In this document: positions 1 to 32,655 of the stretch, in pieces | How the letters are laid out: every line of letters begins with the position of its first letter | Position numbering within the stretch: the stretch's first letter is position 1 | Origin: Deltaproteobacteria bacterium | Lineage (GTDB): Bacteria > Desulfobacterota > Desulfobacteria > Desulfobacterales > Desulfobacteraceae | Reading direction: 5' to 3' | NCBI GenBank assembly: GCA_013151635.1 | Contig: JAADHV010000094.1 | Span: 1 to 32,655 of the forward strand | Length of the DNA stretch: 32,655 nucleotides | Translations under genes and position numbers: made by a program | Notes under the pieces: model-generated | What the model was told of the DNA's origin: nothing | The model's input: the letters and a program-made list of their open reading frames with translations, nothing else | The model's database searches: none

Positions 1-1674
1 AGACTTATTGAAAAAGGGATATCCTTAATCAGAACATTTGAGGCAGGAACAAGGACAGGCATGTTCACCATGCGATGGGGGGCAAACAGGATACAGGCCA
101 TGCTTTTGGAGACATCATTACAGCCGGAAGTCGTTTACATGATGATTACATCAAAAGACGGCAGGATCCTGGCGCACTCTGATCCATCCATGGTAGGACA
201 ATATTTAGATGACATGCCCCGGATGGAGAAAATAAATAAAGGCCCTTCCTTTGTGTATCACAGGGTGCTAGAGCAAAAAAACGGAACCCAGGTCTTTGAA
301 ATGTTCAAACGGTTTGAGCCGGTCCGGCCCGGTTTCATGCATAAATCCATGAGGATGCGCGGGATGCAGGAGAGAATGGGCCAACGCTTTTTTGACCGGA
401 TGGGTAAGAAAATGCCTAAAAAAGACTGGAGCCGGTCTTATATTCAAGGCCCCGGTGGTAAAATGCCTGGATTGGCGGAACATTATATTTTTGCCGGGCT
501 TTCCATGGTAAGGGAGAAGACAGCCCGGAAAAGGCTCTTAAGAGAGACTGTCTGGCGGGGTTTTTTCTTTTTTCTGTTTGGGTGTGTCGGAATGGTTGCC
601 TTGTTTGTTTTTCAGGCATACCGTTCGACCAAGGCATCCTTGAGCAGCGTAAAGGCGTTTTCCGATAATGTGATTCAGAACATGCCCTCGGGTCTTGTTA
701 CGATTAATTGTGACCATGAAGTCACCTCCATGAACAGTACGGCAAAAGATATCCTGGCAGGTGAACTTAAGAAACCATTCCCGAAGATGATTGATTTGAT
801 AGAGGAAATGGAAATATCCCCCGGGGTTCTCACCCGTGAGATCAATCTTGCAATTGATTGTGATCGCAAAGTCCTGCTGGATATCACGGCATCCCCTATT
901 AAAGACAGTGAAAATCAAATCATGGGATTTTTATTTCTTTTCCGGGATCTGACCCAGATTAAAGACCTTAAAAACCAGGTGGAGACAAATAAGCGGCTTG
1001 CAGCAATCGGAAAGCTTGCAGCAGGTGTTGCCCATGAGATCAGGAACCCCTTAAGCTCCATAAAAGGGTTTGCCACATATTTTGGGAAACGCTATGAAAA
1101 AAATGAGGCAGACAGGGAAACCGCCCGGATCATGGTAAGCGAAGTAGAACGTATCAACCGGTCCATAACCCAGTTGCTTGAATTTGCAAAGCCCATGTCA
1201 ATTGAAAAAATAAAGGTGGATATTAAAGAGTTGATTTCCCACTCTTTAAGGCTTGTTCACCGGGATCTGCTTCAAAAGAAGATTAAAACAAAGGTCAATA
1301 TTGATACCAAAAAACTAATCATCCAGACTGACCCTGACCGGATGAACCAGGTCCTTTTGAATCTATACATCAATGCCGTCCAGGCATTGGAGAAGGCCGG
1401 GACACTTACAATCCTTGTACAGGATACCTCCAGAAAAGGGGTTATTGAAATAAGGGTTAAGGATAATGGCATAGGTATTGATGAAGATTCTCTTGACATG
1501 ATATTTGATCCTTATTTTACCACGAGGTCCACAGGCACAGGTCTTGGTCTTTCCATCGTTCACAGGATAATTGAAAACCTTGAAGGTGATATCCGTGTGG
1601 AAAGCAAAAAAGGCTTTGGTACCTGTTTTATTATAAATTTGCCTGTATCGGATATGGACAAGGAAAAGATATGA
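1..1674 (+). CDS. Membrane sensor histidine kinase, ZraS-like (5'-truncated by window edge)
   Basis: The reading frame is open from base 1, so the true start lies left of the window and the ATG at 61 is internal. The visible part holds the end of an extracytoplasmic sensor region, a transmembrane helix (about 545-615, rich in Phe/Leu/Val), a PAS domain (about 660-960), a HisKA dimerisation helix with the phospho-acceptor in VAHEIRNPLSS (about 1030-1060) and a HATPase_c domain with N-box (NLYINAVQAL), G1 box (DNGIGI), F box (DPYFTT) and G2 box (GTGLGLS). The kinase would autophosphorylate on His and pass the phosphate to the sigma-54 regulator encoded next, whose ATG overlaps this stop by 4 bp. 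The signal is unknown; the Met/Arg-rich stretch at 300-420 is unusual and might bind metal, which is a guess. The family call is firm, the ligand is not. Confidence 0.93.
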   Translation, partial: RLIEKGISLIRTFEAGTRTGMFTMRWGANRIQAMLLETSLQPEVVYMMITSKDGRILAHSDPSMVGQYLDDMPRMEKINKGPSFVYHRVLEQKNGTQVFEMFKRFEPVRPGFMHKSMRMRGMQERMGQRFFDRMGKKMPKKDWSRSYIQGPGGKMPGLAEHYIFAGLSMVREKTARKRLLRETVWRGFFFFLFGCVGMVALFVFQAYRSTKASLSSVKAFSDNVIQNMPSGLVTINCDHEVTSMNSTAKDILAGELKKPFPKMIDLIEEMEISPGVLTREINLAIDCDRKVLLDITASPIKDSENQIMGFLFLFRDLTQIKDLKNQVETNKRLAAIGKLAAGVAHEIRNPLSSIKGFATYFGKRYEKNEADRETARIMVSEVERINRSITQLLEFAKPMSIEKIKVDIKELISHSLRLVHRDLLQKKIKTKVNIDTKKLIIQTDPDRMNQVLLNLYINAVQALEKAGTLTILVQDTSRKGVIEIRVKDNGIGIDEDSLDMIFDPYFTTRSTGTGLGLSIVHRIIENLEGDIRVESKKGFGTCFIINLPVSDMDKEKI

Positions 1675-3017
1675 AAAAAATACTTGTGGTTGACGATGAT
1701 GCAGCCCATGGAAGGATGTTAAAAACCTTGATGAGTGACTGGGGGCATGAGATCCACCTGGCAAATGACGGGACAATCGCCGTTGAAATGGTAAAAGCCC
1801 AGCCTTTTGACATGGTACTTATGGATATGAAAATGGTGAAAATGTCCGGTATGGAAGCATTGCAGATGATCAAATCATATAATCCTTCCCTGCCTGTGAT
1901 TATCATGACAGCTTATTCATCGGTCCAGACAGCAGTAAAAGCCTTGAAGATAGGTGCTTATGACTACCTGACCAAACCCCTGGATTTTGATAAGCTGAAA
2001 TTGACCATTGATCGCATTTTTGAAAGCATTTTTTTAAAAACTGAAAACCGGGATTTAAAGACCAGGTTAAAAGAGAAGTCTTTTTCCCATGATATCATAG
2101 GAGAAAGCCCTGCCATGCTGTCTTTGCTGGATACCATCCACATGGTGGCGCCGACAGATGCCAATGTCCTGGTTGCCGGGGAATCAGGAACCGGCAAGGA
2201 ACTTGTTTCCTCTGCCATTCATTTTAATTCTTCAAGAAAACATCAGCCATTTATAAGGGTTAATTGTGCAGCCATTACCGAAACCCTGCTTGAGTCCGAA
2301 CTTTTCGGCCATGAAAAAGGGTCGTTTACTGGTGCGGACAGGAAAAGAAAGGGAAGATTCTTACTTGCTCACAAAGGCAGCATTCTTCTGGATGAAATCG
2401 GTGAAATGAGCTTTGCCATGCAGGCGAAATTGTTGAGGGTGATCCAGGAAAAGGAAATTACGCCCGTGGGAAGCGATCAAAATATTAAAACAGATGTGAG
2501 GATTATTGCCGCAACAAATAAGAATTTAAAAAAAATGTCTCATAAGGGAAATTTTCGCCAGGATTTATATTACAGGCTGAATGTTGTGAACATTGAAATC
2601 CCGCCCCTGAGAGAAAGAACAGAAGATATTCCAAGTCTTGCACATCATTTCCTTAAAATGTTTTCAAAGAAAAACAGGAGGGATATCAAGGGCTTTTCGC
2701 CGGATGCAATGGATGCCATGATCCGGTATGAATGGGAAGGAAATGTAAGGGAATTGATGAATTGTGTGGAAAGAGGCGTGGTGCTTGCCAGATCTGATTA
2801 TATTGTTATGGAAGACCTTGCTTTTATAAAGGCTGAAACACTTGGCAATATGGATGCCGGAACCGGTTTCGGAAATATCAGGCTTTCGCAGGTAGAAGAA
2901 AAAGCCATTCTTGCCACCCTTGAATCGGCCGGGGGAAATAAGAGCGAAGCCGCCAGAAGACTTGGCATTACAAGGAAAACATTATTAAAAAAATTAAAAC
3001 AATACAAAGAAAGGTAA
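1671..3017 (+). CDS. Sigma-54-dependent response regulator (NtrC/ZraR type)
   Basis: This 448-residue protein has three domains in the standard order. The receiver (1-120) has the acidic pocket D8-D10, phospho-acceptor D52 in VLMDMKM and the K of LTKPL. The AAA+ domain (about 137-370) has Walker A GESGTGKE, a GSFTGA loop that contacts sigma-54 (the common form is GAFTGA), Walker B ILLDEIGEM and the arginine-finger segment LYYRLNV with PPLRERTEDI. A C-terminal Fis-type HTH (about 410-448) carries NKSEAARRLGITRKTLLKKL. The start codon overlaps the kinase stop (ATGA), so the two are translationally coupled. It should activate RpoN promoters after phosphorylation; no clear -24/-12 element is visible close by, so its targets are unknown. 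Full length and intact. Confidence 0.95.
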   Translation: MKKILVVDDDAAHGRMLKTLMSDWGHEIHLANDGTIAVEMVKAQPFDMVLMDMKMVKMSGMEALQMIKSYNPSLPVIIMTAYSSVQTAVKALKIGAYDYLTKPLDFDKLKLTIDRIFESIFLKTENRDLKTRLKEKSFSHDIIGESPAMLSLLDTIHMVAPTDANVLVAGESGTGKELVSSAIHFNSSRKHQPFIRVNCAAITETLLESELFGHEKGSFTGADRKRKGRFLLAHKGSILLDEIGEMSFAMQAKLLRVIQEKEITPVGSDQNIKTDVRIIAATNKNLKKMSHKGNFRQDLYYRLNVVNIEIPPLRERTEDIPSLAHHFLKMFSKKNRRDIKGFSPDAMDAMIRYEWEGNVRELMNCVERGVVLARSDYIVMEDLAFIKAETLGNMDAGTGFGNIRLSQVEEKAILATLESAGGNKSEAARRLGITRKTLLKKLKQYKER

Positions 3018-3040
3018 AACCGCTTAAAAATGATTGCTGA

Positions 3041-4183
3041 TTAAAAACGTTCAATGAGTTTATTGATCAGAAAGGTGCTTTCCCGCATGGCCTGTTCGCT
3101 GAACGAACCAAACCATTTGGCAATCCGGTTGAATTTTTCATTAAAGAGTTTTTTGTCATTTTTTTCCAGCATCTCAAGGTGGGCATTTAAAGAGGAAATA
3201 AAATCTTTTAAAAGCTGCCGCCGTTCTCTGGTTGCAAAAATAATTTCAGAATATAGTGAACTGTCCTGGGCAAACAGCCTTCCCACCATTCCCAGCTCAA
3301 GGCGGTAAATCGGGCTTGAAAATTCAAGGGTTCGGTCAAGGCGGGCATGTTTTTCATATAAAAATTGCCCGAAGCCAAAGGTCGCGAAATGGCGCAGGGC
3401 CTGGACAATTTCCATGATTTCATCATGTTCTTCCGCGCTTGATTCAACTATAACAGCACCCCACAAAGTGAGCTGCTCTAAAAGCCACCGGCTGTGGTCC
3501 CGGTCTCTGCCCGGTGTTACGACAATGATCTGTTTGTCAAGAGAGCCTGAAGTCGGGCCAAATATAGGATGAAGCCCCGTTACAGGGCCTGGATGGGATT
3601 TGAGCATTTTCGCCAAAGGCCCGGCCTTGATACTTGTCAGGTCGGCAAGGATGGTTGCCGGCTCAAGAAATGGTGCGATCTGTTCTATTGCATCATAAGT
3701 TTTATCAATGGGGACCGAGATAAGTGCAAGGTCAATATCCTTACAGAGTTGCCCGGCCGTTGTCCAATCCTTTCGTGTAAGGATCCGGACCTCATAGCCG
3801 GATTTTTGAAAGAGAGAAGCAAAAAAACGTCCCATCTGGCCGGCACCGCCGATGATCAGTATCCTGGCACCCGGCTTTACGGCCTTTTGCTCCATTTGCC
3901 CGGTCTGCTTGACCCGGGACTGCCTTAAGATTACCCGGTAAAGGTCTTCCATGAAATCAGGGTCAAGATTGGCCTTTCCGGCCTGCAGCCGAAGTTTTGA
4001 GATCAGGTCTTCTTCTCTTGCAGGGTGATACACCGGCACATGGTGTTCTTTTTTTAATTTAACCACTTTTTCAACCTGGGCCTGGCGTTGAGCCAGAAGG
4101 CAGAGTATTTGAGAATCAATATGATCAATTTTGATCCTTAAAGGAAGAACCTCTTTGTTAAATGTATGATCGTGATTTTCCAT
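3041..4183 (-). CDS. tyrA: Bifunctional chorismate mutase/prephenate dehydrogenase (T-protein)
   Basis: The 380-residue product matches the enterobacterial T-protein layout and length (about 373). An AroQ-type chorismate mutase helix bundle fills residues 1-95 (RIKIDHIDSQILCLLAQR, then the VYHPAREEDLISKLR segment). A Rossmann prephenate dehydrogenase follows, with nucleotide loop GGAGQMGRFF at about 113-122, VSVPI, GLHPIFGP and the dehydrogenase helix HDEIMEIVQALRHFATF. It converts chorismate to prephenate and then to 4-hydroxyphenylpyruvate with NAD+ for tyrosine synthesis in the cytoplasm. It is monocistronic, convergent with the response regulator and not beside other aro genes. The ribosome site before the ATG is weak (an A-rich AAAGAAA). 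The close resemblance to the gamma-proteobacterial fusion type suggests acquisition by transfer, which is inference. Confidence 0.93.
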   Translation of the reverse strand: MENHDHTFNKEVLPLRIKIDHIDSQILCLLAQRQAQVEKVVKLKKEHHVPVYHPAREEDLISKLRLQAGKANLDPDFMEDLYRVILRQSRVKQTGQMEQKAVKPGARILIIGGAGQMGRFFASLFQKSGYEVRILTRKDWTTAGQLCKDIDLALISVPIDKTYDAIEQIAPFLEPATILADLTSIKAGPLAKMLKSHPGPVTGLHPIFGPTSGSLDKQIIVVTPGRDRDHSRWLLEQLTLWGAVIVESSAEEHDEIMEIVQALRHFATFGFGQFLYEKHARLDRTLEFSSPIYRLELGMVGRLFAQDSSLYSEIIFATRERRQLLKDFISSLNAHLEMLEKNDKKLFNEKFNRIAKWFGSFSEQAMRESTFLINKLIERF

Positions 4184-4339
4184 ATTTTCTTTTTTTTAAA
4201 ACCGTTAAACCCAAGGCAGTATGAATTACCACTAACGCCTTACAATTTCAAGGGGTCTTGATAATTTTAAATCAAGGTATCTGCCTGATTATAATCTATA
4301 AATAAGATAAATAAACAAAAAAATAAATAGTGCAATGGC

Positions 4340-4368
4340 TTGTTAATTCACTTAAAATGGTTTATAGC
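4340..4368 (+). promoter_or_regulatory. Candidate sigma-70 promoter for the PilZ gene
   Basis: TTGTTA (4340-4345), a 17-nt spacer and TATAGC (4363-4368) lie 42 bp before the PilZ ATG in the AT-rich divergent spacer (4184-4410) shared with tyrA. The hexamers are only moderate matches, and AT-rich sequence yields such matches by chance. Confidence 0.35.
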
Positions 4369-4410
4369 AGATTCGTAGAGTAATGCGGATCAACGACTAT
4401 AACCCCCTCG

Positions 4411-4839
4411 ATGGATGCCGATATGAAAATGCTGGATGAAATTATCAAGAGAGTTCGCAATCTTACCCCTGATCAGCAAGAAGAAATTTTAGAAACTCTT
4501 AAAGCCTGGCAGACAGGGAAAGAAAGAGAATATCAACGTCTTAAAACAAGGACGGATGTTGATGTTGTGGTTGGTGACAGGATCATCCAGACCGACACAA
4601 ATGATATCAGTGCCAGCGGTATTTACATCAATACCTCTGGAAAATTTGAAACCAACAAGAGTGTACGGGTTGTTTTTTCCGTTCCGGGAATTGATAAACC
4701 CTTCAAGCTTCAGGGAATGATTGTCAGGGTGGAACAAAACGGGATGGCTATAAAATTTGAGAATATAACACCCTATTTTAAACAGATCCTTGATGATGTT
4801 ATCTGGGAAAACAAAAATACGGATAGCGATTTTTCCTGA
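4411..4839 (+). CDS. PilZ-domain protein (putative c-di-GMP receptor)
   Basis: A 142-residue protein. A charged helical N-terminus (1-45, LTPDQQEEILETLKAW) precedes a PilZ beta-barrel (about 45-135). The c-di-GMP signature is partly visible: an Arg/Lys-rich stretch (REYQRLKTRTD) stands where RxxxR is expected, followed by DISASGIYI, which fits the (D/N)xSxxG motif. PilZ proteins bind cyclic di-GMP and pass the signal to motility, adhesion or polysaccharide machinery by protein contact. The start is uncertain: the ATG at 4411 has no clear ribosome site, and an alternative ATG at 4423 would remove four residues. The next gene begins 72 bp downstream on the same strand but is functionally unrelated. 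Confidence 0.8.
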   Translation: MDADMKMLDEIIKRVRNLTPDQQEEILETLKAWQTGKEREYQRLKTRTDVDVVVGDRIIQTDTNDISASGIYINTSGKFETNKSVRVVFSVPGIDKPFKLQGMIVRVEQNGMAIKFENITPYFKQILDDVIWENKNTDSDFS

Positions 4840-4911
4840 AAAAAGATATTTTTCCCCTTCTTTATAAAAATTTTTCTTTTGTTGTTCAACAATGATAAGG
4901 ATACTTAAAAA

Positions 4912-5790
4912 GTGCATGCAGGGTTTCAATTTAATTTAAAGGTATTGGCAGGGTGTCTTTGTGTTTTTGCTTCTGCCTTCTTTTTTTACCTGGCCACGGT
5001 AATTATCAAGTGGGCCCGGATCAAAGGGTTGCATATTGATCCTGCATTTTTCGTGCTGGCAAGGTTTTTATTGGGATTTGTCAGTGTATTGATCCTGATG
5101 GCTCTTAAAAGGAAAAAAATAAAGGTAAAAAATAAGCAATACCTGATTGGAAGGACAATAGCCAATTGTATCGCAGTATACTGTTTTTTCAAAGGTGTTG
5201 ATTTAACGTCCGTTGCCCAGGCCAATATCTTAAATATGACGTATCCCCTGTTTATAGCCATTTTTTCGTGGGTTTTTTTAAAGGAACAGCGTGATGCCGT
5301 TGCAATCCTTATTGTAATTTTAGCTTTTGCAGGGGTCTGGCTGATCCTTGCCCCGGGAGCAATGAGCTATGATAAGAATTCTTTATGGGGTCTTGCATCA
5401 GGGATCAGTGCAGCCATCGCCATAATGTATCTTAACCTTTCAAGAAAGGTGCATGATACCGAGACCACTTTATTTTTCCTGTTCGGCCTTGGGTCTGTGC
5501 TAATTTTCATTGTTTTTTTTAATAAGGTTCATATGCCCCTTTACCCGGAATTGAAATATCTGATTTTTTGTTCATTAGCCTCTATTGCCGGCCAATACCT
5601 GATTACTGTGGGTTTTAAATATGTCACAGCTATCGAAGGTGGTATCATTTCCTCTACACGGATTCTTCTTGCAGCCGTGCTAGGCCCTGTTCTTGCTATA
5701 GACCCGGCCCTTTCGGCTTCAGGATGGGCCGGCGCATTCCTTATTTTTGCCGGTAATATCTATTTGACCATGAGAAAGGCCAAACAATAG
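4912..5790 (+). CDS. EamA/DMT-superfamily membrane transporter
   Basis: This 292-residue, very hydrophobic protein shows about ten predicted membrane helices arranged as two EamA repeats (about 12-145 and 158-288). The first repeat ends with the typical TSVAQANILNMTYPLF and FLKEQ segments; the second contains GQYLITVGFKYVTAIEGGIISS. The drug/metabolite transporter superfamily exports amino acids, nucleobases or other small metabolites across the inner membrane; the substrate cannot be read from sequence. The start is a GTG preceded by ATAAGGA at a suitable distance. It converges on the minus-strand hydrolase gene, and no terminator is visible in the 34-bp gap. Confidence 0.87.
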   Translation: MHAGFQFNLKVLAGCLCVFASAFFFYLATVIIKWARIKGLHIDPAFFVLARFLLGFVSVLILMALKRKKIKVKNKQYLIGRTIANCIAVYCFFKGVDLTSVAQANILNMTYPLFIAIFSWVFLKEQRDAVAILIVILAFAGVWLILAPGAMSYDKNSLWGLASGISAAIAIMYLNLSRKVHDTETTLFFLFGLGSVLIFIVFFNKVHMPLYPELKYLIFCSLASIAGQYLITVGFKYVTAIEGGIISSTRILLAAVLGPVLAIDPALSASGWAGAFLIFAGNIYLTMRKAKQ

Positions 5791-5824
5791 CAGGCAGGTA
5801 TGGCAATCCAGGTTAAAAGATAAT

Positions 5825-6733
5825 TCACGGGTTGATTGCAGCCTCTTTGGCTCTTTTTACAAGCAGCTTTGCACAATTTTTAATATTGTCCCTTGTATAA
5901 AGGGTAAATTCATCTTTATAGTTTTGTTCAAAGATGCTCATGGCAAGGGTTTGGTCGGAAAGTTTTGAGGTTTTGATTTTTTTTATGGTATCAAGCGTAA
6001 TGTCAAACGATTCTTGAATGGCAGATGCTGCCTTTTTACCGGCCATAGGGCCTTGGTGCGCAGGACAGATAATGGAAGGACAGCTTTTTTTTATAAATTC
6101 AAAGGTGGAAATATATGAATCTGCATGGGTGAAAAACAAAGGCAGATATCCCCTTCCGGGAAAGTGAAATCCAATGCTGTCAGAACAGAATAAAATACTC
6201 TTTTCGTTTACAGCCCCGATAAGGTTCCCCGGGGAATGACCGTCCACCTTTGTCAAATCCAGTGTGATCTTTCCAAGATCTATTGAATGCTTGCTATTGA
6301 TGACAATCGATCCTTCAAGGTCTGGAATGCTTTCCAGGGGTGGCCTGCCTGGTTGAATGTTTAAACCTGCCAGGCTTTTTGACATGAAATGATCCTCTTT
6401 AATCAACAGCGGTGCCGCTTTCGGGTGTTCAATGAATTCTTTTGCCCCTTTGGCAGCCATAATTCCGGCCTTTGGATATCTTTTTGCCAGGCCCGGCAGG
6501 CCTGTAATATGGTCGGAGTGGGGGTGGGATGGAATGATAAAATCAGGACTTATATCAAGATGTTCCATCTGGTTTATCACAGTATCAACAATGGCCGAGA
6601 TTCCTACTTCAAACAGTGCAGTTTGCCTGTCTCCAATAATTAGAAACAGGTTGAAAAAATAATTTCCCAGAATAAAAATATTTTCATCAATTTTAATGGG
6701 GAATTTATTTGCAGGTATAAAATGATTTTTCAT
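5825..6733 (-). CDS. Metallo-beta-lactamase-fold hydrolase
   Basis: A 302-residue protein with the metal-binding core of the MBL superfamily: SHPHSDH (about residues 89-95, equivalent to HxHxDH), a downstream His in VDGHSPGNLIG (about 165) and the Asp of LFCSDSIGF (about 184). A later His in ICPAHQGPMAG completes the usual dinuclear site. Members hydrolyse thioesters, lactones or phosphoesters or act as oxygen/nitric oxide reductases; no flavodoxin domain is present, so a hydrolase is favoured. The substrate is unknown. The ATG is preceded by AAGGGGG. The gene is monocistronic, with tail-to-tail EamA on one side and the spacer 6734-7053 upstream. Confidence 0.87.
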   Translation of the reverse strand: MKNHFIPANKFPIKIDENIFILGNYFFNLFLIIGDRQTALFEVGISAIVDTVINQMEHLDISPDFIIPSHPHSDHITGLPGLAKRYPKAGIMAAKGAKEFIEHPKAAPLLIKEDHFMSKSLAGLNIQPGRPPLESIPDLEGSIVINSKHSIDLGKITLDLTKVDGHSPGNLIGAVNEKSILFCSDSIGFHFPGRGYLPLFFTHADSYISTFEFIKKSCPSIICPAHQGPMAGKKAASAIQESFDITLDTIKKIKTSKLSDQTLAMSIFEQNYKDEFTLYTRDNIKNCAKLLVKRAKEAAINP

Positions 6734-7053
6734 TTTTCCCCCTTTTAAAGTTACTTAACTCATCAGGATACTTGATCGTATCCGATTTTAGCTGTTTTGC
6801 GAGTGTATACTTCTTCAACCTGAAAAGCAATATTGCGGTCTGCCTTATTTTAAACCGGTGAATTCAATGAGCCAGTTGACAATCGCACGTAAATGACGCA
6901 TCTATATGAGAGCTAGTTTAAATAGATGATCAAATGTTGAGGACATCTATGCTTTATTGATAAAAATCAACCAAATGGCAGAGGAATCGGCTTTGTTGAT
7001 ACATGCCTGAAAATTAATCTTTGATGGAGTAGATATCATTAAAAGGAGCTGGT
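6734..7053. other. 320-bp divergent intergenic spacer
   Basis: No ORF with coding character is seen here. It separates the divergent hydrolase and PilZ/zinc-ribbon genes and must hold both promoters. A TTGACA at 6876-6881 with a poor -10 (CATCTA, 17 nt on) is the only recognisable element on the plus strand. The ribosome site AAGGAGC just before 7054 decides the PilZ start. Confidence 0.5.
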
Positions 7054-7521
7054 ATGACACAGAAAGCCTTTTTAACAAAAAGCGGTAAGGCTAATTTTTC
7101 CTGCCCCGAGTGCGGGAAAACAAGGCAGATGGATGTTTCCCGGTTTACCAATGTTGAAAAAGAGGTGAAACTCAAATGTACCTGCACTTGCAGGCATGTC
7201 TTTTCTGTTGTTATTGAAAGGAGGATGCATATTCGAAAAAAGGTTGATCTGTCAGGAGCACTCCTTTTTGGAAATAAAAGGCATCCGGTCAAGGTTGTGG
7301 ATATTTCAAGGTTAGGACTTAAGCTAAGGACCAAGGGACTTCCGGATTTAAACCCCGGTGACAGGGTTGTAATTGAGTTTACTCTGGACGACGCCTGGAA
7401 TTCTCTCGTATCAAAAGAGGTTAATATAAAAAAAATCAATCAAAAAGATATAGGTGTCGAGTTTTCCTCCCGGGACCATTATGATAAATTAGGAACCTAT
7501 CTATTATTCCATTTCAGTTAG
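7054..7521 (+). CDS. PilZ-domain protein with N-terminal Cys-rich (zinc-ribbon-like) segment
   Basis: A 155-residue protein. Residues about 10-48 contain FSCPECGKTRQ and LKCTCTCRH, a paired-cysteine arrangement suggesting a small zinc ribbon. Residues about 55-150 form a PilZ domain with RRMHIRKKVD (the RxxxR region) and VDISRLGLKL ((D/N)xSxxG). It should sense cyclic di-GMP in the cytoplasm; the ribbon may provide a partner-binding surface, which is inference. The start is supported by AAGGAGC seven bases upstream. It faces the HDOD and PilB-like genes tail to tail, 13 bp apart, which gives a small neighbourhood of second-messenger and pilus-type functions. Confidence 0.82.
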   Translation: MTQKAFLTKSGKANFSCPECGKTRQMDVSRFTNVEKEVKLKCTCTCRHVFSVVIERRMHIRKKVDLSGALLFGNKRHPVKVVDISRLGLKLRTKGLPDLNPGDRVVIEFTLDDAWNSLVSKEVNIKKINQKDIGVEFSSRDHYDKLGTYLLFHFS

Positions 7522-7534
7522 GGTATGGTTTTTA

Positions 7535-8413
7535 TTACCCTTTTCTTACAGATTTCCCGATATTATAATGAGAGCTGACCCGTTTTACGGAATCTTCAAT
7601 CTGTAATTCAAGTTCTGCCAGTTTGATTTCCGAAAATCCAAAAAAATTTGCTTCGGCAGTGACCGAGTTTGCAGCGTCGTTCCTGGCTTCAATGGAAACT
7701 CCGATTTTGTTGCAGGTTTTATTCACAAGCCTCAGGATAATTAAAGGGACATTGGCGTTATCAAATTTTTTATCATGGTGTTTTTTTGTCACCTGACAAT
7801 ATTGATCCGGTAAATTCCATTTCTTTAACAAGTTATACCCCTGGCGGGTGTGCTGGCTATTTATAATTTCATTTATAACGGTCTTTGACGGCATGAAGGC
7901 CGCTTCTTTGGAAATTTTGATTTTTTCGATTACAGTGATTAAAAATAATTTTCCAATATCATGCATCAGCGAAGCAAAAAAGACTTCCTGGGTTGTTTCT
8001 TCAAACCCTGCCTCCCTTGCAACCCACTGGCTGACCAAGGCACAGACAAGGGCATGCTGCCATAAGATGTTTCGATAATTTCTAATAAAAGAATTTTTTG
8101 TGGTGTACAGCTTTTTCTGGCTCAGGATCATGACCATCCTTGTGATTTCATCCAGGCCCAGCCGGATAATTGATTCCCTTACGGTCATCACTTTTGACAA
8201 CCCCCTGAAAAAGGATGAATTGGCAAGTTTCAGGACCTGGCTGGACATAGCAGGGTCGGCAATGATCAGTTTTTCAATCCTGGAAAGCTTAACATCTTTT
8301 TTCTGTATTTCCTGCTGGATTCTAAGAGCAGTCTTATCAAAGGGGGGGAGTGTAATCTTATCGGATTCAACATACTCTTCAATGATTTCTATAAATGATT
8401 GATCTTTTTGCAA
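7535..8413 (-). CDS. HDOD-domain signalling protein (TTG start)
   Basis: A 292-residue protein with an HDOD domain over about residues 18-215: the segment PAMSSQVLKLANSSFF, then IRLGLDEITRMVMIL and FFASLMHDIGKLFLI. HDOD proteins are catalytically degenerate relatives of HD phosphohydrolases that act as scaffolds in motility, chemotaxis and second-messenger circuits. Here one HD pair (MHDIGK) remains, so residual activity cannot be excluded. Translation starts at TTG (8411-8413), directly after the PilB-like stop; the last codons of that gene (GGAGGA) serve as ribosome site, so the two are translationally coupled. There is no membrane segment and no extra catalytic domain. Confidence 0.88.
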   Translation of the reverse strand: MQKDQSFIEIIEEYVESDKITLPPFDKTALRIQQEIQKKDVKLSRIEKLIIADPAMSSQVLKLANSSFFRGLSKVMTVRESIIRLGLDEITRMVMILSQKKLYTTKNSFIRNYRNILWQHALVCALVSQWVAREAGFEETTQEVFFASLMHDIGKLFLITVIEKIKISKEAAFMPSKTVINEIINSQHTRQGYNLLKKWNLPDQYCQVTKKHHDKKFDNANVPLIILRLVNKTCNKIGVSIEARNDAANSVTAEANFFGFSEIKLAELELQIEDSVKRVSSHYNIGKSVRKG

Positions 8414-8415
8414 CT

Positions 8416-10311
8416 TTATCCTCCAAGCAGTCTTTTAACTTCAGCAAGCGGTCTTGGGGGAACAAGTCTTGGCAGGCACCTTAAGACTTCATCAAGGGTT
8501 GTAATCCCCTTTGAGGCTTTATAAATACCGCTTTCAAACAGGGTAACAAGTCCTGTGCTGTTTATACTGATTAGTCTGAGCTCATGGGTGGTTGAATTTT
8601 TCAGTACGGCATCCCTTACCTGTTCATCCGGCAGGAGCATTTCGTGAACAGCTATCCTGCCGATGTATCCGGTCTGCCTGCAATGACCGCATCCTTCACC
8701 CTTGTAAAAAGTGCCGCCGGACAGTTCGCCGCCATGATATCCTAAAAGTTTTAATTGTGCAGGCCCCGGAGTGTATTTTTTTTTGCAGTTCGGGCAGATT
8801 TTCCTTAAAAGCCTCTGGGCCAGGACACAATTGATGGTGGATGATATTAAAAAAGGTTCGATCTTCATGTTTATCAGCCTGATCAAAGCGCCGATACTGT
8901 CTTCTGTATGAAAGGTTGATAATACCTGATGTCCTGTAAGCGCTGCCTGTACTGCAACATCTGCGGAAAAAAAGTCTCTTATTTCACCAATAACTATAAT
9001 ATCAGGATCCTGCCTGACAATATGGCGGAGTGTTTCTTCAAACGTTAAGTTTAATTTTTCATTAATGGAGCATTGGGCAATGCCGTCAATTACATATTCC
9101 ACCGGGTCTTCCGCCGTGATAATACTCGTCTCGGGGGTATTAAGGTGGTCGATACAGCTGTATACGGTTGATGTTTTCCCCGAGCCTGTAGGGCCTGTAA
9201 CAATAGTAACACCACTTGGTGCATTGAGTGCGCGGGTAATAAAGCTGTCAAGCATTCTTGGCGGCATTCCAAGCTCCTCCACGGTAAGGAGTTTGTCCAT
9301 TTTATTGATGATCCTGAAAACGATTTTTTCTCCGTGGACCGTGACATAGGTGGAAACCCTCAGGTCAACCTTGTATTCTCCGAATTGAAAATCAATCCGG
9401 CCACCCTGGTGCCGCCTTTTTTCAGCAATATCAAGTTTGGTTAAAATTTTAATCCGGCTTGCAATCAGGGGCATCATATCTTTTGAATAGTCTTTGATAT
9501 GGTGCATGATACCGTCAATCCTGAACCTGACCCTGAAACGGTCATGCATGGGCTCTATATGGATATCGCTTGCTTTTGCCCTGATGCCGTTAATAATAAT
9601 GGTGTTCACAATACCGACAATGGATTCGTCATCCATGGTCAAAGGTTTTGTGTCCTTGTTCTGCTCCCGGATCATTTTTTGAATGGCAAAATCAATGGAG
9701 TCTTTTTTTGAAATAGCCACTTCGATATCTTTTTTGAAAATGCCTTTGGCCGAATTAATGGTCGGCTTGTGTAACGGATCTGCAAAAGCAACAACGACTT
9801 TATCCCCATGCTTTTTTATCGGTATGAATTTATTTTGCATGAAAAGTTTATATGGAACCTGGTTGAAAAGATCGTGATCAAGTTCTATGAATTCAGGTTC
9901 CAGAAAAGGGAACCCCATTTGAAGGGATAGCATTTCAACCAGGCTTTTTTCATCAATAATCCGGTTTTCTATTAGAATATCACCGACTTTTCTTTTATTC
10001 TTTTCTTCGTATTGTATCCTAAGTGCTCTGTCCAGGTCATTTCTTGAGATCTGTCCCAACTCCACAAGGAGCGTTCCTAATTTGAGATTATCACGGTTTG
10101 CCTTGATGGCCCGGGTGATCTTTTCATCATCCACATACTCAAGTTCTTTCAGGACTTCCAGCAAGGGCTTTGGCGGCTGGAGCTTTTTTTGAATCCGTTT
10201 TGCATAATTTATATTTTCCTTGGTTAAGTGTTTTCCTTTTAGAAGATAGAAAATGACTTTCCCAAGTTTTTCTTGAGCCATATCGTTTTTTTTACCTGCG
10301 CCAACAGCCAT
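8416..10311 (-). CDS. PilB/GspE-type secretion or pilus-assembly ATPase
   Basis: A 631-residue protein typical of type II secretion/type IV pilus hexameric ATPases. The N-terminus holds tandem GspE-N-like modules (residues about 45-200, with repeats of the kind LGTLLVELGQIS and VGDILIENRII). The ATPase core has Walker A GPTGSGKTS at about 372, an Asp box, Walker B IIVIGEIRD, a His box (TGHQVLSTFHTED) and the four-cysteine zinc element CPNCKKK...CGHCRQTGYIGR. It would power pseudopilin or pilin assembly at the inner membrane. No pilin, PilC or PilQ gene is visible nearby, so it is an orphan in this window. The ATG used is preceded by AGGA; an alternative Met lies 10 codons in. It is probably transcribed with the HDOD gene. 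Confidence 0.92.
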   Translation of the reverse strand: MAVGAGKKNDMAQEKLGKVIFYLLKGKHLTKENINYAKRIQKKLQPPKPLLEVLKELEYVDDEKITRAIKANRDNLKLGTLLVELGQISRNDLDRALRIQYEEKNKRKVGDILIENRIIDEKSLVEMLSLQMGFPFLEPEFIELDHDLFNQVPYKLFMQNKFIPIKKHGDKVVVAFADPLHKPTINSAKGIFKKDIEVAISKKDSIDFAIQKMIREQNKDTKPLTMDDESIVGIVNTIIINGIRAKASDIHIEPMHDRFRVRFRIDGIMHHIKDYSKDMMPLIASRIKILTKLDIAEKRRHQGGRIDFQFGEYKVDLRVSTYVTVHGEKIVFRIINKMDKLLTVEELGMPPRMLDSFITRALNAPSGVTIVTGPTGSGKTSTVYSCIDHLNTPETSIITAEDPVEYVIDGIAQCSINEKLNLTFEETLRHIVRQDPDIIVIGEIRDFFSADVAVQAALTGHQVLSTFHTEDSIGALIRLINMKIEPFLISSTINCVLAQRLLRKICPNCKKKYTPGPAQLKLLGYHGGELSGGTFYKGEGCGHCRQTGYIGRIAVHEMLLPDEQVRDAVLKNSTTHELRLISINSTGLVTLFESGIYKASKGITTLDEVLRCLPRLVPPRPLAEVKRLLGG

Positions 10312-10369
10312 ATGGATTCCTGTTATATGGTTAGTATCATTTTAAGACAAATAACCGGATCAGATGCTT

Positions 10370-10399
10370 TATATACTTTGGCTTGATTTAAAGTGTCAA
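10370..10399 (-). promoter_or_regulatory. Candidate sigma-70 promoter for the PilB-like/HDOD operon
   Basis: Read on the minus strand, TTGACA (10399-10394), an 18-nt spacer and TATATA (10375-10370) lie about 60 bp upstream of the ATPase ATG. The match to consensus is strong and the position is sensible. Confidence 0.6.
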
Positions 10400-10446
10400 G
10401 GAAAAGCCTCTGGTTTTTCAGGGTTGCCTGAAGTATTTAATAATAA

Positions 10447-10474
10447 AAGATCAGAACCCGGCAGGGCTGATCTT
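10447..10474. repeat. 8-bp inverted repeat at the sensor kinase promoter
   Basis: AAGATCAG (10447-10454) and its exact complement CTGATCTT (10467-10474) are separated by 12 bp. The right arm enters the -35 hexamer of the kinase promoter, so it is a plausible operator. The bound factor is unknown. Confidence 0.5.
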
Positions 10475-10501
10475 GACAAAGAACAGGGGCGCAAGTATTA
10501 A
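10473..10501 (+). promoter_or_regulatory. Sigma-70 promoter for the PAS histidine kinase
   Basis: TTGACA (10473-10478), a 17-nt spacer and TATTAA (10496-10501) lie about 40 bp before the kinase ATG. The -35 is a perfect match and the -10 a good one. It is divergent from the PilB-like promoter about 75 bp away. Confidence 0.65.
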
Positions 10502-10540
10502 TTTGATGATAATTTATTTTTCTTTTAAAGGAGATATGCC

Positions 10541-12364
10541 ATGACTGACCACACCCCGAGGCTTCTGGATGCACTGGATGCCTTTGAAGAAGGTATTTAT
10601 ATTATCAATGATGATTATACTGTTGAATATATGAATAAATTCATGAAGGAGCTGTTTGGCGACGGGGTTGGCCGGAAATGCCATGAAGTTTTGACAGGCT
10701 CTGGTAAGCCTTGTGACTGGTGTAAATATGATGAGGTTTTTATTAATAATGAAACACATCACAGCGAGGTTTATGTTGAATCCGTTGATAAAATATTTTC
10801 ACTGTCAGAGCTTCCTGTAACCAACCAGGACGGAACAAAATCAAAACTTTCACTATATCGCGATATCACCCACAATGTACGGCAGGAAGAGAAGCTCAAA
10901 TCTTCCAGAGCAAGCTATCAAAGACTTTTTAAGCATGTCGGATGCGGAGTGTTTATCAGCAGTAAGAAAGGGCGGTTTTTAGATGTTAACCCAACGCTTT
11001 TAAAAATGCTCGGGTATCAGGACAAGGAAGAATTTCTTTCCCTTGACCTTGCAAAAGATATCTATTTAAAACCTGAGGACAGGCGTGAATATACTGAAAT
11101 TATAGAAAAGAAAGGTCATGTCGTTGATTACGAAGTAAAGTGGAGGCGCAGGGACGGGCACATCCTTCATATTTTATTGACCAGTAATGTCAGGTATGAC
11201 CCCAAGGGTGATATCCTGGGGTATGAAGGTATCGTTGTGGACCAGACCCGGAGAAAAAGGCATGAAAATGAATTAAAAAAAGCCCATGATTTCCTGGACC
11301 AGATAATCACTAGTTCTCCCAATGCCGTTATGGCAATGGATATGCAGGGGACTATAAAATTATGGAACCAGGGGGCTGAGGACATTTTCGGGTTTGATTC
11401 TTCCCAGGTAATCGGAAAAATGAGCATCCAGCAGATTTTTTCCAGCAAGGTGGCCAAGAAGATCATGGAGATGATGAGGGATGAAAAGTTTGGGGGCAGG
11501 GGCAAACTCAATTCCTATCCACTGAATTTTAAAAAGGATAACGGCGAGATTGTTGAAGGAAATCTTTCCACGAGCATTCTTTATGACGGGAAGGGAAAGG
11601 AACTTGCAACAGTAGGCCTGTTTGTCGATTTAAAAGAGCGGCTTCAAACGGAAAGAGAACTCAGCGCTGCAAGGCAGCATTTGCTCCAGTCTGAAAAGCT
11701 TGCTGCCATGGGAAGGCTCACTTCCCAGATTGCCCATGAACTGAATAACCCGCTTTTTGGTATTATGAATACACTTGAATTGATGAAAACCGAAATTTCA
11801 CCTGAAAATAAGAGGCGGAGACTCCTTGATATGTCTTTGTCCGAGATCGAAAGGCTTGCTGATATGCTCAAAAAGATGCTGTCCTTTTCAAAGCCGGACC
11901 AGGAGGAGCGCCAAAAAATAGACATTAATGTGGTTATAGATGAGCTGATGTTGTTATATGAAAAAAGGTTCAGGGAAAACAGTATTAAAGTCAGCCTTGA
12001 CCTTATTGAGGAACCGGGGGTCATCATTGCCTCCAGGGACCAGTTGCGCCAGGTTTTTATTAATATGTTTTCCAATGCCATGTATGCCATGCCTGATGGG
12101 GGCAGCCTTGAAATAGCAACTTCAGTTATTTCAGGAAAGCTTTATATTATTATCAAGGATACCGGTACGGGAATAAAGCCTGAGCATATTAAAAAGATTT
12201 TCGATTCTTTCTTTACCACAAAGACGGAAAGCGTTCAGGGAGTAGGCCTGGGCCTGTCAGTCTGCTATGGCTTTATCCGGGACCATGGCGGGGATATTGT
12301 TGTTGAATCAGAATTCGGCCAATGGTCAAAGTTCACCATCATGCTTCCTCTTGAAGGGGAGTAA
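10541..12364 (+). CDS. Cytoplasmic three-PAS sensor histidine kinase
   Basis: A 607-residue protein without membrane segments. Three PAS domains lie at about 5-115, 125-240 and 250-365; the first carries a Cys-rich stretch (KCHEVLTGSGKPCDWC) common in anaerobe PAS proteins that could bind a metal, haem or a redox cluster. HisKA has its phospho-acceptor in IAHELNNPLFG (about 400), and HATPase_c has NMFSNAMYAM, DTGTGI, DSFFTTK and GVGLGLS. It has a strong ribosome site (AAAGGAGAT). Only the 196-bp spacer separates it from the HTH-receiver gene and the metF/hdr operon, so it is the natural candidate kinase for that receiver. A redox or metabolite signal tied to one-carbon metabolism is inference. 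Confidence 0.92.
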   Translation: MTDHTPRLLDALDAFEEGIYIINDDYTVEYMNKFMKELFGDGVGRKCHEVLTGSGKPCDWCKYDEVFINNETHHSEVYVESVDKIFSLSELPVTNQDGTKSKLSLYRDITHNVRQEEKLKSSRASYQRLFKHVGCGVFISSKKGRFLDVNPTLLKMLGYQDKEEFLSLDLAKDIYLKPEDRREYTEIIEKKGHVVDYEVKWRRRDGHILHILLTSNVRYDPKGDILGYEGIVVDQTRRKRHENELKKAHDFLDQIITSSPNAVMAMDMQGTIKLWNQGAEDIFGFDSSQVIGKMSIQQIFSSKVAKKIMEMMRDEKFGGRGKLNSYPLNFKKDNGEIVEGNLSTSILYDGKGKELATVGLFVDLKERLQTERELSAARQHLLQSEKLAAMGRLTSQIAHELNNPLFGIMNTLELMKTEISPENKRRRLLDMSLSEIERLADMLKKMLSFSKPDQEERQKIDINVVIDELMLLYEKRFRENSIKVSLDLIEEPGVIIASRDQLRQVFINMFSNAMYAMPDGGSLEIATSVISGKLYIIIKDTGTGIKPEHIKKIFDSFFTTKTESVQGVGLGLSVCYGFIRDHGGDIVVESEFGQWSKFTIMLPLEGE

Positions 12365-12468
12365 CCTGAAAATTAAATATAAAGCACTTTTTTAGCGGAG
12401 CAGGCAAAAGCCTTTTGCAATAAGGGTATTGCGCGATATTGGGTATTTAGATATTCAGATTATTATAT

Positions 12469-12527
12469 TTATTATAGTTATTTTTTATTTGCTTGACAAA
12501 ATAAATTTTATGAAATAACTATAATAA
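12469..12527. repeat. 15-bp perfect inverted repeat in the metF/hdr operon control region
   Basis: The arm 12469-12483 (TTATTATAGTTATTT) is the exact reverse complement of 12513-12527 (AAATAACTATAATAA), with 29 bp between. A TTGACA lies between the arms and the right arm covers the TATAAT. The arrangement suggests a cooperative operator for the HTH-receiver protein encoded 34 bp downstream. The AT-rich setting lowers the weight of the match, but 15 uninterrupted pairs are notable. Confidence 0.6.
12493..12525 (+). promoter_or_regulatory. Promoter of the HTH-receiver/metF/hdr operon, long-spacer type
   Basis: A perfect TTGACA (12493-12498) and a perfect TATAAT (12520-12525) are separated by 21 bp, longer than the usual 16-18. 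At 17 bp only TAACTA is available. A stretched spacer is the hallmark of promoters needing a MerR-type activator, and the first gene encodes a MerR-like HTH. That link is inference. Confidence 0.5.
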
Positions 12528-12560
12528 CTAAAGTATAAGAATCCTAAAAAAGGAGGTGTT

Positions 12561-13133
12561 ATGGAAGACACGTTGACTGTATTCACCGCAAGCAAATACT
12601 GCAATGTTTCGTCTAAAACCATCATTAATTGGGTTGAAGCCGGGCATATTAAGGCATATCGCACAGTTGGCGGACATCGCAGGATAAAAAAGTCCGACCT
12701 TGAAACCTTTATGCGAAGCCAGGGAATTCCTATTCCCGAAGATAAAGATGCAAGTGCCAGAAAAAAGATTCTTGTCGTAGATGATGACATGATCATTGTT
12801 GAGTCAATCGTGCAGGCCCTGGAAGAAGATAAGTTCGACTATGAGGTGATTTCAGCTTCGGACGGTTTTGAGGCAGGTCTGCAGGTTAATCATTTCCATC
12901 CCGATCTATTAATTCTTGACATCATGATGCCGGACATAAAAGGGTATGAAGTCTGTAAAAAGATTAAGGCGAATGAGCAGACAAAAGACACTAAAATTAT
13001 CGTCTTGTCCGCATACCTGGATGATGACAAATTCGCAAAGATGAAAGAGAACGGTGCGAATGTCTGTTTTTCAAAGCCATTACCCCTTTCCAAGCTCAAG
13101 GATGAAGTGGCCAGATTACTGGGATTAAAATAG
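12561..13133 (+). CDS. HTH (MerR/excisionase-like)-receiver fusion response regulator
   Basis: A 190-residue protein with an inverted layout for a response regulator. A small winged HTH of the MerR/BldC/excisionase class comes first (residues 5-55, with YCNVSSKTIINWVEAGHIKA and TVGGHRRIKKSDLETFM), then a receiver (about 70-188) with acidic pair VVDDDM, phospho-acceptor Asp in LLILDIMMPD (about 116) and the SKPL lysine. Phosphorylation of the C-terminal receiver would control DNA binding by the N-terminal HTH. The ribosome site is AAAAGGAGG. It is 14 bp upstream of metF-like gene 1, so it is probably the first gene of the metF/hdr operon and autoregulated through the inverted repeat just upstream. 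The partner kinase is probably the PAS kinase before it. Confidence 0.88.
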   Translation: MEDTLTVFTASKYCNVSSKTIINWVEAGHIKAYRTVGGHRRIKKSDLETFMRSQGIPIPEDKDASARKKILVVDDDMIIVESIVQALEEDKFDYEVISASDGFEAGLQVNHFHPDLLILDIMMPDIKGYEVCKKIKANEQTKDTKIIVLSAYLDDDKFAKMKENGANVCFSKPLPLSKLKDEVARLLGLK

Positions 13134-13147
13134 GAAGGAGGCAAATC

Positions 13148-14026
13148 ATGAATTTAAAGGAATCTTTGGAAAAAAAGAGATTTGTTGTAACGTCCGAAGT
13201 GCAGGTCCCCTTAAGTGATGAGGAACCAGAGGCCCTCGTCAAAAGCCTTGGCAAGGTAAAAGGCCGTGTGGACGGTGTCTCTGTCTCGGAAATAGAACTC
13301 GAAGGTGTGGTCAGTGATACCATTAAAACCTGCGGTCTTTTAAAGGAAAATAATTTAAATGCGATTTACCAGACCACCACAAGAGATAAAAACCGGTTTC
13401 AACTGCAAAAAGATTTAACACTTGCCCATGAGACAGGTGTTGAAAATCTTCTGGTTTTTACGGAAGACTACAGGATTTCAGGGGATACTCTCCAGGAATC
13501 AATGTTCTTCCATGTGGATTCAGGAAAATTGGGATCGGTCATGGATCATTTAAAACAAGGGGTTACAATCGAAGGAAAAGAACTGGACAATAAGATTGAT
13601 TTTGTCCTGGGCTCAGGGATTGAAACACCTTGGGGAAAAAATATGCCCAAGCGCGGCATGGAAGAAATGGAAGATATGATGAATGTGGGTGCGGGGTATT
13701 TTCTTACAACGCCTATTTTTGATGTTGACCAGTTTGCAAAATTCATGAAGCAGGTTGAGCCTTTCAAAGTCCCTGTAATTGCAGAAGTCATGATTTTAAG
13801 GACAGCAGGGATGGGCAAATTTTTGAACCGCCATTTTAAATCCGGACTTGTACCTGACTGGGTAATCCAGAATCTGATGAAAGCACCCAACAAAAAGAAG
13901 GCGAGCATGGAGCTTTTTGCCGATACTGTTAACAGCCTGAAAGATCTTTGCCAGGGCGTTCATATCATTACCATCGGTGGTATTGATAACCTTGTGCAAT
14001 ATCTGAATGCAGCCAAATTAAGATAA
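13148..14026 (+). CDS. MetF-like protein 1 (methylenetetrahydrofolate reductase family)
   Basis: A 292-residue TIM-barrel protein of the MetF family. Recognisable features are the N-terminal strand with conserved Glu (FVVTSEVQVP), the folate/FAD segment YQTTTRDKNR (the usual form is TCRDRN, so the Cys is Thr here) and the barrel segments GAGYFLTTPIFD and PVIAEVMIL. It would reduce 5,10-methylene-THF to 5-methyl-THF in the Wood-Ljungdahl pathway, or act as a non-catalytic partner. A second, more canonical MetF lies at the end of the same operon beside MetV, so this copy may have a distinct role in the Hdr complex. It has ribosome site AAGGAGG; hdrCB follows 14 bp downstream. Confidence 0.82.
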   Translation: MNLKESLEKKRFVVTSEVQVPLSDEEPEALVKSLGKVKGRVDGVSVSEIELEGVVSDTIKTCGLLKENNLNAIYQTTTRDKNRFQLQKDLTLAHETGVENLLVFTEDYRISGDTLQESMFFHVDSGKLGSVMDHLKQGVTIEGKELDNKIDFVLGSGIETPWGKNMPKRGMEEMEDMMNVGAGYFLTTPIFDVDQFAKFMKQVEPFKVPVIAEVMILRTAGMGKFLNRHFKSGLVPDWVIQNLMKAPNKKKASMELFADTVNSLKDLCQGVHIITIGGIDNLVQYLNAAKLR

Positions 14027-14040
14027 GGGAGAGTTTTAAA

Positions 14041-15327
14041 ATGGCAGAGGCAATTAAGATTGATAATCTTGACATTGAATTTAAAGATGAGGTTCTATCA
14101 AAGGTACCTGATGCAAACTTTGATTTATGTCTGACATGCGGAACCTGCACAGGAGGGTGTGCAGCTTCAGAGCTTATGGGCATGGATCCAAGAAAGCTCA
14201 TAAGAATGTTGAACTTAGGGTTGGATGAGGAAGTATTGAAAACCGACTGGAAATGGGTTTGCAGTATGTGTGGACGATGCGTGGCAGCCTGTCCCATGAA
14301 AATCAATGTGCCGGCACTGATCTTTAATTTGCGTGGCAGTGTTCCCAGGGAAAAACGTCCCAAAGGAATCCTTGGTTCATGTGACCAGCATATTCGAACC
14401 GGCAGTGCCATGGGTGCAAAAAAGGATGATTTCACATTTACAGTATTGGATGTGGCTGAGGAAATCCGGGAAGACCATCCCGGGTTTGAGGATTTGCAGG
14501 TGTCAGTGGACCGGGCCGGTGCCCATATGATACTGAACCAGAATTCCAGGGAACCTGTGACCGAGCCTGAAGAAATGGGGCCTTTATGGAAAATTCTCCA
14601 TACCGTGGGTGCGGACTGGACTTATCCTTCCGTGATGTGGGCCGGAGAAAATTATTGCATGTTCATGGCCGATAATGAGGGCTGGAAATATATTATTGAG
14701 GAGTTTGTTCACCATGTGGATAATAATTTAAAAAGCCCCCTTGTGGTCAATACTGAGTGAGGGCACTCTTACTTTGCAATCCTGGAAGGACTGCGAAAAT
14801 TCAAGATACCTCATAAGTTTGAATTGACTACTATTATTGAGCTTTATGCCCAGTGGATAAAAGAGGGTAAGCTGAAAGTAAACGCTGACTGGAACAAGGA
14901 TATCGGCGCAAAGTTTACAGTGCAGGATCCCTGCAATATAGGAAGAAAAAGCGGGTCCAATAAAATAGTAGATGATTTAAGATTTGTGATTAAAACCATT
15001 GTGGGCGAAGAAAATTTTATTGATACCATGCCCAACCGGGGTAATAACTACTGCTGTGGCGGTGGTGGCGGTGCGTTGCAGGCCGGATTTCCTGATGAGA
15101 GAAGGGCCTATGGCAAGACAAAATTCAACCAGATCGCGGCAACCGGTGCGAATTACGTGGTCGCGCCCTGCCATAATTGTCACGGTCAGATAGAGGACAT
15201 TGGCGAATATTATGGCGGTAATTATCATGTTGTTCATTTGTGGACGATCATATGCCTTGCCATGGGCGTACTTGGTGAAACTGAACGAACCTATCTTGGG
15301 CCGGACCTGGCCCGTGTGGGACTATAA
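14041..15327 (+). CDS. HdrC-HdrB fusion (HdrD/DsrK-like) selenoprotein, UGA at 14758-14760 read as Sec
   Basis: The frame is 428 residues with one in-frame TGA at codon 240 and remains coding on both sides, so I call one protein. The HdrC part (1-100) has two [4Fe-4S] motifs: C30/C33/C36/C40 and C74/C77/C80/C84. The HdrB part has one complete CCG motif: C298 (DPCNIGR), C338-C339 (NYCCGGGGG) and C377/C380 (APCHNCH), fitting C-X39-CCG-X36-CxxC for a non-cubane [4Fe-4S] cluster. The first CCG repeat has lost its cysteines. The UGA stands in NTE-Sec-GH, where DsrK/HdrD relatives have Cys in a TECGH context. A SECIS-like hairpin lies 13-38 bases downstream. It passes electrons between HdrA and MetVF. 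Ribosome site GGGAG; 15 bp before hdrA. Confidence 0.9.
14773..14798 (+). promoter_or_regulatory. SECIS-like hairpin of hdrCB
   Basis: The upper stem UCCU (14780-14783) pairs with AGGA (14787-14790) around the 3-nt loop GGA. One A/C mismatch then leads to a lower stem UUUGCA/UGC-AAA with one bulged G. The loop starts with G and lies 23 nt after the UGA, as in bacterial SECIS elements recognised by SelB. Folded by eye only. Confidence 0.75.
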
Positions 15328-15342
15328 AAAGGAGGGATCCAA

Positions 15343-18300
15343 ATGGCCGAAAAAGGTAGAGGGTCGGTAATGGTTGTCGGTGCCGGCATTGCAGGTATCC
15401 AGGCATCGCTGGATCTGGCGGATTCAGGATATTTTGTATATCTGGTGGATAAAAATACAGCCATTGGCGGAACAATGGCACAACTGGACAAGACCTTCCC
15501 CACAAACGACTGCTCAATGTGTATCATATCCCCGAAACTTGTCGAGGCAGGACGTCATCTCAATATTGAGCTTATGACCATGACCGAAATCAAAGACGTT
15601 ACGGGAGAAGAAGGGGACTTTACCGTTAAACTAAGGGAAAAGCCAAGGTTTATTGATCTTGATAAATGTACTGCCTGTGGCGAGTGTTCCGAGGTGTGCC
15701 CTGTCGAGCTTCCCAGCCAGTTTGACGAAGAGCTCCGGGACAGGAAAGCGGCATTCAAGCTGTATCCCCAGGCAATGCCGTCAGGCTTTGCCATTGAGAA
15801 AAAAGACAAGGCCCCGTGCCGGTTGACATGTCCGGCCGGGTTGAATGTCCAGGGGTATGTCCAGATGGTTAAACAGGGTAAATATAAGGAGTCCCTGGAA
15901 ATTATCATGGAACAGCTCCCGCTGCCGGGAGTCCTGGGACGGGTCTGCCCCCATGAATGTGAGGATGCCTGCAGAAGATGCCAGGTGGATGAACCTGTTG
16001 CCATACGGGATCTGAAGCGTCTTGCCGCAGACAGTTTTGACCCCAGGGAAGTAAAAATAAAATGTGCGGAAAAAATCGGTAAAAAAGTGGCTGTCATCGG
16101 TTCCGGCCCTGCCGGGCTGTCAGCCGCGTATCACCTGGCAAAGCAGGGCGTTGATGCGACCATATTTGAAGCACTGCCGCAGGCCGGCGGTATGCTCAGG
16201 GTCGGTATCCCTGAACACCGCCTTCCAAGGGAAGTGCTGGACAAGGATATTGAAGTTGTGACCAACCTGGGTGTTGAACTCAAGCTGAATGTCCGGCTCG
16301 GGGAAGATTTTACCGTGGACAGCCTCATGGCTGACGGTTATGATGCGGTTTTCCTGGGCCTGGGTGCCCACAAAGGGATTGAGCTGGGTATTCCGGGTGA
16401 AGATCTTGAAGGCGTGCGTCAGGGAGTTGATTTTCTAAGAGAGCTTAACCTGACCGGAACAACGCAGGTGGGTAAAAAAGTATGCATCATCGGCGGCGGT
16501 AATGTGGCCATTGATGTGGCAAGGTCTGCGGTTCGGCTGGGTGCTGATGAAGTCACTATCCTGTATCGCAGGACAAGAAAAGAAATGCCTGCCTGGGAAG
16601 AGGAAATCTGTGCAGCAGAAGATGAAGGCGCAAAAATCACTTATCTTGCAGCCCCCCAGAAACTTATTGAAGAAAACGGTCATGTCAAAGCCTTAAGGGT
16701 TATTAAAATGGAACTGGGTGAGCCTGATTCCTCAGGCAGGAGACGTCCTGTTCCCACACCCGGCAGCGAATATGACATTGAAATTGACCAGCTTATTCCA
16801 GCCATTGGCCAGCGGCCGGATCTGTCGGCCATTGAAAAACTTGCAGATTTGAAAGTCAGTAAATGGAACACCGCAGAGGTCAACCCTGTCACCCTTGCCA
16901 CGGACAAAGAAGGTGTTTTTGCAGGCGGCGATGTCCAGACAGGGCCTGGTGTTGCCATTGGTGCCGTTGCAGCCGGTATGGAAGCTGCAGAATCTATTGT
17001 CCGGTACCTTAAGGGTTTGGACATGGAAGAAGGCAGGCAGCTTCCGGTTGTTGAAAATCCTTCCTTCCGCCCGGTACCCCAGGATATGGCACAGGTTGAC
17101 CGGTATAAAATGCCGGAACTTGCCGCAGCCCAGCGGGCCGGTAATTTTAATGAGGTGGAACTGGGATACGGGCAGGAAGATGGTCAAAAAGAGGCGGCAA
17201 GGTGCCTGAACTGCGGATACTGCTCAGAGTGTATGCAGTGTGTGGATGCCTGTCTTGCCAATGCCGTGGACCACTCCATGCAGGGCCGGGAACACAAAAT
17301 CAACGTGGGTGCTGTTATTATGGCATCTGGATTTACGCCTTTTGAACCTAGCCAGATGGTCTCATACTGTTACGGGCACAGCCCCAATATCATGACCAGT
17401 GTAGAATTTGAACGGGTCCTTTCTGCATCAGGCCCTTATGGCGGTCATCTTGTAAGGCCTTCCGATAATGTGGAACCTGAAAAAATCGCCTGGCTCCAAT
17501 GTGTCGGATCAAGGGACATTAACAAGGGGGACCATTCTTATTGTTCAGGTGTCTGCTGCATGTATGCCAACAAACAGGCCGTTATTGCAAAGGAACACAG
17601 TGACAAGGGGCTGGATGCCGCCATTTTTTTCATGGATATGAGAACCCATGGCAAAGAATTTGATAAATATAATATCCGGGCCCAGGACAACAGTGGTGTC
17701 AGGTTTGTGAGATCCAGAATTCATTCTGTTTTCCCGGAACCAGGTGATAAATACAGGATTGTTTATTCCACTGAATCAGGAAACACGGTTGAGGAGATGT
17801 TTGACATGGTGGTCCTTTCCGTGGGATTGTCGCCTAATAAAGATGCCCAGGAGCTTGCAGATAAAATCGGCATAGAATTAAATGATCACGGCTTTGCCAG
17901 GACCAATAATCTTTCACCGGTCTGCACAAGTAAAAAAGGTGTTTATGTCTGCGGAACCTTTCAGGAACCCAAAGATATTCCGTCATCGGTTATGGAGGCA
18001 TCCGCCGCAGCCTCGACAGCATCCATGGGATTAAAGGACGGCAGATGGAGCCAGACCCGCACAAGGGAGCTTCCCCCTGAAAGCGATTTTGCAGGGCAGG
18101 CCCCCAGGATAGGTGTCTGGGTCTGCAACTGTGGTATCAACATCGGTGGGATAGCAGATGTGCCGGCAGTAAGGGATTATGCCAGGACACTGCCATATGT
18201 GGTCCATGTGGAAGATAACCTTTTTACATGCTCCCAGGATTCCCAGGATCATATGAAAGAGGTAATAAAAGAGCAGAAACTCAACCGGGTGGTTGTGGCT

Positions 18301-19776
18301 TCGTGTTCCCCGAGAACTCACGAGCCCTTATTCCAGGAGACCATCAGGGATGCCGGTCTGAACAAATATCTTTTTGAAATGGCAAACATCCGTGATCAGA
18401 ATACCTGGGTCCATATGAAGGAGCCGGACAAAGCAACAAATAAAGCCAAAGACCTGGTTCGTATGGCCATAGCCAAGGCAGCCCTTGTGGAACCCCTGCA
18501 CCAGGTCAGTCTGGATATAAAAAAATCCATTCTTATCGTGGGTGGCGGTGTGGCCGGTATGGAAGCGGCGCTCAGCGCTGCAAACCAGGGAGTTAATGTC
18601 CACCTGGTTGAGAAAACTGACCTGCTGGGCGGGATTGCAAGGAACCTGAATGCTACATGGCAGGGAGAAAAAATACAGGATTATCTTAAGGAACTTGTTG
18701 ACAGGACCAGTGCCAGCGATTCCATCAACCTGTATCTTGATTCCGAGGTTGAGGCGTTTACGGGTTCTATGGGAAATTTTGTTACCACCATAAAAGCCAA
18801 TGGGGATGGACAAAAGACAGCCATTGAACACGGCGCTGCCATTCTTGCCACCGGGGGAAAGGAATACAGGCCCAAAGAGTATCTTTATGGTGATCATCCG
18901 GATGTTCTGACACATCTGGACATGGATGCTGCTTTGCGGGAGGGCGACAGCCGTGTTGAAAAAGCAAAGGCTGTTGTTTTTATCCAGTGCGTAGGATCTA
19001 GAAACGATGAAAATCCGTTTTGCAGCAAGGTTTGCTGCACCCATAGCTTAAAGAGCGCCATTGCTCTTAAGGCAATAGATAGAAGAAAAAGAGTTTATGT
19101 GGTTTACCGGGACATCAGATCCTATGGTTTCAGGGAAGATCTTTACAAGAAGGCCAGGGAACTGGGTGTTCTTTTTATCCGGTATGACCTTGAAAAGATG
19201 CCGGGGTTGAGAGAAAATTCCAATAAAGAACTTGAGCTGTCCGTCATTGACCATGTTCTTCAGATGCCGGTAACCATTCGCCCTGATCTGGTAGTGCTGG
19301 CATCGGGTGTTGTTCCTGCAGATAATAAGACCTTGTTTGAAAAATTCAAAGTACCCACAAACAATGAAGGTTTTCTTGTCGAGGCCCACGCAAAACTGCG
19401 GCCCGTTGATTTTGCGTCTGACGGACTTTTTGTGGCGGGTCTTGCTCATTATCCCAAACCCCTTGAAGAAAGTATTGCCCAGGCAAGGGCCTCTGTGGCA
19501 CGTGCCATGAGGATTCTTTCAAGGGATTCATTGATGGTGGGCGGTGTTGTGGCAGAGGTTACACCTGAAAAATGTGCGGTCTGCCTTACCTGTGTCAGGA
19601 CCTGTCCTTATGACATACCATATATTCATGAGGACGGGTATGCAAAAATTGATGCGTCCGAGTGTCATGGGTGCGGTGCCTGTGTCGCGGAATGCCCGGG
19701 CAAGGCGATTCGCCTGAACCATTTTACTGATGAGCAGGTTATGGCGAAGACTGATGCACTTTTTGAAGAGGCATAA
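15343..19776 (+). CDS. Giant HdrA with internal GltD module (putative bifurcating flavoprotein, 1477 aa)
   Basis: The order of modules is as follows. Residues 1-150: HdrA-type FAD half (VVGAGIAGIQA, NDCSMCIISPKL) with a ferredoxin motif C109-C119. Residues about 155-610: a complete GltD/NfnB-like module, with two Cys motifs (PCRLTCPAG and CPHECEDACRRC), FAD loop GSGPAGLSA at 253 and NAD(P)H loop GGGNVAIDVA at 384. About 618-640: a further Cys cluster. About 640-920: HdrA remainder. About 1060-1400: second HdrA FAD domain (IVGGGVAGMEA, CSKVCCTHS). About 1410-1455: two ferredoxin motifs. HdrA proteins carry the bifurcating FAD; the GltD insertion supplies an NAD(P)H site within the polypeptide. 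Strong ribosome site AAAGGAGG. mvhD follows 40 bp downstream. Cys, not Sec, is used throughout. Confidence 0.93.
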   Translation: MAEKGRGSVMVVGAGIAGIQASLDLADSGYFVYLVDKNTAIGGTMAQLDKTFPTNDCSMCIISPKLVEAGRHLNIELMTMTEIKDVTGEEGDFTVKLREKPRFIDLDKCTACGECSEVCPVELPSQFDEELRDRKAAFKLYPQAMPSGFAIEKKDKAPCRLTCPAGLNVQGYVQMVKQGKYKESLEIIMEQLPLPGVLGRVCPHECEDACRRCQVDEPVAIRDLKRLAADSFDPREVKIKCAEKIGKKVAVIGSGPAGLSAAYHLAKQGVDATIFEALPQAGGMLRVGIPEHRLPREVLDKDIEVVTNLGVELKLNVRLGEDFTVDSLMADGYDAVFLGLGAHKGIELGIPGEDLEGVRQGVDFLRELNLTGTTQVGKKVCIIGGGNVAIDVARSAVRLGADEVTILYRRTRKEMPAWEEEICAAEDEGAKITYLAAPQKLIEENGHVKALRVIKMELGEPDSSGRRRPVPTPGSEYDIEIDQLIPAIGQRPDLSAIEKLADLKVSKWNTAEVNPVTLATDKEGVFAGGDVQTGPGVAIGAVAAGMEAAESIVRYLKGLDMEEGRQLPVVENPSFRPVPQDMAQVDRYKMPELAAAQRAGNFNEVELGYGQEDGQKEAARCLNCGYCSECMQCVDACLANAVDHSMQGREHKINVGAVIMASGFTPFEPSQMVSYCYGHSPNIMTSVEFERVLSASGPYGGHLVRPSDNVEPEKIAWLQCVGSRDINKGDHSYCSGVCCMYANKQAVIAKEHSDKGLDAAIFFMDMRTHGKEFDKYNIRAQDNSGVRFVRSRIHSVFPEPGDKYRIVYSTESGNTVEEMFDMVVLSVGLSPNKDAQELADKIGIELNDHGFARTNNLSPVCTSKKGVYVCGTFQEPKDIPSSVMEASAAASTASMGLKDGRWSQTRTRELPPESDFAGQAPRIGVWVCNCGINIGGIADVPAVRDYARTLPYVVHVEDNLFTCSQDSQDHMKEVIKEQKLNRVVVASCSPRTHEPLFQETIRDAGLNKYLFEMANIRDQNTWVHMKEPDKATNKAKDLVRMAIAKAALVEPLHQVSLDIKKSILIVGGGVAGMEAALSAANQGVNVHLVEKTDLLGGIARNLNATWQGEKIQDYLKELVDRTSASDSINLYLDSEVEAFTGSMGNFVTTIKANGDGQKTAIEHGAAILATGGKEYRPKEYLYGDHPDVLTHLDMDAALREGDSRVEKAKAVVFIQCVGSRNDENPFCSKVCCTHSLKSAIALKAIDRRKRVYVVYRDIRSYGFREDLYKKARELGVLFIRYDLEKMPGLRENSNKELELSVIDHVLQMPVTIRPDLVVLASGVVPADNKTLFEKFKVPTNNEGFLVEAHAKLRPVDFASDGLFVAGLAHYPKPLEESIAQARASVARAMRILSRDSLMVGGVVAEVTPEKCAVCLTCVRTCPYDIPYIHEDGYAKIDASECHGCGACVAECPGKAIRLNHFTDEQVMAKTDALFEEA

Positions 19777-19816
19777 TATAAAACAATTAATCAGCTTTGA
19801 TTAACGGAGGTTAATA

Positions 19817-20242
19817 ATGACCCAAGAATTTGAACCCAGGATAATCGCTTTTTGCTGCCAATATTGAGCATATGCAGCCGGGGACCTGGCAGGTTCCATG
19901 AGACTGTCCTATCCTGCTGATATAAAAGTTATTCAGCTGCCATGCACTGGAAGAGTGGATATCCTTCATCTTCTGAATGCGATTGAGGACGGGGCGGACG
20001 GTGTGTATGTTGCAGGATGTCTTGAAGGTGAGTGTCATTACATCGAGGGTAATCTGAAAGCCAGAAAAAAGGTTGAATACGTTAAAAAGACCCTGGCAGA
20101 ACTTGGTATCGAGCCTGAAAGGGTGGAAATGTATAACCTTTCTTCAGCACAGGGTGCCCGGTTTGCCCAGATTGCAAATGAAATGGTGGATAAAATAAAG
20201 GAGTTGGGACCGACTCCTGTGAAAAATAATCATGCGGCTTGA
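19817..20242 (+). CDS. mvhD: MvhD/FrhD-like iron-sulfur subunit, selenoprotein (UGA at 19865-19867)
   Basis: A 141-residue protein reading through an in-frame TGA at codon 17. Only upstream extension through this codon restores the N-terminal family signature: IIAFCCQY-Sec-AYAAGDLAG, where relatives have CxxC-Y-GADLAG. The remaining signature cysteines lie in LPCTGRVD and VAGCLEGECHY, and a DG segment (EDGADGVYVAG) is intact. MvhD carries a [2Fe-2S] cluster and, in hydrogenase-Hdr complexes, relays electrons to HdrA. No hydrogenase gene is present here, so it probably bridges HdrA to MetVF or to another donor. The ATG is supported by AACGGAGG. A start at the internal ATG (19898) would discard the signature and lacks a good ribosome site. 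metV follows 33 bp on. Confidence 0.9.
19881..19897 (+). promoter_or_regulatory. SECIS-like hairpin of mvhD
   Basis: GGGACCU (19881-19887) pairs over seven positions (one G-U) with AGGUUCC (19891-19897) around the loop GGC. The loop is G-first and 20 nt after the UGA, in the range for bacterial SECIS elements. Folded by eye. Confidence 0.75.
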
Positions 20243-20275
20243 AACAAAAGAACTAAAAAAAGACAGAGGTGAATC

Positions 20276-20953
20276 ATGATAGTAGCAGATCGGAAATCTC
20301 TTAAAGAAATATTGGCGATGGTGGAAGACAATAAAAAGATCCTCATCGCCGGGTGTAAAGGGTGCGTCACTGTCTGCAATGTCGGGGGATTAAAAGAAGT
20401 TGAAATACTGGCCTCCTCCCTGAAAATAGCAAGAAAGAAACAGGGAAACGATATTGACATTGATATTAAGGTTTTGGAAAGACAGTGTGACACCGAATAT
20501 GTGGCAGAAATCAGTGATATTGTAGGTGATTATGATGCAGTACTCTCTCTCGCCTGTGGCGTAGGCCCCCAGTTTTTGTCTGAAATGTATAAAGACCAGA
20601 TATTTTATCCGGGTGTCAATACCACCTTTTTCGGCGGTGCGACCCGGCATGGGGTATGGGAGGAAAGGTGCGCAGGTTGCGGAACCTGTGCCATCCATAA
20701 TTTCGGCGGCCTGTGTCCCATTGCAAGGTGCGCCAAAAGCCTTATGAACGGGCCCTGCGGCGGATCATCCAAAGGAATTTGCGAAGTGAACAAAGATACG
20801 GAATGTATCTGGGATGCGATTGTCAAAAAGAAAATGGAAGCCGGGAAACTTGAAGACCTGATCGGTGTAAAAGGGATAAAGAACTGGAGAACGGCAAGGG
20901 ATGGCGGGCCCAGGAGAAGTATCAGGGAAGAACTGGTTCAGGGAAACATATAA
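20276..20953 (+). CDS. metV: MetV, iron-sulfur/zinc subunit of methylene-THF reductase
   Basis: A 225-residue protein of the MetV type (the MTHFR C-terminal zinc-finger family). The N-terminal part (1-125) resembles a CoB/CoM-type fold with ILIAGCKGCVTVCNVGG; the C-terminal part (about 135-190) has the signature cysteines CAGCGTC, GGLCPIARCAKSLMNGPCGG and the later ICEVNKDTECIWD. MetV pairs with MetF in acetogens and related anaerobes, carries [4Fe-4S] clusters and transfers electrons to the MetF flavin, replacing direct NAD(P)H use. It sits between mvhD and metF, as expected for a MetVF-Hdr complex. The start is preceded by AGAGGTG; metF starts 21 bp downstream. Intact, no UGA. Confidence 0.9.
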   Translation: MIVADRKSLKEILAMVEDNKKILIAGCKGCVTVCNVGGLKEVEILASSLKIARKKQGNDIDIDIKVLERQCDTEYVAEISDIVGDYDAVLSLACGVGPQFLSEMYKDQIFYPGVNTTFFGGATRHGVWEERCAGCGTCAIHNFGGLCPIARCAKSLMNGPCGGSSKGICEVNKDTECIWDAIVKKKMEAGKLEDLIGVKGIKNWRTARDGGPRRSIREELVQGNI

Positions 20954-20974
20954 AAGACAAAGGAGAGAACCAAA

Positions 20975-21907
20975 ATGAGTGAGCTCAAATCAGGCAGTAA
21001 TCTTGAAAAGGTTCTGAATGCCGGACATTTCGCATTTACAGGAGAATGCGGACCACCAAAAGGAGCTAATGTCGCATACCTGAAAGAAAAGTTTGAGTAC
21101 CTGAAAGGCAATGTGGATGCGGTAAATGTGACCGATAACCAGACTGCGGTAGTCAGGATGTCGTCCGTTGCAGGTTCGGCACTTATGATTGGAGAAGGAC
21201 TTGAACCTAATTTCCAGATGGTATGCAGGGACCGGAACCGCCTGGCCATGATGAGTGATATTTTAGGGGCCTATGCCCTTGGTATCAGGAACATGCTCTG
21301 CCTTTCCGGCGATCATCAGACATTTGGAAACCATCCTGAAGCAAAAAATGTTCATGACATTGATTCCATGCAGCTTATATCCATGGTAAAAAAAATGCGG
21401 GATGAAGGAAAGTTTTTAAATGACCAGGATATTGACGTGCCTCCTAAAATGTTTATCGGTGCGGCTTGTAATCCGTTTGCTGACCCCTATGAATACAGGG
21501 TATACAGGCTTGCCAATAAAATAGAGGCCGGGGTTGATTTTATCCAGACCCAATGTATTTTTAATATGGACAAGTTCAGGGATTTTATGAAAAAAGCCGT
21601 GGACATGGGACTCCATGAAAAATGCTATATCCTGGCAGGGGTAACCCCTATGAAAAATGCCGGTATGGCTAATTTTATGTCAAAGTTCGTACCTGGAATG
21701 GATATTCCCGATTCCCTTATCAAGCGCCTCAAAGGTGTGGATAAAAAAGACCAGGCAGAAGAGGGCATACGTTTTGCCTTGGAGCAGATTGAAGAATTCA
21801 AGGAAATGGAGGGCGTGGCAGGTGTCCATCTTATGGCCATTGAATGGGAACACATGGTTCCTGAAATTGCCCAAAGGGCAAATGTGCTGCCAAGACCTGT
21901 TGTCTGA
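20975..21907 (+). CDS. metF: Methylenetetrahydrofolate reductase MetF (MetV-associated)
   Basis: A 310-residue protein with the family's TIM barrel: an N-terminal FTGECGPPKG strand with conserved Glu, VNVTDNQ, the folate/FAD signature MVCRDRNRLAM (about 85), LCLSGDHQ, GAACNPFADPYEYRVYR and DFIQTQCIFNMDKF. It reduces 5,10-methylene-THF to 5-methyl-THF, a step of the Wood-Ljungdahl pathway in either direction. The MetV partner just upstream indicates electrons arrive through iron-sulfur clusters rather than NAD(P)H bound by MetF. The canonical Cys in CRDRN distinguishes it from the first MetF copy in this operon. Good ribosome site AAAGGAGAG. It is the last gene of the operon, followed by a terminator hairpin. 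Confidence 0.93.
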   Translation: MSELKSGSNLEKVLNAGHFAFTGECGPPKGANVAYLKEKFEYLKGNVDAVNVTDNQTAVVRMSSVAGSALMIGEGLEPNFQMVCRDRNRLAMMSDILGAYALGIRNMLCLSGDHQTFGNHPEAKNVHDIDSMQLISMVKKMRDEGKFLNDQDIDVPPKMFIGAACNPFADPYEYRVYRLANKIEAGVDFIQTQCIFNMDKFRDFMKKAVDMGLHEKCYILAGVTPMKNAGMANFMSKFVPGMDIPDSLIKRLKGVDKKDQAEEGIRFALEQIEEFKEMEGVAGVHLMAIEWEHMVPEIAQRANVLPRPVV

Positions 21908-21920
21908 CCAAAATCCATTA

Positions 21921-21970
21921 ACAAGGGTGGTCTGATTAAACTTTTTTAAAGGCCGCCCTTGTGTTTTTAT
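21921..21970 (+). terminator. Rho-independent terminator after the metF/hdr operon
   Basis: ACAAGGGTGGTC (21921-21932) pairs with GGCCGCCCTTGT (21951-21962) over 12 positions, two of them G-U, with an 18-nt loop and a following GTTTTTAT run. It lies between the convergent metF and activator genes. The large loop lowers confidence a little. Confidence 0.7.
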
Positions 21971-21985
21971 CCTTACCTTTTTTGA

Positions 21986-22783
21986 TCAGCCTTTCTGCAA
22001 AGTTTTTTCAAGGGCAATAATTGCAGCGCCGAGGGCACCTGTGATATCCGGGGTTTCAGGGGTGTGGACTTTGTCAATGTTCATGCTTCTGGCAATGGCT
22101 TTTACAACTCCTTTGTTTCTTGCCACACCTCCTGACATTGCAACGGGAAGGCCGCTTATGTCTTGCGCCACTCTTTTAACAAGGGAATTTGTCCTTGCTG
22201 CAATGGCCCGGTTAAGGCCTTTTGCAATCTCTTTTTGTCCGGTCCCGCCTGCAATAAGGGAAACCACCTCACTTTCGGCAAATACTGTACACATGCTGCT
22301 CAGGACAAGGTCGCTTGTTGCCCCTTTATCAAGCTGTCCCAGTTCATTTATATCAACTTCCAGTGCCCTTGCCATGGCTTCCAGGAACCTGCCTGTGCCT
22401 GCGGCACATTTGTCATTCATTGCAAAATCCACTACATTCCCGTCAGGATCAAGGCGCATGGCTTTGCTGTCCTGCCCGCCTATATCAATAAGAATCCTTG
22501 TTCCGGGAATCATATGTTTTATCCCTTTTGCATGACAGGTGATTTCTGTGACTGCGCCGTTCCTTTCTTTTACCCTTGTTCTGCCATATCCTGTGGAAAT
22601 AATCGAGCTGATATCCTTTTCCATGATCCCTGATGCATCAAGGACGTTTTTTTTTACCCGGGCAATGGCTTCCATGTTGTTTACCCCTGTGGGAATGACC
22701 GAAGAGGACAAAATATTCTTTTTTTCATCAATCAGTACGGCATCACAGGAAAGACTGCCTATGTCTATACCAAGGAAAATCAT
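21986..22783 (-). CDS. ATP-dependent activator of 2-hydroxyacyl-CoA dehydratase/benzoyl-CoA reductase (HgdC/BadG family)
   Basis: A protein of 265 residues from the preferred ATG at 22783, which has AGGAGA eight bases upstream; an in-frame ATG at 22804 has none. The ASKHA ATPase fold is clear: phosphate-1 motif FLGIDIGSLSCDAVL at the N-terminus, phosphate-2 LIDIGGQDSKAM, the cluster-binding cysteines in MNDKCAAGTGRFLE and LSSMCTVFAESEV (one per subunit, bridging a [4Fe-4S] cluster in the homodimer) and adenosine motif AMSGGVARNKG. It uses ATP hydrolysis to push a low-potential electron into the double iron-sulfur protein encoded just upstream. It is the last gene of the marR operon. Which substrate the system serves is not visible. 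Confidence 0.93.
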   Translation of the reverse strand: MIFLGIDIGSLSCDAVLIDEKKNILSSSVIPTGVNNMEAIARVKKNVLDASGIMEKDISSIISTGYGRTRVKERNGAVTEITCHAKGIKHMIPGTRILIDIGGQDSKAMRLDPDGNVVDFAMNDKCAAGTGRFLEAMARALEVDINELGQLDKGATSDLVLSSMCTVFAESEVVSLIAGGTGQKEIAKGLNRAIAARTNSLVKRVAQDISGLPVAMSGGVARNKGVVKAIARSMNIDKVHTPETPDITGALGAAIIALEKTLQKG

Positions 22784-22825
22784 TTTTATTTTCTCCTGAA
22801 TCAAAGTTTTTAAAAAAAGGTTTTT

Positions 22826-24034
22826 TTAAGAAAGCATTTCAATAAAAGCTTCCACCCTTGTTTCTATCTGGCCTTTGGCAAGGTTCCTTGAATCCACGCA
22901 ATCTATTTCAAGGTTCAGCACAGGCACATTAATGTCTTTAAGGCCTTTTGAAATAAGGCCTCTTGCACCTGTTCCCTGGCGGCATCCCCAGTGGCAGGGA
23001 TTAATTGCCCCGTCAATCCGGTAAGCTTTTGCAAGGTTCTGCATCTGCCTGATCCGCTCGGCCGTGCCCATGCTGAAAGGAATAGAGATCATTCTTTTTG
23101 CAATGCTCTCAAAAGGGTTGTCCGGGTCCATTGGCTCCCAGGTGACATTGTTCAGTTCATCAACGACTATTTTTGCGCCCAGGTCATCTAACATCTCGTT
23201 TATGGGAAAAGGGTATTGAATCCTGTTTTGTATCCACATCAGCCTTATTTTTTCTTTTGAAGCATGATGAAGGCCTTTTTTAATCCTGCGGGCAAGTTCG
23301 TCTTTAAAAGCCCGGCAGATATCAATTCCCTGTTTTGTTCCCATTAAAAGAGCCACGACCGTACCAAAATCCTTTAAAAATTTGTTGTCAACAGGGGAAG
23401 GCTTTGTCCTGGCAAGATCATATATCTCTTTTAAAAGACTGGTTGACGTGTTGAAATTTTCAAGGGCAAAGGAAAGCCTTTGTTTTGACAGCGGCCTTTT
23501 TGTATGATCAGACACAAAGCGGGTCATCTCTTCAAGCTGGGTCGCAAGATATTTTACAGCATCTTTTGTATAGTTCTGCGGTACATTTAAAATAAAGAAA
23601 TCTTTTTTATATTGGTGTGCAAAATTTTCCACAATGGCAAGTCCGGCAGTACATGGGCTGCTTGTCCCTATTATAAAATCAGGTTCAGGCATGGCATTTT
23701 CCAATACAGCCCCCATGACAGCCCTGTGGTAAGCACATGAATCCGTTGCAAAACCTGCGTCTTCCGCTTTTTCAAGGAAAAAGCCCGCAGTATCGGTTGA
23801 AGAGAGCATGGCGCCGACAAATTCAACAAAACAGGAGGTAACTCCCATGGCACTGAGAAGATCAAAAGGCGCTGTCACTCCACACCATGCAATGTTCTCA
23901 TCCCTGGAATACAGCTTTTTCCCCAGTTTGGAAATTGCCAGGACATATTTTTTCCGGGCATTGATGCCGTCAGGATCATGGTTGAGTTTTTCTGTTATTC
24001 CTTTTACAATATTGTCAAAATGTTCATACATCAT
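22826..24034 (-). CDS. 2-hydroxyacyl-CoA dehydratase/BCR-family subunit (HgdB/DCCP-like), 402 aa
   Basis: A protein of the 2-hydroxyacyl-CoA dehydratase D-component family. Candidate cluster ligands are Cys in GVTSCFVEF, GTSSPCTAGLA and INPCHWGCRQG, and in EIDCVDSRN near the end; the CHWGCRQ segment is typical. Such proteins form dimers carrying [4Fe-4S] or double-cubane clusters and catalyse radical dehydration of hydroxyacyl-CoA, aromatic-ring reduction, or small-molecule reduction in double-cubane cluster proteins. The partner subunit ends 2 bp before this ATG and the activator follows, so the three work together. No CoA-transferase or beta-oxidation gene is nearby, so the substrate is open. 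Confidence 0.88.
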   Translation of the reverse strand: MMYEHFDNIVKGITEKLNHDPDGINARKKYVLAISKLGKKLYSRDENIAWCGVTAPFDLLSAMGVTSCFVEFVGAMLSSTDTAGFFLEKAEDAGFATDSCAYHRAVMGAVLENAMPEPDFIIGTSSPCTAGLAIVENFAHQYKKDFFILNVPQNYTKDAVKYLATQLEEMTRFVSDHTKRPLSKQRLSFALENFNTSTSLLKEIYDLARTKPSPVDNKFLKDFGTVVALLMGTKQGIDICRAFKDELARRIKKGLHHASKEKIRLMWIQNRIQYPFPINEMLDDLGAKIVVDELNNVTWEPMDPDNPFESIAKRMISIPFSMGTAERIRQMQNLAKAYRIDGAINPCHWGCRQGTGARGLISKGLKDINVPVLNLEIDCVDSRNLAKGQIETRVEAFIEMLS

Positions 24035-24036
24035 AA

Positions 24037-25092
24037 TTACACCTCCAGCATTTCCGCAAAAGCTTCGATTCTTGTCTGTTGCTGCCCCATGCAGCCCATG
24101 GTGCAGTCACCTTCCAGCATTAGAAAAGGAATGGATTCTTTTTGAAGGGCCTTTCGTATCATTGGAATTCTGGCAAGATAGGGATCGCAGAATTTTAAGG
24201 TAAACCCGATAACCCCTTTTGCATTAGTTTCTTTTGCCTGTTGAACAATATTCATAGCAATGCTGCCTGGTTTTGAAGTATCCATGGTTCTTGCACAAGA
24301 CGTATTGTTAAGATACGAGGCCGCAATGGATTTAAAAATATTATCGCAGGCATTTTTATCCACAGGAGTGATGAATCTTGAGGATGTGCAGAAATCGTTT
24401 CCAGTCACATTAATATTCCATTCTTCAAAAAGATCATACACCTTTGGATCAAACAAAAGATTTCCAAAAAGAAATACAGGGGCTGCGCCCTGCCTGGCAT
24501 CCCCTTGTGGATCAATCTTGTTTTGTGCCATTAAAAGGGCTTTGTCCACGGACTTTGTTGCCGCCGTATTAATGATCTCCTGGATCAGTGAGGCATGGCC
24601 TTTGGTATAAGCTTTGGACATTTTCCCCGAAGATTTTTTAACCAGGGCTGCAAGAAGGTTCCATGTGTCGATTCTATTGTTTACCCGGGCTGTCATTTCT
24701 TTTGAGGAACATGTTTTATTGTTCCATTTGAACAGGGTTTCTGTAAGTCGCTTATATTCTTTTGACAAAAAATCAAGGCTTAAACTGTTTATTCCCGAAG
24801 GAAGATCCAGAAAAATAATTTTATCGTCAGGCCTTGCCTCATGCCATGCATCGGAAAGCCGCCGCATGGAATCACACGAATTTATAAAAACCATGCCTTC
24901 AAGATCAGGCAGATCGCCTGCAATGGCTCGGTCAAGCACTTTTTTGACATGGGGGCATAAATTGTCATGGAGCAGGTTTCCAGAAAGGTCAGGTGCCTTT
25001 GATTCGGGAAAAACCCTGAAAGGAGAAAACCCTGCAGCTTCGATTAAAGGAACCGGTGTATAGGCACAGGTAAATCCGATTTTTTTATTCAT
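24037..25092 (-). CDS. 2-hydroxyacyl-CoA dehydratase/BCR-family second subunit, 351 aa
   Basis: A second, shorter member of the same family. The N-terminus IGFTCAYTPVPLIEAAGFSPFRV is the usual opening. Conserved cysteines are in FINSCDSMRR, GNDFCTSSR, LKFCDPY and the C-terminal GDCTMGCMGQQQTRIEAF, which parallels the other subunit's LEIDCVDSRN...QIETRVEAF. With its neighbour it would make a heterodimer fed by the activator. Its ATG overlaps the MarR stop by 4 bp, and the partner gene begins 2 bp after its own stop, so the genes are tightly coupled. At 351 residues it is shorter than classical subunits (about 380-430). A role outside CoA chemistry, as in double-cubane cluster proteins, is possible. 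Confidence 0.87.
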   Translation of the reverse strand: MNKKIGFTCAYTPVPLIEAAGFSPFRVFPESKAPDLSGNLLHDNLCPHVKKVLDRAIAGDLPDLEGMVFINSCDSMRRLSDAWHEARPDDKIIFLDLPSGINSLSLDFLSKEYKRLTETLFKWNNKTCSSKEMTARVNNRIDTWNLLAALVKKSSGKMSKAYTKGHASLIQEIINTAATKSVDKALLMAQNKIDPQGDARQGAAPVFLFGNLLFDPKVYDLFEEWNINVTGNDFCTSSRFITPVDKNACDNIFKSIAASYLNNTSCARTMDTSKPGSIAMNIVQQAKETNAKGVIGFTLKFCDPYLARIPMIRKALQKESIPFLMLEGDCTMGCMGQQQTRIEAFAEMLEV

Positions 25093-25541
25093 TTTACATC
25101 CTCCCTGCCACAGTTTAAAAGAATGGTGCGAAGTACATTTTTAGTTGTTTCAATGTCTTTTTCAGGTATGGTGTTAAATGCTTTTTCAAGTGTGTGCGAT
25201 ACAACTCTTGTTGCGGAAACTTCAGCGTTCACACCTTTTTTAGTCAAATGAATCCTGTTTGCCCTCCTGTCATTGGGGTCTGGCTTTCGTTCTACAAGCC
25301 CGTCCCTTTCCATGCGGTCTAAAAGCCCTGTCATGGTGGATGGCTCCAGTCCCGCCCTCCTGCCAACCTCGTTAGCCTTAAGACCGTCTTCATTCCACAA
25401 GGAGAGTAAAACCCCAAGGTATGCAGGCCTTATGGTGCTGATATCTTCTTTGATAAATCCTTTTTTTAATTGGGACGTAACAGTCAGCGTGGCCCTGGAC
25501 ATTAAGTAATACGGGCAATCCGGCGGAAGTGGGAAATTCAT
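25089..25541 (-). CDS. MarR-family transcriptional regulator
   Basis: A protein of about 150 residues from the ATG at 25541, which has AAAGGAAA just upstream; an in-frame ATG at 25586 would add 15 residues that overlap the promoter, so I prefer the shorter form. It has the MarR winged HTH: LKANEVGRRAGLEPSTMTGLLDRMERDGLV as recognition unit and the wing RKPDPNDRRANRIHLT. MarR dimers repress by binding palindromes and release on ligand binding. It is the first gene of the operon with the two dehydratase-type subunits and the activator, so it probably represses them and itself. The ligand may be the CoA ester or aromatic compound handled by the system, which is inference. Confidence 0.9.
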   Translation of the reverse strand: MNFPLPPDCPYYLMSRATLTVTSQLKKGFIKEDISTIRPAYLGVLLSLWNEDGLKANEVGRRAGLEPSTMTGLLDRMERDGLVERKPDPNDRRANRIHLTKKGVNAEVSATRVVSHTLEKAFNTIPEKDIETTKNVLRTILLNCGREDVK

Positions 25542-25557
25542 TTTTTTTCCTTTCTTG

Positions 25558-25592
25558 CGTATTATATTTATACGGATTATACGCATACGTAA
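25558..25592. promoter_or_regulatory. Palindromic operator candidates for MarR
   Basis: Two palindromic motifs overlap the promoter: CGTAT-N7-ATACG (25558-25574) between the -10 and the start codon, and TACG-N4-CGTA (25580-25591) inside the spacer. Both share the ATACG/CGTAT half-site, as expected for a dimeric MarR repressor blocking its own promoter. Confidence 0.55.
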
Positions 25593-25603
25593 TATATTGT
25601 CAA
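25576..25603 (-). promoter_or_regulatory. Sigma-70 promoter with consensus hexamers for the marR-dehydratase operon
   Basis: On the minus strand, TTGACA (25603-25598), a 16-nt spacer and TATAAT (25581-25576) are both exact consensus hexamers, 35 bp before the preferred marR ATG. A promoter this strong is expected to need repression. Confidence 0.75.
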
Positions 25604-25653
25604 GAATTAATTTTAAAAAAAATTTAATTTTTGTTCAGGCATTGATTTTCAGA

Positions 25654-27069
25654 TTAGTGAGAATAGATGTGTTTTAAAAAATAGGCAGGAAGTATTTTTA
25701 ACCTGCGTTCAATTTTTTTATTAGCTTTATTATAAATGATACAGTCGATTTTTTTTTCAAGTATGGAATAAGATCTTATAACAACCCCAATATATTCCTT
25801 TTTATACTTATTCCTTTTTTCAGGGCTGAAATTATCTGACTTATAGTAATAGTCTAAAATTTCGTCTGTAATTTTGAAAGCAAGATTTTTCGGCAGGTGT
25901 TTTTTTATGATAAACCTGATGAACCTGTCCAGGTAGGGTTGATAAAAAAAACGGCCTTTTTTATTATCGCTTATCATGATTTCAAGTGCTTTTCCTATGG
26001 AAGACGCTCTTTTATAAACTCTTTGTGCCGTGATGGCTTCAAATGTATCTGCAATACTTATGATCCTGTAATATTTTTTTGTTAAATGATATATCTCGTT
26101 AAGCTTTGCCTGGGCACCTGGCGTTAAATATTCATAAAAAGATGTATGGGTGTCCTTGGAAATGCCATAGCTTTGCGGAAGGTTTTTATCTTCCTTGATA
26201 TGGTGCAAAGCCATTACAAAAGGCTCGAAATCAAGGTTGAACTGGTTATTGGAAGCCAGTATAAAAGACAATAACGCATGGCTTTTCATGATGTCGTTTT
26301 CAACCTGGGTTAACCGCCCGTTTTTATAAATTATATTTTCCGGTATTAATGCTTTTCCCCCGTCATGCCCCAGGCAGATGATGCTTAATAATTCATAATC
26401 CTTTTGATCAAAGCCGTTAATCTGTCTTGCAAGCATTAATGAAAGAAGGGTGGTCTTGATCACATGCTCGATTGTTTCCCCTATTTCATCCTTTGGCAGA
26501 TTAAATATTCTTTGTTCGTTATCAATTACTCTTTTAATGGCAGCCACAGTTCCAATGTAATTTCTTTCAGATGTAATCACGCTGTTTGCCATTTCAAGGT
26601 ATGCTTTGAGCTCGTTAAGATGCTCCTTAAAAAAGTCAAACTTGTGGTTTTCAATGGTTTTGCTTATAAAATTTTTAACATGGCTTTGTATTTCAGGAAT
26701 TTCTTTGACGTTAATATTTTCTAAAAATTCTCTTTTAGCCTGAATAATCTGCCCCATGGCCAGGTCAAGGGCATGATTCCTTTCTTCTTTTGTAATATCA
26801 TTCAGGTTAACTTTGAAATTTATTTTTAGGGCGTCAAAAATTTTAAGTAAATCAATTGTTATCCTTGTATTGGCTAAAGCAATCAGGTCGTTAGCATAAT
26901 AAGTATTTAATGCCAGCTGCTTCCCGATGATGGAAGTCATGATTTCTTTATATTTTTCTTTGAATATTCCTTTTTCAGGATCGGAAAATATGCTTTTGTT
27001 TTTTGCTAATTTTGCCAGAGGGAAATAAAGATGAGTGGTATTTAGGCCTGGTGTTTTTTGTGGCGGCAT
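25654..27069 (-). CDS. HD-domain (degenerate HD-GYP-like) protein, 471 aa
   Basis: The N-terminal half (1-200) is helical and unrecognised. The C-terminal half (about 200-400) follows the HD-GYP order: IGETIEHVIKTTLLSLML, CLGHDGGKALIPENIIYKNGRLTQVE with the HD pair and the Lys, KSHALLSFIL, MALHHIKED and ISIADTFEAITAQRVYKR. The usual HHE...GYP loop is degraded to HHIKEDKNLPQSYG, so cyclic di-GMP hydrolysis is uncertain though the metal-binding His/Asp residues mostly remain. The protein has no membrane helix. The ATG has only a distant GGAATG as ribosome site. It lies downstream of the marR promoter, read in the same direction but upstream of it, and looks monocistronic. It may act with the PilZ proteins elsewhere in the window. 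Confidence 0.78.
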   Translation of the reverse strand: MPPQKTPGLNTTHLYFPLAKLAKNKSIFSDPEKGIFKEKYKEIMTSIIGKQLALNTYYANDLIALANTRITIDLLKIFDALKINFKVNLNDITKEERNHALDLAMGQIIQAKREFLENINVKEIPEIQSHVKNFISKTIENHKFDFFKEHLNELKAYLEMANSVITSERNYIGTVAAIKRVIDNEQRIFNLPKDEIGETIEHVIKTTLLSLMLARQINGFDQKDYELLSIICLGHDGGKALIPENIIYKNGRLTQVENDIMKSHALLSFILASNNQFNLDFEPFVMALHHIKEDKNLPQSYGISKDTHTSFYEYLTPGAQAKLNEIYHLTKKYYRIISIADTFEAITAQRVYKRASSIGKALEIMISDNKKGRFFYQPYLDRFIRFIIKKHLPKNLAFKITDEILDYYYKSDNFSPEKRNKYKKEYIGVVIRSYSILEKKIDCIIYNKANKKIERRLKILPAYFLKHIYSH

Positions 27070-27457
27070 GATTTTTTAATTATGACATTCCTTTTAAAGA
27101 CGCATCAATATTGTGAAGATTTCTTTTGGCCTTTCTTATCCCCGGACAAAAGGCCGCCTTTGCCCGGCATTTTAATCTGTAAAAGGAAAATGTATTGCAA
27201 CAACGTCCTGCAGCTTCCATGCTGCTGCTTTTTTGTCAATTGTATCATCCTGTATACCTAATACGGTATTGCTGTAATGTCAAGTTTTTAGGTATTGAAC
27301 AGCAATTCCCGGTGGACTGTTATCCAGCATGATGACAGTGAAGTTATGGTAACTCGACATTTTGATCAGCGTCATCTATAATACGCGCACGAAAAAAATA
27401 TTTGTCGTTGATCAACATTTTTTTGCCAGGCCTGATGTTTATATATTTGGCGAACCC
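27070..27457. other. Non-coding spacer, left part
   Basis: No convincing gene is seen. The only structure is a short stem at about 27210-27226 (GCAGC-TTCCAT-GCTGC) followed by a T run on the plus strand, which looks terminator-like but has no plus-strand gene before it. The GC-balanced, ORF-poor sequence fits a decayed region. Confidence 0.4.
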
Positions 27458-27513
27458 GGCCCGGTCAGGATGAGGAGAGCTTGTGCTAAATCCCCCCTCA
27501 TCCTGACCGGGCC
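27458..27513. repeat. 18-bp perfect inverted repeat (isolated hairpin)
   Basis: The arm 27458-27475 (GGCCCGGTCAGGATGAGG) is exactly complementary to 27496-27513, with a 20-nt loop. It is GC-rich in an AT-rich surrounding, has no T run on either side and is not next to an intact gene end, so it is unlike a terminator. A dispersed palindromic unit or the end of a small mobile element is possible. Confidence 0.75.
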
Positions 27514-27719
27514 TGACCATCAAGACAACTGATAACCGGATAAAATTCCAATTGACCGATGGGCAAAAAGGCTGCCACATATCTTTGCGGCAGGGTTTAA
27601 CCTGAAGGTCACGCAAGTTTGCTGCACTAAACAGCAAAACTGTGAGCAGGTGTCCTCAATAAATTGCTGTCATTAACATTACTATGACAAACTGATCCCA
27701 AGGCTTTATTGCAAGGAAT

Positions 27720-28031
27720 AGTTGTTATGGTTTTTTCAAGGATGGATTCTCTTTGAACAAGAAAAAATAACATCAAGGTGGCATGAAATCAGGTGGACCG
27801 ATTATTTTCTCTATCATGGTTTCCCAGCTTTCGAATACCATAAACCTAAAGGTACAGCGAATCTGTTAACTCAAGAACCTGATGAGTGTAGAATGCAAGA
27901 AGGTTCAGCATGAAAAATATCATGGACAGGTTGTTTTTTCCATGACCAAAATTATGCTCGATATGGCACTCTTGATTTTTCAGTATATTATGTGTAATAT
28001 CAAGCACTTGCGTGATGAATAGGAACAACAC
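27720..28031 (-). pseudogene. Transposase remnant (C-terminal fragment)
   Basis: In the minus frame 28025-27846, about 60 codons read ILKNQECHIEHNFGHGKNNL followed by MLNLLAFYTHQVLELTDS. This resembles the C-terminal end of DDE transposases, with their family pattern (H-x-E-H-N-F-G-H-G-K) before a leucine-rich helix. The N-terminal catalytic part is absent. Weak similarity to the expected continuation appears in two frames down to about 27720, so the copy is truncated and frameshifted. No terminal inverted repeats could be assigned. The insertion-sequence family is not certain. It marks this spacer as a former insertion site. Confidence 0.6.
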
Positions 28032-28231
28032 CGCGAAAAAAACATTTAAGTTTTCATGGAAACCCTACCTGTCTCTAAAAAAAATAGTCACCGAGAATTG
28101 CTGGGTATTGAAAAACCCCGCCATGAATGGTATTCCTATCGTCACAGTTTGAAGTGGCACTGCTTACGGAGGGGGATTAAGGCGATAAAGAAGGAATCAA
28201 AGGCAGGCGTACAAAATAAACTGGAGGCAGA

Positions 28232-29257
28232 ATGGTTGTTTTTAGAAAATTACGGAGGCTGTTTGCTTTATTTTTCCTGGTCCTGCTTGCAGGCCTTCAG
28301 AGCCCCGGCAAATCAGAAGCCGGTGAAACCCGGCGAATCTTACTTCAACAGGCCCGGACCTGGATGTATCAAATCCAGGATATTAACTCAGAACACGCAA
28401 TACAGGCCTTGGCCGATACGGATTACCCGTTGCTTGTGGTGGAACCTAATTATAACGACAGGGACAATACGTTTGACTGCCGTTTCATGGTCCGGGCCCT
28501 GGGAAAAACAATCAATGGAGCAAAGCGTCTTGTCCTGGCATATGTTGATATCGGCCAGGCAGAGAACTGGCGGACATACTGGAAAAAAGAATGGGTGGCA
28601 CCCACCTTCCGGAAGGGCGGGGACCCGGATTTCCTGGTCACTCCTGATCCGGATGGATGGGAGGGCTGCTATCCTGTGGCATATTGGGACCAGCGATGGA
28701 AAGATATCTGGCTTGGACCCGGTGGTATTATTCCGGAGCTGGCCAAACTGGGTTTTGACGGTGTCTATCTGGATTGGGTTGGAGCTTACGATGATGAACA
28801 CGTCCGGGAAGCTGCGCGCCAATCAAATGTCAATCCCGGGCTGGAAATGATCCGTTTTATAGAAGAGATCGGCAGGGCCGGGAAAGAGGTAACTGAGGGG
28901 TTTCTTGTTATTCCGCAGAATGCTCCGTTCCTGATTGATGAAGCGCCGGATCGATACGCAAAAGCAATTGATGCCCTGGCTGTGGAAGATACCTGGTTTC
29001 ACGGAGCAGGGGATGCCGACTGGTATGACCCAAAGGCCGGGGATCTGAGAACCCGGTATGACGGGCAATGGTCAACAGACAGGCAGCTTCTTCAATACAG
29101 AAAATACCTGAAGCGCGGCTTACCGGTCTTTTCTGTGGATTATTGTGTTAAACAGGAGAATGCTGCAATGGTATACAGGGAAGCACGAAAAGCAGGATTA
29201 CGTCCGTTGGTAACACGCGTGTCTTTGTCGCGCATTACAAAAACACCACCCAGATAG
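28232..29257 (+). CDS. Secreted GH114/TM1410-like TIM-barrel glycosidase
   Basis: A 341-residue protein. The N-terminus is a classical signal peptide (MVVFRKLRRLFALFFLVLLA, then polar). The mature part matches the MJ1477/TM1410 family, annotated as endo-alpha-1,4-polygalactosaminidase related: WMYQIQDI, LVVEPNYND, LVLAYVDIGQAENWR, WLGPGGIIPELAKLGFDGVYLDWVGAYDD and VEDTWFHGAGDADWYD. The acidic residues in DGVYLDW are likely catalytic. Such enzymes cleave galactosaminoglycan-type exopolysaccharide, so a role in biofilm matrix turnover is plausible. The start is decided by GGAGG at 28223-28227. It is the only apparently intact non-TA gene in the decayed right region, and it has no operon partner. 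Confidence 0.83.
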   Translation: MVVFRKLRRLFALFFLVLLAGLQSPGKSEAGETRRILLQQARTWMYQIQDINSEHAIQALADTDYPLLVVEPNYNDRDNTFDCRFMVRALGKTINGAKRLVLAYVDIGQAENWRTYWKKEWVAPTFRKGGDPDFLVTPDPDGWEGCYPVAYWDQRWKDIWLGPGGIIPELAKLGFDGVYLDWVGAYDDEHVREAARQSNVNPGLEMIRFIEEIGRAGKEVTEGFLVIPQNAPFLIDEAPDRYAKAIDALAVEDTWFHGAGDADWYDPKAGDLRTRYDGQWSTDRQLLQYRKYLKRGLPVFSVDYCVKQENAAMVYREARKAGLRPLVTRVSLSRITKTPPR

Positions 29258-29507
29258 GCAATCCAGACACTGGAAAGGGCTTAGCCCGGAGGATTTTGAG
29301 TCCTTATTTGGGGTAAATTACAACAAATAAACACAAGACAATTTAGATAAATATTAAATTATTTAGTCTATAATTTCAAATAGTTAACAATTTATAGCAA
29401 ACAAAAACAAAAAGCTACGGAATAGCTGTCAGGGTAACATGTTTTCAGGCTGATGTTACTCAAGATTTCCAATTTTCTAAGGTGTTGTTTCTGCTCAAGA
29501 GGAATTA
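29258..29507. other. AT-rich spacer, no gene seen
   Basis: No ORF of coding character and no repeat of note. It separates the convergent glycosidase gene and the antitoxin gene; no clear terminator is visible. Confidence 0.4.
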
Positions 29508-30014
29508 TTAACAAACCCTGCACTCTGCTTGTTGTTCTGAAAGAATATCAGTAATCGGAATATTGATCCTTGTTTCTTCACCGTTATTATCTATTTCTTT
29601 CATCACATCATCGAAGAAGCTTTTCATCTTATCGGGTGAAACCCCCTTGAATGTTGCATAAAAAAGTCTAATCATTCGATCATTTGACTTATCAATGATT
29701 TGCTTATTATTTTCCCATCTTGAAAGAGTTGATTTGTCGATACCGATATACTCTGCAAATGCCTTTGCATTTAGCCCGGCGTTTTTTCTTAAATATTTTA
29801 TTTCTCGGCCTTTGAGAAAAGTTTTCTTTTTAATTAAATAAAGTGCAATCACTAAATTCAATTCTATAATTGCAGGAATAGAGGCAAAATATTCTCCGCA
29901 CTCACATCGATAAACACTTACATCACCCAACCAAACATTATCAAGGCCAGACTCAATATAGTGATAAAGCTCTTTTGACTCTTTCATGTTTGAATTACAT
30001 TCGTGACATTTCAT
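29508..30014 (-). CDS. MqsA/YgiT-type antitoxin (zinc finger plus XRE HTH)
   Basis: A 168-residue protein. The N-terminal zinc-binding domain has C3/C6 (CHEC) and C37/C39 (CECG), the YgiT/MqsA arrangement. A DNA-binding XRE helix-turn-helix covers about 68-115 (LRKNAGLNAKAFAEYIGIDKSTLSRWENNKQ). The tail (120-168) is polar and ends in Cys residues. In the MqsRA family the zinc domain binds the toxin and the HTH represses the operon. The gene starts 13 bp after the DUF4258 stop with the ribosome site AAGGAGG inside the gap, so it is second in a toxin-antitoxin operon. Toxin-first order is typical for this family. Confidence 0.87.
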   Translation of the reverse strand: MKCHECNSNMKESKELYHYIESGLDNVWLGDVSVYRCECGEYFASIPAIIELNLVIALYLIKKKTFLKGREIKYLRKNAGLNAKAFAEYIGIDKSTLSRWENNKQIIDKSNDRMIRLFYATFKGVSPDKMKSFFDDVMKEIDNNGEETRINIPITDILSEQQAECRVC

Positions 30015-30027
30015 AGCATCCCCCTCC

Positions 30028-30309
30028 TTAATATACAGTGATACATCTTACAGTATGGCAATGCTCATAAATACCAGCTATAAATACAAGGTCTTCTCCA
30101 TCAATATCTTTGCCAATCACCTTGCATTGCCAGTTATCATGTTCTTTTTTATATTCAATTTCTGTGACCTTGCCCCAAAGAAAAACATTTAACACATCAT
30201 CTGTGGTGATCTGCCGTTCTTTCATCCGCTCACGACAGTGTACTGATTGTTGAAAACAACCAATTTGAGCAAACTCACGCAAACACTCTTTTGCTTCGTC
30301 CTTTGTCAT
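30028..30309 (-). CDS. DUF4258 toxin of a type II toxin-antitoxin pair
   Basis: A 93-residue protein with the DUF4258 pattern: an N-terminal helix, HCRERMKERQITTDDVLNVF, GKVTEIEY, WQCKVIGKDIDGEDLVFIAG and the C-terminal HTVRCITVY strand. The fold is thought to be related to small RNase-type toxins, with the His/Arg-rich HCRERMKER segment a likely functional site; activity is inference. It sits directly before an MqsA-like antitoxin, which strongly supports the toxin call. No good ribosome site precedes the ATG, and a -10-like GATAAT touches the start codon, so the start is a little uncertain. Confidence 0.8.
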   Translation of the reverse strand: MTKDEAKECLREFAQIGCFQQSVHCRERMKERQITTDDVLNVFLWGKVTEIEYKKEHDNWQCKVIGKDIDGEDLVFIAGIYEHCHTVRCITVY

Positions 30310-30322
30310 ATTATCGGTTTGA

Positions 30323-30362
30323 GTTGATCCAAAGTCAACAAAAAAAATGATTTGAAGTCAAC
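30323..30362. promoter_or_regulatory. Operator-like repeats upstream of the toxin-antitoxin operon
   Basis: AAGTCAAC occurs twice in direct orientation (30332-30339 and 30355-30362) with a 23-bp period, about two helical turns. The first copy is part of an inverted repeat GTTGA-N7-TCAAC (30323-30339). Its position before the toxin gene fits an autoregulatory site for the XRE antitoxin. Confidence 0.55.
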
Positions 30363-30508
30363 TTTTACATCTGTGCACAATATATTGTATTTTTAAAAAT
30401 CTTCACATACCTTTGATAGGAAAATTGCCAAATTAAAAAAAATAATTTTGTTATATAATCATATAGTTTCGGCTTTAATCAAGGGGAAAAATAAAAACCG
30501 GCCAATAT

Positions 30509-30775
30509 TTATCCAGGTGACCGGCACCCTGCACGAAAGGAAAGGTTTAGGCCTATTTGATAACACTCATAACGGGTTTTCTGATTCCTTCTCAGAAGAT
30601 TATCAAGCTTAAATTCACAGAAATATTTTTCTTTTTCCTTCTCGGCAGGAAGAATCCTGTTACAAGCCTGTTCTATCCGGGTCAACCATGGAACAAGAGT
30701 ATGAACTGCAAAAGTTCTGTTTTGTTCTGTAACGTTTGAATATGTGGATCTGTCATGATCTTGAACCAAGTTCAA
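30509..30775 (-). pseudogene. Phage portal protein remnant (HK97 type, C-terminal piece)
   Basis: The minus frame from about 30775 to the stop at 30509 encodes a C-terminal slice of an HK97-family portal protein: VPLNLVQDHDRSTYSNVTEQN, VPWLTRIEQACNR, FKLDNLLRRNQKTRYECYQIG. The portal ring is the DNA gate of tailed phages. The N-terminal two thirds and the rest of the prophage are missing. Around 30760 the frame joins a fragment of another phage gene, so this is a deletion scar. The apparent ATG-initiated reading frame from 30871 is misleading, as its first third is out-of-frame sequence from that neighbour. Confidence 0.7.
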
Positions 30776-30911
30776 AGGCACCCTCGATATCGTCACTGGT
30801 GACGTCGGCAAAATCTGCACCAGCTGCCGTGTCAGATTCTTGAAGAATTGGTGTGAGATAGTTTGAGCCATCGACTCCGGTTATCGCTCCGACTGCAACG
30901 GACAACACGCT
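30753..30911 (-). pseudogene. Prophage virion-protein fragment abutting the portal remnant
   Basis: The minus frame, different from the portal frame, reads VLSVAVGAITGVDGSNYLTP, then ILQESDTAAGADFADVTSDD and IEGAFELGS, ending at TGA (30753-30755). The pattern resembles small head or head-tail proteins of tailed phages, which normally lie downstream of the portal and capsid genes. Only about 50 codons remain. I recognise the style but cannot name the family. Confidence 0.5.
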
Positions 30912-31380
30912 TATAAGCAGCTCTCAGAATTATATCGAGCAGTACGCCTTTATGTAAATTTTTTTCAACCCTCTATGAAACTTAAAAAGAAATGCAGGGA
31001 CAGCAGCAAAATAAAAAAAATATATTTTCCTGCCCAGACTCCTTTCCAAAGATTGAAGCATACTGAAATTGCTAAGAATAAAATAATGGATAAATTTGAT
31101 TTGATCAATCACGCTTTAGACCCGGTTCGTCTGCTAAAACAAATACAGGTTTACCACCACATTTAAAACGTGTTCATGTGAATGCCAGGATACAAAAATG
31201 GATGCTTGATGAATTAAAGAAACAAGGTGAAGTGGGTATAGTGTTAGAATATATCCTGGAGAAAGCAGGTTTTAAATATAAGCAAAAATGAAATCACAGG
31301 GTGCCATAATATGTGATAAATCGATCACCTTCCGTTGAGTATAGTGAAACATTTATTCTTTTGAACTATCAGTTCCGAGT
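30912..31380. other. Decayed spacer with a broken plus-strand ORF (about 31090-31291)
   Basis: Two plus-strand segments in different frames look like one broken gene: FDLINHALDPVRLLKQIQ (to about 31150) and, shifted, TGLPPHLKRVHVNARIQKWM followed by LDELKKQGEVGIVLEYILEK to the TGA at 31289-31291. The amphipathic, charged character suggests former coding sequence. I do not recognise the family. The rest of the region shows nothing. Confidence 0.35.
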
Positions 31381-31539
31381 ATGAAAAAGCTTTTAATCCG
31401 GCTTAACTACTCGGTTGCCAATCAGAAAAATATTTTTGTTAAAACCACTATGCCCAAAACAGTTGTTGATAGGCTTATCAACGGTTATGATGCCCTTATC
31501 ATGGGAGAAATATCGAAAATAGCAATAACTACTGATTAA
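31381..31539 (+). CDS. Small hypothetical protein, 52 aa
   Basis: ATG to TAA gives 52 codons, including the motifs LNYSVANQKNIFVKTTMPKT and VVDRLINGYDALIMGEISKI. Codon use looks like real coding sequence and the composition is balanced, but there is no clear ribosome site and no known family comes to mind. It lies in the decayed phage/mobile region and may be a relic or a phage small gene. Confidence 0.35.
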   Translation: MKKLLIRLNYSVANQKNIFVKTTMPKTVVDRLINGYDALIMGEISKIAITTD

Positions 31540-31889
31540 AAACACAGGCAGCTTCAGATGCCACCAGGGAAACTATTAACTTTGGTTATGATCAATGCCG
31601 GACAGGATCAATGCCGGACAGGTATATCCATTTGTAAGGGTGGCTGACTTTTTAACGTTGATTTTGGCTGGTTTTTAAGCCGCTGTTTCCACTGGGTAGC
31701 CAGGAAGATTGATACCTATAATAAAAATATGCGTAAATTATTAAAATATGACTTTGATTATTAAAAATAAGTGCTGAATATCCGGTTTGTGTCGCTTATT
31801 TTCGGTCAAAATGCCGTTTTATTGTACATGATTCGGTATGAATCGCTCATGCCGGTCAGTATTTTTAACTTTTTGAAACTTCATTTTTA
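31540..31889. other. Spacer with a tandem duplication
   Basis: No convincing gene. The notable element is the 16-bp tandem duplication at 31590-31621, listed separately. The remainder is AT-rich, with stop codons in all frames. Confidence 0.4.
31590..31621. repeat. Perfect 16-bp tandem duplication
   Basis: GATCAATGCCGGACAG occurs twice head to tail (31590-31605 and 31606-31621) without mismatch. Two copies only; probably a replication slippage or insertion scar. Confidence 0.85.
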
Positions 31890-32655
31890 TTAGCTAATAT
31901 TTATTAGCATTTCATTATCAATTTTTAATCTTTTCTCGGCGAGTTCAATTTGTTTTTTTTGATCTAATTTACCCAAATATTCTGGACCATCACTATCTGG
32001 ATAACAAGCCTTCCAAAACAGAATTGCTGAATCAATTGTTAAATTTTTAAATTCTCTGGCTTTTGTAATCCAATCAAATGGGCTATTCCAGATTTTTTCT
32101 TTTACTGGTGAATAATGAACAGAAGAGTCTCTTAAATCTTTATAATTCTGAAAGAATGTTTTAAAAGGCTCTTCTACCTGTTTATCATCCTTTATAAATA
32201 TGATTTGTTTTTTATCTTCCCGAATAATTGGTGGGAACTTTTCTAATTTATATTCAAGTTGAAGATACCGCGCGGCCCTTTTTTTTACCTTTCAATATTT
32301 CAGACTTTTTTACATCTAAATTATTTTTATGACGATAATAAAAATCAAAGCCAATTGTATTAACAAAACATTCCATGAACGAATAGAATGAAATTATTGC
32401 GAGGCGAGAATAGGCAGAAACATTAAATTTTAATAAATTTAATTTATCATAAGAATCCTTGTCAAAGTTGGATTCGATCACATCATTTTTATCTTTTAGA
32501 ACATCTCGAAGTTTTAATAAATTTTTATATACTTCTTCAGCTTTTAAAAAATTCATTAAATTCAGATGCAATATCATCTATGGATTTTTTAAGTGGATAT
32601 TTTTTTAAAAAATAATCTGCTAAAAATTGAAAATTATTTTTTATTATTGGACCAT
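31890..32655 (-). pseudogene. HEPN-like hypothetical protein, two frameshifts, cut by right edge
   Basis: The minus frame is open at the window's right edge (FLADYFLKKYPLKKSIDDIA), shifts at a 6-base A run (32546-32551 on the plus strand), continues (FLKAEEVYKNLLKLRDVL, FYSFMECFVNTIGFDFYYRH), shifts again at an 8-base T run (32279-32286), and ends with RYLQLEYKLEKFPP to INIS-stop at 31890. Each shift is corrected by removing one base. Joined, it gives about 254 residues. YKDLRDSSVHYSP contains R-x4-H, the catalytic pattern of HEPN ribonucleases, in a helical protein. A HEPN-type toxin or defence protein is possible. The frameshifts may be true decay, sequencing error at homopolymers, or transcriptional slippage. 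Confidence 0.55.

Follow-up and report, generated by a model that had tools for sequence, protein, structure and literature searches.

Within a window of 32,655 nucleotides (the whole stretch of DNA analyzed here), we identified a gene for a 1,477-amino-acid protein, HdrL, that on balance is probably the GltD-inserted HdrA of a reversible Moorella-type (type IV, Hdr-type) MTHFR, which would connect NADP(H) and MetVF with a third, putative carrier. The GltD-inserted HdrA design is already known from other anaerobes; new here are an NADPH-type loop, probable Sec codons in the neighboring HdrD and MvhD, and a distinct MetF-like family. The host is a Wood-Ljungdahl sulfate reducer, and profile searches of its genome gave matches over the cut-off for AcsB/CdhC, SelB, and DsrA.

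The hdrL frame (15343 to 19776, forward strand, as for all genes below) starts with ATG and has zero internal stops. PRK12771 matched residues 151 to 658, Fer4_20 residues 156 to 233, and Pyr_redox_2 residues 247 to 545, while the HdrA2 model matched in four stretches, and the translation contains three FAD-type glycine motifs (VGAGIAG, GSGPAG, and GGGVAG). Translation and paralogue comparison place the first part of the first TrxR-like domain (TrxR1), with its first [4Fe-4S] motif (C109 to C119), at 15343 to 15798 (residues 1 to 152). It is followed by the GltD module at 15808 to 17262 (about residues 156 to 640; profiles, alignments, and model), which harbors the FAD and NADP-type loops (GGGNVA and YRR, the latter at residues 408 to 410). 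Alignments assign the second cluster motif and the rest of TrxR1, including E690 and K744, to 17197 to 18045 (residues 619 to 901), and the canonical HdrA N-domain, TrxR2 (D1195, K1237), and a C-terminal ferredoxin domain to 18085 to 19773. The GltD module sits between both [4Fe-4S] motifs of TrxR1, in the ferredoxin insert of this domain. Paralogues in the same genome show the insertion directly: they cover HdrL residues 7 to 152 and then 619 to 1470 only a few bases apart (for example, C49:25867-26304 and 26308-28857). The HdrA N-terminal segment described in an earlier note on this DNA is present, not as a separate fragment but as the first part of a domain split by the insert. The second HdrA unit (about residues 915 to 1477) does have the two ferredoxin motifs reported for it; both CxxCxxCxxxC motifs belong to one C-terminal ferredoxin domain, and the canonical inserted ferredoxin domain is absent in alignment to 5odc and 8rvu. 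The HdrL structure model (mean pLDDT 79.5, pTM 0.58) is of low confidence except in its GltD part.

HdrL has intact glycine loops for FAD and NAD(P) as well as intact cluster cysteines; among 82 aligned HdrL sequences, the cysteines tested are kept in every covering sequence, with the exception of C213, which is Cys in 38 of the 82. The reading frame, profiles, glycine motifs, insert-less paralogues, and relatives aligning end to end all bear out the proposed HdrA-GltD fusion as real. It is also not unusual, since at least 70 of 198 sampled genomes of the phylum, including that of the window, have an end-to-end match (query start ≤20, end ≥1440, in-frame stops allowed; a lower bound among the matches listed, with two candidates per genome scored). 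Chance is no explanation for the fusion: 163 named loci were found and 80 kept, and alignments of 77 of these run from residue ≤25 to ≥1440 with 53 to 91% identity. The HdrL tree includes one identical pair and leaves out 4 of the 111 HdrLs, which were not full length.

MetVF and MvhD share the HdrL operon, as the earlier note had presumed. MvhD (19817 to 20242) has its corrected start 81 bases upstream of the listed open reading frame and an in-frame TGA, probably a Sec codon for residue 17, at 19865 to 19867; MetV (20276 to 20953; PF12225) and MetF, a MetVF-type methylene-THF reductase (20975 to 21907; PF02219), follow. With metV, metF, mvhD, hdrA, hdrB, and hdrC in one cluster, hdrC and hdrB being fused, this is the gene set of a type IV MTHFR, and the order of HdrL with MvhD-MetV-MetF recurs across many relatives.

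A precedent for a GltD-inserted HdrA complex exists in Moorella (PMC9430772, PMC5861303). In the type IV MTHFR of Moorella thermoacetica (MetFV-HdrABC-MvhD), HdrA is described as having an extra TrxR interrupted by an FAD- and NAD(P)H-binding GltD, MetVF and MvhD as partners, and a second HdrA that is also without the inserted ferredoxin domain (PMC9430772). The predicted NAD(P)H site within the window's HdrA is intact, with loops and residues kept; it had been put forward as a contrast to Moorella, but because Moorella HdrA shares the plan, it is not the distinguishing feature of the window's protein. By the description given there, Moorella HdrA oxidizes NADH and each of its TrxR domains carries E and K, whereas HdrL has an NADPH-type loop and D in TrxR2. 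Compared with the Moorella set as described, only the window has a fused HdrC-HdrB with a probable Sec, a probable Sec in MvhD, and an extra MetF-like gene.

If these proteins assemble into one complex, NADP(H) would react at the GltD flavin, a non-bifurcating input as in StnC, and electrons would pass through the clusters of GltD and of the inserted ferredoxin to the TrxR1 flavin (E690, K744). At this flavin, electrons would be split or joined, with MvhD-MetVF (methylene-THF/methyl-THF) on one side and, on the other, a third carrier accessible from the C-terminal HdrA unit, from the Sec-containing HdrD, or from both. During complete acetyl-CoA oxidation the complex would run as a confurcating enzyme, in which NADP+ is reduced jointly by methyl-THF (about -200 mV) and a donor of low potential, for which ferredoxin is the likeliest candidate. 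Ferredoxin coupling of the HdrL complex is putative; counting against it, GltD fills the canonical ferredoxin entry (the inserted domain) in TrxR1, and TrxR2 lacks this domain. In Moorella, the second acceptor is reported not to be ferredoxin, with menaquinone proposed instead, and NADH-driven methylene-THF reduction is reported as not observed (PMC13040438). Fractions of T. phaeum, whose HdrA shares only 31% identity with that of Moorella, are described as showing no NADPH-dependent activity and no effect of ferredoxin (PMC6895022). The third partner of the same complex might be menaquinone or another membrane carrier, with a redox loop replacing ferredoxin coupling, as proposed for both organisms (PMC13040438, PMC6895022), and the Sporomusa enzyme is described as partly membrane located (PMC9430772). 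Profile searches assigned none of the operon's electron-transfer proteins to a membrane-complex family in its own right, and we regard this alternative as rather unlikely for the window.

Directly upstream of hdrL lies a gene for an HdrD-type protein (14041 to 15327), an HdrC-HdrB fusion related by profiles to TmcB, HmcF, and DsrK. It spans two open reading frames of the mechanical list and, judged from profiles and alignments, is read through one in-frame TGA. This TGA (14758 to 14760), at residue 240 in the NTE-U-GHSY motif of a CCG-type protein, is a probable Sec codon, given the exchange of TGA and Cys among loci: of the 57 loci with an HdrD match (own included), 49 have TGA, 5 have Cys, and in 3 the site was not reached. 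A SECIS-like hairpin 3' of the TGA (14776 to 14794) is indicated by folding (z = -2.8 for 14758 to 14800) and covariation: across 29 sequences, pairing holds for 97% of cells, and the covariation score exceeds that of every shuffle and every slid control. Shuffles scored as high in 481 of 500 cases for further pair types and in 30 of 500 for pairs with a double change. An Rfam search gave no credible match. With TGA aligned to Cys in relatives, a hairpin, and SelB in the genome, all features by which we judged selenoproteins are found, and HdrD is probably one. The MvhD site shows the same exchange (47 TGA and 23 Cys among 70 loci with an MvhD match, own included); its hairpin was no better than shuffles. 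The read-through frames of HdrD and MvhD correct gene models that an expression study needs.

The Sec-containing HdrD could itself be the third outlet, with the trisulfide of DsrC or some related dithiol as recipient, which would tie methyl-THF oxidation to sulfate reduction. The kinship with TmcB, HmcF, and DsrK, the complete second CCG motif (kept in 56 of 56 rows above 250 bits), the conserved Sec/Cys position, DsrA in the genome, and a link between CCG proteins and DsrC named in PMC10553843 all speak for this outlet. However, HdrD is absent near many HdrL-MvhD-MetVF operons, including the genome's own second copy, and is thus dispensable for the core reaction, which leaves this outlet improbable.

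For the bifurcation proposed earlier, we scored the E and K of HdrA (E356/K409) as signature, and this bifurcation-type flavin signature is present in TrxR1 of HdrL as E690/K744. TrxR1 retains both residues in 111 of 111 HdrLs and in 40 of 40 further copies (151/151 in total). In TrxR2, 106 of the 111 are without the signature E, including the window's HdrL with D1195 at this position. Both residues occur in TrxR2 of only 4 of the 111 sequences, but of 20 of the 40 more distant copies, so that a single bifurcating flavin is no family rule and TrxR1 was rejected as the family's sole bifurcating domain. The frequent loss of E from TrxR2 would suit a plain NADPH-dependent methylene-THF reductase in which the HdrA flavins merely relay electrons without bifurcation, and we found no demonstration of coupling in a homologue in the literature consulted. 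Yet the invariant E and K of TrxR1, together with three flavin sites that would be superfluous in a simple reductase, make this quite unlikely.

Returning to the proposed NADP(H)-linked complex, the NAD(P) loop ILYRRTRKEM of HdrL is identical to that of NfnL (5jca) in the alignment, and the GltD part of the model superimposes on NADP(H)-bound 5jca with an rmsd of 1.8 over 427 columns. Two conserved arginines of NfnB are described as binding the NADP phosphate (PMC6405883). Since the YRR loop is as in NADP(H)-bound NfnL, HdrL is predicted from its sequence to prefer NADPH. The NAD(P)H-binding residues, on whose retention the earlier note had staked its proposal, showed no loss in alignments including NfnL and the 82 HdrLs. 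The cluster motif GRVCPHECEDACRR is closer to the 9bov and 8oh5 (StnC) chains than to NfnL, and HdrL GltD scores about 405 to 440 bits against 8oh5, 9bov, and 9n5u. StnC of Sporomusa (StnABC) and the NfnABC chains share a GltD-type NADPH input domain with HdrL, but there it is joined to NuoG/NuoF-type modules instead of HdrA. A fold and nucleotide site close to NfnL, together with R293 (invariant in 82 of 82 and, counted on the printed alignment, the counterpart of StnC R239), might suggest an NfnB-like bifurcation at the flavin of GltD. This is very unlikely, given the StnC-like cluster motif, the lack of a match to an NfnA-type partner among the scanned operon proteins in profile searches, and the same arginine in StnC, whose GltD is described as no longer bifurcating (PMC10482914).

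Some other HdrLs, including the second copy in the same genome, have LE instead of YRR at the nucleotide loop. We predict that R409/R410 forms use NADPH and LE forms NADH, and the window's genome, which holds both, offers a cheap test. Among ten two-copy genomes (own and nine named relatives, all related), nine are mixed and Desulfosudis has two RR. A draw of 23 two-copy genomes from the phylum, excluding G111 with its unread second copy, gave 12 mixed, 8 RR/RR, 2 LE/LE, and 1 SR/RR; mixed pairs are no more frequent than expected by chance at an assumed rate of 0.44 (p 0.53), so systematic pairing of YRR and LE was rejected. A different partner for the LE type was likewise ruled out, as both types adjoin MvhD-MetV-MetF, with MetV nearby at 40 of 61 RR and 17 of 21 LE loci (p 0.27). 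GcvH was dismissed as an HdrL partner: matches were rare (15 of 213 records searched) and varied in position, directly downstream on the same strand as HdrL in three (L057, L060, and L077).

'HdrL' fusions were named in 2009 (PMC2702500), and we found no biochemistry on any Desulfobacterota HdrL in the literature consulted. HdrL1 to HdrL3 of Desulfobacterium autotrophicum HRM2 are described there as heterodisulfide reductase/glutamate synthase fusions adjoining mvhD, alongside Sec-containing Hdr and MvhD proteins, hdrD4 included, but in other contexts, such as dsrABC after HdrL1, and the description consulted mentions no coupling to MetVF (PMC2702500). The 'type III HdrA' of methane-metabolizing archaea also has GltD inside HdrA near the inserted ferredoxin domain; its GxGxxG loop is described as NAD preferring, whereas the window has GGGNVA and YRR, and the partners differ (PMC12054007). 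Chloroflexi DscP3, from another phylum, resembles the window in hdrA-mvhD-metVF, a fused hdrC-hdrB, two metVF sets, and a two-component pair flanking metF_1; the description consulted mentions no Sec-HdrD (PMC5736913).

The window's own two-component pair, a PAS-containing sensor histidine kinase (10541 to 12364; Pfam/NCBIfam) and a response regulator with HTH_17 and receiver domains (12561 to 13133; profiles), precedes a MetF-like MTHFR-fold protein (13148 to 14026; PF02219, alignments, and model). Its model (pLDDT 89.6) has MTHFR as best PDB matches. Each of 34 rows keeps E17 and D107; MetF has its E and D at these positions, which in E. coli we take to be catalytic, while TP replaces the TQ of MetF. 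In all 18 regions, which were selected for the MetF-like gene, the response regulator lies next to it (59 to 79% identity), and a kinase homologue occurs in 11 of the 18, several of which end at contig edges. By sequence, the MetF-like protein is a distinct conserved family (P0002) tied to a two-component system. As a companion of HdrD it was ruled out, since elsewhere it occurs without HdrD, either beside HdrL (L164 to L167) or beside an FdhA-NuoE-NuoF::GltD module. A broader and rather doubtful reading is that GltD-inserted HdrAs form a cofactor-switchable, multi-headed hub with NADPH (YRR) and NADH (LE) forms, side by side in some genomes. The window's NADPH form would have two outputs, MvhD-MetVF and the Sec-containing HdrD, the latter accompanied by the additional MTHFR-fold protein, which a two-component system of its own would control. 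Methyl-THF could then be oxidized against either nucleotide pool, with electrons passing to a thiol/sulfur carrier. No donor module was seen at the MetF-like loci L160 and L162; the FdhA-NuoE-NuoF::GltD module beside the MetF-like gene was read in L153 and L155, profiled in L153, and deduced at other MetF-like clusters from GltD-MetV-MetF matches and spacing.

The open reading frame at 15343-19776 encodes 1,477 residues without an internal stop. It matches HdrA profiles of Pfam and NCBIfam in four stretches, as well as those of a GltD/NfnB-type module (PRK12771 at residues 151 to 658, Fer4_20 at 156 to 233, and Pyr_redox_2 at 247 to 545), which bears out the earlier reading as an HdrA with an inserted GltD module (here named HdrL). 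The insertion is directly demonstrated by the host's 4.21-Mb genome of 136 contigs, because its HdrA paralogues without the insert, e.g., at 25867-28857 of contig C49, align to residues 7 to 152 and 619 to 1470 almost contiguously. Residues 1 to 152 and 619 to 901 form one TrxR-like HdrA domain (TrxR1), whose cluster motifs C109-C119 and C627-C637 flank GltD; from about residue 915 follow a canonical HdrA N-domain, a second TrxR-like domain (TrxR2) that lacks the ferredoxin insert, and a ferredoxin domain at the C terminus. HdrL is real and well conserved, and the tested cluster cysteines, C213 excepted, are kept in all those among 82 HdrL sequences that cover them. A model of residues 1 to 910 (mean pLDDT 79.5, pTM 0.58; high in GltD, low in the ferredoxin insert) is interpretable in its domain placement only as far as the GltD match, which fits NADP(H)-bound NfnL (5jca) at 1.8 Å over 427 columns. 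The kind of protein is already known: in the published excerpts, the architecture is shared by Moorella HdrA (PMC9430772), Desulfobacterium HdrL (PMC2702500; the name recurs in PMC12142623), and archaeal type III HdrA (PMC12054007). What the window copy adds are useful, testable details.

The second Rossmann loop of HdrL reads GGGNVA, then YRRTRKEM, and that of NfnL 5jca reads GGGNTA followed by the identical YRRTRKEM. As two conserved NfnB arginines bind the extra phosphate of NADP+, according to an excerpt of PMC6405883, NADPH is the predicted cofactor of the window HdrL, judged from its sequence. At positions 409 and 410, 61 of 82 HdrL sequences (80 named loci plus two of the window's genome) carry RR and 21 carry LE, which we infer to mean NADH; an enlarged set (29 phylum loci added, 4 incomplete rows dropped) holds 74 RR and 33 LE. 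On a tree from a quick search with SH-aLRT support only, the label requires at least three changes. In the named set and the own genome, the MetF-like gene (match of >250 bits) is present at the loci of 45/61 RR and 0/21 LE copies and HdrD, a fused HdrC-HdrB, at 54/61 versus 2/21, related loci and the truncation of some by contig ends making the Fisher values overstate the evidence. Six LE copies adjoin weaker MetF-family matches (26 to 30%). Both types occur together within one genome in 9 of 10 cases among close relatives; such pairing as a rule was rejected, the phylum draw giving only 12/23, i.e., chance level. Neither the YRR/LE split nor a selenocysteine (Sec)-containing HdrD within a MetVF operon was found in a search of open-licence papers, mostly represented by listings.

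The host's own second full fusion (C112:33043-37443; L002 and L096), with 50% identity to the window HdrL, is of the LE type. It has a probable N-terminal Sec (DCTM-U) and is followed by MvhD, MetV, and MetF; no HdrD or MetF-like gene was found in the 17-kb region around it. MetV homologues number four in this genome (contigs C46, C77, C18, and C112).

An E356/K409 pair is described as a marker of bifurcating HdrA flavins (excerpt of PMC9430772). Its TrxR1 equivalent, E690/K744 in the window, is kept in 111/111 sequences and 40/40 further copies. In TrxR2, the window has D1195/K1237, and E/K occurs in 4/111 sequences, but in 20/40 of the further, more distant copies.

The operon consists, in this order, of genes for a histidine kinase, a response regulator, MetF-like (13148-14026), HdrD (14041-15327), HdrL, MvhD, MetV, and MetF, all on the forward strand, and two gene models need correction. 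HdrC and HdrB, listed as separate ORFs, are a single frame with a TGA at 14758-14760 (NTE-U-GHSY); among 57 loci with an HdrD match, the window's included, this site is TGA in 49, Cys in 5, and uncovered in 3. A hairpin 3' of it has 97% of cells paired (29 sequences) and a covariation score above all shuffles and slid controls, whereas two of five measures do not exceed all of them (481/500 shuffles as high for further pair types and 30/500 for double-change pairs). For MvhD, the start is at 19817 and a TGA lies at 19865-19867, a site with TGA in 47 and Cys in 23 of 70 loci; its hairpin was no better than shuffles. SelB, AcsB/CdhC, and DsrA each score above cut-off in the host genome. Sec/Cys exchange also occurs in HdrL, whose DCxM-C/U site is encoded with an in-frame TGA in L066, L069, L071, L084, L098-L101, L111, L112, and L121. 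Published excerpts describe a metF-HdrABC neighbourhood in Seep-SRB1g (PMC10553843) and, for DscP3, an operon in which HdrC and HdrB are fused and a two-component pair is present (PMC5736913).

The upstream MetF-like protein is a family of its own, with invariant E17 and D107 (34 members), TP where MetF has TQ, and a modelled MTHFR fold (pLDDT 89.6). In 18/18 regions from other genomes, picked because the gene is present, it adjoins the same response regulator. Its donor neighbour is HdrL in four (L164-L167; MvhD also present in three, MetV-MetF in two). In 12 others a GltD-MetV-MetF group takes this place, its donor module being read as FdhA-NuoE-NuoF::GltD in just two of them, L153 and L155; no donor module was seen nearby in L160 and L162. 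The order MetF-like, GltD-bearing module, MetV, MetF recurs in L152-L158, L161, L163, L168, and L169. Since the modules vary across these 18 regions, GltD-bearing donor modules seem, from gene content, to be exchanged beside the kinase/regulator/MetF-like/MetVF set.

In StnC, a GltD-type domain can serve as plain NADPH input for a separate bifurcating unit (excerpt of PMC10482914). By analogy, the GltD flavin of HdrL would pass electrons to the TrxR1 flavin, which would connect MvhD-MetVF with a further carrier. On its own, the methyl-THF couple, given as -200 mV in an excerpt of PMC9430772, has too positive a potential for NADP+ reduction, which makes confurcation with a low-potential donor attractive: during acetyl-CoA oxidation, methyl-THF and such a donor could together reduce NADP+. 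Ferredoxin as this donor is our own choice; for Moorella, the literature, as excerpted, speaks against ferredoxin and in favour of menaquinone (PMC13040438), and for T. phaeum the excerpted text reports that NADPH was not used and that ferredoxin had no effect (PMC6895022). HdrD might instead hand over to DsrC.

GcvH-like lipoyl-domain proteins are encoded downstream of HdrL in L057, L060 (acetate-CoA ligase next), and L077, and near HdrL at other positions in 12 other loci. On the strand opposite to the operon, the window carries a 2-hydroxyacyl-CoA dehydratase-like pair with activase and MarR-type regulator (21986-25586) and, close to its end, an MqsA-type antitoxin-like HTH protein with a phage portal fragment (29508-30871).
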